Of a stretch of 64,000 nt of DNA, positions 1 to 64,000 are shown piece after piece. The stretch lies in assembly GCA_019801415.1 (NCBI GenBank), contig JAHVJD010000002.1, positions 186,001 to 250,000 of the forward strand. Direction: 5' to 3'. Made by a program: the position numbers and the translations under genes. Source of the stretch: Nocardioides marinus (lineage in GTDB: Bacteria > Pseudomonadota > Alphaproteobacteria > Rhodobacterales > Rhodobacteraceae). Positions within the stretch are counted from its first letter, which is position 1. Every line of letters starts with the position of its first letter. The notes under the pieces are model-generated. The model was given only the letters and a program-made list of their open reading frames with translations, did no database searches and had not been told where the DNA came from.

Positions 1-195
1 CGCTTCCATTTCTTCCATCGGGGTTTCGATGGTGGTGGTGGTCAGCGGCATCTCGCGGGTGATCTCATAGGCCAGAAGCTGTGTCAGCTCCCGCAGCAGC
101 TGGCGGAAACTGGCGGTGGAAGTGCCCTTTTCCCGCATCAGGGTCAGCTTGTGCTGCACAAGCGGGTGATCAACAACGGTCAGGTGGTCGGTCAT
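1..195 (-). CDS. upp: uracil phosphoribosyltransferase, C-terminally truncated by window edge
   Basis: The reverse complement encodes 65 residues beginning [20 protein letters not shown], the characteristic N-terminus of uracil phosphoribosyltransferase, which makes UMP from uracil and PRPP in the cytoplasm. The phase continues off the left edge, so the PRPP-binding loop and the C-terminus are not visible. A purine-rich stretch precedes the ATG. It lies 75 bases after deoB on the same strand and is probably the last visible member of the cdd-deoA-deoB salvage operon: deoxyribonucleoside breakdown yields uracil, which Upp reclaims. Confidence 0.9.
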
Positions 196-270
196 GGGGC
201 TCTCCTAAAGTCTGTTTGCAGCGCTTTTATGGGTTTGGTCGGGACTGGCAAGCGGGTTTTGACCATCAGG

Positions 271-1482
271 TCAAAGAAAGCTCTTGCCTGCCCCTTGGGC
301 CGGAACATTCAGATGTGCCGCAACGGAGGCGGCCACATCGGCGAATTTGACTTGCCCGATGGGGCCTGCGTCAAGCCCGGCAATCAGAACCGGCACCTGT
401 TCGCGGGTGTGGTCAGAGCCCGGCCAGCTGGGGTCGTTGCCGTGATCCGCGGTCAGCAACAGCATGTCCCCCGGGCGCAGCCGCGGCAGCAGACGGCCCA
501 GTTCGCTGTCAAACCACTCCAGTGCTCGGGCATAACCTGCGATATCGCGGGTGTGGCCATACAGGCTGTCGAACTCGACAAAATTGGCAAATGTCAGGCT
601 GCCATCCTCGGCTTCCTCGACAGCATCAAAAAGATGCTCCATCAGCTTGGTATCACACCCCTTTTTCAGGGTATCGATGCCCGACATGGTGAAGATATCG
701 CCGATCTTTCCGATTGCATGCACCTTGCGGCCCGCGTCCTGCACCCAGTTGGTCAGCACCGACGCGGGCGGCGCAATGGCATAGTCGCGGCGGTTGGTTG
801 TGCGACTGAAGCCCTGGTCAGAGTTGCCAACGAAAGGCCGCGCGATAACCCGCCCCACCTTCATCGCGTGCAGTTCGGGCGCGATCGCCTCGCACAGCGT
901 CAACAGCCGGTCGAGACCAAAGGCCTCCTCGTGCGCGGCGATCTGAAACACGCTGTCGGCCGAGGTGTAGCAAATCGGCCAGCCCGTCTGCAGGTGCCGT
1001 TCTCCCAATTCATTGATGATGACCGTGCCAGAGGCATGGCAATTGCCCAAGACCCCTTCCGTGCCCGCCAGTTCTGCCACCCGTGCGGTCAGATCCGCCG
1101 GGAAAGACGGAGCGGTGTCCGGGAAATAGTGCCAGTCCCAAGGCACCACCAGCCCAGCCAGCTCCCAGTGGCCCGAGGGGGTGTCCTTGCCGGGGCTAGC
1201 CTCTTTTGCGCAGCCCCAGCGCCCTTGCGGTTCCGCCGAAAAGCCTGGAAACGGAACGGATGATGCCAGCCGCATCGCCGCCCCCAGGCCCAGCCGGTCA
1301 AGATTGGGTAGCTGCAACGGACCGCTGCGGCCTTGCTCTGCCCGACCAGCGGCGCAAGCCTGGGCGATATGAGCCAGCGTGTTGGCGCCCAGATCCGGCA
1401 GATCGCCGTTGAAGAACTTCCCGGCATCCGCCGCGCCGCCGATGCCGACCGAATCCATGACAACAACAAAGGCACGCGGCAT
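271..1482 (-). CDS. deoB: phosphopentomutase
   Basis: This 403-residue protein interconverts ribose or deoxyribose 1-phosphate and 5-phosphate in nucleoside catabolism. It starts MPRAFVVVMDSVGIGG, the metal-binding N-terminal signature of DeoB in the alkaline phosphatase superfamily. Downstream are a DTPSGHWE segment and a C-terminal LLTADHGNDP block with further metal ligands. Its length matches the family (about 390-410). The start codon shares one base with the deoA stop (TGATG), so translational coupling is likely. It handles the sugar phosphate released by DeoA. Confidence 0.96.
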   Translation of the reverse strand: MPRAFVVVMDSVGIGGAADAGKFFNGDLPDLGANTLAHIAQACAAGRAEQGRSGPLQLPNLDRLGLGAAMRLASSVPFPGFSAEPQGRWGCAKEASPGKDTPSGHWELAGLVVPWDWHYFPDTAPSFPADLTARVAELAGTEGVLGNCHASGTVIINELGERHLQTGWPICYTSADSVFQIAAHEEAFGLDRLLTLCEAIAPELHAMKVGRVIARPFVGNSDQGFSRTTNRRDYAIAPPASVLTNWVQDAGRKVHAIGKIGDIFTMSGIDTLKKGCDTKLMEHLFDAVEEAEDGSLTFANFVEFDSLYGHTRDIAGYARALEWFDSELGRLLPRLRPGDMLLLTADHGNDPSWPGSDHTREQVPVLIAGLDAGPIGQVKFADVAASVAAHLNVPAQGAGKSFL

Positions 1483-2801
1483 CAGCTGATCCTTTCATGC
1501 ACCAGTGACGGCCGCTCTGGCGCCACGTCCGCAATCCCGATGGCCGCGCGGATCGCCGTTTCCGCCACATCTGCCGCCGCTTCACTGTCGGCGTGGATCC
1601 GGGCCAGCGACGCGCCCTTGTCGACCAGATCGCCCAGCCGCACCAGGTCCGAGATACCCACGCCGGGATGGATCTGGTCTCCCTCGACCATGCGACCACC
1701 GCCGAGGCTGACGACCGCAAGCCCCAGCGCCTCGCCATTCATCGCGGCGACATATCCTGTTTCCAGAGCCGCAACATCACGGACGACCTCAGCCCCCGGC
1801 AGGTGATCCTGCCAGCGCGCCGCAAAATCCGCAGGGCCGCCCATATGCGCAATCATGCGCTCGAACCGCTCTGCGGCACGTCCATCGCACAAGGCGGCTT
1901 CGATCATCTCGCGGCCTATGACAGTATCAGGTGCCAGCCGCCCCTGCACCAGTGTCTCAGCCCCGAGCGCAACTGTAATTTCCGCCAGCGGGCCGCCGGT
2001 CGACATCGCCGCGGCACCGCCCGTCAGCACCCGCATGACCTCAGCCACTTCCAGCGCATTGCCAAGCGCAGGCGCAAGTGGCTGGTTCATGTCCGTAATC
2101 AGCGCGGCTGTCCGGCACCCCGCTGCATTGGCTGTTTCGCACAGCGACACGGCCAATGCGCGGGCCTGATGGGCGGTCTTCATGAAGGCACCCGAACCGA
2201 TCTTCACGTCCAGCACCAGCGCATCCGGGCTGGCCGCCAGTTTCTTGGACAGGATCGAGGCCGTGATCAGGTCCAGACTGTCCACCGTTGCCGTCACATC
2301 GCGCACCGAATACAGCCGCTTGTCGGCCGGGGCGATCTGCGCGGTTGCGCCAACGATGGCACAGCCTGCGTCCCGCACGATCTGGCGCAGATGATCCTCG
2401 CTCACACTGGTGGATACGCCGGAAATGGCCTCCAGCTTGTCCAGGGTGCCGCCGGTATGCCCCAGCCCCCGACCCGAGATCATTGGAACATAGGCACCGC
2501 AGGCGGCCAGCGCCGGTGCCAACAACAGCGAAACACAATCGCCCACACCACCGGTGGAGTGTTTATCCAGAACCGGCCCGTCCAGATCCCACGTCAGCAC
2601 GTCGCCGGTGTCCCGCATCGCCAGCGTCAGCGTTCGGCGCCCCTCAACGGTCAGGCCCTGCAGGCAAACGGCCATGGCAAACGCCCCGGCCTGCGCGTCA
2701 GACACCGCACCATTGGCCAGCCCCTGGGCAAACCATGTGAGTGCATCGTCCGAGGGCGTTTGCCCCGACCGCAACTGGGAGATGATGCCGCGGGCATCCA
2801 T
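1482..2801 (-). CDS. deoA: thymidine phosphorylase
   Basis: This 439-residue protein phosphorolyses thymidine or deoxyuridine to the free base and deoxyribose 1-phosphate. The pyrimidine nucleoside phosphorylase signature is clear: LDKHSTGGVGD near residue 80 (phosphate loop), followed by SGRGLGHTGGTLDKLE and a KIGSGAFMKT block. The length is normal for DeoA. It shares one base with cdd upstream and one with deoB downstream, making a compact three-gene unit. The longer-chain homologue with an N-terminal AMP-phosphorylase extension is excluded by size. Confidence 0.96.
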   Translation of the reverse strand: MDARGIISQLRSGQTPSDDALTWFAQGLANGAVSDAQAGAFAMAVCLQGLTVEGRRTLTLAMRDTGDVLTWDLDGPVLDKHSTGGVGDCVSLLLAPALAACGAYVPMISGRGLGHTGGTLDKLEAISGVSTSVSEDHLRQIVRDAGCAIVGATAQIAPADKRLYSVRDVTATVDSLDLITASILSKKLAASPDALVLDVKIGSGAFMKTAHQARALAVSLCETANAAGCRTAALITDMNQPLAPALGNALEVAEVMRVLTGGAAAMSTGGPLAEITVALGAETLVQGRLAPDTVIGREMIEAALCDGRAAERFERMIAHMGGPADFAARWQDHLPGAEVVRDVAALETGYVAAMNGEALGLAVVSLGGGRMVEGDQIHPGVGISDLVRLGDLVDKGASLARIHADSEAAADVAETAIRAAIGIADVAPERPSLVHERIS

Positions 2802-3193
2802 CAGCTGCGCTCCATGTGTTCCGCATCAAAGGCACCGGGCAACAGGGCGCCGATACTTGTGGTCTGCTCCGCACCGTCGACGGTCGCAAGGGTAACCGGC
2901 ACATCATTGTCCCCGAACTCCCGCAGCTTTTGACGGCAACCCCCACAGGGTGGCACCGGCGATGGGCTGTCAGCAATCACATAGACCTCGGCCAGTTCGG
3001 TCTCTCCCGCGGCGACCATGGCCGCGATGGCGCCTGCCTCGGCGCAGGTGCCCTCCGGGTAAGCCACATTTTCAACATTGCAGCCGACATAGACCTGGCC
3101 CGATGCAGAGCGAATGGCGGCACCCACCTTGAAATTGGAATAAGGCGCGTGGGCATTTTCACGCACAGCGGTGGCAGCGGCCTTCAGGCTCAT
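2801..3193 (-). CDS. cdd: cytidine deaminase
   Basis: This 130-residue homotetrameric-type cytidine deaminase converts (deoxy)cytidine to (deoxy)uridine. Visible motifs are NVENVAYPEGTCAEAGAI, with the zinc-ligand Cys and catalytic Glu, and PCGGCRQKLREF, with the paired zinc cysteines. It is the first gene of the minus-strand salvage operon: Cdd feeds uridine nucleosides to DeoA, DeoB handles the sugar and Upp the base. A GGGAATCACC stretch just before the ATG is a plausible ribosome site. Confidence 0.95.
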   Translation of the reverse strand: MSLKAAATAVRENAHAPYSNFKVGAAIRSASGQVYVGCNVENVAYPEGTCAEAGAIAAMVAAGETELAEVYVIADSPSPVPPCGGCRQKLREFGDNDVPVTLATVDGAEQTTSIGALLPGAFDAEHMERS

Positions 3194-3735
3194 GGTGATT
3201 CCCTGTTTTTTACCATTTGGACAAGATGCCGCAGGATAGCGGCACGCAGCCGCAAAGGTGAACCCCTTTTGACGTAAGATCAGGCCGCACGCATCCCGTG
3301 CCCCTCGCGCTGCCCTTCGGCAAGGTGCCGCCTCGCCTGCAACAGGCCCCGTCGCACCCGCGACCTACGAGGTTTCGTATAATCAATCAGGTTCTTTAGC
3401 AAAAATGCAGGTTGTGTCATCGGATCAAAACCCTTCGCACGCGCCGTTCAGGACATGCGCCTAGCAAGGGCGACAGCAAGCGGCGGCTGGCCAAGGCATT
3501 GCAAGCAAAGTCGGCTACGTAGCCACAAGGCGCCCCAAGGGGGCACCGAATCCATTCACCACATGCGCTAGGCAGAGAGTTGGAGACCGCGGTCATTCTC
3601 CCCCTGCCCGCTCGATTTGGCGCGCGACAACGCGCTGGTCGGTGCAGTCCCGCAGTGCAATGCGACAGTTTGGGCTAGGTTTCCGCCCAGAAAATGGTTT
3701 AACACTAAACAAACTGAATTTCGAAGGAGCGCGAG
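3194..3735. other. intergenic region between cdd and maeB, no gene seen
   Basis: These 542 bases separate the divergent cdd operon and maeB and must hold both promoters. A TATAAT hexamer occurs at about 3378-3383 on the plus strand but has no good -35 partner. A GGAG ribosome site lies just before the maeB ATG. Short open frames here lack protein-like composition. No tRNA, riboswitch or clear operator was recognised. Confidence 0.5.
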
Positions 3736-6009
3736 ATGTCCGATTCACAGAACCTGCGCCAGGCCGCACTGAATTACCACGAGTTCCCGCAGCCCGGAAA
3801 ACTGGAGATCCGCGCCACCAAACCGATGGCAAACGGCCGGGATCTGGCCCGCGCCTACTCCCCCGGAGTTGCCGAGGCTTGCACCGAGATCAAGGCAGAT
3901 GCGGCCAATGCCGCCCGATACACGTCACGGGGCAACCTGGTGGCGGTCGTCTCCAACGGTTCTGCTGTTCTGGGATTGGGCAATATCGGCGCGCTGGCCT
4001 CAAAGCCGGTGATGGAAGGCAAGGCGGTGTTGTTCAAGAACTTCGCCGGCATCGACTGCTTTGACATCGAAGTCAACGAAAGCGACCCGGAGAAACTGGC
4101 GGAGATCGTCTGTTCGCTGGAACCGACGTTTGGCGCCATCAACCTTGAAGACATCAAGGCACCTGATTGTTTCGTGGTGGAAAAGATCTGCCGCGAGCGC
4201 ATGAATATTCCTGTCTTTCACGACGATCAGCACGGCACGGCCATCGTTGTTGGGGCGGCGGCCAAGAACGCGCTGCACGTTGCCGGGAAATCCTTCGAGG
4301 ACATCAAGATCGTCTCGACCGGCGGCGGCGCCGCCGGAATTGCCTGCCTGAACATGTTGGTGAAGCTGGGTGTGAAACGAGAAAACATCTGGCTCTGCGA
4401 CATCCACGGTCTCGTTTACGAGGGCCGGACCGAGGACATGAACCCGCAGAAGGCAGCCTTTGCCCAGGCTTCGGAGAAGCGCACACTGGACGAAGTGATG
4501 GATGGCGCGGACCTGTTCCTGGGGCTGTCAGGCCCCAATGTGCTGACCCCGGACATGGTCGGCAAAATGGCGAAGCGCCCGATCATTTTTGCGCTGGCCA
4601 ATCCGACGCCGGAGATCATGCCCGAGGCCGCGCGCAAGGTGGCCCCGGACGCGATCATCGCCACCGGCCGCAGCGATTTCCCCAACCAGGTCAACAACGT
4701 ACTGTGCTTCCCCTTTATCTTCCGTGGGGCATTGGACGTGGGCGCCACCGAAATCAACGACGAGATGCAGATCGCTTGCGTGGACGGGATCGCGGAACTG
4801 GCACGTGCCACCACCTCGGCCGAGGCCGCTGCCGCCTACAAAGGCGAGCAGCTGACGTTCGGTGCCGATTACCTGATCCCCAAGCCCTTTGATCCGCGGC
4901 TGGTGGCGGTTGTGTCTTCGGCGGTGGCCAAGGCTGCAATGGAAAGCGGCGTTGCAACGCGCCCGATCGAGGACATCGCCGCCTACAAGCAGAAACTCAA
5001 TCAGACCGTGTTCAAATCAGCCCTGCTGATGAAGCCGGTGTTCGAAGCAGCCCGCGCGGCTGCGCGCCGCATCGTCTTTGCCGAAGGCGAGGACGAGCGG
5101 GTGCTGCGCGCCGCCCAGGCCATTCTGGAAGAAACCACGGAGACCCCGATTCTGATCGGACGCCCCGAGGTGATCGAACGCCGCTGCGAGAAACTCGGCC
5201 TGGATGTGCGGCCGGGCCGCGACTTCCAGCTGGTGAACCCGGAGAACGACCCGCGCTACTATGACTACTGGAACAGCTATCACAAACTGATGCAGCGCCG
5301 CGGCGTGACGCCAGATCTCGCCAAGGCGATCATGCGCACCAATACCACCGCCATTGGCGCCATCATGGTGCATCGCGGCGAGGCCGACAGCCTGATATGT
5401 GGCACCTTCGGCGAATACCGCTGGCACATGAATTATGTGGAGCAAGTGCTCGGCGGCAACAGCTATTCACCGCACGGCGCGCTGTCGATGATGATCCTCG
5501 AGGATGGGCCGCTCTTCATCGCGGATACCCACGTTCGGATCGAACCGACACCTGCGCAGATTGCCGAAACCGTGCTGGGGGCCGCCCGTCACGTGCGCCG
5601 CTTCGGTATCGAGCCGAAAATCGCCCTGTGTTCGCAATCGCAATTTGGCAATATCGATTGCGACACCGGCAACCGCCTGCGTGCCGCGCTCGAAATCCTC
5701 GACGACAAACGCCGCGATTTTGCCTACGAGGGCGAGATGAACATCGACAGCGCGCTGGATCCGGAGCTCCGCGCGCGGATCTTCCCCAACTCGCGGCTGG
5801 AGGGCGCGGCGAACGTGTTGATCTTCGCCCATGCCGATGCGGCCTCGGGCGTGCGCAACATCCTGAAGATGCGTGCAGGCGGGCTTGAAGTGGGGCCGAT
5901 CCTGATGGGCATGGGCAACCGCGCCCATATCGTGTCGCCTTCGATCACCGCCCGCGGGCTTCTCAACATGGCCGCGATTGCCGGAACGCCAGTGACTCAC
6001 TACGGCTAA
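3736..6009 (+). CDS. maeB: NADP-dependent malic enzyme with C-terminal phosphotransacetylase-like domain
   Basis: This 757-residue protein oxidatively decarboxylates malate to pyruvate with NADP. Residues 1-160 are the malic N-terminal domain ([23 protein letters not shown]). Residues 160-430 are the NAD-binding domain ([25 protein letters not shown]). Residues 430-757 resemble phosphate acetyltransferase ([26 protein letters not shown]). This large two-domain architecture is typical of MaeB/TME in proteobacteria, where the PTA-like part is thought to be regulatory and not catalytic. It is monocistronic, with a GGAG site before the ATG and a hairpin after the stop. Confidence 0.95.
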
Positions 6010-6030
6010 AACCAGGAAGACCGACGCGGT

Positions 6031-6059
6031 CGCCCTGCCCATGGCACCATGGCAGGGCG
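6031..6059. terminator. inverted repeat between convergent maeB and Hint-domain gene
   Basis: CGCCCTGCC pairs with GGCAGGGCG through a further ATGG/CCAT stem, with one bulged base. It lies 21 bases after the maeB stop and just beyond the stop of the convergent gene. There is no strong T-run, so it may be a weak bidirectional terminator or an mRNA 3' end protector. Confidence 0.5.
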
Positions 6060-6069
6060 AAAGCACCTC

Positions 6070-7041
6070 TTAACAAAGATAAAGCTGGGCAACGCCGTAC
6101 GCGGCATAGCCGGGCATTTCGGGCACGGCCAGTTGCATCGGCGGCGCATCCCACCCCAACAGGCCGCGCAGTTCATCGATCAGGTCGCGATGCTCGGGAT
6201 TGGCCGGATCGGCCTCGGCCAGAAGGCTTTCGGCAGCCATGCCATTCGCCACCAAAATGACGTGGCGCGCGCACAGGATGTGCCAGTACTCGACCTCTGC
6301 CCACTCCCGCTCGAGGCAGATTGTACTCCCGTTCAGCAATTTCCTCGCCGGAGCCAGCGCCGCATCCTCGCCGCACAGCATCGCCACGGGCAGGCCATCG
6401 ACGTAAATCCTGTGCTGCTGCGAAACCCAGGTATCGCGCTCTGGCCGCCCTTCCCCGAGTGCTCCGGCGGCGATGCGCACCGGGCGCCACTTGTCAAACC
6501 GTGATCCGGCGGGCAAGGGCAACCGCTTTGCGCCTGCCCACACCACCTCATGCGCCTCGCCAAACCAATCCAAAACCGTATCGCCCGCGCGCAGGTTTTC
6601 AACCGGCACGTCGCCCGTCACGGTGCGAATAGCCGTACCCGACGCAAAGCAAACCGGGGTAAAGACGGTGCTGCTCACCGGTTTGATATCAACGACCAGC
6701 GCGACCGCTCCCAGGAGATTGGGTTCGCCGTCGGGGAAATGGAAATAGATGGAGCCGTTCGCTTCGAAGACGATTACCGACTTGGACGCCCCCAAAGGCA
6801 CGGTAGCCCCTGCCAAATCCACGCCGGGCGTGGCGGTCCCGCTACCCAGATAGTTGATCGGATGACCGTTGAAGGTCGACAAGCCGTCATCTTGATCGGA
6901 CAGAACACCATCATCATCTGACAGTGTCCCGGTTTCCCTCGGCCCAAAGTCATTGAGCACAAGCGTCTGCTTTGAGGACAGAAGCTCCGTCGTCACCACA
7001 GAGCCATGATAGGGCGAAACGCTGATCTCGCGACTGTACAT
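6070..7041 (-). CDS. Hint-domain (Hedgehog/intein-type) protein
   Basis: This 323-residue protein has a C-terminal Hint module of the class common in Roseobacter proteins. CFASGTAIRTVTGDVPVENL is the typical Cys-containing block A. It is followed by GDTVLDW, WVSQQHRIYVDG and a conserved MAAESLLAEADP tail region. The N-terminal ~130 residues are Gly/Asp-rich and may be a secreted or adhesive part. No classical signal peptide is visible. The ATG at 7041 is preferred over an upstream TTG because GAGG precedes it at good spacing. Hint proteins of this kind often accompany RTX proteins and are presumed to self-cleave, but the substrate is unknown. Confidence 0.85.
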   Translation of the reverse strand: MYSREISVSPYHGSVVTTELLSSKQTLVLNDFGPRETGTLSDDDGVLSDQDDGLSTFNGHPINYLGSGTATPGVDLAGATVPLGASKSVIVFEANGSIYFHFPDGEPNLLGAVALVVDIKPVSSTVFTPVCFASGTAIRTVTGDVPVENLRAGDTVLDWFGEAHEVVWAGAKRLPLPAGSRFDKWRPVRIAAGALGEGRPERDTWVSQQHRIYVDGLPVAMLCGEDAALAPARKLLNGSTICLEREWAEVEYWHILCARHVILVANGMAAESLLAEADPANPEHRDLIDELRGLLGWDAPPMQLAVPEMPGYAAYGVAQLYLC

Positions 7042-7410
7042 CACACACCTCATCGTTATCAAAACAACTCTAGGGTGAGATAAATTGGATTAACGGTCCT
7101 TTTAAACGAAGTTAAATCTTCATCAATTCAAGGAATCGAAAAACAGCCATACGCATATCGCCTCCGATCCGGACGCCCCTGCCCCGGCAGTTTGCAAATT
7201 TTGCCAAACTTTTCAGTCAGCCCGCCCCTGCCGAACAGTTTGCAAATAAAATGACTAATCCGGCAGGCGATCTTTGTAAAAACTGTAAATGTTGCGGGTG
7301 TGCAGGATCAGGAACGGTAAATTGCTTGACGAACTTCATGCCCCGTTAGCGTAAAACTTGCCCTTTGGTCGCCAAGTCGCCTACGCAGGAAGCGAGGAGG
7401 AGGAAAAGAC
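7042..7410. other. divergent intergenic region between Hint gene and prpE
   Basis: These 369 bases hold no gene that I can support. The right part carries repeated TTTGCAAA-type octamers, described separately, and a strong GAGGAGGAGG ribosome site at about 7394-7403 before prpE. A TTGACG hexamer near 7325 could be a -35 element for prpE, but no convincing -10 follows. Confidence 0.5.
7191..7289. promoter_or_regulatory. cluster of TTTGCAAA-like palindromic half-sites upstream of prpE
   Basis: Exact TTTGCAAA palindromes lie at 7191-7198 and 7239-7246. The first is followed directly by a diverged TTGCCAAA, and TTTGTAAA with CTGTAAA is at 7273-7289. ScfR/PccR-type short-chain acyl-CoA regulators of alphaproteobacteria are reported to bind paired TTTGCAAA sites. 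That family and the downstream propionyl-CoA synthetase gene make this a plausible propionate-responsive operator. No such regulator gene is in the window. Confidence 0.5.
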
Positions 7411-9300
7411 ATGGGATATCAGGATATCTATTCTGCTTGGCAAAAGGATCCGGAGGGATTCTGGATGCAGGCCGCCGAGGCAATCAGCTGGGTGGAGCCA
7501 CCGAAGAAAGCGCTGTTCGACCGGGGCGACGGGCTGCACGAATGGTTTGCCGACGCCCGGGTAAACACCTGCTACAACGCCGTCGACCGCCATGTCGAAC
7601 AAGGTCGCGGCGAACAGACTGCCATCATCTACGACAGCCCGCTGACCCAGACCAAACGTCAGATTTCCTTTGTCGAATTGCGCAATCGTGTGGCCAGCCT
7701 GGCCGGTGCCCTGCGCGCAAAAGGCGTGGGGAAAGGCGACCGGGTCATTATCTACATGCCGATGATACCGGAAGCGCTGGAGGCAATGCTCGCCTGTGCC
7801 CGAATTGGTGCAGTGCATTCGGTGGTGTTTGGCGGTTTTGCCTCAAACGAACTCGCCGTGCGGATTGACGACGCCCGCCCCAAGGCCATCATTGCCGCCT
7901 CCTGCGGCATCGAACCGGGCCGTATCGTGCACTATAAGCCCCTGCTGGACGGCGCGATCGAACAGGCCACCCACAAACCGGAATTCTGCGTCATCTTTCA
8001 GCGCGAACAAGAGGTCGCAGAGCTTGTCCCCGGTCGTGATGTCAACTGGCACGGGTTTCAATTCGGCGTCGAACCCGCCGAATGCGTGCCTGTCGAGGGC
8101 AATCATCCCGCCTATATCCTGTACACCTCGGGCACCACTGGCCAGCCCAAGGGGGTGATCCGGCACACTGCGGGTCAGCTCGTGGCGCTGAACTGGACGA
8201 TGAAAAACATCTACAACGTCGACCCGGGTGATGTCTTCTGGGCGGCCTCGGATGTCGGCTGGGTCGTGGGGCACTCCTATATCTGCTACGGCCCGCTGAT
8301 CCACGGGAACACCACGGTGGTCTTTGAGGGCAAACCTGTCGGCACGCCGGACGCCGGCACGTTCTGGCGCGTCATCGCAGAACACAAGGTCAAGAGCTTC
8401 TTCACCGCGCCCACGGCGTTCCGGGCCGTAAAGCGCGAGGATTCCAAGGGCGAAGAAGTCGGGAAATACGACCTCAGCTCTCTGAAGCAGGTGTATCTTG
8501 CCGGCGAACGTGCAGATCCCGACACCATCACCTGGGCGCAGCAGCAGTTGAAAGTGCCGGTGGTCGATCATTGGTGGCAAACGGAAACAGGTTGGGCCAT
8601 CGCGGCCAATCCCTTGGGTATCGAGGAACTGCCGACCAAGCTCGGCTCCCCGGCGGTCCCGATGCCCGGGTACGAGGTCGACATTCTGGACGAGAGCGGC
8701 AATCCGGTTGCACCGGGCGAGCTGGGCGCCATTGCCGTAAAGCTCCCCTTGCCGCCCGGCACGCTGCCGACGCTGTGGAATGCTGAAGACCGCTACCGCA
8801 AGAGTTACCTGACCACCTTCCCGGGCTATTACGAGACCGGGGATGCCGGGATGAAGGACGAGGACGGCTATCTCTACATCATGGCGCGCACCGACGATGT
8901 CATCAACGTTGCAGGTCACCGGCTTTCGACCGGTGCCATGGAAGAAGTCCTCGCCAACCACCCGGATGTGGCGGAATGCGCGGTGATCGGTGTGTCGGAC
9001 AGCCTGAAAGGGCAGATGCCGGTCGGCCTTCTATGTCTGAATGCCGGAGCCGAACGGAACCACGCGGAAATCGTCAGCGAAGTGATCAAGCTGGTACGCG
9101 ATAAAATCGGCCCGGTTGCCGCCTTCAAGACAGCGGTTGTGGTCAACCGCCTGCCAAAGACACGGTCCGGCAAGATCCTGCGCGGCACGATGGTGAACAT
9201 CGCGGATGGCACCTCGTGGAAAATGCCCGCGACCATCGATGATCCATCGGTTCTGGACGAAATCACCGCAGCTTTGCAAACAATCGGTTACGCCCGCTAG
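7411..9300 (+). CDS. prpE: propionyl-CoA synthetase
   Basis: This 629-residue AMP-forming acyl-CoA synthetase activates propionate to propionyl-CoA. AMP-binding signature YTSGTTGQPKGV is near residue 240. Other family motifs are WWQTETGW, YETGDAG, DDVINVAGHRLSTG and the C-terminal KTRSGKILRGTM with the lysine needed for adenylation and usually controlled by acetylation. The start MGYQDIYSAWQKDPEGFW is typical of PrpE and differs from acetyl-CoA synthetase. A strong GAGGAGGAGG site precedes the ATG. It stands alone, between a Hint gene and an amidase. Confidence 0.93.
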   Translation: MGYQDIYSAWQKDPEGFWMQAAEAISWVEPPKKALFDRGDGLHEWFADARVNTCYNAVDRHVEQGRGEQTAIIYDSPLTQTKRQISFVELRNRVASLAGALRAKGVGKGDRVIIYMPMIPEALEAMLACARIGAVHSVVFGGFASNELAVRIDDARPKAIIAASCGIEPGRIVHYKPLLDGAIEQATHKPEFCVIFQREQEVAELVPGRDVNWHGFQFGVEPAECVPVEGNHPAYILYTSGTTGQPKGVIRHTAGQLVALNWTMKNIYNVDPGDVFWAASDVGWVVGHSYICYGPLIHGNTTVVFEGKPVGTPDAGTFWRVIAEHKVKSFFTAPTAFRAVKREDSKGEEVGKYDLSSLKQVYLAGERADPDTITWAQQQLKVPVVDHWWQTETGWAIAANPLGIEELPTKLGSPAVPMPGYEVDILDESGNPVAPGELGAIAVKLPLPPGTLPTLWNAEDRYRKSYLTTFPGYYETGDAGMKDEDGYLYIMARTDDVINVAGHRLSTGAMEEVLANHPDVAECAVIGVSDSLKGQMPVGLLCLNAGAERNHAEIVSEVIKLVRDKIGPVAAFKTAVVVNRLPKTRSGKILRGTMVNIADGTSWKMPATIDDPSVLDEITAALQTIGYAR

Positions 9301-9353
9301 ATCGCGACCGGTCAGCTCGGCCAAGAACCGAATTTCAATTTGCAACATGAGCT

Positions 9354-9375
9354 GGCACCGCCTTCGGGCGGTGCC
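9354..9375 (+). terminator. GC-rich hairpin after prpE
   Basis: GGCACCGCC and GGCGGTGCC form a perfect 9-bp stem closed by a stable TTCG tetraloop, 53 bases after the prpE stop. The following GCTATTTCG is only weakly T-rich. It is a likely intrinsic terminator that separates prpE from the amidase. Confidence 0.7.
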
Positions 9376-9475
9376 GCTATTTCGCGCAGGAAAAAAGCTC
9401 GAATTACGCGAGACACTGCGGATTGACTTGCAACTTGTCGTCGCACGCCTAGGCTGCACGGCAGGAGGCAACTAC

Positions 9476-10915
9476 ATGACCGAACAAGACATATGGCAGC
9501 TGAGCGCGACAGAACTCACGCGCCTTACCCGGAGCGGAGATCTCAGCGCTGAAGCCGCGGTGGAGGCCGCACTGGGGCGCATGGCAGCCGTGAACCCCGA
9601 CCTGAATGCCGTGGTCGAAGATCTCAGCACGCAAGCGCGAAGCCGAGCCCACGCGCTCGACAAGACACGCGAAAGTGGCGTCGAACCCGGGCCACTGCAC
9701 GGCGTCCCTGTCACCATAAAGATCAATGTCGATCAGGCCGGACACGCCACCTCCAACGGTGTCGTCGCGCTCAAAGACCTTATCGCGCCCGCCAATGCCC
9801 CGGTCGTGGAAAACTTGCAAAAAGCTGGCGCGGTGGTGATCGGACGCACCAACACGCCGGAGTTTTCCTTTCGCGCGGATACCGACAACCCGCTTCATGG
9901 GCGCACCCACAATCCCTGGGGGCGGCATGTCTCTGCCGGTGGTTCTTCCGGAGGTGCCGGAGCCGCGGTGATGGCCGGTATCGGCGCGCTGGCACACGGC
10001 AATGACATCGGTGGATCACTGCGCTTCCCCGCGGCCGCAAACGGTGCCGTCACGGTGAAACCTGGACTTGGGCGGGTGCCTGCCTGGAACCCCAGCCAGC
10101 GCGCCGAACGCGGATTGCTGGCACAGCTGATGTCGGTGCAGGGATTGATCACTCGGACGGCAGAAGATTTGCACCTGGCAATGCCCAGCCTGATCGCGCC
10201 GGACCCACGCGATCCTTTCCACGTGCCGATGCCCTGGCGCGGCGCGGACAACCAGCAGCCTCTGAAGGTCGCCTTCACGCGCAACACCCACGGCTATGAC
10301 CTGCATCCCGAGGTGGAGGCGGCGCTTCTGACAGCCCGCGATGCGCTGCGCGATGCCGGTTACATTGTCGAAGAGGTCGAGCCGCCCAATGTGTTCGACG
10401 CAGGTCGCAGCGGGTACCGCGCCCTTATGGGCGAAATCCATGCTCTGATGAAGGCCGACGTCGATGCAGCCGGCTCCCAGACCGTGCGGGATATCTTCGC
10501 GGTCTATTTCCAGGAGTTCCCCCCTTTCACCGGCGACGAATTGTTGAAAGTGATGGCGCAGCGAACGCATTTCGCCCGCCAATGGTCCCTGTTCATGCAG
10601 GACTACCCGCTGGTGCTGTCGCCCTTCCTGCCACAGCCGTTCTTCCGTCCAGACCGCGATACCGAAGGTGCGGCCGGTGTGCAGGAGGTGCTCGGTTGCG
10701 CTGTCTACTCCTACGCGATGAACTTCCTCGGCCTGCCCTCGGCATCCGTTCCCGCGCGGCTGGCGGAGCTGCCGGGCGGACCGCAGCCGATCAATGTGCA
10801 GATCGCGGCGCAGCGGTGGCGCGAGGATCTGGCGGTCGATGCCTGCAAGGTGATCGAGGACCGCGTGGGCCGCATGTGCCTGCCACTGTGGAAGCGGATG
10901 CAGCAAGAGCAGTGA
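9476..10915 (+). CDS. amidase (amidase-signature family)
   Basis: This 479-residue amidase-signature enzyme hydrolyses an amide bond; the natural substrate cannot be read from sequence. The Ser-cisSer-Lys triad is visible: Lys82 in VTIKINVD, cis-Ser in AGGSSGGAGAA at about 157-158 and the nucleophile Ser181 in GNDIGGSLRFPA. The ATG at 9476 is chosen because AGGAGG lies at correct spacing; an in-frame extension upstream crosses the prpE terminator and is not protein-like. GatA is unlikely, because gatB and gatC are absent and the C-terminal half differs from GatA. Confidence 0.88.
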   Translation: MTEQDIWQLSATELTRLTRSGDLSAEAAVEAALGRMAAVNPDLNAVVEDLSTQARSRAHALDKTRESGVEPGPLHGVPVTIKINVDQAGHATSNGVVALKDLIAPANAPVVENLQKAGAVVIGRTNTPEFSFRADTDNPLHGRTHNPWGRHVSAGGSSGGAGAAVMAGIGALAHGNDIGGSLRFPAAANGAVTVKPGLGRVPAWNPSQRAERGLLAQLMSVQGLITRTAEDLHLAMPSLIAPDPRDPFHVPMPWRGADNQQPLKVAFTRNTHGYDLHPEVEAALLTARDALRDAGYIVEEVEPPNVFDAGRSGYRALMGEIHALMKADVDAAGSQTVRDIFAVYFQEFPPFTGDELLKVMAQRTHFARQWSLFMQDYPLVLSPFLPQPFFRPDRDTEGAAGVQEVLGCAVYSYAMNFLGLPSASVPARLAELPGGPQPINVQIAAQRWREDLAVDACKVIEDRVGRMCLPLWKRMQQEQ

Positions 10916-11249
10916 GCCTGACAGGTTGAACGGTCGGGTTTATCACCCGGGGAACGGAGCACTCCGTCCCCGGGGCAGTTCCGAACCACATTCACCGTCT
11001 ACCCTGACGCAATGCTGCGCGGCTTCAGTTCCGCCCGCGATGACAGCAAGCGGCACTTCACCGGTTACGCGGCACGTGCCAGCAAACAAAGGTAACCCAG
11101 ACACCACTTACGCCACTGGTGCCGCTTGCGGCACCTTGGGATCAAGCGCGGGCCTGAACCAACGCTTGGAGTTCAATAATCGCACGAAGGTGTTACCAAA
11201 GTGTTCACCCGTTCCACCCATGGGCGAATGATACGCACATGGGTACAGC
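10916..11249. other. intergenic region between convergent amidase and nadK
   Basis: These 334 bases contain a GC-rich inverted repeat at 10946-10974 (CCCGGGG plus ACGGAG against CTCCGT plus CCCCGGG), probably a terminator for the amidase although it lacks a T-run. The open frame over 10926-11231 has no ribosome site or recognisable composition and is not called. Nothing else is seen. Confidence 0.5.
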
Positions 11250-12011
11250 TCAGGTGAATTGTTCTGAGATCAGCCGCTCTTCCAGCCCATGCCCGGGATC
11301 GAATAGGATCTTGTGGCGAATGTTCAGTTCCGTCCGGATCTCGACCCAGTCGATATCGGCCACGGAAATGGAATCCGCATCTGCCATGACCGGGCGCTTT
11401 TCCGGCTCCAGCACGTCAAAGCGCACCATGGCATTGCTGGGCAGCAACGCCCCGCGCCAACGACGCGGCCGAAAGGCGGCGATCGCGGTCAACGCCAATA
11501 CATCGGCGCCAATCGGCAGAATCGGGCCATGTGCCGAGTAGTTGTAGGCGGTGGAGCCGGCAGGCGTCGCCACAAGCGCCCCATCGCAAACCAGCTCCGG
11601 CATGCGAATCCGCCCGTCGACCGAAACCTGCAACCGCGCGGCCTGCGGTCCCGCCCGCAACAAGGAGACCTCGTTGATCGCCAGTTCTTTGTGGACGCCC
11701 CCCTGCCGATCCATTGCCGTCATGGACAACGGGTTGATGATCTCCTGCACCGCGTCCTGAAGGCGCTCAGTCAGCCCTTCGGCGCGGTATTCATTCATCA
11801 GGAAACCCACGGTCCCACAGTTCATCCCGTAGACCGGCGCGGGGTGATCGACCATGGAGTGCAATGTGCGCAGCATGAACCCATCGCCGCCGAGCGCCAC
11901 GATGACATCCGCCTGCTCTGGTGACACATGGCCGTATCGGGTCTCAAGCTCGGCCAGAGCCTGCTGTGCGACGTCGGCCTTGCTGGCAAGAAATGCGATT
12001 CTCAAAGACAT
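11250..12011 (-). CDS. nadK: NAD kinase
   Basis: This 253-residue protein makes NADP from NAD and ATP (or polyphosphate). The diagnostic GGDGFML motif is near residue 45. NEV(S) follows in the middle, and the glycine-rich [22 protein letters not shown] block is the NAD kinase signature. The ATG at 12011 is used because the protein then starts [13 protein letters not shown] with a GGAAA site before it; the upstream in-frame extension is not family-like. It is divergent from glyA with 169 bases between the starts. Confidence 0.95.
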
Positions 12012-12180
12012 AAAATCTGTTTCCGGTGTTAGCCATGTGGTTCCGAAACAAGCACAGCTTTCCACCGAAGGCCATAGTTGCCGTTCTGTCGCACGCAAAT
12101 GTCGCTTTACAGGCTTTCTGAGCAGCAAAGTTTCCGATAGGAAATCCTCAAATCTGACCCTCTACTCCAACGGAGCCACC

Positions 12181-13476
12181 ATGACTGAAGCGACCCGTGA
12201 CCCCGGATTTTTCACCCAATCGCTGGCCGAGCGCGACCCTGAGCTGCACGGCGCAATCACAGCCGAACTGGGCCGCCAGCGCGACGAGATCGAACTAATC
12301 GCCTCCGAGAACATCGTCTCTGCCGCGGTGATGGAAGCGCAGGGCTCCGTGCTGACCAACAAGTATGCCGAAGGCTACCCGGGCCGTCGCTACTATGGCG
12401 GCTGCCAGTATGTGGACGTGGCCGAAAACCTCGCCATCGACCGCGCCAAGCAGCTGTTCGGCTGCGAGTTCGCCAACGTGCAGCCGAACTCCGGCAGCCA
12501 GGCAAACCAGGGCGTGTTCCAGGCGCTGATCCAGCCCGGCGACACCATCCTGGGCATGGACCTCGCCTCCGGTGGTCACCTGACCCACGGCGCCGCGCCG
12601 AACCAGTCCGGCAAATGGTTCAACGCCGTGCATTACGGTGTGCGCGAAAGCGATTGCCTGATCGACTACGACCAGATCCAGGCCCTCGCGACGGAGCACC
12701 AGCCCAAGCTGATCATCGCCGGCGGCTCCGCCATCCCGCGCCAGATCGACTTTGCCCGCTTCCGCGAAATCGCCGACAGCGTGGGCGCCTACTTCATGGT
12801 CGACATGGCCCACATCGCCGGCCTGATCGCCGCAGGTGAGCACCCCTCGCCCTTCCCGCACGCGCATGTGGCAACCACCACCACCCACAAGACCCTGCGC
12901 GGCCCGCGCGGCGGCATGATCCTGACCAACGACGCGACGATCGCCAAGAAGGTGAACTCGGCGATCTTCCCCGGCATTCAGGGCGGCCCGTTGATGCACG
13001 TGATCGCAGGCAAGGCAGCTGCCTTCGGCGAGGCGCTGAAGCCCGAGTTCAAAGCCTACCAGAAGCAAGTCCGCGCCAACGCGGCAGCGCTGGCGGATCA
13101 GCTGATCAAGGGCGGTCTGGACATTGTCACCGGCGGCACTGACACCCATGTGATGCTGGTTGACCTGCGCCCCAAAGGCGTGACCGGCAACATCGCCGAC
13201 AAGGCCCTGGGCCGTGCCCACATCACCACCAACAAGAACGGCATCCCGTTCGATCCGGAAAAGCCCACCGTGACCTCCGGTCTGCGCCTCGGTACGCCTG
13301 CAGGCACCACCCGTGGCTTCGGCGAGGCCGAGTTCCGCCAGATCGCCGACCTGATCATCGAGGTGATCGACGGGCTGGCCAGTAACGGTGAAGAAGGCAA
13401 TGCGGACGTCGAAGCCTCCGTGCGCGCCAAGGTAGCGGAGCTCTGCAGCCGCTTCCCGCTGTACCCGAACCTGTAA
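12181..13476 (+). CDS. glyA: serine hydroxymethyltransferase
   Basis: This 431-residue PLP enzyme interconverts serine and glycine with tetrahydrofolate, the main one-carbon source. Family blocks are present in order: [28 protein letters not shown], the [13 protein letters not shown] region and the PLP lysine block [14 protein letters not shown]. The ATG at 12181 follows a purine-poor leader but matches the normal GlyA N-terminus. Codon use is strongly biased to C-ending codons, as expected for a highly expressed gene. A classical terminator follows. Confidence 0.97.
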
Positions 13477-13498
13477 GCCCAACAGGATTGAGGAAAAG

Positions 13499-13535
13499 AA
13501 CCGCCGCGCCCCCTGGTCGCGGCGGTTTCATTTTT
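13499..13535 (+). terminator. intrinsic terminator of glyA
   Basis: AACCGCCGCG and CGCGGCGGTT form a perfect 10-bp stem around a 9-base loop, and TCATTTTT follows. It is 23 bases after the glyA stop. Confidence 0.88.
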
Positions 13536-13759
13536 GGCACCGGATGAGATCTGCCTTGCCCCGCAGCCCCTGGCATAATGGCCAGACATGAGGCTTGGGC
13601 GCGACCGCCTCGGCAGGAGCCAAGCCCCCGTCTCGCTCCCGTTGCGCGACCCACAGCAGCCACATGGTTTTGCAACGCACTTGCGCTCAACGAATAGTAG
13701 ACGACCGCTGAAACAATCTTTGCCCTATGCTTCACACGTCGGGGACAACACAGAGCGGA

Positions 13760-14125
13760 TCACACCAACCCGCGCCAGCGCAGCACCACGACCAGCAGCG
13801 CAATCACCGTCAACAGCGAGAAACCGATGCTGCCCAGGATGCTCAGCCACAGCCCCCGGCGGCGATCCGCAAGATCGATCTGCTCGAGGTGCGCGCGCAC
13901 CTCGCGGGCAGCGCCGCGCAGCGGCTTTTCATCCAGTGTCAACCGCAGCCTGGGATGTTCGATCAACGGCATGGCGGCCGCCAGTTTGCGACCCTGGCGG
14001 TAGACCCGGCGCGGCAGGCGGCGGCGCGCCCGCTTCAGCGCCATTTCGAGGTCGCCCGAGGCATGCTCACGTTCCTTCAGAAGCACGCGGATCTCTTCGA
14101 TATCCTGTTCCAGGCTGGCAGCCAT
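13760..14125 (-). CDS. small protein with C-terminal membrane anchor, unknown function
   Basis: This 121-residue protein is not recognised as a named family. Residues 1-85 are highly charged and mostly helical in character (EEIRVLLKEREHASGD, KRARRRLPRRV). One hydrophobic segment at about 92-115 (LWLSILGSIGFSLLTVIALLVVVL) is followed by a short basic tail, so the protein is probably tail-anchored in the inner membrane with its charged part in the cytoplasm. AGGAGCAGGAA directly before the ATG is a strong ribosome site and supports a real gene. It is divergent from the hydrolase gene. Confidence 0.7.
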   Translation of the reverse strand: MAASLEQDIEEIRVLLKEREHASGDLEMALKRARRRLPRRVYRQGRKLAAAMPLIEHPRLRLTLDEKPLRGAAREVRAHLEQIDLADRRRGLWLSILGSIGFSLLTVIALLVVVLRWRGLV

Positions 14126-14225
14126 TTCCTGCTCCTTTGGTCGGCTTGTCGCCCCACCCTAGCCTGCCCTTGTCGGGCTCTCAATGGGGCTGGCGCACGG
14201 CGCGTCAGGCGGCTATCAAGCGCCT

Positions 14226-14984
14226 ATGCTGAACACGATCACACATGGCTCCGCCACCGAGAAACCGCCACTCCTGATTGCCCACGGGCTTTACGGCTCT
14301 GCGCGCAACTGGGGCGTCATCGCGAAACGGCTTTCAGATGAACGTCAGGTGGTAGCGGTCGATATGCGCAACCACGGCGACAGCCCCCGCATGGACAGCC
14401 ACAGCTACCCGGAAATGGCTGACGACCTGGCCGAGGTGATCGATGCCCATGGCGGGCAGATGGATGTGATCGGCCATTCGATGGGCGGGAAGGCTGCCAT
14501 GATGCTGGCACTCAAGCACCCCCAGGCGGTGCGGCGCCTGTTGGTCGCGGATATCGCGCCCGTCGCTTATGGGCACACGCAGATTCACTACATCGAGGCG
14601 ATGCGCTCGGTCGATCTGGACCGGGTTCAACGCCGCCCCGAGGCAGCGGCACAACTGGCCGAAGCGGGTGTGGAACCAGCACTGCAAAGCTTCTTCACCC
14701 AATCTCTGGACCTGCCCAACCGGCGCTGGAAGCTGAACCTTGACGTGCTGGCCGACCAGATGCCCAATATCATGTCTTTCCCTGAGACCAATGCAAGCTG
14801 GTCCGGTCCGGCCCTGTTCCTGTCCGGGGCCAATTCGGATTACGTGCTGGCGGAACACCGGCCGGTCATCCGCGCCCGGTTCCCCGCCGCGCGGTTCGCC
14901 AAGCTGCCCGAGGCAGGCCATTGGCTGCACGCCGAAAAACCACGCGAATTCGAAGCGGCCGCACGGGTCTTCTTCAACGCCTGA
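14226..14984 (+). CDS. alpha/beta hydrolase (YbfF-like esterase)
   Basis: This 252-residue alpha/beta hydrolase has LLIAHGLYGSARNW (oxyanion-hole region), DMRNHGDSP, the nucleophile elbow GHSMGGKAAM and a C-terminal EAGHWLHAEKP with the catalytic His. This order and spacing resemble the YbfF esterase group. The substrate is not known. The ATG at 14226 fits the family start; an in-frame GTG/ATG extension upstream would add an unlike segment. It is the last chromosomal gene before the left prophage end. Confidence 0.85.
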   Translation: MLNTITHGSATEKPPLLIAHGLYGSARNWGVIAKRLSDERQVVAVDMRNHGDSPRMDSHSYPEMADDLAEVIDAHGGQMDVIGHSMGGKAAMMLALKHPQAVRRLLVADIAPVAYGHTQIHYIEAMRSVDLDRVQRRPEAAAQLAEAGVEPALQSFFTQSLDLPNRRWKLNLDVLADQMPNIMSFPETNASWSGPALFLSGANSDYVLAEHRPVIRARFPAARFAKLPEAGHWLHAEKPREFEAAARVFFNA

Positions 14985-15187
14985 GCGTGCAAGGCATCCA
15001 GCCGTCGCGCAACAGTGAAGGCTCCAAGTCCGCTCCCCCAGATACAGCCAGACGCCGAGCCGACGCGACGGTTGCTTTCGGCTGAGCGAAATGCAGTGCG
15101 CAAACCCGCGCGTCCGCCATTGGCGTGACAAAGCACGAAGGCATGACAAGGCACGAAACGCACAAGCGCCCCTCGCGCGAAAGAAAT

Positions 15188-15259
15188 TCCCTTTAAAATC
15201 AGTGGTGCGGACGGCGGGACTCGAACCCGCACGGCCATAAGGCCAGGAGATTTTAAGTT
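15188..15259. repeat. attL: 72-bp direct repeat of attR
   Basis: Identical to 56203-56274 from TTCCCTTTAAAATCAGTGG through AGGAGATTTTAAGT. The sequence diverges right after the anticodon-loop region on one side and 16 bases beyond the tRNA 3' end on the other. It marks the left prophage boundary. Confidence 0.95.
15204..15259 (-). pseudogene. 3' fragment of tRNA-Leu(UAA) left by integration
   Basis: This is the CCA end, acceptor 3' strand, T-arm, variable arm and anticodon 3' half of the tRNA-Leu found intact at 56219-56304. The D-arm and 5' acceptor strand are missing here; the sequence changes after the anticodon loop. It is the displaced bacterial copy. Confidence 0.93.
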
Positions 15260-15504
15260 ATGATTGAACCACATAAAATCAGGAGCTTAGCCAAATTCGC
15301 TCCCACGGACAAAACGTAAACATACAGTGAAAGTGGGCGCGCCCTTTTCTCCCGCACGGGTCCACGTTATTCAAGTGAGATCTTGACGATTCAAGCGCCA
15401 CTCTTGCGGAAATTTCGCCGACCCAATTGCGCCAAGCTATCGACACTGTTGACACGCGCTGATCACGAAACACGCGTTCGCCCCAACGACGAGGAGCTAA
15501 GTTT

Positions 15505-15681
15505 TTGAAAGCAGAGCGACTAGACAATGGCCTCATCAGGCTCGCGGGCCCCATTTGGAAAGACGAATTTCCGGAAACACGGCTTGAGGCATGGATTGCA
15601 TGGTATGAAAGAATGCATGAAGACCATGGCCATCACACCTACAGGGCTGCTGCCGAAGCATTGAAAGCCCTGGTATATTAG
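15505..15681 (+). CDS. small hypothetical protein with TTG start
   Basis: This 58-residue frame begins at TTG, 8 bases after a perfect GAGGAG ribosome site at 15491-15496. The product is charged and protein-like (RLAGPIWKDEFPETRLEAW, YERMHEDHGHHTYRAAAEAL) and ends LVY. No family is recognised. It is the first possible gene inside attL. An antisense open frame (15520-15795, minus) covers most of it but has a poor composition for a protein. The call rests on the ribosome site and amino acid character alone. Confidence 0.45.
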   Translation: MKAERLDNGLIRLAGPIWKDEFPETRLEAWIAWYERMHEDHGHHTYRAAAEALKALVY

Positions 15682-16325
15682 CCTATCGCTTAGTGTAAGC
15701 ACTCTGCCGAGAGACAAGGTGTATCCTAGATCATTGCCACCAGAACGCCTCTGATCTGCGACTGGGATCGGTTGAGGATTATACGTGACAATCATACGCG
15801 TCCGCGCCTCGCGGACGGCCAGCTAAAATCGCGCCACCGAGCGAGAGCGAGATAAAGGACCGGTCCCAGCCCAATTTGGACGTTTGCACGATGCGCGGCA
15901 ACGCCCTCGCTGCAAGCGCAAAGGGTCCAGGCAGATTTCCCGAGAGCGGACCTTAAGGGCTGCACAGTTGACTAGGATGATGCTGCACCCCGCTCGAAGG
16001 TCGGCGGGGCGCAGAAAGTGAGCTTCGCAAAGTCGACATGTTCGACTTGCGCCCAGGGGTTTGACCCGACCCCAATCAGACCTTGGCCGATGGGTTCACG
16101 ATACTTCGAACACAACATGCAAATCAGAACTTCATCAGCGAACCTTTGAGGTCTGATCTGTCAATCAGCCTTGAATTTCCTGTGTAAACGCCTCAACCAT
16201 TGGTAAGAGTGTGGTCCCGGCCGTTCACCCATTAGCACCATGAAGCTTGTGGGTAGAGCACTAAATATTGAGATGGCAGTGGCGTCAGGCCATGTATATA
16301 GATTGAAGAGATTGAAGGTGGTTAA
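15682..16325. other. prophage left-end non-coding stretch
   Basis: These 644 bases hold no gene that I can support. Short frames on both strands are interrupted and lack ribosome sites. The end of the stretch has GAAGGTGG at 16312-16319, the ribosome site for the next gene, whose promoter must also be here. The region may contain decayed phage or cargo sequence. Confidence 0.4.
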
Positions 16326-19300
16326 GTGAGCAATAAAGTTGATCGACGGATCCTTCAGGATGAGCCATCCGAAAAAGACCTTTTCAATGGAGGTGGGCAC
16401 GAACGAACTGCTCATTCTCTGTCCAAAGCAATTGTAAGGTTTGATAGCGGTGATAGCGCAATTGGGCTCGAGGGCTCATGGGGAAGCGGGAAGTCCAGTG
16501 TCGTCGAAATGGCGAAGAGAAAACTCTCCGAGAAGAATGGGAAGGGAAAGAAGACCTACAACTTCTTTACTTTCGACATATGGAAATCTCAGGGTTCAGA
16601 TTTCCGCCGGTCGTTCTTGGAGCATTTTTTGAACTGGGCACAAATGACTTTTCCAAAGAAACGTCATGAATTGGCTGCTATTGAAGCTCAGATTCAAGGA
16701 AAGACACGAGAGATACAAACAAACAACCAGCCGATACTAGACTGGTATGGAATTACAGTTCTCGTTTTTCTTCCCTTCCTCCCGCTTTATTACTTTTGGG
16801 CGAAGACTGTCTTCGATGAAGCTGCCAAGGCAGGGAGTGCCGGAGACTTTCTTTGCTCGACACCCTTTCTGCTGTTGCTTGCATTTGTCATTGCAACCCT
16901 TGCACTCGCGGGCTGCAAGTTCAGGTCTGCTCGAGCCAAGGATCCGAAAACAGATTTTAAAGCTGTCATCTCTAGATTGCTCCTTATAAGATCGCGACAG
17001 CATCAAGACCACAAAGTTGTTCAGAAGGTTCGGGAAATTGACCCAAATGATTACGAGTTTCATTCTACGTTGCGAGAAATCCTTGGTGTTGTTCAGTCGG
17101 AACACGAAAGAGTCGTTGTCGTCCTAGACAACATCGACAGATTGCCTGGAAAAGAAATAAGGGATTATTGGGCACTAGTAAGATCAATTTTTGCGCGAGC
17201 GCATGGGGAAATAATACAAGGCGCACATACTGAGATCACAGCAATTGTTCCCTATGATCGAAAGTTGATTGAGGCAAACGTAACAACTGATGAAGACGAA
17301 GAAACAGGTCGCAACGACATAAGCTGCCTTGCCTCAAGAGAACTGTTTTCAAAAACATTCTCAGAGATTCTTTCGGTCTCTCCGCCTGTTCTCTCCAACG
17401 CACGCGAATTCTTCGCTGACAGGTTGGAAGAAGCGCTGCCCAAGCAGGTTTCCGCAGATGACAGGTTTCGCACCTACCGTATTTTCTGCGAACTACTCAA
17501 AACCCAAGGTGGAACAACAACGCCGCGAAACATCGTTTCTTTCGTTAACAACTTGAGCAGCTTGTATGAGTTGCACAACGGAAAGTTTCGTCTTCCAACG
17601 GTTGCTGCTTACATTGCCCACCAGGACCGCATCAGAGACAAGCCATCAGTTTTGAACGAGAAAACCGGTCTGGACCCCAGAATTTCTGCTCTATCAGGCG
17701 ATAGTAAACTTACAAAAAATCTAGCAGCTATGGTCTTCAATGTTGAAGAAGACCTTGCGTTTCAGATCTTGCTCGATGATGAAATTGCTGAAGCCATTCT
17801 TAGCCCAAGCCCAGACCGCATTCTTGCTCTATCTTCAGCTCCTGGCTTCGACGACCGCGTCGACGATGTTGTCCAGGCGAATGTCGATGAATGGCGCAGC
17901 ACGGGAGACCTTGGCACCGCAATCAGAAACATTTCCGAGTTGCATGAGAACTATGAAGGTGACGCAAAGAAACACCTAGCGAGCACAGTGCTCCGGGCGT
18001 TCTCAAAAGTGGAAACTCTTCCAATCAAGGGTGAAGGTTACGTTGAACATCTGCCGATTTTCTCGCTAGCTACTGAAAGTCAGCTACCGGAAACTGTGGA
18101 TTACTTCGTGAATGCGGTGCTGGCAGGTGTGCACCAGCAAGAGAAGTACACATTTCAAGATGGTAAGGCCTTTTCCTCTTTTCTGGTCGCAGTTGCCGAG
18201 GCTCTGGAGAAGCATGGCGGAGCAGAGGCCCTGAACATTGCCTTGGGTGAGCAAACACTGCCAACCGCGCCGGAGTATATGTTTGGCCTAGCAGCGACTA
18301 TTGCAACCACGGGGTTCGACTTAAGCTCCTTTTCCTCGGCAGAGATCGCGCTCGATGAGGATCTTAAGTATTTAGAAGAACAGTTCGTCAAATACCCTGG
18401 GCTGGCAATTCCAGCCCTTGAACAGTTCACTTCAAACGACCTCTTGCCCGACCAAGAGCTCGTGAGCATCGCGAATGCCGCTCTGTCCGCTCTCAAAACA
18501 GGTGAAGTTCCACCGGGGAACGCCAGTGCGTTGCTAGAAATAGCCGCCATAACTTGGCAGTCGGTTGACGAAAGTAAACGAGCAGAAATACTGCTGGCGA
18601 ACGCCACGACTGAAGGGCAGTTCTTTAGAAATATTGGTGACGGCTCAACCGTAGAGAGTCAGACAGCCCAGGCGAATTTGCTGTTTTTGGCTCAGGAGCA
18701 ACTTGGAAAAGGTCTTTCAACCCCAACAAAGTTGAATCCAAATAATACCCGCGCACCTGACCCTTCGGATGGCTTCAGCCGTTTCAAGGATTTGTTAGAT
18801 GGTTCGGGAGAACTCTTAGATAGCCAAGTAGAATTGGTAGCACACAAGGCAGTCGCAGCACGTGGTGCAACCCGCTGGATTGTGTATGGCAAGGCTAATC
18901 GGGAGCATTCGGCAGTCGCACAAATTGTCGTCGAGATGTTTAGCCGTGCGACACCTCCCTACCTCACTCTGCAAGGTTTGACCTCGCATTTCCCTTATCT
19001 GCGCGATCTACTCGAAGAAGATGTTTTGGTCGGCGCACTGGGGAAATATGCTCCTAGGATGGACGTCTCAGAGATTAAAAAGCTAACGCTTGATGATATA
19101 CCCCGCGGCTTTCTATCTCTTTCACATGCTACGGGTGGTCTATGGAACCCCCTGCATGAACACGTCGGTGACCTTTTGAGTTCAGTCGAACAACAGGCTT
19201 GGCCAGATCACATTAGTGAGATGGATCACACGGCATTGGTTCTTCTCGAAAAACTAGATTCCTCGGGCTGCCAACTTGATGCAGGCGTATTCAGAAAGCC

Positions 19301-19811
19301 GTTCGTCCACATTGTAAAACACGTCTTGTCTGGAGAGAGTGAAATTGAGGCTGCCGATGGTGCCTTGGATGCACTGTTGCGCGCTCTAGATAAAAGCTAT
19401 CACGAGGACGTTTGGCGCTCTCTTCGTGAAGGAATCTCCAACGTTTCCGCGACATCTTTGGGTCATGCTATGCAGCTATGTCCCGAGCTGATCTCAAACG
19501 TAGCACAACGTGGAGATCGAATAATGAAGGCCGAGAAGGACAATGTCCTGCGCCATATCCTTGTTCCTGCGCTGGAAGGAAGACAAAGTGACGCTCTTCG
19601 GATTTTCGTTGGTATGGGTTACTCGAAGCTGAAGGACTTCCAGAACGCGGCCCAAGACAGCACCACGGCTATGGTTGAGGGCGCGTGGAAAAGCTTTTCC
19701 AATGCAAACGTGGATAGAAACCTGATGCGCGACCTTAGCGAGGTCTTGTTTGGAAAGCGAAAAGCGAAGTCAATTTTGGACCCCAGCTTTTGGCTTTCAT
19801 TGCCAAAGTAA
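16326..19811 (+). CDS. KAP-type membrane P-loop NTPase, candidate phage-exclusion protein
   Basis: This 1161-residue protein starts at GTG behind GAAGGTGG. The N-terminus has Walker A (GSWGSGKSS, residues 50-58). Two hydrophobic segments at about 140-160 and 176-197 are inserted between Walker A and Walker B (RVVVVLDNID, about 262-271), the arrangement that defines KAP NTPases. The remaining ~700 residues are helical and repeat-like without a known motif. KAP proteins include PifA of the F plasmid, which excludes phage T7. A large KAP gene at the att-proximal cargo position of a prophage therefore suggests superinfection defence, but that is inference. Base use is visibly more AT-rich than the phage core. 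Confidence 0.85.
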   Translation: MSNKVDRRILQDEPSEKDLFNGGGHERTAHSLSKAIVRFDSGDSAIGLEGSWGSGKSSVVEMAKRKLSEKNGKGKKTYNFFTFDIWKSQGSDFRRSFLEHFLNWAQMTFPKKRHELAAIEAQIQGKTREIQTNNQPILDWYGITVLVFLPFLPLYYFWAKTVFDEAAKAGSAGDFLCSTPFLLLLAFVIATLALAGCKFRSARAKDPKTDFKAVISRLLLIRSRQHQDHKVVQKVREIDPNDYEFHSTLREILGVVQSEHERVVVVLDNIDRLPGKEIRDYWALVRSIFARAHGEIIQGAHTEITAIVPYDRKLIEANVTTDEDEETGRNDISCLASRELFSKTFSEILSVSPPVLSNAREFFADRLEEALPKQVSADDRFRTYRIFCELLKTQGGTTTPRNIVSFVNNLSSLYELHNGKFRLPTVAAYIAHQDRIRDKPSVLNEKTGLDPRISALSGDSKLTKNLAAMVFNVEEDLAFQILLDDEIAEAILSPSPDRILALSSAPGFDDRVDDVVQANVDEWRSTGDLGTAIRNISELHENYEGDAKKHLASTVLRAFSKVETLPIKGEGYVEHLPIFSLATESQLPETVDYFVNAVLAGVHQQEKYTFQDGKAFSSFLVAVAEALEKHGGAEALNIALGEQTLPTAPEYMFGLAATIATTGFDLSSFSSAEIALDEDLKYLEEQFVKYPGLAIPALEQFTSNDLLPDQELVSIANAALSALKTGEVPPGNASALLEIAAITWQSVDESKRAEILLANATTEGQFFRNIGDGSTVESQTAQANLLFLAQEQLGKGLSTPTKLNPNNTRAPDPSDGFSRFKDLLDGSGELLDSQVELVAHKAVAARGATRWIVYGKANREHSAVAQIVVEMFSRATPPYLTLQGLTSHFPYLRDLLEEDVLVGALGKYAPRMDVSEIKKLTLDDIPRGFLSLSHATGGLWNPLHEHVGDLLSSVEQQAWPDHISEMDHTALVLLEKLDSSGCQLDAGVFRKPFVHIVKHVLSGESEIEAADGALDALLRALDKSYHEDVWRSLREGISNVSATSLGHAMQLCPELISNVAQRGDRIMKAEKDNVLRHILVPALEGRQSDALRIFVGMGYSKLKDFQNAAQDSTTAMVEGAWKSFSNANVDRNLMRDLSEVLFGKRKAKSILDPSFWLSLPK

Positions 19812-20118
19812 CAGTCACTTTTTTATGACCGTTTATTGTGGGCAGAGAAACGTTTTTGTGCGTGCGGCGAAAGTCGGCTCTCCGGAAACCTCCATGATTA
19901 CAGCGTGCCTGTGCTGCACCTTGCATGAATGTCGCGTTGGGGCTGCCTGCGGGCAGCTGTGACAGCGACGGCAACCGTCCAGGCCGGTGATGTTTCCGTG
20001 GCGCTGCCGCAATGCCGCTTCGAGCCCTTACTTACCACTGCTGCGTCAAAGACCAAAGGCCGCATTTTTAGCGCCTAGCGCCCTCCAAGTCAGATTAGGC
20101 ACCTTTCTTGGAGCTGTA
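19812..20118. other. non-coding stretch after KAP gene
   Basis: These 307 bases lie between the convergent KAP gene and a small minus-strand gene. GC-rich segments alternate with AT-rich ones. A TTTTTTAT run at about 19818 follows the KAP stop but no stem precedes it. No gene or repeat is supported. Confidence 0.4.
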
Positions 20119-20346
20119 TCATTCCACGCCAAGCAGTTTCTTCAATTCGGATTTTGCGCCTGCATGATGGTTGCCGGACAAAAAATCTGTAGAGCTGAAG
20201 GTCTCGCTTCCTTGGTTCTGAGCCAAGCCATTCACGCGCACATGATCCCAAGAATGCGTGACCAAGCCTGACTCTTCATCGAAACTCCACCAGTCCTCAT
20301 ATTGGCCGAGGTGGCCTTTTTCGGTTCGGAAAAATATCTTGTTCAT
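20119..20346 (-). CDS. small hypothetical protein
   Basis: This 75-residue protein begins MNKIFFRTEKGHLGQYEDWW and reads as a soluble, aromatic-rich domain (WSFDEESGLVTHSWDHVRVNG) with a short charged tail. No family is recognised. A GGTG-rich stretch lies before the ATG. It sits between the KAP NTPase and a small membrane protein within the cargo zone, and could be an accessory gene of the neighbouring defence-type genes; there is no direct evidence for that. Confidence 0.6.
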   Translation of the reverse strand: MNKIFFRTEKGHLGQYEDWWSFDEESGLVTHSWDHVRVNGLAQNQGSETFSSTDFLSGNHHAGAKSELKKLLGVE

Positions 20347-20546
20347 GTTTCACCATTTTGAAGGTTAGCGAAAGGCTTCTAGTCATCGTCGCACTCGTCT
20401 TCCTCAAGTTCTCAGAGTTCACGAAATGCATCGGCCAGTCGCATCGGATTAATCTGTCTCCCGGTCGCCATCCATCCAGATTGTGCAAAAACACACCGAA
20501 TATCGTTGGCGAGCCATTATTATATCCTTTCGCAGCTTTCTTGGAA

Positions 20547-20780
20547 TTATTCTGGTAGAAGCATCAACACGCCCTGAAGTAATGCGCTGAAGCCTGCAAA
20601 GGCTGCCGCTATTGCATTTAGCTTCGATGCTTTCTGCATAGGCGCAAATGCGGAACCAATCATGCTTTCCTCAAAATCCTGGATGGGAACACGTGAAGCC
20701 CGAAACCAATAAAAGGCAGCTATCAATGCTGCGACCACTGAGATCCCGGTCAGCGCCTGCTTTAGGTAGATTTGGTTCAT
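20547..20780 (-). CDS. small two-pass membrane protein, unknown function
   Basis: This 77-residue protein has hydrophobic segments at about 8-26 (ALTGISVVAALIAAFYWFRA) and 56-75 (AIAAAFAGFSALLQGVLMLL) joined by a polar loop. AGAGGTG before the ATG is a good ribosome site. It is followed on the same strand by the 75-residue gene and preceded by the Abi_C gene (27 bases), so the three could be one transcript. Small membrane proteins often accompany exclusion or abortive-infection genes, but none is recognised here. Confidence 0.65.
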   Translation of the reverse strand: MNQIYLKQALTGISVVAALIAAFYWFRASRVPIQDFEESMIGSAFAPMQKASKLNAIAAAFAGFSALLQGVLMLLPE

Positions 20781-20806
20781 ATAATCTGCACCTCTTTTGG
20801 AAAGTT

Positions 20807-21691
20807 TTAACTCGTAAGGTCTACGTTGTGTAGTGACCGATCAGGATACTTCCTCTGCCAGGTTTCAAGTAAAAACAGCGCTGTTGTGCTCGCGGTATGG
20901 ACCGCAAACCGCGCAATCCTTACGTCAATGCGCGCAAAGCCTCTTTCTCTGCCGTGGGCATCGCCTGCATGTGTTCGTAGGGCGCCGACACCGCTTATTA
21001 CGCTAGACAGACCTGAAAGTATTTGACGGACGTCATTCGCAATTTGTGGGTCTATGTCGGTTCTACCTGCTGAAAGACCAAGAGGATCTTTCACGGCATT
21101 ATACAGACCTTGAATGTCCTTCTTGGCCGGTAATGGTATATCAAGCTCGACTAAGATGGATCTGCAGACACTTTCCAATGTGCTGCAAGCAGAGGTAACG
21201 GCTCCTTCTGGATCTAGGCTCAAGCTCTCAAGCGCCCGTTCCAAGTCTCTACGAACTGTGTCAAAGTCCACTTCTTCTGCTAGTCCTGCAAGATCAGATA
21301 AAACCGGGGTATCCTTTCCCGCTTGGACCAAACGGACGCGTGTACCTAACGATTGAAGCTCGTAGCCATCAAAGGACAAGGCGCGGTTCAGATACGTAAC
21401 AACCTCTTGATGACGATCTGGATCTTTCATGAAGTCCCTGGGATCAGCAGCACTTTCAACTATCCTCGTCATTACATCTGCTGCTTCACTGCTGGTGTTC
21501 TGTCGATTCAGACAATCAATCAAACTCGGCACACGAGACCCTTCAACCTTGAAGCTAACGTTGTTCCGCCTCATGAACTGCTCAAGCTTGGTTCCGCTAC
21601 GATAGATACCAATGGGTGGGTCCGGGTCCATGCCACCACCACCGCTGATAATTTCTGCGAGTGCATCAATGCTCTGAGGAGATAAAAACAC
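20807..21691 (-). CDS. abortive infection protein with Abi_C domain
   Basis: This 294-residue protein has a C-terminal half (about 160-280) matching the abortive-infection C-terminal (Abi_C) pattern. SACSTLESVCRSIL is followed by a helical stretch and the block GVGALRTHAGDAHGRE, with Arg239 and His246 arranged like a HEPN-type R-x6-H motif. The N-terminal part is not recognised. Abi_C proteins are linked with phage exclusion in lactococci and occur in many defence islands. The start codon is GTG with only a weak ribosome site. It is one of two unrelated exclusion-type genes in this cargo zone. Confidence 0.78.
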   Translation of the reverse strand: MFLSPQSIDALAEIISGGGGMDPDPPIGIYRSGTKLEQFMRRNNVSFKVEGSRVPSLIDCLNRQNTSSEAADVMTRIVESAADPRDFMKDPDRHQEVVTYLNRALSFDGYELQSLGTRVRLVQAGKDTPVLSDLAGLAEEVDFDTVRRDLERALESLSLDPEGAVTSACSTLESVCRSILVELDIPLPAKKDIQGLYNAVKDPLGLSAGRTDIDPQIANDVRQILSGLSSVISGVGALRTHAGDAHGRERGFARIDVRIARFAVHTASTTALFLLETWQRKYPDRSLHNVDLTS

Positions 21692-21809
21692 AGCTACTAG
21701 TCTTTCTTAGGCTCTTAATTCGTTGTCAGAAAATTGTTGTGCGTTGACTGCGTCCGCATTAGTCATCTTTCTTGGAACCTACGAGACCCAAAGCCCGCAG
21801 CTTTCGTTG

Positions 21810-22304
21810 CTATGTTGGCCTCCATATTCCTTGCGTGTCAGCCATTTCTTGACGGGGCGTGTTCTGAAAAAACACTCCCCAAAGTTTCTGGAGTTTGGCC
21901 TGGTCCCACTCCACCGCAGGGATACCACCCAGGTTTCCGCTTGCAGTTCGTGCGCGTCTAGCTTTTGCAGCCACGACATTCCGGGTGCCTTTACCGCAAC
22001 GAATTGAAAAATCCATTGCCGCCTGTGTTTCTGGGTTCCACGGGAGAGATGTTCCGGTCTCCAAGTCCATCACTGTCACCGCACGCACTCCTATGGCTGA
22101 AAGTGCGGCAAGAATATTGTGTTCCGGATGCCCAAGACATGCGGCCGAAGCGACTACGGGCTTTTCCCCTTCCGTCAGGCTGGCAGTTGCTGCGTCTCGG
22201 TCGTCCATGTAGACCAGCCTATATTCGTCGGCCACATCTAGCCCAGCAGCAGAAAACGCGGCGCGCTGATCTTTGACGCTTAACCCAGCACCCATCGTTC
22301 GCAT
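21810..22304 (-). CDS. divergent resolvase-like protein
   Basis: This 164-residue protein begins MRTMGAGLSVKDQRAAFSAA and carries EKPVVASAACLGHPEHNILAALSAIGV in the middle. Its layout resembles the N-terminal catalytic domain of serine recombinases (R-T-S-x-x-Q, VVxxxxRLGR and a helix). The usual catalytic Ser after the first strand is replaced and the RLGR motif is degenerate, so activity is doubtful. AKARRARTASGNLGG near the end fits the start of a DNA-binding tail. The ATG at 22304 is preferred to an in-frame upstream start because GAGGA lies just before it. Identification is weak. Confidence 0.5.
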   Translation of the reverse strand: MRTMGAGLSVKDQRAAFSAAGLDVADEYRLVYMDDRDAATASLTEGEKPVVASAACLGHPEHNILAALSAIGVRAVTVMDLETGTSLPWNPETQAAMDFSIRCGKGTRNVVAAKARRARTASGNLGGIPAVEWDQAKLQKLWGVFFQNTPRQEMADTQGIWRPT

Positions 22305-22770
22305 AAATCCTCGCAGCCCGATTTTCCATTCTGTATCAATGCTATTACTTAGACGCCGTGATACAGTATTGCTACTTTCTCCCCTGTAGCATGAGCAGGT
22401 TTTCACTGGGCTGATACAGATTTGCAAGAGGTTTGGCAAAGCTCAAGTCGTTTCAACAAGGGCCCGTCACCCTACGTTTCACTAAAACAGACATTGGCGC
22501 ACCTGCAGCTAACGGCAGCAAGGTCCGCATCGCCGCTGTTCGACGGTGGTCTGCCTCTGCACATGTGGCGAAGGTCTGCTATTCTTCGTGCGACCGCGGC
22601 ATGGACCGCCCGTCATGTCGCCAGATCTAACGACTTTGCAAAGGTCACTAACTGCGCATAGCCGTCACAGGTTTGTCACCGCCCGCAGCACAAAAGATTG
22701 CCAACGGGCGGTGTAATCTAAGCAGAAGTCATTCTGGGCCAGTCAAATCAACCCTTCAGCTTGGCTCCAC
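22305..22770. other. intergenic region between resolvase-like gene and RTX gene
   Basis: These 466 bases contain an inverted repeat at 22678-22713 (CACCGCCCG with CGGGCGGTG, 18-base loop) about 60 bases beyond the RTX gene stop, possibly its terminator though no T-run follows. Small frames on the plus strand have no ribosome site. Nothing else is seen. Confidence 0.45.
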
Positions 22771-25700
22771 TCAAGTGAACAGGAAATTATCCGCGTCACT
22801 CAATTCAGCGATTGTCGTATTCTCAACCAACACTGTGGTGGAGGCAAATGTGAACACAACATCATCACCAGATTGCGAGAACGTGATTTGCTCCAGAGAC
22901 TTAGCCCCCAAAGTGATTTCGATTAAATCGCTTCCCTGGTCGAAGTCTGCGATCGTGTCATTTCCATGATTGCGACCGAAGACGAAGGTGTCCGCACCAA
23001 ATCCTCCAGTGAGTAAGTCATCTCCATGCCCACCCTTGAGTGTGTCGTGCCCGCTCCCTCCAGAGAGTTCATCGTGGTCACGACGCCCGAAGAGCCGATC
23101 CGCGCCATATCCGCCTTTGAGAGTGTCGTTACCTTTTCCTCCGAAGAGGTTATCACTCTCTCTCCCACCGGAAAGAAGGTCGTCACCTCGCCCACCATGT
23201 AGGTCATCCGAGCCTGTGTTGCCCTTAAGCGTGTCGCCCCCCCAGCCCCCAACGATTCTGTCATCACCGTCGCGGCCAGCAAGGAAGTCATCGCCGTAGC
23301 GCCCGCGCATTTCATCACTATTTGTGGTGTCAATTTGGTGAAAGTCACCGTATCGAACTGAAGAGGTAGCTACGCTGTAAACATGTTCAGCAGTATCCTC
23401 TCCATCAACAAAGCTAGCGACCACGGTGATTTCCGCATCGACATCATCCAAGGTCAACGTGAAGGTATCGCCCGTGGCCCCGGCAATATCCACACCGTCC
23501 CGCTGCCACTGATAGACGACAGTTCCGAGCCCGTCTTCATCCGAAAGCGTGTGCGAAGCAGTCAGAGTGTGCCCATGCTTTACGTTTCCGGAGATGGTCA
23601 CGCTGCCCGTGGGATCATCATTAACGTTGGCCACAGCCGCGGTCGCGGTACTGACGACGCTTTCGGCAGTCCCTTCGTCATCGGTGTAGCTGGCAGTCAC
23701 CGTGATCGCCGCGCCAACATCATCCTGCGTCAGCGTGTAGCTGCTGCCGGTCGCGCCAGCAATATCGACGCCTCCGCGCTGCCACTGGTAGGTAACCGTG
23801 CCCAGGCCGTCTTCATCGGCCAGCGTGTGGCTTGCGGTCAGCGTCTGGTCCTCGGCCACGGTGCCCGAGATCGTCACGCTGCCGGTAGGATCATCATTGA
23901 CGTTGGCCACAGCCGCGGTTGCGGTGCTGACGACGCTTTCGGCCGTCCCTTCATCGTCGGTGTAGCTGGCGACCACCGTGATCACGGCCCCGACATCATC
24001 CTGCGTCAGCGTGTAGGTGCCGCCGGTCGCGCCAGCGATATCGACGCCACCGCGCTGCCACTGATAGGTGACCGTGCCCAGGCCGTCTTCATCGGCCAGC
24101 GTGTGGCTGGCTGTCAGCGTCTGGTCCTCGGCCACGGTGCCGGAGATCGTCACGCTGCCCGTGGGATCATCGTTGACGTTGGCCACAGCCGCGGTCGCGG
24201 TGCTGACAACGCTTTCGGCAGTCCCTTCATCATCGGTATAGCTGGCGGTCACCGTGATCACGGCCCCGACATCATCCTGCGTCAGCGTGTAGCTGCTGCC
24301 GGTCGCGCCAGCAATATCGACGCCTCCGCGCTGCCACTGGTAGGTAACCGTGCCCAGGCCGTCTTCATCGGCCAGCGTGTGGCTGGCTGTCAGTGTCTGG
24401 TCTTCGGCCACGGTGCCGGAGATCGTCACGCTGCCCGTGGGATCATCGTTGACGTTGGCCACAGCCGCGGTCGCGGTGCTGACAACGCTTTCGGCAGTCC
24501 CTTCGTCATCGGTGTAGCTGGCAGTCACCGTGATCGCCGCGCCAACGTCGTCCTGTGTCAGCGTGTAGCTGCTGCCGGTCGCGCCAGCGATATCGACGCC
24601 ACCGCGCTGCCACTGATAGGTGACCGTGCCCAGGCCGTCTTCATCGGCCAGCGTGTGGCTGGCTGTCAGCGTCTGGTCCTCGGCCACGGTGCCGGAGATC
24701 GTCACGCTGCCGGTAGGATCATCATTGACGTTGGTCACGGTGGAGGTGGCGGAGCTAGTGGCGCTTTCATCAAATCCACCGCCATCGGTGTAGCTGGCAG
24801 TGACGGTGATTTCCGCGCCAACGTCGCCCTGTGTCAGCACGTAGGTGCTGCCGGTCGCGCCCGCGATGTCGGCGCCGTCGCGATGCCACTGGTAGGTGAC
24901 GGTGCCGATGCCGTCCTCGTCTGCCAGCGTATTACTAGCGGTCAGGGTCTGGTCTTCGGCCGCGGTGCCTGAGATGGTGACCCCCCCTGTCGGGGCCGTA
25001 TTGTAGACGGCAATCTTGCCATAGACCCCATCGCTATGTCCATCCTGCCAATTAGATGTCCAGGTGAAGGCCAGGGATCCATCAGTCAATTGCGCCACCG
25101 CAGGTCGGTCCTGCGAATTGCTCGTGGAGCTGTTGATCAGCTCTTCCCCGCCCACCGGGGTTCCGTCACTGGCAAATCGCTGAGCAAATATACCGTCGGA
25201 ATGCGCATCTGCCCCCGAGCTATCGGTCCAGACCACAACAAACCCGCCATCATCAAGGCCGGTAACATGCGGCTCAGATTGATTATCGGTCGTGGTGGTA
25301 TTCACCAGAATTTCAGTTCCGACCGCTGCGCCGGCGCTGTCATACCGCTGCGCGACGACTCCATAGCTCGAACCATCCTGTTGCCAGGATTCCCAAACGA
25401 CAACGAACCCGCCATCTGAGAGAGCTGCAACGGATGAATCTTCTTGATTGGCGTTTGTTGTGGTATTGACTTGGAATTCGTTTCCCACCGTTGCGCCGCT
25501 ACTGTCATAGCGCTGTGCAAAAACGCCGGTGACGCTCCCATCCTGATAAAAGGACGTCCAAGTGACGACAAAACCGCCGCCAGCCAAGGCTGTAACGTCG
25601 CTCTCTTGTTGGGTATAGGCCGTCATAGTATTGACCCGGAATTCGCCGTTGATGGCAGACCCATCCGCGGCATACATCTGACCATAGACCCCGTACGCGT

Positions 25701-26175
25701 CGCCATCATGAAAGTCGGACGTCCAAGTCACGACAAAACCGCCGCCGTCCAATCCGGTTATCGAAGGTGTTAATTGGTAGAACAATGCCTCAGTGTTTAC
25801 TTGGAATTCAGTATCTACGACCGTTCCACCGCCGTCATACCGCTGCGCAAAGACCCCGTACCCGTCACCATCCTGACCTCGGCTATCCCAAGCGATGACG
25901 AAGCCCCCATCAGCAAGAGCGCTGACAACCGCGTTCGCCTGGTCGTGGATAACTTCCGTGTTGACCCTGAATTCGGCCCCCTGCCTGACGCCATCGCTGT
26001 CGTACCTTTGGGCGTAGACGCCGGTACCGACTCCATCCTGGCTATCTGACGTCCAGGTTACGACATAGCCACCGCCGGACAGTGCAGCGATGCTAGGGGC
26101 GTTCTGATCGTCGTATGTATGTGTATTGACCAGAAATTCGGGCACGATTTCAATAAGGGTGGGGGAAGCGGGCAT
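22771..26175 (-). CDS. secreted RTX mosaic protein with propeller-like and Ig-like repeats
   Basis: This 1134-residue protein has three repeat zones. Residues about 13-400 hold seven ~55-residue units of the form EFxVNT-Q-ALxDGGFVVxW-QDG-GVxAQRYD, a number that suits a seven-bladed propeller. Residues about 400-945 hold six 92-residue Ig-like units (GSVTISGTVAEDQTLTASHT), four of them nearly identical. Residues about 955-1075 hold RTX nonapeptides (GGxGxDxLxG), then FVFGRNHGNDTIADFDQ and a C-terminal region typical of type I secretion substrates. It is probably exported by a T1SS encoded elsewhere and folds with calcium outside the cell. No transporter gene is nearby. Its place in a prophage suggests lysogenic conversion or acquired cargo. 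Confidence 0.88.
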   Translation of the reverse strand: MPASPTLIEIVPEFLVNTHTYDDQNAPSIAALSGGGYVVTWTSDSQDGVGTGVYAQRYDSDGVRQGAEFRVNTEVIHDQANAVVSALADGGFVIAWDSRGQDGDGYGVFAQRYDGGGTVVDTEFQVNTEALFYQLTPSITGLDGGGFVVTWTSDFHDGDAYGVYGQMYAADGSAINGEFRVNTMTAYTQQESDVTALAGGGFVVTWTSFYQDGSVTGVFAQRYDSSGATVGNEFQVNTTTNANQEDSSVAALSDGGFVVVWESWQQDGSSYGVVAQRYDSAGAAVGTEILVNTTTTDNQSEPHVTGLDDGGFVVVWTDSSGADAHSDGIFAQRFASDGTPVGGEELINSSTSNSQDRPAVAQLTDGSLAFTWTSNWQDGHSDGVYGKIAVYNTAPTGGVTISGTAAEDQTLTASNTLADEDGIGTVTYQWHRDGADIAGATGSTYVLTQGDVGAEITVTASYTDGGGFDESATSSATSTVTNVNDDPTGSVTISGTVAEDQTLTASHTLADEDGLGTVTYQWQRGGVDIAGATGSSYTLTQDDVGAAITVTASYTDDEGTAESVVSTATAAVANVNDDPTGSVTISGTVAEDQTLTASHTLADEDGLGTVTYQWQRGGVDIAGATGSSYTLTQDDVGAVITVTASYTDDEGTAESVVSTATAAVANVNDDPTGSVTISGTVAEDQTLTASHTLADEDGLGTVTYQWQRGGVDIAGATGGTYTLTQDDVGAVITVVASYTDDEGTAESVVSTATAAVANVNDDPTGSVTISGTVAEDQTLTASHTLADEDGLGTVTYQWQRGGVDIAGATGSSYTLTQDDVGAAITVTASYTDDEGTAESVVSTATAAVANVNDDPTGSVTISGNVKHGHTLTASHTLSDEDGLGTVVYQWQRDGVDIAGATGDTFTLTLDDVDAEITVVASFVDGEDTAEHVYSVATSSVRYGDFHQIDTTNSDEMRGRYGDDFLAGRDGDDRIVGGWGGDTLKGNTGSDDLHGGRGDDLLSGGRESDNLFGGKGNDTLKGGYGADRLFGRRDHDELSGGSGHDTLKGGHGDDLLTGGFGADTFVFGRNHGNDTIADFDQGSDLIEITLGAKSLEQITFSQSGDDVVFTFASTTVLVENTTIAELSDADNFLFT
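23605..24710 (-). repeat. four near-identical 276-bp tandem units within RTX gene
   Basis: The DNA coding Ig-like units 2-5 repeats with a period of 276 bp (92 codons). Adjacent units differ at a few synonymous or conservative sites only, whereas units 1 and 6 outside this span are clearly diverged. This pattern suggests recent duplication or gene conversion and could cause assembly collapse or copy-number variation. Confidence 0.9.
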
Positions 26176-26530
26176 GTTTTGCTCTTTCTAATTGAAAATG
26201 AATGCAAAAGCGCAGATAATTTGCCCACTTCGTATTCTGGCAGCCGTTAAGAACAGGTTGATCGGCCTCTAACACCCGTGAAACTGTCAACTTGCGCGAT
26301 AAACGCACATAATCACAAAGAATTTAGCCCTCAAGGAATAGAGTTCCCATTCTAAGTTGCCGAATTTTCTCCCGACCTGATTGGCACACATCTGCAGTCT
26401 CGCACTGTGAAGTGCGCAGCCGAATCACAGCCATAAGTAGATCATTTTGATTAAGTGGAAAGGCCAAACGCCCAAAGGCCAAACGCCCTTAGCATCCTCG
26501 AAACCGACGAAAAACGAGTCTCCTCGTTTA
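26176..26530. other. intergenic region upstream of RTX gene
   Basis: These 355 bases separate the RTX start from the end of the lysis cassette and must hold the RTX promoter. A perfect 15-bp tandem duplication (AAAGGCCAAACGCCC) lies at 26459-26473 and 26474-26488. An AT-rich stretch over about 26290-26350 is the most promoter-like part. No gene is supported. Confidence 0.45.
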
Positions 26531-26749
26531 CTATCCAACCTTCCGTCCAACCAGAGCTTCGACCTTATCACCACAATCCAGCAAGGCACGCCGGTCCCGG
26601 GACCAAAGGAGCTCCACCTGACGATCGCTGAGCCAGCCGTCGGGGATACGCACTGGCGGCGCGCACGGGTCCACAGCTTCAGTGTAGCGCATTGAGCCGC
26701 CGCACCCGGCCAGGGCCGAGACAGCGAGGCACAGCAACAGGATCCGCAT
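26531..26749 (-). CDS. Rz1-type outer-membrane spanin lipoprotein
   Basis: This 72-residue protein has a short signal peptide MRILLLCLAVSALAGC with a lipobox ending at Cys16, then a Pro-containing linker and LSDRQVELLWSRDRRALLDC. Such a small lipoprotein directly after endolysin and Rz genes is the o-spanin, which with Rz fuses the inner and outer membranes at lysis. GGAGAAGG precedes the ATG. Its 5' part lies inside the Rz gene in another frame (71 bases of overlap), a classical spanin arrangement. Confidence 0.85.
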   Translation of the reverse strand: MRILLLCLAVSALAGCGGSMRYTEAVDPCAPPVRIPDGWLSDRQVELLWSRDRRALLDCGDKVEALVGRKVG

Positions 26750-26954
26750 GGGCCTTCTCCTCCAGTTGGCGTGAAAGTTCATCGCGCGCTCGCAGAGCCT
26801 CGATCCGCGCGGCCTCCAATTTCCGGAACGCCTCGATCTGCGCCAGCTCGCGCGCCTGGTAGCTGGCGCGGTAGTCCGCGGCCCCCTGCCGATAGCCGAA
26901 AGCGGCAGCGGTCGCCAAAGCCGCGAGTGCGGAAAGTACAGCCGCCCCTCTCAT
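26679..26954 (-). CDS. Rz-type inner-membrane spanin
   Basis: This 91-residue protein has an N-terminal membrane anchor (GAAVLSALAALATAAAFGYR) followed by a helical coiled-coil stretch rich in Ala, Glu and Arg (EAFRKLEAARIEALRARDEL), the form of an i-spanin. Its ATG overlaps the endolysin stop by ATGA. The C-terminal coding part overlaps the Rz1 gene in another frame. In the family, the periplasmic coiled coil binds Rz1 and spans the periplasm at lysis. Confidence 0.85.
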   Translation of the reverse strand: MRGAAVLSALAALATAAAFGYRQGAADYRASYQARELAQIEAFRKLEAARIEALRARDELSRQLEEKAHADPVAVPRCLGPGRVRRLNALH

Positions 26955-27679
26955 GCTTCCGCATCCAGCGCCCTCAGGCACATCGATCGCTCCGACAGGC
27001 GGCGATTGGTCAGGCCACGGATCACCCGCCCCCCTGCCCGGTTCCAACGCGGCAACTCATTGCAGGCGCCGCGCAGATCGCCTGCGTTGGCCTTGCGCAC
27101 CAGCGTCGAGCGGCAGGCGGCAGCCGCACCGACATTGTAGGTCCAGGATACCAGCGCGATCTTGACCCCCACGGGCACCTTTGCGGTCAGACATCGGTCC
27201 AATGCGGCCTCGTATCTGACGATTTCCCGCGCCAGAATCGCATCGCACTCCGCTTTGCTGTAGCGATCGCCGGACCTGACCCCCTTGGTTTCCCCATAAC
27301 AGACCGTCCAGACACCGACGATGTCGCGGTAGGCCTGCGTGCGCAACCCTTCCCACTGACCGATGAAGGACACCGCCGAGGCAAGCGCGACCGAACCGCC
27401 CGCGATCAGGCCGACGGTCCGCTTGCGCAGGGCACCGCTCTCATCCCGCCGGAATGCCCGCCACAGGCCCGAAGCGGGCTGCACCAGCACCCGGGCAGGA
27501 ATGGCGAGCAGGTTTACCACGGTCGCCGCCAGGGCAAACCACAGCGGATCCAGACCCAGCATGTCGGGCGTGACCAGCGACACGAACACTGGCGCGACCG
27601 AGAGGACCGCCGCCAGCAGCAGAAGACGGACAGACCAAGCGCCTTTCAGCGTGGCCTGCCAGTTATCGATGAATTTCAT
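26951..27679 (-). CDS. holin-like domain fused to GH24 lysozyme endolysin
   Basis: This 242-residue protein has two N-terminal hydrophobic segments at about 18-36 and 44-66, resembling small phage holin-like (DUF7940-type) proteins that start MKFIDNW. A third segment at about 89-107 (VGLIAGGSVALASAVSFIG) resembles a SAR anchor and runs directly into the GH24 catalytic site: Glu110, Asp119 and Thr125 with E-x8-D-x5-T spacing. The protein would cut peptidoglycan after release from the membrane. GGAG precedes the ATG at 27679. The single frame joins what is usually two proteins. A separate holin gene lies upstream. Confidence 0.85.
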   Translation of the reverse strand: MKFIDNWQATLKGAWSVRLLLLAAVLSVAPVFVSLVTPDMLGLDPLWFALAATVVNLLAIPARVLVQPASGLWRAFRRDESGALRKRTVGLIAGGSVALASAVSFIGQWEGLRTQAYRDIVGVWTVCYGETKGVRSGDRYSKAECDAILAREIVRYEAALDRCLTAKVPVGVKIALVSWTYNVGAAAACRSTLVRKANAGDLRGACNELPRWNRAGGRVIRGLTNRRLSERSMCLRALDAEA

Positions 27680-27740
27680 GGGATTTCTCCATGCCAAAAG
27701 AGCCCGCAGGCGGGCCACAAAGGTTGAATTGTCGGGAAAC

Positions 27741-27959
27741 TCAGTCCGGCAGCTGGCCGGTCATCTTCAACCGCAGCTCATAGCGCTGCAGCCGGTAGGT
27801 CGCGATCTTGTGCCAGAGGTTCACGACGAACCCGGCAAACGCCAGGACAAATCCGCCAATGGCAAGCCACTGCGTGAGGGTGAGCGCGCCAAAGCCCGCG
27901 ATCGCCGCGCCGCTGAGGGTGGAGAGGTTGGCCATGCCCTGGATCTTTTGATCAATCAT
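27741..27959 (-). CDS. putative phage holin
   Basis: This 72-residue protein has two closely spaced hydrophobic stretches at about 14-30 and 32-50 (ALTLTQWLAIGGFVLAFAGFVVNLW) and a basic C-terminal tail (HKIATYRLQRYELRLK). Size, topology and place directly before the endolysin match a class II holin that makes the inner-membrane lesion. It is the first gene of the lysis cassette. No sequence motif defines the family, so the call depends on topology and context. Confidence 0.8.
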   Translation of the reverse strand: MIDQKIQGMANLSTLSGAAIAGFGALTLTQWLAIGGFVLAFAGFVVNLWHKIATYRLQRYELRLKMTGQLPD

Positions 27960-27971
27960 GTTCCCTGCCCC

Positions 27972-28388
27972 TTATTGCCCGGCCAAAGCGGTCTGGAACG
28001 CTGCCGAGACATCGAAATCGGCGACCTCCACATCAGGCAGATCGGTGATGGCCTCCTGAACCGTTCGCTCGGCCGCGAAACAGCGCGTGGTGTGCCGCGA
28101 GATCGCCCCGGCGATGTTTTGCAGATCCGCCAGCGTCAAATCGCGCCAGCCGGTGTCGAACTTCCACGGGACAGGTTCCTTGGCCAAACCCGCTCGCAGC
28201 GCGTTGATTGTTTCGGTGAAGGCCGTGCGCGCCGCCTGGTCACTGCGCACCGCCAGCCCATCCGACAGTGTGACGCCACCGGACTGCACTTCCCAGCGGA
28301 TCTTCGCGGCCTCTTCAATCAGCTTGGCACGCGCTGCCGCCGCCTTGGCCTCGGCCGTCACCGCCTGGGAAAAGTCGATATTGCTCAT
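27972..28388 (-). CDS. DUF4376-like phage protein near tail fibre genes
   Basis: This 138-residue protein has a helical N-terminus (MSNIDFSQAVTAEAKAAAARAK) and a central block, RWEVQSGGVTLSDGLAVRSDQ, typical of DUF4376, followed by LTLADLQNIAGAISRHTTRCFAAE. Family members sit beside tail fibre or tip genes and may help fibre assembly or be small virion parts; the function is unproven. Its ATG at 28388 overlaps the previous stop (ATGA), which fixes the start and shows coupling. Confidence 0.75.
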   Translation of the reverse strand: MSNIDFSQAVTAEAKAAAARAKLIEEAAKIRWEVQSGGVTLSDGLAVRSDQAARTAFTETINALRAGLAKEPVPWKFDTGWRDLTLADLQNIAGAISRHTTRCFAAERTVQEAITDLPDVEVADFDVSAAFQTALAGQ

Positions 28389-28723
28389 TCTGCGGGCTCC
28401 TCTTGCGGTTCTGCGTCTGGTTCGGGGTTGCTGTGCGGCGGCACGGGAACCGGCCCATCGCCCGCCATCGCTACCGGCTGCGGAAACCGGGTTTCCTCCG
28501 GCGCATCGGCGCCATGCGGCAGCAGCAGGGTCAGGTGGATTTCGCCGCCGATGCGCTCCACATCTGAGGCTAGCCAATCGCAGGCCACTGCATCACGCGG
28601 CAAGGTCGCGCCCTCTGGCAGCGGATCGAAGTCGAAAACCTCACCGTTGATGGTCAGCGCATCGCCCTGCTTGGTGATGGTCAGCGCCTCATCCCGGCGC
28701 ACGGGGTTCCAATCGATCTGCAT
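28385..28723 (-). CDS. phage tail-associated hypothetical protein
   Basis: This 112-residue acidic protein begins MQIDWNPVRRDEALTITKQG and contains LTINGEVFDFDPLPEGATLP. It ends in a Pro/Glu-rich tail. Proteins with this start commonly precede DUF4376 proteins in tail fibre regions, but no function is known. It is coupled to the next gene by a 4-base overlap and follows the fibre-like gene by 12 bases. Confidence 0.72.
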   Translation of the reverse strand: MQIDWNPVRRDEALTITKQGDALTINGEVFDFDPLPEGATLPRDAVACDWLASDVERIGGEIHLTLLLPHGADAPEETRFPQPVAMAGDGPVPVPPHSNPEPDAEPQEEPAE

Positions 28724-28735
28724 GGGATTTCTCCT

Positions 28736-29641
28736 TTAGAACCAGCGGCCGGTAGCTGTCAGGTGGCAGGACTTAGCCTGACGAGCACCAGTCGTGTCGA
28801 AACAGTTGAACTCAACATATGTGGTGGTGCTTGATGGCGGATCCGCTGTGACGGTATGTGCCGTTGCGCTGATCGGCAGGAACGAGCACTGCGGTGCTTC
28901 AATAAAATCGGCCGGGAACGTCCAGGTTTCCGCACCCGTTGTGAGCGCGTTCTTACGGTGCGTACAAATCTGCGTCCCGTCCGCAAACCGTACGTAACGA
29001 CCGTTGGTATTGCTACCGCGCTCGATCACCGCACCGGTTGGAAGACCACCAGATTGTGAGACGGCTCCAACAGTAAAACCACCCATGGCCATCGGTGTCC
29101 ATGCGATAGGATCCGTCCCCGTACCTACTCCCCACCACATCCGCGCCGAACTGACTGAGCCAGTCGCCCGCGCGGCAATGTAAGTGCGTCGGTTAGCCAG
29201 CTCGCTGTGGATGACTTGCAGGTTATGGGCGTACGCGACGTTTTCTGGAGCCCCGGCGACAGACGCAGCCGAATAAGTGTAGAACCCTGTAGGCAACTGC
29301 CGGCTCTGTAAGGAGTCAGCGCCATACAACTCGACAGTTTCGCCAAGCCCAAACGCCCCGACCTTCATGAGCTTGCCCGCCGTGGCATCAGTGGCGCTGG
29401 ACTGCACCGCCACGCCGCCAAGACTGTCCGCCAGCAGCGTCGTGAACTTGCCCGCCGCCGCGGCCTTTTGTCCGATCGGCGTGCCGTTGATCTCGCCATC
29501 GTCGGTGACCCCGGCGAGCGTCTCCAGCCAGGGGATGTATTCCGTCACCAGCCAGGAGAACAGCGCGAGCGCCCGCGTGTTGAAGTTCGCCGGATCGTTC
29601 AGGCTGGGCAGCGTCGGCGCATCAGGTGCAGTGATCGTCAT
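28736..29641 (-). CDS. putative tail fibre protein
   Basis: This 301-residue protein has an N-terminal part starting MTITAPDAPTLPSLNDP with ALALFSWLVTEYIPWLETL, a form common to phage fibre N-termini that attach to the virion. Its C-terminus has GSNTNGRYVRFADGTQICTHR and TWTFPADF, the sheet-rich pattern of fibre receptor-binding domains. It is probably involved in host recognition. It overlaps the preceding tail gene by 4 bases. It is short for a fibre, so a further receptor-binding component may exist. Confidence 0.78.
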   Translation of the reverse strand: MTITAPDAPTLPSLNDPANFNTRALALFSWLVTEYIPWLETLAGVTDDGEINGTPIGQKAAAAGKFTTLLADSLGGVAVQSSATDATAGKLMKVGAFGLGETVELYGADSLQSRQLPTGFYTYSAASVAGAPENVAYAHNLQVIHSELANRRTYIAARATGSVSSARMWWGVGTGTDPIAWTPMAMGGFTVGAVSQSGGLPTGAVIERGSNTNGRYVRFADGTQICTHRKNALTTGAETWTFPADFIEAPQCSFLPISATAHTVTADPPSSTTTYVEFNCFDTTGARQAKSCHLTATGRWF

Positions 29642-30546
29642 GTGAGACCCTCAATTTCGAGTGCAACAGTGGAGACCCCGCCCTTGCGCAGCGGGATATC
29701 GTAGTCCTGGAAAAGCCCGAAGGAGATTGCGGCATAGTCCGCGACCAGATCCTCATGGGCGAAGTAGACGGCGGCAGTGTCGCGCAGGCTGTCCAGAACC
29801 CGCTTCACCCGCGCCGCGTCGTTGGCCTTCATCGAGAAGGTGAAGCTCACCGGGTCGGACTTCGCCCGGCTCACGATCGACCAATTGCCGAAGCTGTCCT
29901 GCTCCTTGGTGGAGAAGGACTTCAGGCCGATGCTGGTCCCCTCGTGGGTTTCCCCGAGGGTCACGATCTTGCCGAGGGAGATCTCGCCAACCGCAGCGGT
30001 GCCGGTCCCATCGCCGATGGTGATGTCGATGCGATAGCCCGGCAGCGCGGTGAAGTCGGCGAACATCGCCAGCGTCTTGAACTCATCGAGATCCGTGGTG
30101 AAGAAGCTGAACCAGTCGACGATGTCGATGTCATCGACCAGGTCGAGCGTGGTGTCATAGACCTTAGCCGCGTCGGTATCGAAGACCCGCACCCGGACCT
30201 GCGCCGCATTGAGATTGAAGAAGGCAATGCCGGTGACCAGCTGATTGGTCGTGATCGAATAGGTGATCGTCCCGGCGTTTTCCGTCTGGTCAGCGAGAAC
30301 CCCATCGAAGGCTTTCCAGCGATTGGTGGCGCTGATCTCGAGCCACCAGGTGCCGTCGTCAATGCTCGGGTCATTGCCGAGATTGCCGTCCTGCACGCTC
30401 TCGTAGATGCGGTGCGTGACCGTGTCGATCACCCTATCCTGCGCCGCGTAGGTGGTGCCGGCAGCCCATGCGCCGTGGTCGTTCTCCGCCACGTTGGACG
30501 CGGTGAGCAACGCATCCGTCATGGCGATCGGCTTGATGATCTTCAT
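29638..30546 (-). CDS. tail tip/virion protein downstream of tape measure
   Basis: This 302-residue protein starts MKIIKPIAMTDALLTASNV and has WAAGTTYAAQDRVI with HRIYESVQDGN, a small carbohydrate-binding-like module (CBM5/12 style) near residues 25-60. The rest is sheet-rich with no known catalytic motif. Its place directly after the tape measure, coupled by a 4-base overlap, indicates a distal tail or tip protein. Related proteins are frequent in proteobacterial phages, but I cannot name a defined structural role. Confidence 0.75.
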   Translation of the reverse strand: MKIIKPIAMTDALLTASNVAENDHGAWAAGTTYAAQDRVIDTVTHRIYESVQDGNLGNDPSIDDGTWWLEISATNRWKAFDGVLADQTENAGTITYSITTNQLVTGIAFFNLNAAQVRVRVFDTDAAKVYDTTLDLVDDIDIVDWFSFFTTDLDEFKTLAMFADFTALPGYRIDITIGDGTGTAAVGEISLGKIVTLGETHEGTSIGLKSFSTKEQDSFGNWSIVSRAKSDPVSFTFSMKANDAARVKRVLDSLRDTAAVYFAHEDLVADYAAISFGLFQDYDIPLRKGGVSTVALEIEGLT

Positions 30547-33500
30547 TCCGTCACCTGTGTTACCTTGAGGGATCCGGGGTCACGCTCGAAGCGGGTCAGA
30601 GCGTCACCGCTGCGCTTGGCGTGTTTGATGTTCGCCAGCATGAGCTGTTGAGTGCTGTCTTCGAGGCTCTCAAGCCGCGTGTTCGCCTTGCGCAACTCGG
30701 CCACGACGTCCCGGTTATCGAGCATCGCCCTGGTTTCGCGCGGGTTGTAGATGCGCGAGGGCGCCACCAGCTCGATGTCGTTTTCACCGACACGGGCCAA
30801 GCCACCGCGGTGGGTGCCGCCGTTGGCAAAGGCCGGGATCTCGCCGAGGTCGCGGACCTGTTCGCGCAGCCTGTCGACCCGTTCTTGTGCCCGGGTGCGC
30901 TGGCGATTGTAGGCAAAGATCTGATCTTCCAGCCCGCCATCGGCCCAGAACTTCTTGCGCCATGCGTCCAGATTGCTTCCCGCACTGCGCACAACGTGAT
31001 CCGCGCTGTACTGGATCTGCCCGTCCTCTCCGACCTTCAGCGTGTGGCCCGCGTTCAGCCGGACGCCCGTCGCACGCTCCAGCGCCCGGATCTGGTCGAT
31101 GATCCCCTGCCCATTCATCGCCTCAAAGCCCGCCGCGGCCTCCGCGCCCTTTACCTGCAGTGACGCGAGTTTCTGCGCTACCTCGCGCTGTTTTCGGTCG
31201 GCATCCACCGCCTCGCGCAGGTCGTTCAGGTAGCCGCCGAGCTTGCCCATCGGGGTCGAGATCAGCGACTTGGTCCGGTCCGAGTACCAGGTCTTGAACG
31301 TGGCTTCGGGCGCGAACTTGAACCGCCCGGCAAGGGTGATCAGGCTGTCGCCGCCCCGGATCGCCTCGATCAGCGCCCGATTGTCACGATCGAGGCCTGC
31401 CGTTTGAATGGTCAGCTTGCGGATCGCACGGGTCTCGCTGTTGAGCAGGAGCGCCCGCGCCTTGCCGGTAAGACGATCATCCGCAATCGCTGCACGAATG
31501 GTCGCGAGGTAGTGGCCCTGCTGGTCCAGCAGGATCCGCCGCTTGCTGCCCTTGAGTTGGCCGAGGGATGCATCGAGCATGGCCGCGTAGCTGCCGCTGC
31601 CACCAAGCATCCGCCGGAGCAGCTTCTGGTTGCCACCTTCGGCAAAGAGACTAGAGACCGTCACCGCGTAAGAGCCGACATTCGCCAGTGCCAGCCGCAC
31701 CGCCCTGGCGTCTGCCTGCCCCAGAGACACGGTCACGATGCGCGACAGCTCGCTGTTTCCGGCCAGCGCGATCCGGGTTTGATCCGCCGTCAGATCATCC
31801 TTGAGGATGAAGCTGATATTGCGGCGCAGCTCCGAGCCTGCCGCCAGCGCAAGGCGGCGGGTCTGACCATCGACGTCATGGCGCAGCACGAAGTCCAGCG
31901 ACTTCACATGCTCGGACAGGCTGTTGACGGCCAGCCAGCGCATGTCCGGCGACAGCTCGTTGTTTCGGATGATGAAGTCCAGCGAGGTCCGGATGCCGCT
32001 GTCAGCCCGATCGACCAGGCGCTGCACCCACGCCGGGGCGTTGTCCGCCAGCGACACCGCGACATCGAGGCTGCCCACGAGGTCGTCATAGCTGAAGGCC
32101 TCGGCGGTCCTGATCGCCTCCTCCAGCGCGCCGAGAGAGTTCTCGAAGGCCTCGACCGTGCCGTCCCAATCCTCGGCCAGCGCGGCAACGCCGTCCGACA
32201 ACTGGCCGACTTGCCCATCCGTCAGACCTTCAAGCTGCAGGAACTGGCCCAAGCCGGTCAGCACCTCGATCTGCTGCTCATAAAGGCCGCGCAGCACGTC
32301 CTCGTTGGCGCCCTCCAGCTCGGCAAGCCCCGCCAGGAAGTTGACCTGCCCCTGCACCGCCGCGGCAATACGGCGATACTCCAGCGAGGTCGATGCATTG
32401 GCGCGGGCGCTGTTGAGGTAGGCCTTGGCCAGCTCCGGAATATCGCGCGCGGCTTCGACATCGCCCCCGCGTGCCATGTCAAAGGCGGTCTCGAAGCGGC
32501 TGCGGTTCACTGCCAGCGTCTGCGACCGGCTGGCGGCCGTCAGGTCGGTGTTCAGCAGATCAGACAGGAAGTCGCGCAGCGTGGTCGCCGTGCGATACCA
32601 GAGCTGTGCCGATTGTTCCGTGATCCGCGCCATGTCGCGGGCCGCGCCGATCTGCACGCCGATCTCGCCACCGATCTGATCGACGATGCCTTGCATCACC
32701 TCGGTGTAGGCGCTGACCTTCGGCAGCACCTGGTCCATCGCGCCCGAAAGGCTCAGCAGTTGGGCATACAACTCCCGGCCCGCCTCGCTGGTCAGATCGA
32801 CGCTTTCCACCAGCGCCCGGAACTCGGCCCGGCTGCGTGGCAGGGACAGCCCGAGGTCATCGAACTGCTCTCCCAGCCGCTCCAGCGCGCGGCGGCGGAA
32901 GGCCTCGGCCTGTTCCTCGGCGGTATAGAAGGCAGCGAAATAGGCGTTCACCGCCGCCGTCATTGCATCCGCGCCGCCAAAGGCATCGACCAGTCCAGAG
33001 GCGGCATCGCCACCGGCCGCCGACACATCGAACAGCGTATGGCTCAACAGGTCGAGCGCATCATTGGCCGCCAGCAGGCTGGTGCCGAGGCGCTGCAAGG
33101 CCTCCAGGTGGGTCTCAGACGCGCGGATGTAATCCTCTTCGGTCAGGATCAGCTTGGCCATCTCGTTCGCCGTGCGGGTCACCTGCTCCTCCAGCAGGCG
33201 CTGGATCTCTTCCTGGCTCTTGCCACTGGTCCAGATCGAGAAGGCAACGCCTTCCATATCCTTGAGCCCCTCGGTGCTGAGATCGAGCGCGGCCGAGAGA
33301 TTCAGAACGGTCTGCGCCGCCCCTTTCATCGATGCATCCAAAGCCTCGGCCAGCTCCTGCGGCAGCGCCTTGTGCACCCACTTGTCGCTGCGGAAAAAAC
33401 CGCCCTTGTAGAAGTCGAACAGGCGACCACCCTCGAGGCCCTCGCTGGACAGGCGCGCATCGAGGCCGCTGCCACGATACTTGCGAGAGAACGCCTTGGA

Positions 33501-36179
33501 CAGGACGGCAATACCGCCTGCGATGATGCCGAGCGCGGGCAGTGCCGCGCCGAGGGCGCCAGCACTGAACCCGGAGGCGCCCGAGACCAGCCCGCCAAGG
33601 TTGGCAAAGCTCGCGCCGAGACCGCCGCCGCTGAGGATGCCGCCGAGGCCTGAGCCGACGCCCGCGATGAAGCCACCGCCACTCAGAAGGTTCGCACCAC
33701 TGCCCAAGAGGTTCAGCAGACCGCCACCGCCACCAGCGGCACCGGCGACCTGCGCCGCTCCGCCGCCGCCCAGGACCAGCTGATCCAGTCCGAGAATGCC
33801 GGTGACCGAGGCGACCACCGGAAGCACGATCTTCGCATGGGCGAACTGGTATGCGATATCGCGCAGCATGCCCTCGATCGTGTCACCGAGGCTGCCGCCC
33901 TCGAATGCCGTGCGGGTGATTTCCTGCGACCACTGCGCCTGCAGCTCCGCGACCCGCTGCATGCGCTCCTCAGCTTTCTCCAGCTGCACCAGCTGCTCCG
34001 CCATCAGGGTCAGCTGGGCCTTGCTGACCTTGCCGCCTTCCTTGCCGAGACGCTGCTGGATGGAGATCAGCGCCTCGTACTTACGGCGCTGGTCGCCAGT
34101 CAGGCCCAAGAGCTTTTGGCGCTGAGAGAGTTCCGCCTTCAGGGCGGCCACCGCGCTCTTCGTCGCCGCGCCACCTCCGATCGCGGCTCGCTCTGCCTCC
34201 CGGGCCGCTGCGCGGGCAGCTTCCAGGTTGGCATCCAAATTCTGCGCGCCACGATTGGCCACACGCAGCACGCCACCCGCGACAACGCCAAATACGCCGA
34301 ACCGATCTTCCAGAGATGCGACCTGCTGGTCGAGGGCCAGCGCATTCCGCAGCCCGGCAGCCTCAGACTTTGCGGCAGCCAACGACTTGCCAGCCCGAAG
34401 TGCCGCCAATTCTGCCTGCTTCGCAGCACCATCCATCAAGCCGTCTGTCATCGAGCCAAGCGCCGACAGGATCCCAAGGACCTCCTGGCGAACATCATAC
34501 ATGCTGCGCGCCCAGCTCCCGGCGCGGGCAGCCACAAACTCAGTATTGTTTCCAGCGCCTTCCAACTCACTTTTAACGCCCTTCGTGGTCGCCTCGACCT
34601 TGGAGAACACGCGGTGGGCCTCGGTCGCCTTGACCGCCAGATCCAGCACCTCATCGGACAGCTTTGCGCCCTCGGAGACGCTGCTGGAGATCGCATTGGC
34701 CACCCGCTCGGAGGCCGCGGCAACTTCCTCAGGGGTCTTTGCCTGCGCCAGTTGATCCAGCGCGTCCCGAAGCCGGTACGCCTGGGCGGCAGACATGCCA
34801 AAATCTTCCTGAAGGGTCGCGGAGGTCGCCGCCACCGCCTCCTCCAGCGCCTTCACCTCGGAAGGCAGCGGCGCCATCCCGGCGGCAATCGCATCCTGCG
34901 CTTCAAGGAAGGCCCGGCGCGCACTGCTCAGATCCCCAATGGCGCTGCGCAGCGCGGTCAGCTGCTCACCAGCCGCATCGGCGGCATTCGCCAGGGCGTT
35001 CTCCACCTGCTGCCTGCGCACCGCAACCAGGGCACGGTGCAACTCCCAGACCTCCCGCGCATTCTGGCCGTATTCCTCCCGCAGATCCGACAACGCGGTC
35101 TGGGCGATATCGGCCGTGCGGTCAAAATCCCCCGCCGCCTCCCCAAGCGCGTCAAATGCCTCGGCCAGGGCTTCGGTCTTGTCCTCGGCCCCCAGCGCGG
35201 ACATGGCCCATTGCCCGAGCGCCGCGGCTCCCGCGATGACGCCGATGGTCACCAGCGAGGTCGGGTTGATCACCGACAGGAAGGCGCCGCCCAAGGCCCG
35301 CACCGAAGCGGCGCCCCCGCCCATCTGGTTCAGCACCTGCGACACCTGCGTGCCCTGCTGCAAGGCAAGCATGAACGGGCTTTGCCCCGCTGCCATCATC
35401 ATGCCGATATCGTTGAACTGATACGCGAGGTTGGCCGTGTGGTGGGTCGCGGTCTGCGCCTGCTTGCCATACATGGCAGCCGCCTCACCGGTGCCGAGGT
35501 ACTGCTTTTCCGCCATGGCAAGCAGGGAATTGGCCTCGCGCTGACTAATCACCCCGGCGGCAAGGGCCGCGTTGGTCTGGTCGAGGACAGCCTCGTAGCG
35601 TTTCGAGGACGCATAGAGCGGATCGATGCTGGCCCGGGTGGTCTCATAGGCCGCACGCATCCGCTGTGCTTCCCGTGCCGCCTTCTCCTGCGCCTCTGCC
35701 GCCTGCTGGGCCGCCGGCACAAGGCCGAGGTATTTCTGCGCGGCCTGCTCGAGGAACCGGTTGGCCTCGGATTGCGTCACGATGCCGGACCGCACAGCCC
35801 CCTCGATCTGCGCCACCGCAGCCTCGTATTGCTTGGAGGAGGCAAAGACGGGATCGATCGAGGCGCGCAGCCGGTCATAGGACTGCGCCTGCTGATCCAG
35901 AAGCTTGGCCCAGTATTTCGCGGAGGACGAAGAGCCCTTGGTCGCGCGATCGACGCCTGTCAGCGCGTTGATATGCGCCTGTGCCGCCGTGGTGGTCTTG
36001 TCAAAGCTGCTACCCCAGGCGCGTGCGGCGTTCTCGGAGGATCGCACCGCTTCGCGTGTGGTCTTATGGAAGACGCCCTCAAGGCTGTTCAAGGCCGATC
36101 GGGTTTTACGCACCCCCGTTTCAAACCCGGCGGCATCAAAAGAGGCAGATGCCCGGACAGCACCGATATCAATCGCCAT
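30543..36179 (-). CDS. tail tape measure protein
   Basis: This 1878-residue protein is the largest in the prophage. Residues about 245-330 hold the lambda-H-type tape measure block (YQFNDIGMMMAAGQSPFMLA). Helical N-terminal repeats (YAASSKRYEAVLDQ-like units occur twice) precede it. A Gly-rich hydrophobic zone at about 830-920 (GGGLLNLLGSG, GGGFIAGVGSG) follows, then a long repetitive helical part. The protein sets tail length and enters the host with DNA. By the lambda ratio of about 0.15 nm per residue, the tail would be near 280 nm. It sits after the chaperone genes as expected. Confidence 0.93.
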   Translation of the reverse strand: MAIDIGAVRASASFDAAGFETGVRKTRSALNSLEGVFHKTTREAVRSSENAARAWGSSFDKTTTAAQAHINALTGVDRATKGSSSSAKYWAKLLDQQAQSYDRLRASIDPVFASSKQYEAAVAQIEGAVRSGIVTQSEANRFLEQAAQKYLGLVPAAQQAAEAQEKAAREAQRMRAAYETTRASIDPLYASSKRYEAVLDQTNAALAAGVISQREANSLLAMAEKQYLGTGEAAAMYGKQAQTATHHTANLAYQFNDIGMMMAAGQSPFMLALQQGTQVSQVLNQMGGGAASVRALGGAFLSVINPTSLVTIGVIAGAAALGQWAMSALGAEDKTEALAEAFDALGEAAGDFDRTADIAQTALSDLREEYGQNAREVWELHRALVAVRRQQVENALANAADAAGEQLTALRSAIGDLSSARRAFLEAQDAIAAGMAPLPSEVKALEEAVAATSATLQEDFGMSAAQAYRLRDALDQLAQAKTPEEVAAASERVANAISSSVSEGAKLSDEVLDLAVKATEAHRVFSKVEATTKGVKSELEGAGNNTEFVAARAGSWARSMYDVRQEVLGILSALGSMTDGLMDGAAKQAELAALRAGKSLAAAKSEAAGLRNALALDQQVASLEDRFGVFGVVAGGVLRVANRGAQNLDANLEAARAAAREAERAAIGGGAATKSAVAALKAELSQRQKLLGLTGDQRRKYEALISIQQRLGKEGGKVSKAQLTLMAEQLVQLEKAEERMQRVAELQAQWSQEITRTAFEGGSLGDTIEGMLRDIAYQFAHAKIVLPVVASVTGILGLDQLVLGGGGAAQVAGAAGGGGGLLNLLGSGANLLSGGGFIAGVGSGLGGILSGGGLGASFANLGGLVSGASGFSAGALGAALPALGIIAGGIAVLSKAFSRKYRGSGLDARLSSEGLEGGRLFDFYKGGFFRSDKWVHKALPQELAEALDASMKGAAQTVLNLSAALDLSTEGLKDMEGVAFSIWTSGKSQEEIQRLLEEQVTRTANEMAKLILTEEDYIRASETHLEALQRLGTSLLAANDALDLLSHTLFDVSAAGGDAASGLVDAFGGADAMTAAVNAYFAAFYTAEEQAEAFRRRALERLGEQFDDLGLSLPRSRAEFRALVESVDLTSEAGRELYAQLLSLSGAMDQVLPKVSAYTEVMQGIVDQIGGEIGVQIGAARDMARITEQSAQLWYRTATTLRDFLSDLLNTDLTAASRSQTLAVNRSRFETAFDMARGGDVEAARDIPELAKAYLNSARANASTSLEYRRIAAAVQGQVNFLAGLAELEGANEDVLRGLYEQQIEVLTGLGQFLQLEGLTDGQVGQLSDGVAALAEDWDGTVEAFENSLGALEEAIRTAEAFSYDDLVGSLDVAVSLADNAPAWVQRLVDRADSGIRTSLDFIIRNNELSPDMRWLAVNSLSEHVKSLDFVLRHDVDGQTRRLALAAGSELRRNISFILKDDLTADQTRIALAGNSELSRIVTVSLGQADARAVRLALANVGSYAVTVSSLFAEGGNQKLLRRMLGGSGSYAAMLDASLGQLKGSKRRILLDQQGHYLATIRAAIADDRLTGKARALLLNSETRAIRKLTIQTAGLDRDNRALIEAIRGGDSLITLAGRFKFAPEATFKTWYSDRTKSLISTPMGKLGGYLNDLREAVDADRKQREVAQKLASLQVKGAEAAAGFEAMNGQGIIDQIRALERATGVRLNAGHTLKVGEDGQIQYSADHVVRSAGSNLDAWRKKFWADGGLEDQIFAYNRQRTRAQERVDRLREQVRDLGEIPAFANGGTHRGGLARVGENDIELVAPSRIYNPRETRAMLDNRDVVAELRKANTRLESLEDSTQQLMLANIKHAKRSGDALTRFERDPGSLKVTQVTE

Positions 36180-36247
36180 GCCAAATCCTCATGCTGAATG
36201 ACGCTTAAAAAGGTGGCCACCCGCCCGCGATCGGGCGCGCGGCCTGC

Positions 36248-36700
36248 TTATGTGCCCGCCAGGACGCTCAAACCTGCCTTCAAATGCTGGGAGACCCGGC
36301 GACGTTCGGCCGGGATGCCGGGATCCTCCTCCGGGCAGTCCTCGTAGGCTGGCGAGACCTTCATCGGTTCACCGCCGCGGGCCATGCCCTCGACATAGGC
36401 CACGCTCATTGCCCGGAGCTGGCTCGCCTCCCACGGCTCAAGCTGGATGCCCGCGGCGCGGGAGAAGGCGTCTATCTCGGACCAGCTGTGCGGGGCAGCG
36501 CCGCCCATCGGCTCGAACGTGCACCAGCCAAGCCCCTCCGGCCCCATCATGTCCCGCAGGTACTCGACCCCGGTGATATCCGGCAAACCAAGGTCGAGGC
36601 CTTCGTCCAGCCACATCTGCATGCGGCTGGTCTTCCAGTCGTCAGGACGGGCCGCGAGAAAGCCTGCCTGACGGGCGTAGAGCGTCAGCCTGCGGAGCCG
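36248..36700 (-). CDS. tail chaperone T extension, reached by -1 frameshift
   Basis: This frame has no need of its own start. It is open from within the end of the preceding G-type chaperone gene and continues to 36248. Translation after the slippery site reads RLRRLTLYARQAGFLAARPDDW and then MQMWLDEGLDLGLPDITG. In lambda and many siphoviruses the second frame (T) is made only as a G-T fusion that recruits the tape measure during tail assembly. The fusion here would be about 305 residues. A separate internal start at 36622 is possible but has no clear ribosome site. Confidence 0.82.
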   Translation of the reverse strand, partial: RLRRLTLYARQAGFLAARPDDWKTSRMQMWLDEGLDLGLPDITGVEYLRDMMGPEGLGWCTFEPMGGAAPHSWSEIDAFSRAAGIQLEPWEASQLRAMSVAYVEGMARGGEPMKVSPAYEDCPEEDPGIPAERRRVSQHLKAGLSVLAGT

Positions 36701-37164
36701 TTTCCCAGGTAGTTCGCGCGCTTGGAGGAGAACTCAGCCAACTGCTCCGCAAAGGACTTCTCATCGCTCTGGGCGTTAAAGCGGTTCAGGTTCAGGAACC
36801 ACTCCACATCCTTGGTGGTGGCAGGCTGGTCGCCCCGGTGGATGTTCTTGAAGCCGCAGACCTGGCAGGACAGCGCCTCGACCATCCGCTCGTGCAGATC
36901 ATCAAAGGACAGATCCTCATCCTTGTCGGCCTCCGCCGCCTTCGGCTCGCCGTCGGCCTGCGCCCGGGCCTTCTGCAGGGCGCGCCGTGCCTCGCGCACC
37001 GACGGCGCCTCGGCCCCCTTCACGATCACGATGCAGGGCTTGCCATTGTCCGCGAAGGGATCTTTCGGGTTGTCGAACAGCGGCTTGCCGGTGGCAGGAT
37101 GCCGAATATGCAGCTCGGCACCTTTTTCGGCTGCAGAAACACTGTCGAAAGCATTGAAGTCCAT
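36685..37164 (-). CDS. tail assembly chaperone (G-type)
   Basis: This 159-residue protein begins MDFNAFDSVSAAEKGAEL and has IRHPATGKPLF, a block common in siphophage tail assembly chaperones, followed by a helical Ala/Glu/Lys-rich central part and ERMVEALSCQVCGFKNIHRG. Its place between tail tube and tape measure is diagnostic. Most ribosomes should stop at 36685. A fraction should shift at 36700-36706 to make the G-T fusion. Confidence 0.85.
   Translation of the reverse strand: MDFNAFDSVSAAEKGAELHIRHPATGKPLFDNPKDPFADNGKPCIVIVKGAEAPSVREARRALQKARAQADGEPKAAEADKDEDLSFDDLHERMVEALSCQVCGFKNIHRGDQPATTKDVEWFLNLNRFNAQSDEKSFAEQLAEFSSKRANYLGNGSAG
36700..36706 (-). promoter_or_regulatory. programmed -1 ribosomal frameshift site GGGAAAC
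   Basis: In the chaperone zero frame the mRNA reads G GGA AAC, a perfect X XXY YYZ slippery heptamer, five codons before the stop. Slipping back one base enters the open downstream frame. Lambda uses GGGAAAG at the same gene position. A GC-rich region follows, but I did not define a stimulatory structure. Confidence 0.9.
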
Positions 37165-37271
37165 GAGTAAATCCTTTTGAGGTTCCGTGGTTCAGATGGG
37201 CCGGGGGAGTGAACCACCTTCCGCCCGGCCCGAGGTCCGCCCCCGCCTTGCGAGGAGGAGGCAGGCGCGGA

Positions 37272-37721
37272 TCAGGGCGCTGCTTTTTCGAGGATCGGAT
37301 CCGGCGTCAGCTCGATGTTGGTCGAGGCGGTGACAACGTCATCCACGCCGCCGATGTTGGGCTTGAACGACATCACCAGGCCGGTGAGGTAATAGACCGT
37401 GCCATCCTGCAGGGTGACGGAAAAGTATGCCGGATCATCGCTGTCCAGCGCGGTCTTCATGTCGATCTGACCGAGGTCGCTGGGATCCAGCGCAAGCGAG
37501 GGGCTGAGGGCGCCATTGTTGAAGCTGCCCTTGCCCTTCTTGGTGCCACGGGTGGCCAGCGGGTTGTGGGTGACCAGCGACCATTCCTTGCCGAACTCAC
37601 CGATGTTGGTGATCTCGCCAACGTTCTTGAAGGTCAGGGCGTCGAACCCCGTGACGTCATGGGTGGCAGGCGGCGTCAGAGAAATGCCAAGCGTCACGCC
37701 GGAAGCAGTTTGGTGTCCCAT
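37272..37721 (-). CDS. major tail tube protein
   Basis: This 149-residue sheet-rich protein begins MGHQTASGVTLGISLTPPATHD and contains EITNIGEFGKEWSLVTHNPL and LDPSDLGQIDMKTALDSDDP, patterns common to siphophage tail tube proteins. It is directly upstream of the chaperone pair and downstream of the tail terminator-type gene, the normal order. It should polymerise as hexameric rings around the tape measure. Confidence 0.82.
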   Translation of the reverse strand: MGHQTASGVTLGISLTPPATHDVTGFDALTFKNVGEITNIGEFGKEWSLVTHNPLATRGTKKGKGSFNNGALSPSLALDPSDLGQIDMKTALDSDDPAYFSVTLQDGTVYYLTGLVMSFKPNIGGVDDVVTASTNIELTPDPILEKAAP

Positions 37722-37777
37722 ATCGGGCTCCTTTCAGAATTGCAGTAAGCGCCCCAGCCGGGCGCAGGGGTGGAAAC

Positions 37778-38071
37778 TCAGGACGCCGCGTCGAGGACGG
37801 GCGTCAGGCTGGCGGCAAATTCGGCCATCACTTCACCGGCGGCTTCGGTGGCCTCTGCAACCGTGCCGCGGTAGGTGACGCCGTTTTCCAGCGTGAACTC
37901 CAGGCACTCGCCGGACTTGGGCGCCTGCCCCTTGAACATCGCCACCGGATGCCCTGGCGTGTTGTCCTTCAACGGCAGCCGGGTAAGGGTCACGCCCTCG
38001 ACCACGCGGGGCGCGGGGGCGCTTTTGGCCATAACTTCCTGCTCCGCCGGGGCGGTTTTCTTTGTGCTCAT
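37778..38071 (-). CDS. hypothetical phage protein between tail terminator and tail tube
   Basis: This 97-residue protein has a Lys/Pro/Ala-rich N-terminal tail and then a compact domain (GVTLTRLPLKDNTPG, FTLENGVTYRGTVAEAT). No family is recognised. It is in a late operon position between tail terminator and tube genes and so is probably a minor tail or assembly protein. Confidence 0.65.
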   Translation of the reverse strand: MSTKKTAPAEQEVMAKSAPAPRVVEGVTLTRLPLKDNTPGHPVAMFKGQAPKSGECLEFTLENGVTYRGTVAEATEAAGEVMAEFAASLTPVLDAAS

Positions 38072-38106
38072 CAGAACAGTCCTTTTGAGGTGGGTGGGTG
38101 AAGAGG

Positions 38107-38463
38107 TTAGTCGCGGTAGGTCAGCGCGAAGGTCAGGGAGACCCGCTGCGCAGTGTTTGCGTCCTTGCTGAAGCCATCCCGCAGGGCCGTCAGGCGCGTG
38201 CTCAGAACTGGCCCGCCGCTGTAGCCCTCAAGCGCCGCGCGCAATGCGCGGCTGATCGTAAAAGCATCGTCAAATTCAACGCCCCAGCAGTCGATCTGGA
38301 CGGCCGCCCGCATCAACCCGAGGCTGCTCAGCGTGTGCTCGCGCCGCCCGCCGACCCGAACGATCGTCACCCGCGGCATCGTCTCGCCGTCGCTGAAGTA
38401 GCCCCATTGGACCGGGCAGCTCAGCGCGCCGCGAAGAAGTGACAACAGATGTTCTTCCATCAC
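38107..38463 (-). CDS. tail terminator/completion protein (DUF3168-like)
   Basis: This 118-residue protein starts MMEEHLLSLLRGALSCPVQWG and ends RVSLTFALTYRD. The order (helix, PRVTIVRVGG strand, VQIDCWG strand, sheet to end) matches small tail terminator proteins such as the DUF3168 and gp17 group. It overlaps the neck protein gene by 4 bases. Its role would be to cap the tail tube and join it to the head connector. Confidence 0.78.
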   Translation of the reverse strand: MMEEHLLSLLRGALSCPVQWGYFSDGETMPRVTIVRVGGRREHTLSSLGLMRAAVQIDCWGVEFDDAFTISRALRAALEGYSGGPVLSTRLTALRDGFSKDANTAQRVSLTFALTYRD

Positions 38464-38915
38464 CGCCTCCGCTTCGCCTTGCGCGCCATGGTCGCCTCCA
38501 GCTCGCGGCGCAACGTCGCCGCCAGCCCTTCAATGATATCCCCCCGGTGCGCTTCCCATGCCGGGGTCAGCGATGGCGTGGGTGGTGTTGCGCCCACGAA
38601 TTTGCCGCTCTTGTGATACCGCGGCGCGGTGCCCCATTCGAGCAGATGCGCATGGGGTGCCGACCGGGTCGAGCCAACAAACATCCGGACAGCATTCGGC
38701 CCGATTTCCGGCGCACGCTGACCGCGCTGCAGCGTGGCCGAAACCGCAAAGGCGCGCTCATCCGAGCCCGGCCAAAGCTGGTTTGCCATCGCGGCAACCG
38801 GCTTCAGCTCCTTTGCCAGCGCCCGGCGCACAACCCCCTTCGAGGTGGCCTTGGGCAACACCGCGAGGATGCTGTCGATCTCCCGCAGGCCTTCGATCTT
38901 GAAACTCGCCGTCAT
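38460..38915 (-). CDS. HK97 gp10-like neck protein
   Basis: This 151-residue protein begins MTASFKIEGLREIDSILAVLPK, with a helix KGVVRRALAKELKPVAAMAN and HLLEWGTAPRYHKSG, the typical pattern of the HK97-gp10 family. These proteins are neck or tail-joining components. It lies after the head closure gene and overlaps the terminator gene by 4 bases. Confidence 0.83.
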   Translation of the reverse strand: MTASFKIEGLREIDSILAVLPKATSKGVVRRALAKELKPVAAMANQLWPGSDERAFAVSATLQRGQRAPEIGPNAVRMFVGSTRSAPHAHLLEWGTAPRYHKSGKFVGATPPTPSLTPAWEAHRGDIIEGLAATLRRELEATMARKAKRRR

Positions 38916-38947
38916 TCAATCACTCCCGATCGATCTGCAGTCGCGGC

Positions 38948-39364
38948 CTAGGACAGGCTGCTTTCCACAACGAGGTAGATCCATCGCCGGTCCGACAGCG
39001 CATCCACCTCGCGCACGTCGTAGCGCGTGCCCGGCAGCGGATCCGCCTCGCCTGCCCCGCCCGGCAATCCATGGCGCAGCGTGCGCATGCGACAGCCCGT
39101 ATCGATGTCCAGGGCGGTTCCCATCTTGCGGATGCGCAGCTTGAACACCGCCCGCCCCTGCAAGCGCGCGGCCTCGACCGCCTCACTGCCGCGCATGTAG
39201 ATGACCTCGGCCCGGCAGGTGCGGATCTCAGTCCAGACCCGTGACTTGCCGTTCAACCCCGTGCTTGCGACCTGGTCGGGTCGATCGAAGGCAACCCTCT
39301 GGCGCATGGCCACGAACCCGCGCCCCCTGCGCGCCGAACTGCGCGGCATCGCCCCCGCCATCAA
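38948..39364 (-). CDS. head closure/head-tail adaptor protein (SPP1 gp16-like)
   Basis: This 138-residue protein has RQRVAFDRPDQVASTGLNGK near the start and ends DALSDRRWIYLVVESSL. This form, a basic N-terminal strand and a final W-x-Y-L-x-V strand, is typical of phage head-tail adaptor proteins that close the portal after packaging. Its ATG overlaps the upstream connector gene by 4 bases. An internal Met at residue 20 is an alternative start. Confidence 0.78.
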   Translation of the reverse strand: MMAGAMPRSSARRGRGFVAMRQRVAFDRPDQVASTGLNGKSRVWTEIRTCRAEVIYMRGSEAVEAARLQGRAVFKLRIRKMGTALDIDTGCRMRTLRHGLPGGAGEADPLPGTRYDVREVDALSDRRWIYLVVESSLS

Positions 39365-39942
39365 ACCACAACCCGCCAGCGGGCCAGCAGCGTGTTCACC
39401 GCCGCGGGAAGGTCATTCCCTGACCCGTCCATCTGCGCCGCATCCCGGTTCTCATACCAATGGGCAACCAGCATCTGCACCGCCACCTTCAGCGCAATTG
39501 GCACCTCGGCGGCGCCGCCAAATCCCGCCATGATCGAGATCCGCACCGGATAGCGAACCGGCTGCAGCGCGGGCAGCGAGTATCCGCGCGCCCAGGTCAG
39601 CTGGGTGCGGCGGGACGGGTATCTATCCAGATCCCAGGCACTTGCAGGCAATTCCTGTTCCACCCCGTCCCGGTCGAGGTAGCGGACAACAACGGATTGC
39701 ACCGGCTCCAGCGGCAGGCTGATCCGCCCCGGCCAGGCCTCCAGCTCCAGCAGCCATTCCTGTGTCACGATGGCCCGCCCGAGGATCCCGGACGGGCCGT
39801 TGAGGTAGTCAACCGCGGCCGCGATAAACCCTTCGATCAGCTGATCGTCTTCCATGTCGTCAGCCTCGACAAGGCAGTGGCGTTTCGCCTCCTCCAGGGT
39901 GACAGGCAATTCAGCCGGTGGGGTGCTCATCGTCAGCCGCAT
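39361..39942 (-). CDS. head-tail connector protein (phiE125 gp8/gp6-like)
   Basis: This 193-residue protein has PVTLEEAKRHCLVEADDMEDD followed by IEGFIAAAVDYLN, the clear N-terminal signature of the gp6/gp8-type connector family, and later RYPVRISIMAGFGGAAEVP. It forms a ring under the portal. The usual family start is at MSTPPAELPV or the Met four residues earlier; both are in frame. Confidence 0.85.
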   Translation of the reverse strand: MRLTMSTPPAELPVTLEEAKRHCLVEADDMEDDQLIEGFIAAAVDYLNGPSGILGRAIVTQEWLLELEAWPGRISLPLEPVQSVVVRYLDRDGVEQELPASAWDLDRYPSRRTQLTWARGYSLPALQPVRYPVRISIMAGFGGAAEVPIALKVAVQMLVAHWYENRDAAQMDGSGNDLPAAVNTLLARWRVVV

Positions 39943-39945
39943 GGC

Positions 39946-40233
39946 TTACCCTTTCTTCGCCGCAGGCTTGGACTTGGTGGCAGGTGTCACTGCCTTGGCG
40001 ACAGGGGCCTCGGTTTGCACCTGCACCCGGGTTTGCAGTTCCACCTCGCCAGCGCCGAGATCATCCAAAGGGTTCACCAGCACGTCGCTTGTCGCGGCCT
40101 GCGTTGCGCCCTTGCTGTTCGGGTCGACCGCGACACCGCGGGCAATCAGATCCTCTGCGGTCCGGGCGTCAAACCCGGCGACCTCGCCGGGCTGATACAT
40201 CAGATGCGACCGCAGAAACTTCACCGACCTCAT
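39946..40233 (-). CDS. hypothetical phage head protein
   Basis: This 95-residue protein starts MRSVKFLRSHLMYQPGEVAGFD and contains ARTAEDLIARGVAVDP, a short fold common in small proteins beside capsid genes, followed by a low-complexity Ala/Lys/Pro tail. Its stop is 3 bases before the connector start, and its start overlaps the preceding gene by 4 bases. Function is unknown. Confidence 0.7.
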   Translation of the reverse strand: MRSVKFLRSHLMYQPGEVAGFDARTAEDLIARGVAVDPNSKGATQAATSDVLVNPLDDLGAGEVELQTRVQVQTEAPVAKAVTPATKSKPAAKKG

Positions 40234-40691
40234 GCCGGCAGGCGGTCCGCACCGCCGAATACCACCACCGAGGACAAGGCCGCCGTGTCGGTGGCCCCTG
40301 AGCTCAGATCGGGGGTGAACTTGGCCCGCAGGTAGCGGCCCGCGCCCATGATCGGCGCCATCACCTCGTAGGTGCCGGTGACCGTGCCGCCCCCGGCAGG
40401 TCCGGTGGCCACCACGGCGCTGGCAACGACATGCAGATCCGCAGCATCGCTCAGATCACTCTCATTGCCGCTTTCCAGCGTGCAGGCGATCGACAGGGTT
40501 TCGCCATCGCCAAGCGTGGCCGAGAACGGCACGGCAAAGACGCAGCTCTGCGGCATCCCGATCTCGGCGCGATCCAGAATGGCGCCGATGACTTCGGTGT
40601 TGTCACCTGCACCGCCAGCCGTGGCGGCCACGTTGGCCGAGGCGCGCATCACGGTGATCAGCGCGCCGATGTTACGAAGTTGAGTGGTCAT
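40230..40691 (-). CDS. putative capsid decoration/stabilising protein
   Basis: This 153-residue protein is Gly/Ala/Ser-rich and sheet-like (SQ-free, with FAVPFSATLGDGETLSIAC and YLRAKFTPDLSSG). It directly follows the major capsid gene, the usual place of a decoration protein. No motif fixes the family, so the assignment is from position and composition. Confidence 0.62.
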   Translation of the reverse strand: MTTQLRNIGALITVMRASANVAATAGGAGDNTEVIGAILDRAEIGMPQSCVFAVPFSATLGDGETLSIACTLESGNESDLSDAADLHVVASAVVATGPAGGGTVTGTYEVMAPIMGAGRYLRAKFTPDLSSGATDTAALSSVVVFGGADRLPA

Positions 40692-40751
40692 GACAGTTCT
40701 CCTCAGTCCGACCGAAAGAAAAAAGCGGGCTATCGGCCCGCCGGTTCAGGA

Positions 40752-42077
40752 TCAGGTGCCGGGTGCCCAGGTCACGCCGGTCAGGATGGAGACCGCGGGC
40801 AGATGCCGCAGGCCGATGTCGTGCTGCATGATCATGCGCATCAGCGTTTCATCGCGCGAGAACGCCGACTGCATCTGGCCCTCGGCATCCTTGTAGGGCG
40901 CCTCGGTCGACATCGCGATCTCGATACCCATGTGCTCGCCGACAAGGATATGGCCGGGGTGCGCCAGCATGATTTCGGATTCGTCACTGCCCGCGCCGAG
41001 GTTGTCGGGGATCTCGGTAGTGATATGCACCGGCTTCATGCGCAGCTGGCCGCTGGCCATCTCCGGATAGACCTTGTTGCCATTGCCGTCGCGCAGGTTG
41101 GTCAGGAACATCGCGGTGCGCGGTGACATGATCCAATGCGCGCCGGTCACCACCACGTTTGCATTGGCCAGCGCCAGCTCCATGCGGCCAAGGTCGTTGT
41201 CGACCTTCTGCAGGTCCGGCGCGGCGGTCATCGACAGCACATGCGTCTTCTCCACCGGCGTGCCTTTGTGCTGGAAGCGCAGCCCCTTCGGCGCGTAATC
41301 CGTTCCCGATCCGCGCAGGAAGTGGCGGTCCTGGATCTGCGCCGCATCCGCCACCGCATCATCGCGCACCATCCGGTCGACGGCGGTCGAGGCGGTGCGC
41401 AGCAGATCATTGGAAATCGGGATGATGCCGCTCAGCTTCTTGGCCGAGAGCTTCACCTGACCGTAGCTGTAGCCGGTGGCCTTGGCATCCTGCTGCTCAC
41501 CGCCATAGCCGAAGGTCGCCCCGGTCGCGCGGCGGTTGGTGGTCATGTTCCCGTTCGGCATCGGCACGATGCGCGGCCCCATCGAGGTCACAACGCTGAC
41601 CGGGCGCAACAGCTCGATCACCTCGCCCCCCACATCCTCCGGCACCAGGAAGCCGCCCGCGGTGGCCCCGCCCATGTTCTGGTTGGCGAAGAGGCCGCTG
41701 TCGCCATTGGCCTCAGCGATCTGCTGCGCGACGTAGTGGTTGCCCCCGGCCGCCGCGATGGTGCGCACCATGCGCGCGAAGGTGAGGCCCGGCTCTTTCG
41801 GCTTTGCGGGCGCGGTGTCGGCCGTGACGCCTGCAGGCGGCGTGGCGCCGGGAAGAGGTGCCGCCGGGCGAGCCGCAGCGGCGCGGCGGCGCTCGATGTC
41901 TTCCAGCGCACTCATCTGGGCGGCCAGCTTGTCATCCTCGGCCTTCAGACCATCGAGCGTGGCCACCTGCTCATCGGTCCAGTCCTCATCGCTGCCGATG
42001 GACGCCGCAAGCGCCTCCATCTGGTCGATAATACCCGCACGGCGGGCTTGCAGTTCCAGGAGTTTATCCATGGTCAT
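40752..42077 (-). CDS. major capsid protein, HK97 fold with N-terminal delta domain
   Basis: This 441-residue protein has a helical, charged N-terminus of about 115 residues (MTMDKLLELQARRAGIIDQM), a Pro/Ala linker, and then the capsid domain (NMGGATAGGFLVPEDVGGEV, ATGATFGYGGE, HWIMSPRTAMFL). Such N-terminal domains act as scaffold and are cut off by the prohead protease, encoded just upstream. Its start overlaps the protease stop by ATGA. Length and domain order match HK97-type capsids. Confidence 0.94.
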   Translation of the reverse strand: MTMDKLLELQARRAGIIDQMEALAASIGSDEDWTDEQVATLDGLKAEDDKLAAQMSALEDIERRRAAAARPAAPLPGATPPAGVTADTAPAKPKEPGLTFARMVRTIAAAGGNHYVAQQIAEANGDSGLFANQNMGGATAGGFLVPEDVGGEVIELLRPVSVVTSMGPRIVPMPNGNMTTNRRATGATFGYGGEQQDAKATGYSYGQVKLSAKKLSGIIPISNDLLRTASTAVDRMVRDDAVADAAQIQDRHFLRGSGTDYAPKGLRFQHKGTPVEKTHVLSMTAAPDLQKVDNDLGRMELALANANVVVTGAHWIMSPRTAMFLTNLRDGNGNKVYPEMASGQLRMKPVHITTEIPDNLGAGSDESEIMLAHPGHILVGEHMGIEIAMSTEAPYKDAEGQMQSAFSRDETLMRMIMQHDIGLRHLPAVSILTGVTWAPGT

Positions 42078-43021
42078 TTCCTCATTGCGGCCAGCCGCCG
42101 CGCTTGAATATCGGCGGCCACACGCGCACTGCGGCCCGCCCCTTGAGCCCGGGTGCGCCCGGAACCTTCCCTCAGCAGCCCCTCAAGGGTGCCGATCCGA
42201 TCTGCCATGCCCGCCTCGACGGCGCGGGTTGCCGCGAGCATGCCGCCGCGGCCAAAATCCGCGCGCACCCGCTCGGCCGAGACGCCGCGCCCCGCCGCCA
42301 CATCGGCGATGAAGACCGCCTCGATGGCGTCGATGTCGCGCTGGATGGCCGCCCGCCCTTCCTCGGTCGAAGGGTCAGGCCGCTTGTCGGGGGCATTGCT
42401 GCTGACGATCTCGTAGCTGCGCCGGCCATTGGCATCCGCCGCCTCCTGCCGCGACATCGAGGCGACCACGCCGATCGAGCCAACCGCGGCAGAGCGATCC
42501 ATGATGATTTCCCGCGACTGGCTGGCCAGCCAGTAGGCCGCCGACGCGCAATTGCCGGTGACGAAGGTGACGGTGGGTTTCCTGAGCGCCCGCAGGCCTT
42601 CCGCCGCCTCGCCCAGGCCCGACACCACCCCGCCCGGGCTGTCGGCGAGGATCACGATGCGGGCGACCTCGTCCGAGGCTTCCGCCACCCGGATGTCGCG
42701 CATGAAGGCATCGAGCGAGGTGCCATCGCTGGAGGCGCTCACCATGGACGCCCGCGGAAAGATCGGCCCCAGCAGCGGCACCACTGCCGCGCCGTCTCGC
42801 ACCGTGCTCATCCGGGTGCCCTCAAGCCGCGTGCCGACCGCCGCCACCGCCGACATGTTCGCCGCGAGCCGCTCGATATGACCGTCCGCGGCGATGCGTT
42901 TCAGCACATCCTCGTCCAGCGCCCGCAGCGCGATCGCTTCGATCGCATCGAGATAATCGGGCATGATCGCCCAGGGCTGCGACCGGATGGCCGCAACCAG
43001 TGCCGTCAGTTGCTGCTTCAT
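42074..43021 (-). CDS. S49-family (SppA/ClpP-like) head maturation protease
   Basis: This 315-residue serine protease has DSPGGVVSGL near residue 125 and GNCASAAYWLASQ with the catalytic Ser near residue 155, then DRSAAVGSIGVVASM, all S49 peptidase signatures. In this gene position, between portal and capsid, such enzymes cut the scaffold domain of the capsid protein. The ATG at 43021 overlaps the portal stop by 4 bases and is preferred over a longer upstream frame. Confidence 0.9.
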   Translation of the reverse strand: MKQQLTALVAAIRSQPWAIMPDYLDAIEAIALRALDEDVLKRIAADGHIERLAANMSAVAAVGTRLEGTRMSTVRDGAAVVPLLGPIFPRASMVSASSDGTSLDAFMRDIRVAEASDEVARIVILADSPGGVVSGLGEAAEGLRALRKPTVTFVTGNCASAAYWLASQSREIIMDRSAAVGSIGVVASMSRQEAADANGRRSYEIVSSNAPDKRPDPSTEEGRAAIQRDIDAIEAVFIADVAAGRGVSAERVRADFGRGGMLAATRAVEAGMADRIGTLEGLLREGSGRTRAQGAGRSARVAADIQARRLAAMRK

Positions 43022-44313
43022 TTTGGATCTCCACTCTGTCCTTCCGCGCCGCCCGGCGCAGGCTTTTGACCCGCGATCTCCATGTTCGACGGCCTCCAAT
43101 ATTCGCTTCCGGCATCGCCGGGGATGTCAGGCAGGTTTTCGTAGCGGCGCAGCTCGTTGCCGTTGGCCATGCCCATCTGCCGCTGGTACCAGTAGGCCTC
43201 CATCCGGCTCTTGAGGTCGCCCTTCACCAGGGCATCGGTCAGGTGCTCGAAGTAGAACCCCTCCCGCGCAAAGGCCTTGGTCGCCGCCTGCGCCACCCGC
43301 GTGTAGTGCCGCCCGAGGTGAAAGATCACGAACTCCAGCGACTGCTGCTCGATGTTGCTGAAGGTGGCCCGCGAAAGGTCGAAGATCAGGTGCGGCGGCA
43401 CCCCCCAGATCCGGGCGAGGTCCACCACCTGGAACTGCCGGGTTTCAAGGTACTGGCTGGATTTCAGGTCATGGCTTAGGAAGGTCGCCTTCAGGTCCTG
43501 GTCGAGCACCGCAACCATTTCGCTGTCCGGGCCGGAATACATCCGCGTCCAGTCATCCCGGATCCGCCCCTTGTCCTCCGGAGCCACCTTCTGCTCGGTG
43601 GTCAGCACCGTCGACGGTCGCCCGCCCTTGTTCCAGAACCGCGCCGCATGGTCCGAGGTGGCGATCGCTCCGCCTAAGGCATCGCGGGCATACTGCACCG
43701 GGTTCAGCCCCTGGATCCCGTCTCGCGAGAACCCGGGCACGTAGAAGATATCCCGCGCCGCAAAGCGTTCGTGACTGCCATCCGGCAGCGTCGCGTCGAA
43801 AAACAGGAAAGTGCCCTCGGCCCGGTCGAAATACTCAACCGGCAGGCAATGGCCGGGCTTAAGTCGGGTGATCGCCACCGGATCGCCGCGCCGGTCGCGG
43901 CTGATGTAGCCATGAAAGCCTCCCGCCAGCAGGATGTCCGCCAGCAACAGCTCGAAGAAGGAAAAGGCCGTCTGGTGCGTGTTCGGCCCGCGCAGGAACA
44001 GCTTGGCCGCGGCGTTGTCATCGGCCGGCATGCGGCCCTGCTCGGTCTTCTGGTAGAAGTGCAGCGGCGTCATGGCAAAGACGCCCGTCAGGATCCGCAG
44101 CGCCTGAAGCGTCGCAGGAATGGAAAGCGCGGTCTGCTCATTGACCCGCACCCCGGCCTTGGAAGGACCGCCGACAACCTGGAATCCGTGCCACTGCCGC
44201 TCACTGGCGATGTTGTGTGAGGCCGCGCGCACAGGTGGCTCAGCGCGCACAGAAGCAGCGGCCTGCGGCTGAGCCGCAGGCCGGAAGAAGTCCAGCAATC
44301 CCATGGGTGTCAC
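43018..44313 (-). CDS. portal protein, HK97 family
   Basis: This 431-residue protein has LRILTGVFAMTPLHFYQ near residue 75, AFSFFELLLADILLAGGFHG, the IFYVPGFSRDGIQGLNPVQY block and VDLARIWGVPPHLIFD, all standard HK97-type portal blocks. It forms the dodecameric DNA gate of the capsid. The GTG at 44313 overlaps the terminase stop (GTGA); an ATG three codons later is an alternative. Confidence 0.93.
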   Translation of the reverse strand: MTPMGLLDFFRPAAQPQAAASVRAEPPVRAASHNIASERQWHGFQVVGGPSKAGVRVNEQTALSIPATLQALRILTGVFAMTPLHFYQKTEQGRMPADDNAAAKLFLRGPNTHQTAFSFFELLLADILLAGGFHGYISRDRRGDPVAITRLKPGHCLPVEYFDRAEGTFLFFDATLPDGSHERFAARDIFYVPGFSRDGIQGLNPVQYARDALGGAIATSDHAARFWNKGGRPSTVLTTEQKVAPEDKGRIRDDWTRMYSGPDSEMVAVLDQDLKATFLSHDLKSSQYLETRQFQVVDLARIWGVPPHLIFDLSRATFSNIEQQSLEFVIFHLGRHYTRVAQAATKAFAREGFYFEHLTDALVKGDLKSRMEAYWYQRQMGMANGNELRRYENLPDIPGDAGSEYWRPSNMEIAGQKPAPGGAEGQSGDPK

Positions 44314-46010
44314 ATCCCTGTGTACTCAAACGCCTGCGCCCCGGCGGCAACCGGATTGCGGCTCATCAACGTGAAGGCATTCATGCCTGCGATCAGCGGG
44401 TCGATCTTGGCGCGCCCCGCGGCTTCCTTTGTCATCCGCACCGCCGATCCGCGCTGCTCGACCTTGGCGTTGCCCAGCACCCACTCCATCATCGGCTGGT
44501 TGCTGTGTAGAAGGGTTCCGTCCTTCAGCTTGCGCTCCATCCCCCAGATCGCCGGGGACAGGCGCCAGTCCTGGCCGACATAGCGCAGCTGGTCCTCGTC
44601 AATCCCGATCGCCATCATCTCCTCGAGGATCGAGTAGACCTGCACCGTATCCAGCCCCACCGCCGCCTCAGCAGGCAAGAGCCCCGCGTTCAGCAGCTCG
44701 CCCGCGATCTGCGTGGCCCCCTCGATGTCGCCGGTAGGCTGATCTTCCGTCAGCAACGTCAGATCGCCAGCCTTTGCGAAGTCGTGCAGCCGCGGCGCGA
44801 TTTCGTTGCGCGCCCGCAGCACCTCCGGATGCGCCCAGGCATGGAACCACATGAGCCAGTTCTTGGTCTCGCGCTCGCGGCCGACCACCGACAGGCCAAA
44901 GAGATCATCCAGCCCGCCGCCGTCGAGGCCCAGCACCGCGACCTCGCAGCGGTTGATCAGCTCCTCAAGGCCGAAGGTTTCCGGCCCGGCCTTCTTCCAG
45001 TAGAGCGCGCCGCTCCAACCACCGCCGAGGCCAACGCCGATCTCGACGTTGAAGTGCTGCGAGGCAAGAAGCTGCAGCGCCTTTGGCCCCTTTTCCCGCG
45101 CCTTCACCAGCTGATCCTCCAGGAACGCCGGATCAACAGACCGCCCGAGGTGCGGGTTCACCAGCGCCCAGGTCTCGGGCTTTTGCCAGTGCTTCGCCAT
45201 CTTGCGCGGCAGCTCGTAGAGCACCGCCAGCATCGGAGACTGCAGGCGCCCGTCACGTACCGCCCGCGCCGTTTCCAGCTCGGCCTTGAACACGCCAGCG
45301 GGCTGGTCCTTCGACTGCGTCGTGATCTGCATCACGAACCCCTCCGGCCGCGAGGCCAGCGCGCCACGCAGCTCAAGGAACACCCCGTCCGCCTTGCTCT
45401 TCTTGGCGAACTCATGGGTTTCGTCGATCATCGTGTAGGTGGCCTTGCCGCCCGTGATGACGTCACCATCCGCCGCCTTGACCGAGATCTCCGCCCGGCT
45501 GACCTTGTGGGTGATCGTGCGAGCGTGGTCCTGAATATGGAATCGCTTGTCGAGCTCGGGATCCGCCCGGATGATGCCCTTGATCTGCTTGAAGGAGATC
45601 TTCGCGATCGTCATCGTCGGCGCGATCAGCAAGAGCTCCGCCTCGGGCCGTTCGTTCATGATGCAGGCGGTCAGGATGATCGCCGCCGCGATCGCAGATT
45701 TGCCGTTCTTCTTCGGGATCAGCAGGAAGAACTCCCGCAGCATCCGCCGCTTCTTGACCGGATCATAGCTGCCGAAGACCGCCCGGACGAAGTCGAACAC
45801 CCACGGCGCGCTGACCTCGCCGTAAGTCGGCTGGTCCATCAGATCCGGCACGCGCAAGCGCTTGAAGATCCGCAGGGCTTTTTCCGCCGGTTCATCGAAC
45901 AGCGGCAGGTCCGGGATCAGCGACTGGCGGTTGACGATCCGCTCCTCCCAGTCCGGCACCGCCGTCGACCAGGCTGCCAGCTCGGCCGGATCGATGAATG
46001 CATCTTTCAT
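44310..46010 (-). CDS. terminase large subunit
   Basis: This 566-residue protein has a packaging ATPase with a Walker A-type loop PKKNGKSAIAA at about 100-108 and Walker B TYTMIDETHEF. The C-terminal nuclease part has VLGLDGGGLDDLFGLSVVG with acidic metal ligands. It pumps and cuts phage DNA together with the small subunit. It lies 10 bases after the small-subunit gene and overlaps the portal gene by 4 bases. Confidence 0.93.
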   Translation of the reverse strand: MKDAFIDPAELAAWSTAVPDWEERIVNRQSLIPDLPLFDEPAEKALRIFKRLRVPDLMDQPTYGEVSAPWVFDFVRAVFGSYDPVKKRRMLREFFLLIPKKNGKSAIAAAIILTACIMNERPEAELLLIAPTMTIAKISFKQIKGIIRADPELDKRFHIQDHARTITHKVSRAEISVKAADGDVITGGKATYTMIDETHEFAKKSKADGVFLELRGALASRPEGFVMQITTQSKDQPAGVFKAELETARAVRDGRLQSPMLAVLYELPRKMAKHWQKPETWALVNPHLGRSVDPAFLEDQLVKAREKGPKALQLLASQHFNVEIGVGLGGGWSGALYWKKAGPETFGLEELINRCEVAVLGLDGGGLDDLFGLSVVGRERETKNWLMWFHAWAHPEVLRARNEIAPRLHDFAKAGDLTLLTEDQPTGDIEGATQIAGELLNAGLLPAEAAVGLDTVQVYSILEEMMAIGIDEDQLRYVGQDWRLSPAIWGMERKLKDGTLLHSNQPMMEWVLGNAKVEQRGSAVRMTKEAAGRAKIDPLIAGMNAFTLMSRNPVAAGAQAFEYTGM

Positions 46011-46020
46011 GGATCAGCCC

Positions 46021-46542
46021 TCAGTTCGGCCGGAACCCGGGGAGATCAAGATCCGAGCCCCACTCGGTGCCTTCGGCACTTTCATGCGCGGCCTGCAGCG
46101 CGGCCTCCTTCTTGCCCAGCCGCTCGCTTGCCGCCGGTTTCTTAGCCTTCTGCGCCGCATCGAGTTTCCGGCCCGCGCCCATCAGGTCGTTCTTCTCCAG
46201 CATCTGCTGCAGCAGGCGTTCCGCGCCGATGTTGCCATTCTCAGCCGCCTCCCAGGCGCGCTCAAATCGCCGGGCATCCAGCCGATCGCGCATCCGGTTC
46301 CGCTCCGACAGCTCGGATCTAAAATACCGTTTCAGCGTCGGCTCAGAGATCGCCTGGCCGGTCCGCGGATCCACGATACAGGCCGCGATCCGCATGTTCG
46401 ACCAACCCAAAGCCAGTAACATACTGACTTTACGTGCATTTTCCTCTGTGCGCTGGAACTTCGGCCGCCCCCGCTTGCCTTTGGTCGTGAAGACAGGGTT
46501 GCCGAACAGGTCTAGACCGTCCGGAAATTCTTGATCAGCCAA
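46021..46542 (-). CDS. terminase small subunit
   Basis: This 173-residue protein has a helix-turn-helix-like section at about 35-65 (VSMLLALGWSNMRIAACIVD) with SEPTLKRYFRSEL, a helical middle (AAENGNIGAERLLQQML) and a charged tail. This matches small terminase subunits that recognise the phage DNA. The start is TTG, with GGAG at suitable distance. It is followed directly by the large subunit. Confidence 0.85.
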   Translation of the reverse strand: MADQEFPDGLDLFGNPVFTTKGKRGRPKFQRTEENARKVSMLLALGWSNMRIAACIVDPRTGQAISEPTLKRYFRSELSERNRMRDRLDARRFERAWEAAENGNIGAERLLQQMLEKNDLMGAGRKLDAAQKAKKPAASERLGKKEAALQAAHESAEGTEWGSDLDLPGFRPN

Positions 46543-46598
46543 AAAAATTCTCCGCGTGAGCTAGAGCACCGGTTTGCGGCGACGGGCCGTCACAGGGA

Positions 46599-46961
46599 TC
46601 AGAGGCCCCCTACCCGCCGCGCCACGGTGTCTCGGTATTCGGCGCGCTGCTTCGCGCCATCGTGGCACGGCTTGCACAGGCACTGCAGGTTGCCGAGGTT
46701 CCAGAACTTCGCCGGATCGCCGAGGTGCCTTACCTTGTGGTCGGCCACCAGCTTGGAGGCCTCCGGCTCGATGCGACCGCACAGCTGGCAGGTGAACAGA
46801 TCCCGCTCCAGGCACTGCCAGCGCAGGCGTTTCCAGCGCGCGGTGTAGTACCACTTGCGCCACGCCTGCTGCTGTCGCCGCCGCGTATCATGGTCGGTTT
46901 TGAGAATGGCGACGCGCGGCGCCAGCCCCTGCAGCCTGGGCTTCAGTTGCTTGACCTTCAC
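46599..46961 (-). CDS. HNH endonuclease next to terminase
   Basis: This 120-residue protein has CQLCGRIEPEASKLVADHK, with HLGDPAKFWNLGNLQCLCKPCHD, the zinc-binding Cys pairs and His residues of an HNH nuclease. HNH proteins beside terminase genes are reported to be needed for cos-type DNA packaging in several phages. A GTG start at 46961 is chosen because GGAGG lies 5 bases before it; an upstream TTG would give 126 residues. It follows a terminator-like hairpin. Confidence 0.85.
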   Translation of the reverse strand: MKVKQLKPRLQGLAPRVAILKTDHDTRRRQQQAWRKWYYTARWKRLRWQCLERDLFTCQLCGRIEPEASKLVADHKVRHLGDPAKFWNLGNLQCLCKPCHDGAKQRAEYRDTVARRVGGL

Positions 46962-46981
46962 AGTCACCTCCAAACGCAAAA

Positions 46982-47012
46982 GCGCCCGGGGCGGGATCTC
47001 CGCTCCGGGCGC
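46982..47012 (-). terminator. terminator-like hairpin at head of late operon
   Basis: On the minus strand GCGCCCGG pairs with CCGGGCGC around an inner partially paired AGCGG/CCGC region, followed by TTTTGCGTTTGG. It lies 42 bases after the preceding gene and just before HNH. This is the place where a late-gene terminator would be overcome by an antiterminator. Confidence 0.65.
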
Positions 47013-47053
47013 ACATGTGGTGGCTGCACTATGTCAACAGATTGAGATTTCGG

Positions 47054-47749
47054 TCAAGCCCCTTTCCAGGGCGCACGCGGTGGCAGAGCGTCTGACACGG
47101 TGAAGGACGTGAGATGGCAGGCTTTTTGGAAAATGAAGCGCAGATGGTGAATGGCCCTGTACCAGTCCAAGTAGCGCCGCCGCGCGGCCGCCACGTCGCG
47201 CGCCGTGTTGCTGTAGGAGACCCGGCACCAGGACCCATCCGGCTTCTTGCCCAGCTGATCAGCTGGCCAGCGCAGCCCCGGCACCCGGCAGACCTCGGTC
47301 ACTGCGAACGCCCCATGCTTGCACCGACGCCACGCCACCGGCTCGCACGTGGCCCGCGCGCCTGCCATCCAGTCCGGCACTTCGCCAACCCGCGCCAACT
47401 CGGCAATCTGCACCGCCATGCGCCGACCGCCACAGGCTTCCGGCAGGCTGGCAAGCGAAGCTGCGACCATGTCCGCGTCGTGGTGGCGCGGCGAGGAACC
47501 ACCGCCTTGCACTCGGCAGCCCAGCTTGGCCTGCTCAATCAGGATATACTCCATCCCGACGCCCGGCCGCGCGCCGGTTTCCCGCTCGATCTCATCGAAG
47601 TCGAGGCCAATCTTCTCACGCTGAAACGCCCACTCGATCAGCTGCAGTGCGCTGACCTCCAGCTTGCCAGACCGCGGCGCGCGCACTGTCGCCCTGTCAC
47701 GCTGGCGCGGTGCGAGCGCGAAGCCCTTGTGCAATGCCGCCATGTTCAT
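47054..47749 (-). CDS. phage protein of unknown function, candidate late regulator
   Basis: This 231-residue basic protein starts MNMAALHKGFALAPRQRDRA. It contains SALQLIEWAFQREKIGLDFDE in the N-terminal third and KHGAFAVTEVCRVPGLRWPAD near residue 140, with RARRRYLDWY-like helical sequence further on. No family is recognised with confidence. Its place, last before the terminator-like hairpin and the late genes, is that of a Q-type antiterminator or late activator, but this is from position only. It overlaps the upstream gene by ATGA. Confidence 0.7.
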   Translation of the reverse strand: MNMAALHKGFALAPRQRDRATVRAPRSGKLEVSALQLIEWAFQREKIGLDFDEIERETGARPGVGMEYILIEQAKLGCRVQGGGSSPRHHDADMVAASLASLPEACGGRRMAVQIAELARVGEVPDWMAGARATCEPVAWRRCKHGAFAVTEVCRVPGLRWPADQLGKKPDGSWCRVSYSNTARDVAAARRRYLDWYRAIHHLRFIFQKACHLTSFTVSDALPPRAPWKGA

Positions 47750-48339
47750 GCCTGGGCCACCGCGCGCTGCGCCCGTGCCTCATCCGCGATGTCGCGGCAC
47801 TTCTGCAGCGCCACCCGGCGCCGATCGCGGAACGCCACTTCCTCGGCGGTGACCGCACGCCCCCGCGCCATCCGGGCCTCGATGTCTTCCAGCCGCCGCA
47901 CCGGATCATCGGCGGCAGCCTTGATCTGGCTCACCGTGTAGTTCCCCGGCCACGCGCGGTTGCCTTTCAGCCAGGTCAGCAACTCCGGCGCCCAGCCCTT
48001 GGCAATTGCCTCCTGCCCCAACGACCGGCCAAACACCTCCAGCATCAGCGGCGACGGGCCGGTTTCCGGCGGCTCGATCCGCCGCGCTTCCTTCAGGATA
48101 TGCAGCGCGATCGGGAAGCGGTCGCGGTCCTTGCCGCCCGGGTGCCCCTCGCACCACTCGCACAGCAGCTGCAGGTTGGCCGGCTTCATGTAGGCCAGCA
48201 TCTGCCGCAGCTCTTTCTTCATCGTCTCGAACTGCTCTTTGCGCATGGTGCCCGGCTTCGTCAGCCCCAGCGCCTCAAGCGGCGCGATCAACAATTCCTG
48301 TACCCGCTTTTCCCCTGCGGCCTGCTCTTTCCCGTTCAT
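47746..48339 (-). CDS. hypothetical early phage protein
   Basis: This 197-residue charged helical protein has LRQMLAYMKPANLQLLCEWCEG near residue 50 and later WLKGNRAWPGNYTVSQIKAAADDPVRRLEDIEAR. No family is recognised. It follows a 231-base gap containing repeats and overlaps the next gene by 4 bases, so it is the start of a coupled pair with the candidate late regulator. Confidence 0.68.
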   Translation of the reverse strand: MNGKEQAAGEKRVQELLIAPLEALGLTKPGTMRKEQFETMKKELRQMLAYMKPANLQLLCEWCEGHPGGKDRDRFPIALHILKEARRIEPPETGPSPLMLEVFGRSLGQEAIAKGWAPELLTWLKGNRAWPGNYTVSQIKAAADDPVRRLEDIEARMARGRAVTAEEVAFRDRRRVALQKCRDIADEARAQRAVAQA

Positions 48340-48407
48340 CTCCGCAATCCCTCTTTCTCAGCAACGACACGTTTTCCACAGGTCAGCGGGCTGAATTGGA
48401 GCGCAAC

Positions 48408-48551
48408 TGTCCTGCTGTCTTGTTATTTCCCTGTCTATGTCCCTATCGTGCCGGACACTTCGGGACAGTTTTATAAGCCACTGAAACACCTAGGCATTTC
48501 CCGAACACTGTCCTGAAAGTGTCCTGAAAACGTCCAAGAGTGTCCTGCAGA
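48408..48551. repeat. iteron-like TGTCCTG array with inverted half-sites
   Basis: Four units spaced by 11, 11 and 10 bp start at 48509, 48520, 48531 and 48541 (TGTCCTGAAAG, TGTCCTGAAAA, CGTCCAAGAG, TGTCCTGCAGA). Another TGTCCTG is at 48408-48414. Inverted GGACA copies are at 48453-48457 and 48463-48467. The one-turn phasing suggests protein binding on one DNA face, as in replication iterons. Confidence 0.65.
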
Positions 48552-48570
48552 CAGTTCGGAAATTGCAGCA

Positions 48571-49209
48571 TCAGGCTGTCCCCCGAGCGCGACTGCGAGC
48601 CAGATCCATCGCGTGATTGGACCAAGCCATCATGGCCTTCTCAACCCAGCTGGTGCTTCTGTAGCCGCACCCTTGCTGGATCAGCCATTCATCCATCCAT
48701 TTGACGGCCGCATCATTCTTGGAAAGCTCCACATGCAGGCCCGCGACCGTCGCGCGCAGCCGCTGCAGCCGCTTGGCGACATTGGCCGCATCACATTTGG
48801 CGCGGTTATCTTCCTTGCGGGAAATGGCCTCGGTCAGAGACTTAAGCACCATCGGGTGCATCAGCCTGACCTCCCCGTCACACAGGCATTTGGTCCACCG
48901 ATGCAGCGGCCCGAAATCCAGAGCGCAGAGCGCCTTGAAGTGGCCCGGATCAACGAACACCAGCTTGGCGAGCACTTCCAGGTCCGCCGACAAAGTGCCG
49001 ATGGGAGAGTTATCATAGGCGATGTTGATCAGATCAAAGTACAGTGCCCGGCATTCTGGCGTCCCCTTGAGGCGCATATCCGAGTTCAGCCAACGCCGCC
49101 GCTCCCAGACCATGAAGTAATGGCTGTCCAACCGGTCATCGGCGGACAGCGGGTACTCTGGCAGATCGCCAGTGTCGACGGGCGTTAGCCGCCCAGCGTG
49201 AATGTTCAC
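48571..49209 (-). CDS. putative phage replication protein, DUF1376-like
   Basis: This 212-residue protein has YFMVWERRRWLNSDMRLKG and ECRALYFDLINIAYDNSPIG, then LEVLAKLVFVDPGHFKAL, which fits a winged-helix N-terminal domain like that of DUF1376 or initiator-type phage proteins. A helical charged part follows. The start is GTG, overlapping the upstream stop (GTGA). The repeat array just after its stop would be a natural binding site if it is an initiator. No helicase gene is present, so host enzymes would be needed. Confidence 0.65.
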   Translation of the reverse strand: MNIHAGRLTPVDTGDLPEYPLSADDRLDSHYFMVWERRRWLNSDMRLKGTPECRALYFDLINIAYDNSPIGTLSADLEVLAKLVFVDPGHFKALCALDFGPLHRWTKCLCDGEVRLMHPMVLKSLTEAISRKEDNRAKCDAANVAKRLQRLRATVAGLHVELSKNDAAVKWMDEWLIQQGCGYRSTSWVEKAMMAWSNHAMDLARSRARGTA

Positions 49210-49643
49210 AGACCAACCTCCAGATCATTTTGGCGGCCCCCGTCTAAAACGAAGACCGGCTTGTTCATTTCAAGCGCCAGAAAAGCCGCCTGCCAGACCC
49301 CGGCAGACTGCTGCCAGCCCGGTAGCGTCGGCACGACAACCAGGTCCGCATGGCGCACCGGTCCGGTCGGATCCTCGACGGCAAGACCGGCCTCCGAGGC
49401 CATAAAGGCCGGGCAAAGCGGCAGGATACCCACTTGCGCCAGCATCCCCATCCAGGCAACGGCAAGATCTGCAGCCAGCACCGGCCCACCGTCGAACCCC
49501 GCGTATGGCGTGGCGAGGCAGGCAAGCTTTCCCGCAGCGCAGGAAGCTACGTCAGCCAGCAAAGCGCCCTCATGTAGCAAGGCAGCGCCCTCAGCGCGTT
49601 CACGCAGCCGCTGCCAGTTGTGCGGGCCCGAGAAATCAAGCAT
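49206..49643 (-). CDS. DUF1937-like phage protein (deoxyribosyltransferase-like fold)
   Basis: This 145-residue protein has KLACLATPYAGFD near residue 47, the YLATPY-type motif of DUF1937 and nucleoside 2-deoxyribosyltransferase-like proteins, followed by VVVPTLPGWQQSAGVWQAAFLALE and a final PVFVLDGG. Such proteins may act on nucleosides or nucleotides, but the activity is unproven. The ATG at 49643 overlaps the upstream gene by 8 bases. Confidence 0.75.
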   Translation of the reverse strand: MLDFSGPHNWQRLRERAEGAALLHEGALLADVASCAAGKLACLATPYAGFDGGPVLAADLAVAWMGMLAQVGILPLCPAFMASEAGLAVEDPTGPVRHADLVVVPTLPGWQQSAGVWQAAFLALEMNKPVFVLDGGRQNDLEVGL

Positions 49644-49818
49644 GCACCACCTCCGCCATAAAAGGGGCGCGCGGCAGCGAGGCCACCACGCGCCCAAGGT
49701 CCATAGGGAGGTGATTGGGGGCCACTCGCAGGCGCGCCTGCCCCCGGTCAGCGCTCAGGCAAAGGGACATGGCGGCCCCGCCTGCGGTGTTGGGAATGAT
49801 CGCGCTCGAAACGCTCAT
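49636..49818 (-). CDS. small hypothetical early phage protein
   Basis: This 60-residue protein begins MSVSSAIIPNTAGGAAMSLC and ends APFMAEVVHA. No family is seen. Support comes from position: its ends overlap both neighbours by 4-8 bases in the tightly coupled early operon. Confidence 0.55.
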   Translation of the reverse strand: MSVSSAIIPNTAGGAAMSLCLSADRGQARLRVAPNHLPMDLGRVVASLPRAPFMAEVVHA

Positions 49819-50138
49819 GCCGCCCGCTCCAGCTTTTCACCGAAAAACGCGGGCGCGCCGGGATCCGTCAACATCACCAGCAGCGCGATATGGCTCGCAG
49901 GCGCAGTCACCGCGCCCCACCAGTTCAATGCCGTCTGGAAACTCACGTCACAGAACAGCGCAACCTCGCGCGGGCTGCGGAAACGAGCGCGGAAGTAGGC
50001 CGACCAAAGATCTGGCGCATTGGCCTTCAACGCGTATGGGTCAAACTGATTTGACCAAGACTTTGTGACCGCGCCCACTCCATGCTGCTGGCATGAGACA
50101 TCATTGTTCACGATCAGGGTCAGCTTGGGGCAGGTCAT
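49815..50138 (-). CDS. hypothetical early phage protein, possible HTH
   Basis: This 107-residue protein has SYFRARFRSPREVALFCDVSF-like sequence near residue 50, then QTALNWWGAVTAPASHIALLV, where a helix-turn-helix is possible. It overlaps the Cro-like gene by 4 bases. It could be a CII-type regulator by position, but no motif proves this. Confidence 0.62.
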   Translation of the reverse strand: MTCPKLTLIVNNDVSCQQHGVGAVTKSWSNQFDPYALKANAPDLWSAYFRARFRSPREVALFCDVSFQTALNWWGAVTAPASHIALLVMLTDPGAPAFFGEKLERAA

Positions 50139-50344
50139 GCAGCAACCTCGCCATTCTCTGGCGGAGGATTGGCAGCGATATAGCGGCGGATCTTGTCGAC
50201 AGTGTGGAGCGTCGGACTAGATTGCCCTTCCTTCCATGCCTGCCACTGGCTCCAATTCGCGCCGATCGCTTGGCGCAGCACATGCTGTGGGCTCCGTCCG
50301 ACAGCCTCGGCATAAGCCGCCATCTCTTCCAGAAACTGTTCCAT
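50135..50344 (-). CDS. Cro-like HTH regulator
   Basis: This 69-residue protein has one HTH unit, YAEAVGRSPQHVLRQAIGAN, with WSQWQAWKEGQSSPTLHTVDKI as recognition and following helix. It is divergent from the CI-like gene and starts 11 bases from operator O1, the place of Cro. Its own ribosome site (AGAAGGGGG) lies between operator and ATG. It begins the long minus-strand lytic transcript. Confidence 0.8.
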   Translation of the reverse strand: MEQFLEEMAAYAEAVGRSPQHVLRQAIGANWSQWQAWKEGQSSPTLHTVDKIRRYIAANPPPENGEVAA

Positions 50345-50354
50345 GCCCCCTTCT

Positions 50355-50428
50355 GGGGTTTTTTTACCCCATAGGTCAAGGGTATTTTTACTCCATGCGC
50401 TATTCCCTTAACTGGGGTAATTTACCCC
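50355..50428. promoter_or_regulatory. three-operator switch between cro-like and cI-like genes
   Basis: Three palindromes lie at 50355-50370 (GGGGTTTTTTTACCCC), 50379-50394 (AGGGTATTTTTACTCC) and 50414-50428 (GGGGTAATTTACCCC). They share the form of the two sites near 53.8 kb. Centre spacings are about 24 and 34.5 bp. A TTGACC hexamer on the minus strand at 50374-50379 may be the -35 element for the cro-side promoter. Confidence 0.88.
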
Positions 50429-50430
50429 GT

Positions 50431-51066
50431 ATGCAACAAACGTTCCGAGACGCATTCATTGCGGCGATACAAACAACAGGCAAATCTATGCGTCAGGTCG
50501 CTCGCGACGCGGGTGTGTCCTATGAACAGCTGAAAAACCTTGCCCAAGGTAAGGCCAAGTCGACCAACGTTGATGACGCTGTACGCATCGCCGCATCGTT
50601 CGGCACGACCCTTGAAGGTTTTTTGCAGGGCCAAACGGAGGCTCCGCCAGTTCCAACCATAGCGATAGCAGGGAAAGTCGGCGCGGGCGCACAGGTTCCG
50701 GTGTTTGACGCCTATGAAAAAGGCGGGGGACCTCAGGTGAAATGCCCACCTGGCCTATCGCCACACGGCATCGTCGCCGTCGAAGTAGAAGGTGACAGCA
50801 TGGAGCCGGTCTATTCAGCCGGAGATCTTCTATTCTACACCCGCAATGGGCACGATGCAGTTGCTTTTGAAGACGTCGGCCACCGCTGCGTATGCGAGGA
50901 TGAGGACGGTATGGGTTGGGTGAAGCAAGTGAAGGCCGGAGACGAACCCGGCCTGTTTCACTTGATCAGCTTGAATCCCGGAGCAAATAACATCTGGAAC
51001 GTTCGCCTAAAATGGGCTGCACGTGTTAGACTGCATTGGCCTGCTGACCTGGCACAAAAGGTATGA
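50431..51066 (+). CDS. CI-type repressor with S24 (LexA-like) autopeptidase domain
   Basis: This 211-residue protein has an N-terminal HTH (about 18-50; MRQVARDAGVSYEQLKNLAQG), a linker, a cleavage-type Ala80-Gly81 in IAIAGKVGAG, and a C-terminal S24 domain with Ser123 in VEGDSMEPVYSAGD and a Lys near 165 (GWVKQVKAGD). It should keep lysogeny and be inactivated by RecA-stimulated self-cleavage. The ATG at 50431 directly abuts operator O3 and has no ribosome site, so a leaderless message is possible; an ATG at 50395 would add 12 residues. Confidence 0.9.
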   Translation: MQQTFRDAFIAAIQTTGKSMRQVARDAGVSYEQLKNLAQGKAKSTNVDDAVRIAASFGTTLEGFLQGQTEAPPVPTIAIAGKVGAGAQVPVFDAYEKGGGPQVKCPPGLSPHGIVAVEVEGDSMEPVYSAGDLLFYTRNGHDAVAFEDVGHRCVCEDEDGMGWVKQVKAGDEPGLFHLISLNPGANNIWNVRLKWAARVRLHWPADLAQKV

Positions 51067-51374
51067 TCCTGTCACTTTTCACCTCCTGCGAGCTTTCATC
51101 AGGGCGCTACCACAGCAGCATTGCGCACTGCTCCTCCTACACCGCGTATCGATAGATCAAAACATTAAGACCCTCCAGGCGGGTACAGACCCAAAACTTG
51201 TGTGCAATGAGCTTACCCTGGGCACCACACGATTTTAGGAAGTCACCACGCCACTCGATGTTGAGTCGTCTGCCTCGCTGCTATACTCATCCATGGACAA
51301 CCGGCAACTCTATGACAGCACGCACTGGGACGGTTAAACTAGGTAAAAACAAGCTATTGCGAAGAAGTTTTTAA
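51067..51374. other. intergenic region between repressor and ParB-like gene
   Basis: These 308 bases mark a change to more AT-rich sequence. They should hold the promoter for the ParB-like/Dam pair. AAGAAG lies just before the next ATG. No further gene, operator copy or strong hairpin is seen; a 71-codon open frame (51023-51238) overlaps the repressor gene and is not called. Confidence 0.45.
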
Positions 51375-52823
51375 ATGCCTGAAGAAAAGAAAGTTTACTT
51401 AAATCGACTAATCCTTCATGAAGACAACCCTCGCTTTGAAGGTGTCCTCAACGAAGAGAGAGCCATAAACGCGCTGTGCAGCTCGGAGAAAATCTTGGAG
51501 CTGGCAAAAGATATCGCCGAAAATGGACTATCGCCGCTGGAACGCTTCATGGTGTTTCAAGAAGACCCAGAGGACCCCCCTGAAGAAGCGAACTATGTCG
51601 TTGCGGAGGGCAACCGGCGCCTCTGCGCCCTTAAGCTTTTAAAAGACCCCAAACGCGCTCCGGCGACGATGAGAGAGGCGTTTCAGCGAGCTTCAAAAGG
51701 CTTCAGAGCACCACGGACCATTTCTGTTGTAATCGAAGAAGATGAAGGAGAAAGGCGAAAGTGGATCGAACGTGCACACGCTGGGACTATGGAGGGCAAA
51801 GGCCGAAAGGCTTGGAACACCACCCAAAAAACCCGCTTCTTCCAGAACCCTCGCAACCTACGCGGCCAAGCTTTAATGGACTATGCAGTGGCACGAGGCT
51901 TCATTTCAAAAGAAGAAACTTTCGGGAGATTATCCCACGTAGTTAGGCTCGTAGGAAACCCTGTAATGCGGGCAGCTATCGGCCTTAGCACTGGCAGCGA
52001 CCCTACTGAACTATTCCGCAACCGCCCCGCAGAAGACTTTGACAAATTTCTCGTTTGGCTGCTGGATGAGGCACTTAACAAGCGGTTGGGATCCCAGGTC
52101 CTAAAGCGCGACATAGAGCAAAAGGCAAACTCTCTCGAAGCGGAATTGGGGTGCTCGCACGTGCGCCTGCCGGAGCCCGTTAGCCTATCAGAAGATCTCA
52201 AGCCGGACAAAGCAGGTTTCACCAGTCAGGCTTCCTCCCGAAGTCAGGAACAAGCCGCACGCGGCTCCATTAGTACTACTTCGATGAACTCCGCCGTCAG
52301 CGGCAGCTCCCATCAGGCCGATGTAAGCGGTGGTGACGCGACAAGCGATCCTGAGGTGAAAACTTCTGAATCCGTCAACATACCGAAGAAGCCTAAGCTT
52401 CCCAAAACCTCAAAGGTTATGCCATACTCGGAAGAAGTAGCCGATCTTCTCGAGCAACTTGGAAACTACAAACTTTCCTCTCTACTGTACTCCATCTCAT
52501 CCATTCCGGTGAAAGAGCATGTTCCAGCATTGTACGTGACCGCATGGTCATTTTTAGATAGCTTTTCAGTCGCGATGGGGAGAAAATCCGACGGAAATAT
52601 ATCTCAATTCTGGCAGGCTAAGTTTCTTAGACAAGATCCATATAATTTTAGCCGCGATGAAGCCAATGCAATCTCTCACGCCGTTGATCAAATTCGATCG
52701 CTTGGCAACACCACGAAACACCATCCCAATGCAGCAGGATTCGATGGCCAACAGTTAAAAAATGATTGGCAGCTCATTTTACCAATCATCGAACTCGCAC
52801 TCCGAAAGCACCTTAAAAAATGA
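51375..52823 (+). CDS. ParB/Srx-like N-terminal domain protein with C-terminal helical domain
   Basis: This 482-residue protein has YLNRLILHEDNPRF near residue 8 and VVAEGNRRLCALKLL at about 76-90, with E78-G79-N80-R81-R82 resembling the ParB CTP/nuclease-type motif. Residues about 290-360 are low-complexity Ser/Asp linker. The C-terminal helical domain (about 370-482) ends with IRSLGNTTKHHPN, where Arg441 and His449 are loosely HEPN-like. Its stop overlaps the Dam methylase start by ATGA, so the two are coupled. It is AT-richer than the phage core and may be accessory defence or modification cargo. Confidence 0.75.
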   Translation: MPEEKKVYLNRLILHEDNPRFEGVLNEERAINALCSSEKILELAKDIAENGLSPLERFMVFQEDPEDPPEEANYVVAEGNRRLCALKLLKDPKRAPATMREAFQRASKGFRAPRTISVVIEEDEGERRKWIERAHAGTMEGKGRKAWNTTQKTRFFQNPRNLRGQALMDYAVARGFISKEETFGRLSHVVRLVGNPVMRAAIGLSTGSDPTELFRNRPAEDFDKFLVWLLDEALNKRLGSQVLKRDIEQKANSLEAELGCSHVRLPEPVSLSEDLKPDKAGFTSQASSRSQEQAARGSISTTSMNSAVSGSSHQADVSGGDATSDPEVKTSESVNIPKKPKLPKTSKVMPYSEEVADLLEQLGNYKLSSLLYSISSIPVKEHVPALYVTAWSFLDSFSVAMGRKSDGNISQFWQAKFLRQDPYNFSRDEANAISHAVDQIRSLGNTTKHHPNAAGFDGQQLKNDWQLILPIIELALRKHLKK

Positions 52824-53683
52824 CACGATCAGCTTCGCCCCTCCGCTACCCAGGTGGTAAAGCCTGCTTGTACGAAGCAATGAAGAACATCATTGTTGAA
52901 AACGGTCTAACACATCGTACTTATGCGGAACCGTATGCCGGCGGTTGTGGCTTGGCTCTTGCTCTCCTGTTCAACGGGGTCGTTAGAGAAATTCACATCA
53001 ACGACTTGGATGCCTCAATCTGGTCTTTTTGGCACTCCGTACTTGAACACACTGACGATCTTGTAGAAATGATCCGCAATGCGGAATTAACCATAGACGA
53101 ATGGAAAAAGCAGCGAGCAATTTATCGAGAACAAAAAGTTTCCGACCCCCTGCGACTAGGTTTCGCAACATTCTACCTCAACCGCACGAACCGTTCGGGG
53201 ATCATTGCCCAAGGAGGTGTCATTGGCGGACTGTCGCAGAAAGGAAGCTACTTGATGGATTGCAGATTCAACAAGGTAAATCTTGTTGAAAGGATTGAAC
53301 GAATCGCCTCCTATAAAGACGAAATCCACCTATACCGACTAGATGCTTTGGATTTCATCACGCAGGCGCCTAAGATTTTGCCGCGAAAAAGCCTCCTTTG
53401 CGTAGACCCACCATACTTCAATAAAGGCTCGCAGCTTTACACAAGCTTCTACCGGCCGGAGGACCATGCAGCGCTTGCGAAAGTGATACAAAGACTAAAG
53501 CTTCCCTGGGTTGTCACCTACGACAACGCAGAGGAAATCCGCAATCTTTATGCAAAGTCGCACTTGCACAGCTTTGACCTCCAGTACTCCGTGCAAACCA
53601 AACGACTAGGTAACGAACTACTAATATCCCCTCCGCATGTAAGCTTGCCGACAATTTGGGCGGAAAAACGCATCGCCGCGTGA
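52820..53683 (+). CDS. D12-class (Dam-type) adenine-N6 DNA methyltransferase
   Basis: This 287-residue enzyme has LRYPGGKACLYEAM at the start, AdoMet motif EPYAGGCGLAL at about 37-47, NRTNRSGIIAQGG at 121-133 and catalytic DPPY at 196-199 (CVDPPYFNKG). This is the full D12 order. The target sequence cannot be read. No restriction endonuclease follows. It is translationally coupled with the ParB-like gene and shares its AT-rich base use. Confidence 0.92.
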   Translation: MTRSASPLRYPGGKACLYEAMKNIIVENGLTHRTYAEPYAGGCGLALALLFNGVVREIHINDLDASIWSFWHSVLEHTDDLVEMIRNAELTIDEWKKQRAIYREQKVSDPLRLGFATFYLNRTNRSGIIAQGGVIGGLSQKGSYLMDCRFNKVNLVERIERIASYKDEIHLYRLDALDFITQAPKILPRKSLLCVDPPYFNKGSQLYTSFYRPEDHAALAKVIQRLKLPWVVTYDNAEEIRNLYAKSHLHSFDLQYSVQTKRLGNELLISPPHVSLPTIWAEKRIAA

Positions 53684-53760
53684 TCACCGAAAAGGGCCTC
53701 TCATCAGCATTGCAGTAACGCCGCTGATCAACGGCCAGAACTCTAACAAGCCGCTCAATC

Positions 53761-53812
53761 GGGGTATTTTTACCCTGCATCGCTGTTGACAGGGTAATTT
53801 TACCCCTATACC
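53761..53812 (+). promoter_or_regulatory. operator pair and promoter for early rightward genes
   Basis: Palindromes at 53761-53776 (GGGGTATTTTTACCCT) and 53791-53806 (AGGGTAATTTTACCCC) match the switch operators at 50.4 kb. A TTGACA -35 hexamer at 53786-53791 overlaps the second site and TATACC follows at 53807-53812 (15-bp spacing). Repressor bound here would block this promoter, the analogue of lambda PL. Confidence 0.88.
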
Positions 53813-53841
53813 AATCTTCCTATCAACCGATGGAGGATTGA

Positions 53842-54111
53842 ATGCAAGACATCACCAATACTGCTCGCCAGATCGTCGGATCGCCTGAAGACTACCTGGA
53901 CGACACACACCTCTTCACCCAAGCATGGGCCACGATGAAAGCCGCACGCGGCCAGGGGTTCGACCCCGCCCGCCTGCGCGCAGCACACCTGATTGATCGT
54001 CCGGAACCCGCGCCGGAACCCACCGATCAAACCCTTGCCCGTGTCGGCGCAAAGGTACGCGCACTGATCGCGGAAAAGAACATCCCGGTTCCACACCGCG
54101 ATGCAGCCTGA
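53842..54111 (+). CDS. early phage protein under repressor control, unknown function
   Basis: This 89-residue acidic protein begins MQDITNTARQIVGSPEDYLD and contains TQAWATMKAARGQGFDPARLR. No family is recognised. GGAGG lies 6 bases before the ATG. It is the first gene after the paired operators and promoter, so it should be expressed on induction, possibly as a recombination or antitermination helper. Confidence 0.68.
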   Translation: MQDITNTARQIVGSPEDYLDDTHLFTQAWATMKAARGQGFDPARLRAAHLIDRPEPAPEPTDQTLARVGAKVRALIAEKNIPVPHRDAA

Positions 54112-54209
54112 CCCGAGATCGGCCCGCGCCTGCCCGACCACAAACTCAGCGGCGAGCCGCAGTGTCCGGTCACCACCGCGGGCCCCACCCCAACAGAAAT
54201 AGCCGAGTA

Positions 54210-54247
54210 GCGGCGCGTGATGGAGGATTGACGCGCCGCTTTTCTTT
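54210..54247 (+). terminator. intrinsic terminator in early right operon
   Basis: GCGGCGCGT and ACGCGCCGC form a perfect 9-bp stem at 54210-54218 and 54231-54239, followed by TTTTCTTT. The 12-base loop holds GATGGAGGATTG. It lies between the first early gene and the downstream xis/int genes. Confidence 0.82.
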
Positions 54248-54341
54248 GAGGTTTCGCGCCCGTCTTGCGGCGCGGATCAACGCGGGCGGCGCAATCCTCC
54301 ATTCCATCCGCCGCCCGCGACCACCCAAGGACAGGACACCG

Positions 54342-54689
54342 ATGCCGTCGACACCCCAGGAAATCTACGCCGCCGCCCGCGCCCTGCGCGCCCGATGCCG
54401 GTTTGGCCAGGCAATGCTGCTGCAAGAGTTAGGCGGCAAGCTCAGGCCGGAAAGCACCGACCCGAGCGACCGGTTCGACTTCGCGGCGACACGCTGGCAC
54501 CTCTCTCTGCTGGGCCTCTCGGCCTCAGGCAGCGACATGCCATCGGCGCTGGACGCCTGGCTTCGCGCCGCTCGGATCCACCACAACCTCGACGGCACTC
54601 GGCGCGCGGCAGATGGTCGACCAGATTGCCCTTACAATGGCGCTAAGCCATTGCCGCCAAACACTAATCGATTTAAGGATAGAATCTGA
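54342..54689 (+). CDS. hypothetical early phage protein
   Basis: This 115-residue protein begins MPSTPQEIYAAARALRARCR and has LGGKLRPESTDPSDRFDFAA in its middle. No family is seen. GGACAGGA precedes the ATG. The C-terminal 35 residues are Pro/Asn-rich and may be from a shifted frame, because an alternative frame opens over the same DNA. It is downstream of the terminator and upstream of the Xis-like gene. Confidence 0.5.
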   Translation: MPSTPQEIYAAARALRARCRFGQAMLLQELGGKLRPESTDPSDRFDFAATRWHLSLLGLSASGSDMPSALDAWLRAARIHHNLDGTRRAADGRPDCPYNGAKPLPPNTNRFKDRI

Positions 54690-54855
54690 AACTGAAACCA
54701 TCACACTGGACACGTTTCATCTCGCGGGACCGGCCACCCGCACCGCCGGGGCGCGGCAAACAGGCCACCACTCACACATCTGCGCCGCGCCCCACAATCC
54801 CAAAGAATGACGACCGGCTCCCTTCGCCGAAACGCATTTGAAAGAGGATGAATAG

Positions 54856-55065
54856 ATGGCAACCATTCAACCTGCGGCCCTGCGTGAAGCCAATGCTGCT
54901 GCCTTTTTGGATCTTTCGGTGACGAAGTTCCGCTCCCTGGTCAAACACGGCGCCCTGCCCGGTCCAGTCCGACTGGCGGACGGCGTGGAGCGTTGGCGGG
55001 CCGACGATTTGCGCGCCATACTCAGCGGCACGGCCGCACGACCATCAGAGGACTTTGAGCTTTGA
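54856..55065 (+). CDS. AlpA/Xis-like HTH protein, candidate excisionase
   Basis: This 69-residue protein has NAAAFLDLSVTKFRSLVKHG followed by LPGPVRLADGVERWRADDLRAIL, the MerR/AlpA-type winged-helix pattern of small excisionases. GAGGATG lies before the ATG. It overlaps the integrase start by 4 bases (TTGA), so the two are translationally coupled and would direct excision together. Confidence 0.82.
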   Translation: MATIQPAALREANAAAFLDLSVTKFRSLVKHGALPGPVRLADGVERWRADDLRAILSGTAARPSEDFEL

Positions 55066-56108
55066 AGAAGCCTCCCAAGCCCAGGATCACCAAGCCGAAC
55101 CTTGCCTGGAAGTGGAACGGTCGCCGCGGCATTTGGGAACCTTACCACCGGGTCACCTGGACGGAAGGCGGCAAGCGTCGCGAGCGAGCGGTGAAACTGG
55201 ATTGGCAAGGGGATGCGGAACGCCTGGACGTGCTCTATTGGGAGTGCGCTGCAGGTAAACACCAGCGTCAGAAGGTCCAAGCACAGTATACTTGGCGCGC
55301 CCTCATCGAGGCCTGGCGAAAAGACCCTCGCATCCAAGGCAAACTCTCGGACGGGACCAAAAAGACTTACCGGCGAGACATGGAGGGCATTCTCGAAAAG
55401 AACGCCGACAAGGATGTCCGGCGCACCTCCAAGGCAGCGGTGCGTGCGGCCCACGCCAAGCTCGCAGACACCCCGCGCAAGGCCGATCGCTACCTGCAGA
55501 CGATCAGCCTGCTGTGGAACTATGGCGCGAACAAGCTGGACTGGCCGCTCGGAGACAATCCAACGAAGGGCGTGGATCACTACGGCAAGCAGCGGGAATA
55601 CGAACCGTGGCCGCAATGGATAGTCGATAAGCTGGACGAAGCGCCTGAGGATGTGCGCGCCGCGGCAACGCTGATCCTGAACACCGGCCAACGCCCGAAC
55701 GCTGCAATCTCGATGCGGTTCTCGGACTTTGACGGCGAATGGATGAGCGTCCTGGACGAAAAGAACGACGAACGGATGGAGGTCTACTGCCCCCAGGAAT
55801 TGCGGAACTTCATCGCCGCAGCGCCACGCAAGGGAGCCTATGTGCTAGCGAAGAACCTCACTCAGCCGCGCGGCTACTGGGCCTTGTCCAAGGCCTTTCG
55901 GGAGTGGCGCGCCAGCCTCGGACCCAAGGCCGAGAAGTACGTGCTGCACGGTCTTCGCAAGCTCGCGATCATCCGCCTTGCCGAGGCCGGATGCAGTGAT
56001 GCCGAGATCCAGGCAGTGACAAACCAGAGCGCCGAAATGGTCGCCTACTACCGCGCTCGCGCAAGCCGAAAGGCCCTGTCACGCTCCGCTCAACTGCGCC
56101 GAAAATAG
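55062..56108 (+). CDS. tyrosine integrase
   Basis: This 348-residue protein has a basic N-terminal arm-binding part, a core-binding helical section at about 75-175 and a catalytic domain. Catalytic residues are Arg211 ([13 protein letters not shown]), His296-x-x-Arg299 ([15 protein letters not shown]) and a Tyr at 329/330 (MVAYYRAR). The usual His before the Tyr box is replaced in AVTNQSAEM. The start is TTG, overlapping the Xis stop. It lies 94 bases before attR and targets the tRNA-Leu gene. Confidence 0.92.
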
Positions 56109-56202
56109 GTTGGACCAGAACGGGAACGAAAGGAGACTGTGGGAGCAGGTTGTGGGAGTGGCGAAGTTTCGACGATTTCCGCCCTTCGCTAAGAGAGAGA
56201 AT

Positions 56203-56274
56203 TTCCCTTTAAAATCAGTGGTGCGGACGGCGGGACTCGAACCCGCACGGCCATAAGGCCAGGAGATTTTAAGT
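56203..56274. repeat. attR: 72-bp direct repeat of attL
   Basis: Identical to 15188-15259. It includes 16 bases beyond the tRNA 3' end, the CCA, T-arm, variable arm and the anticodon loop region. It restores the 3' part of the tRNA gene from phage DNA. Confidence 0.95.
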
Positions 56275-56304
56275 CTCCGGTGTCTACCATTCCACCACGT
56301 CCGC
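56219..56304 (-). tRNA. tRNA-Leu(UAA), prophage target
   Basis: The 86-base gene folds as a class II tRNA. The acceptor is GCGGACG with CGTCCGC, the anticodon stem is GGAGA with TCTCC around CTTAAAA (anticodon TAA), the long variable arm has GGCC/GGCC pairing, and the T-arm contains GGTTCGAGTCC. CCA is encoded. The 3' part lies in attR, so the gene remains intact after integration. Confidence 0.97.
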
Positions 56305-56442
56305 AGGTGGCACCGGGCGGCAGTGCCACGCGTGCATGGTCTAACCTCCTGTCAGCATGACGACAATGTCTTTTCTCGCCGAATACGCGCATTTTTGCGG
56401 CGTCAGAAACCCCGTGGGCGCGCGCTGCCGAGACAATTGAAA

Positions 56443-56913
56443 TCACAGGGGAGCCAGCGCCTCATCCTCCTTCACGGCCTGCATCGCCACATAGGTCGAC
56501 GTCGACGCCACATGCGGCAAAGCGGAGATCTTCTCGCCGAGCACCGCCCGGTAGTCGCTCATGGAGCGGGTGCGAACCTTCAGGAGATAGTCGAAGTGCG
56601 ATGCCATCAGATGCGCCTGCTCCACCTCCGGCAACCGTGTGACCGCGGCATTGAACTTGGCCAGCGCCGCCTCTCGGGTGTCGTTCAGCTTGACCTCGAC
56701 GAAAGCAACGTGATCCAGCCCCAACCGGATCGGATCAACCAGCGCCCGGTAGCCGGTGATGATCCCCTCCGCTTCCAGCCGCTTCAGCCGGGTCTGGGTC
56801 GGCGTCTTTGACAGACCGATCCGGCGTGCAAGATCAGCGATCGAAATGCGCCCGTCCGTGCTCAGCTCGTTCAGAATCGCGATATCGTGGCGGTCCAGAT
56901 CAGAAAAGTCCAT
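56443..56913 (-). CDS. Lrp/AsnC-family regulator, PutR-like
   Basis: This 156-residue protein has an N-terminal HTH (ILNELSTDGRISIADLARRIGLSKTPTQTRLKRLE) and a C-terminal RAM domain (DHVAFVEVKLNDTREA, HFDYLLKVRTRSMSDYRAVL). The ATG at 56913 fits the family. It is divergent from putA with 124 bases between, the normal layout of alphaproteobacterial putR, which activates putA when proline is present. Confidence 0.9.
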   Translation of the reverse strand: MDFSDLDRHDIAILNELSTDGRISIADLARRIGLSKTPTQTRLKRLEAEGIITGYRALVDPIRLGLDHVAFVEVKLNDTREAALAKFNAAVTRLPEVEQAHLMASHFDYLLKVRTRSMSDYRAVLGEKISALPHVASTSTYVAMQAVKEDEALAPL

Positions 56914-56985
56914 TTGCACTCCCGGGCATCCCAATTTCATCCATTTGACCTACCCCTACACAGATTTTGGGCAGTTGTCCTGACA

Positions 56986-57009
56986 TTTTGGATATAAAAT
57001 CCACCAAAA
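56986..57009. promoter_or_regulatory. inverted repeat in putR-putA intergenic region
   Basis: TTTTGG (56986-56991) and CCAAAA (57004-57009) form an inverted pair around an AT-rich 12-base centre, 28 bases before the putA start. A related ATTTTGGGC half-site lies near 56964. This fits an Lrp-type binding site, likely for the adjacent regulator. Confidence 0.55.
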
Positions 57010-57037
57010 GACCTGCACCTTTGTGGAGTTTCCCCGC

Positions 57038-60000
57038 ATGACTGCCAATACATCCCTGCGCCACCGTATCGACGCTGGCACCTATATCGATCAAACTTCC
57101 ATCCGTGATCAACTGATCGCCCAGGCCGCGCTGAGCGCGGAAGACCGTGCCCGGATCTCGGCCCGTGCTGCCGCGCTGGTGCGCGACATTCGCGGCCACT
57201 CGGCCCCCGGCCTGATGGAAGTGTTCCTGGCCGAGTATGGCCTGTCCACCGACGAAGGCGTGGCGCTGATGTGCCTTGCCGAAGCGCTGCTGCGGGTGCC
57301 GGATGCCGACACCATCGACGCGCTGATCGAAGACAAGATCGCCCCCTCCGACTGGGGGAAGCACCTTGGCAAATCGACCTCCTCTCTGGTCAACGCCTCG
57401 ACCTGGGCGCTGATGCTGACCGGCAAGGTTCTGGACGAAGAGCGCAGCCCGATCGGAGCACTGCGCGGCGCCATCAAACGTCTGGGCGAGCCGGTGATCC
57501 GCACCGCCGTCAGCCGCGCGATGAAGGAAATGGGCCGCCAGTTCGTGCTGGGCGAAAGCATCGAGAGCGCCATGAACCGCGCCGCCGAAATGGAAGCCAA
57601 GGGCTACACCTATTCCTACGACATGCTGGGCGAGGCCGCGCGTACCGAGGCCGACGCCGCCCGCTATCACCTATCGTATTCCAAGGCGATCTCGGCCATT
57701 GCCGCCGCTTGCAACAGTGACGACATCCGCAAGAACCCCGGTATCTCCGTCAAACTGTCGGCGCTTCATCCGCGCTATGAACTGGCGCAAGACGCCAGTG
57801 TGATGGAACATCTGGTGCCGCGCCTGAAGGCGCTGGCGCTGCTGGCCAAGGCCGCCAAGATGGGCCTCAACGTCGACGCCGAGGAGGCCGACCGCCTGTC
57901 TTTGTCGCTGGAAGTCATCGAAGCGGTGGTGTCTGATCCGGCACTGGCGGGCTGGGACGGCTTTGGCGTGGTGGTGCAGGCCTATGGCCCGCGCACCGGG
58001 CTGGCAATCGACGCCCTGCACGAAATGGCAGAAAAATACGACCGTCGCTTCATGGTGCGGCTTGTGAAAGGCGCCTACTGGGACACCGAGATCAAACGCG
58101 CCCAGGTCGAGGGGGTCGACGGCTTCCCGGTCTTCACCTCCAAGGCCCTGACCGACGTGTCCTATATCTCCAACGCCCGCAAGCTTCTGGGGCTGACCGA
58201 CCGCATCTACCCGCAGTTTGCGACCCACAATGCCCACACGGTCTCTGCCATCCTGCACATGGCCGAGGGCATGGACAAACAGCTGTTCGAATTCCAGCGC
58301 CTGCACGGCATGGGAGAAACCTTGCACCAGATGGTGCTGGAGCAGAACAAGACCAACTGCCGGATCTACGCCCCCGTTGGTGCCCACCGTGACCTGCTCG
58401 CCTACCTGGTGCGCCGACTGCTGGAGAATGGCGCCAACTCCTCGTTCGTGAACCAGATCGTCGATGAGAATGTCGCGCCGGAAGTCGTCGCCGCCGATCC
58501 CTTTGCCCAGGTTGGCGAGATCAGCCGCAAGATTCCCACCGGTCCCGAGCTGTTTGCACCGGAGCGCCCCAACTCCAAGGGGTTCGACCTTGGCCACGCG
58601 CCGACCCTCGCCCGGATCGAGGAAGCCCGCGCGCCCTGGCGCGACCATCACTGGCAGGCCGGCCCGCTGCTGGCAGGCGAGGCCCAGCCGGAACCGGCGA
58701 AAGATGTTACCAGCCCAACCGACCTCAGCACGGTTGGCAGCGTCCGCCAGTGTAGCGAGGCCGATATCAATCTGGCGCTGAGCGCCGCCACCCCCTGGAA
58801 CGCCCCGGCAGAGGAACGCGCCGCGATCCTGAACCGGGTCGCCGACCTTTATGAGGAAAACTACGGCGAGCTGTTTGCCATCCTCGCCCGCGAAGCCGGC
58901 AAGACCATCCCCGACGCGGTGGCAGAGCTGCGCGAAGCGGTGGACTTCCTGCGGTACTATGCAGCCCGCATTCCCGCGGCGCCGCCCGCCGGTATCTTCT
59001 CCTGCATCTCGCCGTGGAACTTCCCGCTGGCAATCTTCACCGGACAGGTTGCCGCCGCCCTGGCCGCAGGCAACGCGGTCCTCGCCAAACCCGCCGATCA
59101 GACACCGCTGGTCGCCCACCGGGCGGTACAATTGATGCACGAAGCAGGCGTGCCGCGTGCCGCCATGCAACTGGTTCCGGGCCGCGGCAGCGTGGTTGGC
59201 GCCGCGATCACCTCGGATCCGCGGGTTGCAGGCGTCGCCTTCACCGGATCAACCGCGACTGCGATGCGCATCCGCCGCGCGATGGCCGAGAACCTGAAAC
59301 CCGGCGCCCCCCTGATTGCAGAGACCGGCGGCCTCAACGCGATGATCGTCGACAGCACCGCCCTGCCCGAGCAGACGGTACAGGCAGTGATCGAAAGCGC
59401 CTTCCAGTCGGCCGGACAACGCTGCTCGGCGCTGCGCTGCCTCTACCTGCAGGACGACATCGCGGACACTGTGCTGAAGATGCTGAAGGGCGCGATGGAC
59501 TGCCTGCATCTGGACGACCCCTGGCACCTGTCCACAGACAGCGGCCCGGTGATCGACGAGACCGCCCGCGCAGGCATCCTTGCCCACATCGACAAGGCGC
59601 GCGCCGAAGGCCGCGTGCTGAAGGAACTGCGCGCGCCCCAAGGCGGCACCTTCGTCGCCCCGACGATGATCGAGGTGCCCGGCATCAGCGCCCTCGAGGA
59701 GGAAATCTTTGGCCCGGTCCTGCATGTGGCGCGGTTCAAGTCGCAAGATCTGGACAAGGTGATTTCCGACATCAATGCAACCGGTTACGGGCTGACCTTC
59801 GGGCTGCATACCCGCATCGATGACCGGGTCCAGCACGTCTGCGACCGGGTGCATGCGGGCAACATCTATGTCAACCGCAACCAGATCGGCGCCATCGTCG
59901 GCAGCCAACCCTTCGGCGGCGAGGGCCTTTCAGGCACCGGACCGAAGGCCGGCGGCCCGCTCTACCTCAGCCGCTTTTGCGCCCCCGACCGGCAGCAGGT

Positions 60001-60451
60001 GTCGGACAGCTGGACCAGCACGGTGACAGAGCTGCCCGCAGCCAGCGGCACCCCGGCACAGCCAGTGACCACCACCCTGCCCGGCCCGACCGGCGAGTCC
60101 AACCGCCTGACGGTCTCCGCGCGCCCGCCGTTGCTGTGCATGGGTCCGGGCGCACAGGCGTCGGCCGAACAGGCGCGGGAAGTGATCAGCCTCGGCGGCA
60201 CCGCGATCACGCCCTCTGGCATGCTGGAGCTGGACAAGCTGGAAACCATCGAGGGCATCGCCGGTGTGCTGTGGTGGGGTGACGAGGCCACCGCGCGCGA
60301 GATCGAGAAGCGATTGGCAAAGCGTGATGGTCCGATCATCCCGCTGATCCCCGGCAAACCCGATCGCGCCCGCGTTCTGGCCGAGCGCCACGTCTGCGTC
60401 GACACCACCGCCTCGGGTGGCAACGCCGACCTGCTCGGCGGAATGGCCTGA
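57038..60451 (+). CDS. putA: bifunctional proline dehydrogenase / glutamate-semialdehyde dehydrogenase
   Basis: This 1137-residue enzyme oxidises proline to glutamate. Residues about 150-480 form the FAD-binding proline dehydrogenase barrel ([51 protein letters not shown]). Residues about 560-1000 form the aldehyde dehydrogenase ([40 protein letters not shown] with the active Cys, EEEIFGPVL). There is no N-terminal ribbon-helix-helix domain, so regulation is by the divergent Lrp-type protein. A C-terminal tail of about 130 residues is the usual PutA extension. Confidence 0.96.
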
Positions 60452-60472
60452 GCTACGCCATATAAGCGCTTG

Positions 60473-60498
60473 ACGCTGGGCCCTTTACGGCCCAGCGT
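60473..60498 (+). terminator. GC-rich hairpin after putA
   Basis: ACGCTGGGCC and GGCCCAGCGT form a perfect 10-bp stem around CTTTAC, 21 bases after the putA stop. No T-run follows, and the rhomboid ATG is only 6 bases beyond. It may be a weak terminator or limit translation of the next gene. Confidence 0.6.
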
Positions 60499-60504
60499 TC
60501 CGCA

Positions 60505-61275
60505 ATGTTCCCGTTGCGCGACCACAACCCCTCAGGCCGGACGCCCTATGTCGTCTACGTGCTGATGGCGGTGAATATCCTGGCCTATGCCTATTACTCG
60601 GCCACCTATGCCAGCCCGCGCGCGCTGGCCTATTTCTATGACAGCTATGCCATCGTGCCCGCCGAGATTAGCCATGGCTACGGGTTGGGGACGCTGTTTA
60701 CCTCGATGTTCATCCACGGTGGCCTGATGCACCTGGGCGGCAACATGCTGTTCCTCTGGATCTTCGGCGACAATCTCGAAGACGAAATGGGTCACCTGCG
60801 CTTTCTCTTGTTCTACCTGGTCAGCGGTGTCGGAGCCGGTCTGATACATGTGATCTCGGCGCCGGGATCAATGGTGCCCACGGTGGGCGCTTCGGGGGCG
60901 ATAGCCGGGGTCATGGGCGGCTACCTACTGATGTTTCCCCGCGCCCGCGTCGATATCCTGCTGGTGCTGGTGATCTACTTCCGCATCTTCACGATCCCGG
61001 CCTTCGTGATGCTGGGCGTCTGGCTGGTGATGCAATTTTTTGGCGGCCTGCGCGCCGATCCCAACCTCGGCGGCGTCGCCTACTGGGCGCACGCCGGTGG
61101 GTTTGTCACCGGGCTGCTGCTGTGCCTGCCGCTGTGGCTGCGCCGCGGTGGACCCGCGTACTGGTCCCGAACCTCTGGCCAACCGCCGCATCCTGAACGC
61201 CCGTCTTCCTACGCCGCCAGCCGCATCCCAAAGTTGCCCCGCGCAAGACGCAAACCCGGCCCCTGGGGAAAGTGA
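60505..61275 (+). CDS. rhomboid-family intramembrane serine protease
   Basis: This 256-residue membrane protein has six or more hydrophobic segments. The catalytic GASGAIAGVMGGYL contains the Ser, the GYWAHAGGF-type block (YWAHAGGFVTGLLL) gives the His, and MFIHGGLMHLGGNMLFLWIFG is the conserved HxxxHLxxN-type segment. The C-terminal 45 residues are polar. It cuts membrane proteins within the bilayer; substrates are unknown. The ATG at 60505 follows a hairpin and lacks a clear ribosome site. Confidence 0.9.
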   Translation: MFPLRDHNPSGRTPYVVYVLMAVNILAYAYYSATYASPRALAYFYDSYAIVPAEISHGYGLGTLFTSMFIHGGLMHLGGNMLFLWIFGDNLEDEMGHLRFLLFYLVSGVGAGLIHVISAPGSMVPTVGASGAIAGVMGGYLLMFPRARVDILLVLVIYFRIFTIPAFVMLGVWLVMQFFGGLRADPNLGGVAYWAHAGGFVTGLLLCLPLWLRRGGPAYWSRTSGQPPHPERPSSYAASRIPKLPRARRKPGPWGK

Positions 61276-61463
61276 TCCGTGGAAATGGATGGAAAATGCG
61301 GCCTGCGCCAACTAGGTAACAGTGAACTCGTCAACACGCAGGCCGCCACCCCGAAAACTTTCAGGGCAGTATAATGGTAGGTCGCCTGCCCCTGCATTTC
61401 CGGGGAATTTTTTGGGCATGGGGTCAGCCATGAAGAAAATCAGCAGCAGGAGCATCGGTAAAG

Positions 61464-61844
61464 ATGGCGCGTCTTAAAGCCACCTGTCACTGCGGCGCCG
61501 TGGAGATTGAGGCGGATTTCCCCATGGGACTGGCCACAGCCGCGCGGTGCGATTGTTCGTTCTGCCTGCGGCGTGGGGCTGCCGCCGTCACCGCAATAGC
61601 CGCGAGTCTCAAAGTCTTGAAAGGGGCGGAGAACCTCAGCCTCTACACCTGGGGCAGCCACACGGCGAAACACTACTTCTGCAAGACTTGCGGGATTTAC
61701 ACGCACCACCAGCGCCGCTCAAACCCCGCGGAATGCGGTGTCAATCTGGGCTGCATCGAAGGCGGCAACCCGAGGACACATGCCGCGTCCTATGGCGAAA
61801 TCCCTTGGCACGACGGGGTCAACCATCCGGCGGACAAGACGTAA
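61464..61844 (+). CDS. GFA/CENP-V family zinc protein
   Basis: This 126-residue protein has CHCGAVEIEADFP at the start, CDCSFCLRRG and YFCKTCGIYTHHQ, the Cys pattern of GFA-family zinc domains. Some members are called glutathione-dependent formaldehyde-activating enzymes, but for most the activity is unproven. The ATG is 12 bases after GGAGCATCGG. It is convergent with the suhB-like gene. Confidence 0.88.
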   Translation: MARLKATCHCGAVEIEADFPMGLATAARCDCSFCLRRGAAAVTAIAASLKVLKGAENLSLYTWGSHTAKHYFCKTCGIYTHHQRRSNPAECGVNLGCIEGGNPRTHAASYGEIPWHDGVNHPADKT

Positions 61845-61893
61845 CCCTGCAACTGGCCCTTCCCGACGCCGCAGTCCCAGGCCAAGTCTAACG

Positions 61894-61917
61894 AAAAAAC
61901 GCGGCCCTAAGGCCGCG
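61894..61917 (-). terminator. intrinsic terminator of suhB-like gene
   Basis: On the minus strand CGCGGCC and GGCCGCG form a 7-bp stem around a TTAG loop, followed by TTTTTT. It is 30 bases after the suhB-like stop. The stem alone may also act for the convergent GFA gene. Confidence 0.85.
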
Positions 61918-61946
61918 CTTGATCCGTGGATACGCGATGCGTGGCT

Positions 61947-62732
61947 TCAGCCGCGGATCACCTTAGCGAAATTTTCGAAGATCGGCTCGTTCGAGCAGAC
62001 AACGGAACCGCTGTCGATAATACCCGCCTCCGGGTCGATCGCCTCGGCGAGGCCACCGGCCTCCTTGACGATGATGATCCCTGCGGCCAGGTCCCACGGG
62101 TTCAGACGGCGTTCCCAGAACCCCTCGTAGCGGCCAGCCGCGACATAGGCCATGTCCAGCGCGGCAGAGCCCCAGCGGCGGATACCGGCACAGGCGGGTG
62201 CCAGACGGGCAAGATCCTGCAGCGTCAGCGGCAGATCGGCGCGACCGCCAAAGGGGACGCCGGTCGCAAAGATGGACTCGATCATCCGGTGACGGCCGGA
62301 CACCCGGATACGGGTGTCGTTCATCCAGGCACCTGCACCTTTTTCGGCAAAGAACATCTCGTCCTTGGCCGCGTCATAGATCACCCCGGCGACGATCTTG
62401 CCCTTGTGCTCCAGCGCAATGGAAATCGCCCAATGCGGCAGGCCGTGCAGGAAGTTGGTGGTGCCATCCAGCGGATCAACAATCCAGCGGCGTGTCGGAT
62501 CCTCGCCCTCGATCTCGCCGCCCTCTTCGGCAATCCAACCATAGGTCGGGCGCGCATTGGTCAGCTCGTCCTTCAGGATTTTCTCAGCCGCGATGTCGGC
62601 TTTGGAGACAAAGTCGCCCGCGCCCTTCATCGAGACCTGCAGGTTTTCCACCTCGCGGAAGTCTTTCACCAGGGAACGGCCTGCCTTGCGGGCGGCCTTG
62701 ATCATCACGTTGAGGTTTGCACTGCCAATCAT
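61947..62732 (-). CDS. suhB: inositol monophosphatase family protein (SuhB-like)
   Basis: This 261-residue protein has the metal-site motifs of inositol monophosphatase: WIAEEGGEIEGED, WIVDPLDGTTNFLHGLPHWA and the C-terminal WDLAAGIIIVKEAGG. It should hydrolyse inositol phosphates or related sugar phosphates. SuhB in enterobacteria also has a role in ribosome biogenesis and antitermination; whether that applies here is unknown. It is monocistronic with a terminator. Confidence 0.9.
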   Translation of the reverse strand: MIGSANLNVMIKAARKAGRSLVKDFREVENLQVSMKGAGDFVSKADIAAEKILKDELTNARPTYGWIAEEGGEIEGEDPTRRWIVDPLDGTTNFLHGLPHWAISIALEHKGKIVAGVIYDAAKDEMFFAEKGAGAWMNDTRIRVSGRHRMIESIFATGVPFGGRADLPLTLQDLARLAPACAGIRRWGSAALDMAYVAAGRYEGFWERRLNPWDLAAGIIIVKEAGGLAEAIDPEAGIIDSGSVVCSNEPIFENFAKVIRG

Positions 62733-62925
62733 GTCGGTTCGGTCCTGTCAGGTCGGTCGGGGAGATGCCGGGTCAATGCGTGCCTATACGCGGCCTGCCC
62801 CCGCTTGCCAAGGGGCTTTCCGGTCTTCGCCCGATCCGCAGCACGGCCGTCAAGATGAGGCGAAGCGGTTGAAATCAACCGCGAGCGCTCCCAATGTCCA
62901 ATCGGTAAAACAAAGGAAGACGCCA

Positions 62926-63945
62926 ATGTCCGAACAGATGCAACGCATTGTGCTGGCCAGCCGCCCCGAAGGCCAGGCCAGCGAACAGAATTTTCGCCTG
63001 GAAGACGCTCCCCTCCCCCAGCCTGGTGATGGCGAAGTGCTTGTCAAAGTTCACTATATGTCGCTGGACCCCTACATGCGGGGCCGGATGAATGCAGGCA
63101 AATCCTATGCGCCCCCCGTCGAAATCGGCGAGACCATGACCGCCGCCGGCGTTGGCGAAGTGGTCGCCTCTGGCAGTGACGATCTGCAACCTGGTGACTT
63201 TGTGCTGGGCATGTTTGGCTGGGCCAGCCACGGGCTCGCCCCGGCTTCCGAGGTGCGCAAACTGGACCCGCAAAAGGCGCCCATCACCACCGCGCTTGGC
63301 GTTCTTGGCATGCCGGGTTTTACCGCATGGCATGGCTTGCACGCCTATGGCCGCCCGCAAAAAGGCGAAACGCTGGTGGTCGCCGCCGCCACAGGGCCGG
63401 TCGGCTCGATGGTGGGGCAACTCGCCAAACAGGCTGGGCTGCGGGTGGTCGGTGTCGCGGGCGGCGCCGAGAAATGCAAGCTGGCGGTGGACACATTCGG
63501 CTTTGACGCCTGCCTCGATCACCGCGCTTACGCCGACGCCCCTGCCCTTGCCGAAGCCCTCGCAGCGGAATGCCCCGATGGCATCGACATCTATTATGAG
63601 AACGTCGGCGGCAAGGTGCTGGAGGCGGTACTGCCCAACATGAACAACTTCGGGCGTATTCCGGTCTGTGGCATGATCGCCTGGTACAACAGCGCCGAAA
63701 CCGGCCTGACCGCCCCCGCGATCTGGCGGGACATCCTGACCAAGTTCCTGTCGGTGAATGGCTTCATCATCTTCAACCACTACGACCGCTATCCCGAGTT
63801 CCTCTCCGAAGTCGCCCCCTTGGTGGCCGCGGGCGAGATCAAATACCTCGAGGACGTGGCCGAAGGGCTCGCGAACGCCCCCAAGGCCTTCCTGTCGATG
63901 ATGCAGGGCGGCAATACCGGCAAGCAGATCGTCAAGCTGGTCTAA
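62926..63945 (+). CDS. NADP-dependent medium-chain oxidoreductase (CurA/YncB-like)
   Basis: This 339-residue protein begins MSEQMQRIVLASRPEGQAS and lacks the zinc ligands of alcohol dehydrogenases. The Rossmann motif is AAATGPVGSMVGQLAKQAG, with YVSLDPYMRGRMN-like (MSLDPYMRGRMN) and IYYENVGG blocks typical of leukotriene B4 dehydrogenase/YncB-type enone reductases. It probably reduces alkenal or enone double bonds. AAAGGAAG lies before the ATG at 62926. An upstream in-frame extension overlaps the suhB gene and is rejected. Confidence 0.9.
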   Translation: MSEQMQRIVLASRPEGQASEQNFRLEDAPLPQPGDGEVLVKVHYMSLDPYMRGRMNAGKSYAPPVEIGETMTAAGVGEVVASGSDDLQPGDFVLGMFGWASHGLAPASEVRKLDPQKAPITTALGVLGMPGFTAWHGLHAYGRPQKGETLVVAAATGPVGSMVGQLAKQAGLRVVGVAGGAEKCKLAVDTFGFDACLDHRAYADAPALAEALAAECPDGIDIYYENVGGKVLEAVLPNMNNFGRIPVCGMIAWYNSAETGLTAPAIWRDILTKFLSVNGFIIFNHYDRYPEFLSEVAPLVAAGEIKYLEDVAEGLANAPKAFLSMMQGGNTGKQIVKLV

Positions 63946-64000
63946 GCCGACCAGCGTTTCTGGCCCGCTACGTTGGCCGGATTATGCAACCGCGCGGAGC

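Follow-up and report, generated by a model that had tools for sequence, protein, structure and literature searches.

A membrane KAP NTPase and a predicted AbiJ-type HEPN protein, probably separate anti-phage modules, in the cargo of an alphaproteobacterial prophage

At one end of an alphaproteobacterial prophage, the gene of a large KAP NTPase and that of an Abi_C protein lie close together, with two small genes between them. Both families had been taken to be linked with phage defence, for which there is support in the literature on HEPN/AbiJ proteins (PMC3710099) and on the KAP-family protein Tmn (PMC11846954). The locus raises the question whether its genes form one undescribed multi-gene unit or belong to two systems side by side, and the original prediction had offered both possibilities. 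From our analysis of the window, i.e. the whole stretch of 64,000 nucleotides, we consider it fairly likely that two independently acquired, separable anti-phage modules are present, a Tmn-like KAP protein and an AbiJ-type HEPN protein.

Prophage context and composition of the block

The prophage is about 41 kb long and integrated in tRNA-Leu (Table 1). Its att sites form an 80-bp direct repeat with the 3' part of tRNA-Leu, and the two copies are 98% identical, which places the block next to a prophage end as had been proposed. The whole stretch from the lysis genes to position 15258 is accessory DNA. Starting from attL, the gene order is KAP, the 75-aa ORF, the 77-aa ORF, Abi_C, the 209-aa ORF and the RTX-repeat protein. 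Over 77% of its length, the 209-aa ORF is 35.8% identical to a resolvase-domain protein from a plasmid; it is a neighbour outside both modules. The RTX/Ig-like protein is prophage cargo, too, and an RTX-like protein is found in the same slot of prophage L077.

Table 1. Coordinates of the features discussed, in the window and in loci of relatives (positions are those of the sequence named in the first column)
Sequence	Feature	Position	Strand	Remarks
Window	attL repeat	15179-15258		direct repeat; 3' part of tRNA-Leu
Window	KAP NTPase, 1161 aa	16326-19811	+	intact; PF07693
Window	75-aa soluble ORF	20119-20346	-	one relative
Window	77-aa two-pass membrane protein	20547-20780	-	two hydrophobic helices
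Window	Abi_C, predicted AbiJ-type HEPN protein, 294 aa	20807-21691	-	PF14355; PADLOC AbiJ
Window	resolvase-like ORF, 209 aa	21810-22439	-	upstream of Abi_C
Window	RTX-repeat protein, 1134 aa	22771-26175	-	calcium-binding RTX repeats; five Ig-like repeats
Window	lysozyme and holin genes	26951-27959		lysis genes
Window	PD-lambda-5 pair	51375-53683	+	subunits A and B; a further AT-rich islet close to repressor and integrase
Window	integrase ORF	55062-56108		right prophage end; assigned by position and sequence
Window	second att copy	56195-56274		direct repeat; partner of 15179-15258
Window	intact tRNA-Leu	56219-56304	-	prophage end opposite attL
L028	ResIII/DEAD helicase, T5orf172 nuclease, Abi_C operon	7377-12070		conserved in two elements
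L180	ResIII/DEAD helicase, T5orf172 nuclease, Abi_C operon	315-4494		conserved in two elements
L181	consecutive genes for methylase, Abi_C, RT-protease and Type ISP restriction enzyme	228-9392		viral contig; PADLOC RT-Protease_XI
L040	KAP relative, Rhizobium gallicum plasmid	6992-10476		annotated as two overlapping ORFs
L098	type I HsdR and PrrC anticodon nuclease	11303-15617		directly behind lysis genes; endolysin 67% identical
L091	1351-aa ORF in the slot	11431-15486		caspase-like stretch, residues 1116-1276 (E=3e-13)

The description of the block as AT-richer proved correct, with a GC content of 0.49-0.50 compared to 0.65-0.66 in the tape-measure, portal, terminase and capsid genes. GC3 amounts to 0.45-0.57 in the five ORFs from KAP to the 209-aa ORF and to 0.80-0.87 in the same core genes, and these first five genes are therefore foreign to the phage backbone. 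If the block were a single undescribed unit, KAP would sense infection at the membrane, with Abi_C as RNase effector, and both would be coupled by the small membrane protein. Such a unit would agree with the presence of four genes of similarly AT-rich GC3 within 5.4 kb and nothing else between them. However, an unrelated islet of the same prophage has a similar composition. This islet encodes PD-lambda-5 at the other prophage end; subunit A matches over residues 3-479 of 482 (E=3.6e-150) and subunit B with E=1.5e-120, the two ORFs overlap by 4 bases, and the pair is complete. Moreover, KAP on the plus strand is convergent to the three other block genes on the minus strand, so that the group cannot be one operon or share a transcript. 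The opposite orientation of KAP is not mentioned in the original prediction.

The KAP NTPase and its relation to known systems

The KAP ORF matches PF07693 with 69.3 bits (E=4e-19; cut-off 20). It contains a Walker A motif (GSWGSGKS, residues 50-57) and a Walker B motif (VVVLDNID, residues 264-271), and hydropathy peaks locate two transmembrane helices at about residues 137-155 and 176-194, between the two motifs. Walker A, two transmembrane helices and Walker B in this order are the layout of membrane KAP proteins, and the predicted 1161-residue membrane KAP NTPase is thereby confirmed. An AlphaFold2 model based on five sequences predicts an all-alpha solenoid of about 660 residues (about 480-1142) with pLDDT values mostly of 80-94; the NTPase part is poor with five sequences, and the solenoid alone is usable. 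Foldseek related the modeled solenoid to importin/HEAT-type solenoids with low TM-scores, which suggests a general likeness of fold only, and a sequence search of solved structures with KAP found none.

The KAP subfamily is rare and comprises six long relatives and one more distant one. Sequence identities are 84%, 59%, 58% and 56%, and further relatives with 35-39% identity are located on two Rhizobium plasmids. A genome of the same family (G093) carries the same KAP gene. The Rhizobium gallicum relative is annotated as two overlapping ORFs, the gene being split or frameshifted. Neither viral contigs nor phage records yielded any relative, even with the five-sequence alignment. Compared to the 84%-identical nearest relative, the dN/dS of KAP is 0.14.

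Among known systems, Tmn offers the closest description: this NTPase of the KAP family possesses two unusual transmembrane domains and blocks several phages, and its sensing has been tied to a phage DNA-modification gene (PMC11846954). Tmn of E. coli and the protein studied here are both KAP NTPases with two transmembrane helices encoded by a single gene; no neighbour is common to any two of the KAP relatives, which stand alone in different islands. In contrast to Tmn, our protein is alphaproteobacterial and located on a prophage, and the likeness is drawn from Tmn's description. PADLOC reported matches of KAP to PifA, QatA and PDC-S20 and none to Tmn. PifA, which is encoded on the F plasmid and excludes T7, and QatA gave the best PADLOC matches and share the KAP-family P-loop region. 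However, both the PADLOC and the NCBIfam models match around the P-loop alone, with a best-aligned stretch of about residues 9-98 of the 1161 in KAP. Because of this limitation we do not assign KAP to PifA or QatA, and its role in defence rests on architecture and mobile context.

For PifA, the best stretch aligned KAP residues 23-89 with positions 19-83 of the 720 in the model. As to qatABCD, KAP scored 31 bits against a cut-off of 600 for the NCBIfam QatA model, and a Pfam scan of the neighbouring ORFs was without any QueC-like or TatD-like family. By analogy, KAP is best read as a solo, Tmn-like membrane KAP NTPase.

The Abi_C protein as a predicted HEPN ribonuclease

The assignment as Abi_C holds as well: the protein matches PF14355 with 71.2 bits (E=8e-20; cut-off 24) and the PADLOC AbiJ model with E=8e-18. 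It consists of an N-terminal domain (about residues 1-125) and a HEPN domain (about 130-281). The catalytic motif of AbiJ-type HEPN proteins, R-x4-6-H, is intact in the form R-x6-H (R239-THAGDA-H246). Both R239 and H246 are invariant in a nine-row alignment of Abi_C and eight relatives from viral contigs, in which the motif starts with RN in the distant rows, and they are kept in every row of the A2 alignment of Abi_C relatives that reaches the motif. For Abi_C, pN amounts to 0.21 and pS to 0.85, the latter reflecting saturation of the synonymous sites. The N-terminal domain is conserved among close relatives and receives no name from Pfam; AbiJ_NTD3 touches one member of the family only (E=0.054). 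A structure model reached a pLDDT of 55. Its top Foldseek match is the HEPN structure 1o3u, and the best matches also include HEPN 2hsb and the toxin-antitoxin complex 7bxo. All of them have E-values that are not significant alone, and given the low confidence of the model they are suggestive only. A sequence search of solved structures with Abi_C returned just chance-level helical matches.

Within the HEPN proteins, the AbiJ family is marked by varied N-terminal domains, for which a role in sensing infection or in holding back the RNase has been inferred; AbiJ often lies beside restriction-modification genes, and AbiJ solos occur in operons with them (PMC3710099). Abi_C resembles this family (PF14355; PMC3710099) in its C-terminal HEPN domain with R-x6-H, its extra N-terminal domain and the association of its relatives with restriction operons. 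It differs in an N-terminal domain that is not assignable to the Pfam AbiJ_NTD families, in the lack of a restriction partner, in its location on a prophage and in the small membrane protein behind it. The best reading of the sequence is that Abi_C is probably an AbiJ-type HEPN ribonuclease with an N-terminal domain of its own.

Neighbourhoods of the relatives, the cargo slot and its likely role

Do the parts of the block travel together? All of them were compared by tblastn (E 1e-3) with every collected locus. Hits in foreign loci, counted with some places represented by both a short and a long locus, amounted to 10 for KAP, 53 for Abi_C, one for the 77-aa protein and none for the 75-aa protein. 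Not one of these loci contained two of the four parts. The conserved neighbour order to which the original prediction had looked for support is thus lacking: neither Abi_C nor the small genes appear in any of the 10 KAP loci, nor KAP or the small genes in any of the 53 Abi_C loci, a comparison with limited power on the KAP side since the subfamily is rare and the loci of several relatives comprise just 1.5 kb of flank. Genome samples of the order (246) and of the class (385) contained both families together only in the window's own genome, and searches of these genomes, genome contigs, plasmids, phages and viral contigs revealed no other co-occurrence.

Relatives of Abi_C have other partners. 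On a Salipiger plasmid (L037), Abi_C lies behind HsdR of a type I restriction-modification operon. In a genome (L028) and a viral contig (L180) it is the last gene of an operon with a helicase and a nuclease. The helicases of these two elements are 87% and the nucleases 80% identical, and their Abi_C proteins are 68-70% identical to that of the window. PADLOC yielded a fragmentary match on the helicase only and none on the nuclease; this operon is perhaps an undescribed defence unit. On a third element (L181), Abi_C stands between a methylase and an RT-protease (Table 1). With every family of the block recurring in the company of others and no relative holding any two of the four genes, a single unit appears highly improbable. 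Of the two possibilities raised originally, the placement of two systems side by side is retained, while the one-unit version is not supported in view of the convergent KAP gene and the missing co-occurrence.

The two small genes were described correctly, one encoding a soluble protein of 75 aa and the other a protein of 77 aa with two hydrophobic helices. The 75-aa ORF is probably a gene. Its one relative found by blastp (33% identity over 73 aa) is located beside a serine recombinase in another genome, and it has otherwise almost no relatives. The 77-aa protein could be functionally tied to Abi_C. In that case KAP would act alone, and Abi_C and the 77-aa protein would be a two-gene operon in which the latter acts on the HEPN RNase as antitoxin, anchor or sensor. 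The 77-aa gene starts 26 bp behind the Abi_C stop on the same strand, is preceded by an SD-like AGAGGTG, and is under purifying selection (dN/dS 0.21 compared to a 62%-identical relative). This relative on a Leisingera plasmid lies directly behind an HTH_3 gene, possibly as a regulated pair. However, it is the single good relative and has no Abi_C within 5 kb; furthermore, the 77-aa gene is missing from all 53 Abi_C loci, and the close Abi_C relatives (68-70%) do without it. We therefore consider such an operon unlikely. An extended version, in which the small membrane partner controls the HEPN RNase instead of the restriction partner of the close relatives and KAP adds a membrane sensor in the slot, is more doubtful still. 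The 77-aa membrane protein may only share the transcript of Abi_C.

The surroundings of related lysis genes point to the nature of the site. Among the viral contigs, 80 loci have a related endolysin, and 54 of these loci extend at least 2 kb beyond it; neither KAP nor Abi_C lies behind the endolysin in any of these 54. The genes that follow the lysis genes vary from element to element and include HsdR with PrrC in L098, a DNA methylase in L094 and the large ORF with a caspase-like stretch in L091. The block is best read as a variable cargo slot at the lysis/attL end of the prophage. Defence hotspots of prophages have been described before (PMC9122126, PMC9519451). Like those of P2/P4-like elements (PMC9122126), the present site is a fixed slot with changing defence genes, but it is bordered by the lysis genes on one side and the att end on the other, and the prophage resides in tRNA-Leu. 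Unrelated modules adjoin because the slot resembles such a variable hotspot.

Alternatively, KAP and Abi_C could be cargo without an anti-phage role, e.g. in lysogeny maintenance or stress response, or silent passengers. The gene pair has no known phenotype, and no consensus sigma-70 promoter was found ahead of either gene, although this consensus may not fit the organism. On the other hand, the motifs are intact, the genes are under purifying selection, both families are repeatedly met with restriction, RT and PrrC systems, and the position in the slot is typical of prophage defence. Cargo of this kind is quite unlikely in our estimate. Judging from the sequences, both genes probably protect the host against rival phages as two separate modules. 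We infer how each could do so. The long HEAT-like solenoid of KAP would recognise an infection-specific product; ATP binding would then drive the assembly of KAP domains at the inner membrane, and infection would be stopped by membrane disturbance or arrest. The HEPN endoribonuclease of Abi_C would be kept inactive by the N-terminal domain until infection releases it; cleavage of RNA would then abort phage growth.

Both proteins are new representatives of known families rather than a new system. They extend the defence cargo of an alphaproteobacterial prophage by a rare subfamily of full-length membrane KAP NTPases whose HEAT-like solenoid is large, and by a solo protein of predicted AbiJ type. 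If PD-lambda-5 is counted, a single prophage of 41 kb probably bears three anti-phage modules. In conclusion, prophages of this group deserve to be mined at the slot behind their lysis genes, where a related element carries HsdR and PrrC.

Follow-up and report, generated by a model that had tools for sequence, protein, structure and literature searches.

A probable PD-lambda-5 anti-phage system carried as cargo by an alphaproteobacterial prophage

A functional selection in E. coli uncovered the anti-phage system PD-lambda-5, and this E. coli system is the only one for which protection against phages has been shown (PMC9519451). Vassallo et al. 2022 labelled it as an RM+Abi system and not as a plain RM system (PMC9519451). 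In a survey of Actinobacteria, PD-Lambda-5 is one of the systems that prophages encode most often (PMC10482375). In the literature we found no demonstration of methylation-based discrimination for any PD-lambda-5 member. Mrr attacks some methylated DNA. Taken together with the mrr-deleted host that Vassallo et al. 2022 used for PD-lambda-5 (PMC9519451), this suggests that the PD-lambda-5 methylase is active. The 2013 HEPN survey of Anantharaman et al. had described ParB-HEPN fusions as well as operons in which HEPN genes stand together with genes for ParB and a DNA methylase (PMC3710099). This is the same domain combination as in the gene pair reported here, and we therefore count the pair as a known kind.

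Our analysis suggests that the pair is almost certainly a PD-lambda-5 anti-phage system. It lies in the window, i.e. the whole stretch of 64,000 nucleotides that was analysed, and consists of two intact frames on the plus strand, gene A (51375..52823, 482 aa) and gene B (52820..53683, 287 aa), which have the ATGA at 52820-52823 in common. The initial annotation had given the pair the same coordinates and the same overlap. The PADLOC profile PDLC04000 (PD-Lambda-5_A) matches A with E = 3.6e-150 over residues 3-479, covering positions 4-424 of the 428 in the profile, and PDLC04018 (PD-Lambda-5_B) matches B with E = 1.5e-120 over residues 1-280. Hence the pair resembles the system of Vassallo et al. 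in the near full-length match of both proteins, in the order A then B and in its prophage location. It differs in its alphaproteobacterial host, the long Ser-rich linker in A and the 4-base overlap, the comparison being made via the profiles. Searches of A against Pfam and NCBIfam gave no useful name, and the A profile found no match among PDB sequences. The modification-linked defence module that the initial annotation had proposed for this prophage was thus right in outline, and it corresponds to PD-lambda-5 (PMC9519451). An anti-restriction role, offered there as an alternative, is rejected, as we found nothing in its favour and the pair can be explained without it.

The pair is a further copy of a known defence system and leaves the known range of defence-system kinds unchanged. 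Its value is that of a well-bounded alphaproteobacterial prophage copy of a broad-range system. We estimate a probability of about 0.78 for the whole explanation, in which PD-lambda-5 would be prophage cargo with B marking self DNA and A acting on unmarked phage DNA.

Protein B is, judging from its profile match and motifs, a D12 class N6-adenine DNA methyltransferase. Its match to the Pfam family PF02086 (D12) has E = 1.6e-15 and 57.9 bits against a cut-off of 22, and the diagnostic motifs LRYPGGK, EPYAGG and DPPY (residues 196-199) are all there, so that the earlier call of a D12 methylase holds. DPPY and the SAM-binding PGGK are invariant in 10 homologues.

The N-terminal part of A is predicted to have a ParB/Srx fold. 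We modelled the structure of A from an alignment of 38 sequences, with a mean pLDDT of 86. Residues 1-157 (51375..51845, plus strand) match ParB of M. xanthus in VIA (7bnr_A with Z 9.9, rmsd 11.3 and 137 aligned residues; 7bnk_A with Z 9.8, rmsd 2.3 and 95 aligned residues), and sulfiredoxin (Srx) and SbnI structures are also among the matches of this domain. The residues E78, G79, N80, R81 and R82 are each found in 38/38 homologues. The ParB/Srx-like N-terminus of the initial annotation is therefore borne out, and the E78/R81 region to which it had pointed falls into this invariant box with its GxRR signature. Canonical ParB domains were not recognized: A has no Pfam match up to E = 1, ParB_N is absent from the Pfam matches of the 38 homologues, and a one-to-one profile comparison of A with ParB gave E = 4.5e-4 at a probability of 33%. 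Foldseek with the A model found no match at E below 0.001. A middle helical domain follows at about residues 158-263 (51846..52163, plus strand). In VIA, residues 1-263 can be superposed on the ParB-type protein KorB 8qa9_B together with its DNA-binding domain (Z 8.8, rmsd 5.4, 178 aligned), a weak indication that the middle domain might stand where ParB proteins have their DNA-binding domain. Residues 283-336 (52221..52382, plus strand) form a linker that is predicted to be disordered (pLDDT under 50) and is gapped in most of the eight A homologues aligned. It had been described as Ser/Asp-rich; the serine part is right (15 in 54 residues), but there are only 3 Asp.

The C-terminal domain of A (residues 345-482, 52407..52820, plus strand) is predicted to have a HEPN-like four-helix fold. 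This agrees with the helical domain seen in the initial annotation. Modelled alone the domain has a pLDDT of 92.8, and nearly all of the best 25 VIA rows are HEPN proteins, led by 7ae6_B (Z 8.5, rmsd 3.5, 113 aligned) and including 2hsb (Z 8.4, rmsd 3.5, 113 aligned) and AbiA 8oz7_B (Z 8.4, rmsd 3.8, 114 aligned). Z scores in the range 8-10 count as moderate, especially for helical bundles, and the HEPN rows stand above those of vinculin and fumarase (Z under 6). With this domain, too, Foldseek found nothing at E below 0.001. The comparisons of its profile with HepT, DUF4145 and Abi_C were not significant, DUF4145 being represented by two usable sequences only. The same profile alignments place the motif GNxTKH (residues 444-449) on RNxxxH of HepT and on GNxAxH of DUF4145.

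The conserved motif of this domain is not the usual one of HEPN proteins. G444, T447, K448 and H449 are found in 38/38 homologues and N445 in 36/38, while none of the positions H-5 to H-7, where the arginine of an R-x4-6-H motif would stand, has a conserved arginine in these homologues, H-5 being a glycine. The R-x7-H pattern noted earlier is literally present (R441-x7-H449), but it is not conserved, since R441 (H-8) occurs in 6/38 only. A canonical HEPN RNase acting via R-x7-H is rejected for this reason. R439 (H-10) is found in 32/38 homologues, but the window copy has Q439. The missing R-x4-6-H, together with the non-significant profile comparison with HEPN families, makes an RNase activity of A doubtful. 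The entries in the 2013 survey mostly keep R-x4-6-H, unlike A of the window, although other arginine-less HEPN families exist, e.g. c2405, with 'conserved H but lacks R' (PMC3710099). The C-terminal motif differs in other branches of PD-Lambda-5, where a conserved histidine stands in surroundings that resemble LGxxxHG. The invariant GNxTKH in an arginine-less HEPN-like domain gives a lead on the way in which PD-lambda-5 distinguishes self DNA from that of phages.

The same motif bears on whether A could simply be an endonuclease. In a plain restriction-modification system A would cut unmethylated DNA by its ParB/Srx-like domain, and the HEPN-like domain would serve structure or dimerisation only. 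The loss of the usual arginine and the constant pairing with a methylase fit such a system, and ParB/Srx proteins with DNA-nicking activity have been reported in work cited in PMC12839542. However, the invariance of the C-terminal G, T, K and H in 38/38 homologues exceeds what a purely structural domain would need, and the label given by Vassallo et al. is RM+Abi. We hold a plain restriction-modification system to be unlikely, though a serious candidate.

Proteins A and B travel together. Homologues in viral and genome contigs were found by alignment-based scans, whereas the A sequence by itself gave nothing there. B adjoins A in 89 of the 95 distinct close A homologues, on the same strand in 81 cases and convergently in 8; the remaining 6 are mostly shortened A frames or lie at contig ends. 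Over 79 pairs, the pairwise distances of A and B are correlated with r = 0.85, the greatest value in 1000 permutations being 0.13. The absence of an endonuclease partner claimed in the initial annotation is thus a misreading, A being the regular partner of the methylase.

Such tight coupling could also be that of a toxin-antitoxin-like guard. B, or the methylation made by it, would then silence A; once a phage blocked or diluted the methylation, A would be freed as a toxin that kills the cell. Besides the overlapping genes, the toxin-like HEPN fold of A and the RM+Abi label of Vassallo et al. are in line with this idea. We looked for toxicity data on A and found none, which speaks against it. 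Antitoxin genes often come first in their operons, whereas here A is the first gene. We consider the guard quite unlikely.

The closest relative of the pair is found in Thalassovita aquimarina (L112, the same as L005), with A 63% and B 75% identical and the same 4-base overlap; its A has both R439 and R441, in contrast to Q439 in the window copy. Paracoccus phage vB_PkoS_Pkon1 (MK291442, L001) encodes in p76-p75 a homologue of A (36% identity over 99%) and then, with an 8-base overlap, the methylase. These genes are annotated merely as a hypothetical protein and an adenine methyltransferase, and the long linker of the window's A is absent. A Kosakonia plasmid also carries the pair. When we searched at the DNA level for the E. 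coli original via the Kosakonia pair, we found only methylases paired with ATPase or nuclease genes.

Related loci combine similar parts in other ways. In the E. coli P2-like phage vB_EcoM-12474III (L192, 4974-8010) an A-related ParB-like N-terminus occurs with a DNA methylase nearby. The locus has three genes, namely a short ParB-like protein, a 330-aa unknown protein and, convergent on the opposite strand, a C5 cytosine methylase. Layouts of this kind recur with D12 methylases instead (gaps of ~1025 bases). In two E. coli loci (L194, 3930-6579, and L195, 3924-6636) a B-related D12 methylase is paired with a gene for an ATP-dependent nuclease or an AAA ATPase. Here a marker of the same kind may work with an effector other than the ParB-HEPN protein.

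In the mechanism that we propose, B would mark self DNA, and A would act on unmarked DNA or shut the cell down; we give this even odds. B would methylate adenines at a short DNA motif in the DNA of the host and the prophage, and A would read DNA through its ParB-like part. On unmethylated phage DNA A might activate its HEPN-like domain, probably against RNA, or cut or nick the DNA itself, or do both. Restriction and abortive infection would thus act together and protect both the lysogen and the prophage that resides in it. The A-like protein with a cytosine methylase in L192 and the D12 methylases with an ATPase or nuclease in L194 and L195 fit the marking role of the methylase, and the change of methylase type between related loci is a second lead on self versus phage discrimination in PD-lambda-5. 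More speculatively, A could be a ParB-type DNA clamp under the control of methylation. It would load on phage DNA that is not methylated and turn on a HEPN domain in which, the arginine being absent, G-N-x-T-K-H forms a new active site. Although this version is improbable, it would, if true, be a sensing principle new to restriction systems. The exact residues pinpointed by our analysis are E78/R81, K448/H449 and DPPY.

The pair sits on the lysogeny side of its prophage. The prophage is 41 kb long and bounded by a perfect 72-bp repeat (15187..15258, identical to 56203..56274) of the 3' part of the tRNA-Leu(UAA) gene, the right copy lying within that part of the gene (56219-56304, minus strand). 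The genes for terminase, portal, major head, head-tail adaptor and tape measure are all on the minus strand, as are the small genes that lie immediately upstream of the repressor. The repressor itself is S24-type (CI-like), precedes the pair on the plus strand (50290..51066), and matches PF00717 with E = 3.6e-8 and the PHROG repressor with E = 2.5e-17. Small genes and the tyrosine integrase (55062..56108, PF00589, E = 3e-7) follow 3' of the pair on the same plus strand. Repressor, pair and integrase are all on this strand, the pair being flanked by the repressor on one side and by the integration genes on the other. The initial annotation had placed it between the repressor and the early operon; the repressor side stands, but the other side is the integration module. 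Expression of the pair in lysogens is plausible from this position beside the repressor on its strand, and the one promoter-like site upstream of the pair (51312-51340) is at chance level.

The site of the pair looks like a variable cargo slot, since in the prophages of relatives with a homologous repressor (~60-70% identical) differing, unrelated genes come next (L308, L309 and L313). For example, an unrelated AT-richer protein of 242 aa directly follows the homologous repressor in L308 (1200-1928). We looked for an empty site of the same phage and found none. As noticed earlier, the pair is AT-richer than the phage core. The G+C is 0.502 in A and 0.486 in B, whereas the prophage at 28-50 kb has 0.65. 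The ParB fold beside a repressor and the Dam-like methylase (TIGR00571, below the cut-off) could also make a phage module for gene control or DNA segregation with no role in defence. This is very improbable because the match to an experimentally validated defence system is full-length (PMC9519451), homologues are also found on plasmids, and other genes fill the place after the repressor in relatives, as expected for cargo.

Three other genes lie within the bounds of the same prophage. Near the left attachment site an AT-rich gene (16326-19811, plus strand) encodes a KAP-family P-loop NTPase of 1161 aa (PF07693, E = 4.4e-19). It matches a PifA/QatA profile weakly and is likely to be more defence-type cargo. 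A 294-aa protein (20807-21691, minus strand) with an Abi_C domain (PF14355, E = 7.9e-20) and an AbiJ profile match (E = 8.3e-18) is a candidate second abortive-infection system. A 1134-aa protein (22771-26175, minus strand) with repeated domains and RTX calcium-binding repeats (PF00353) may be an unusual cargo or a tail-associated protein.
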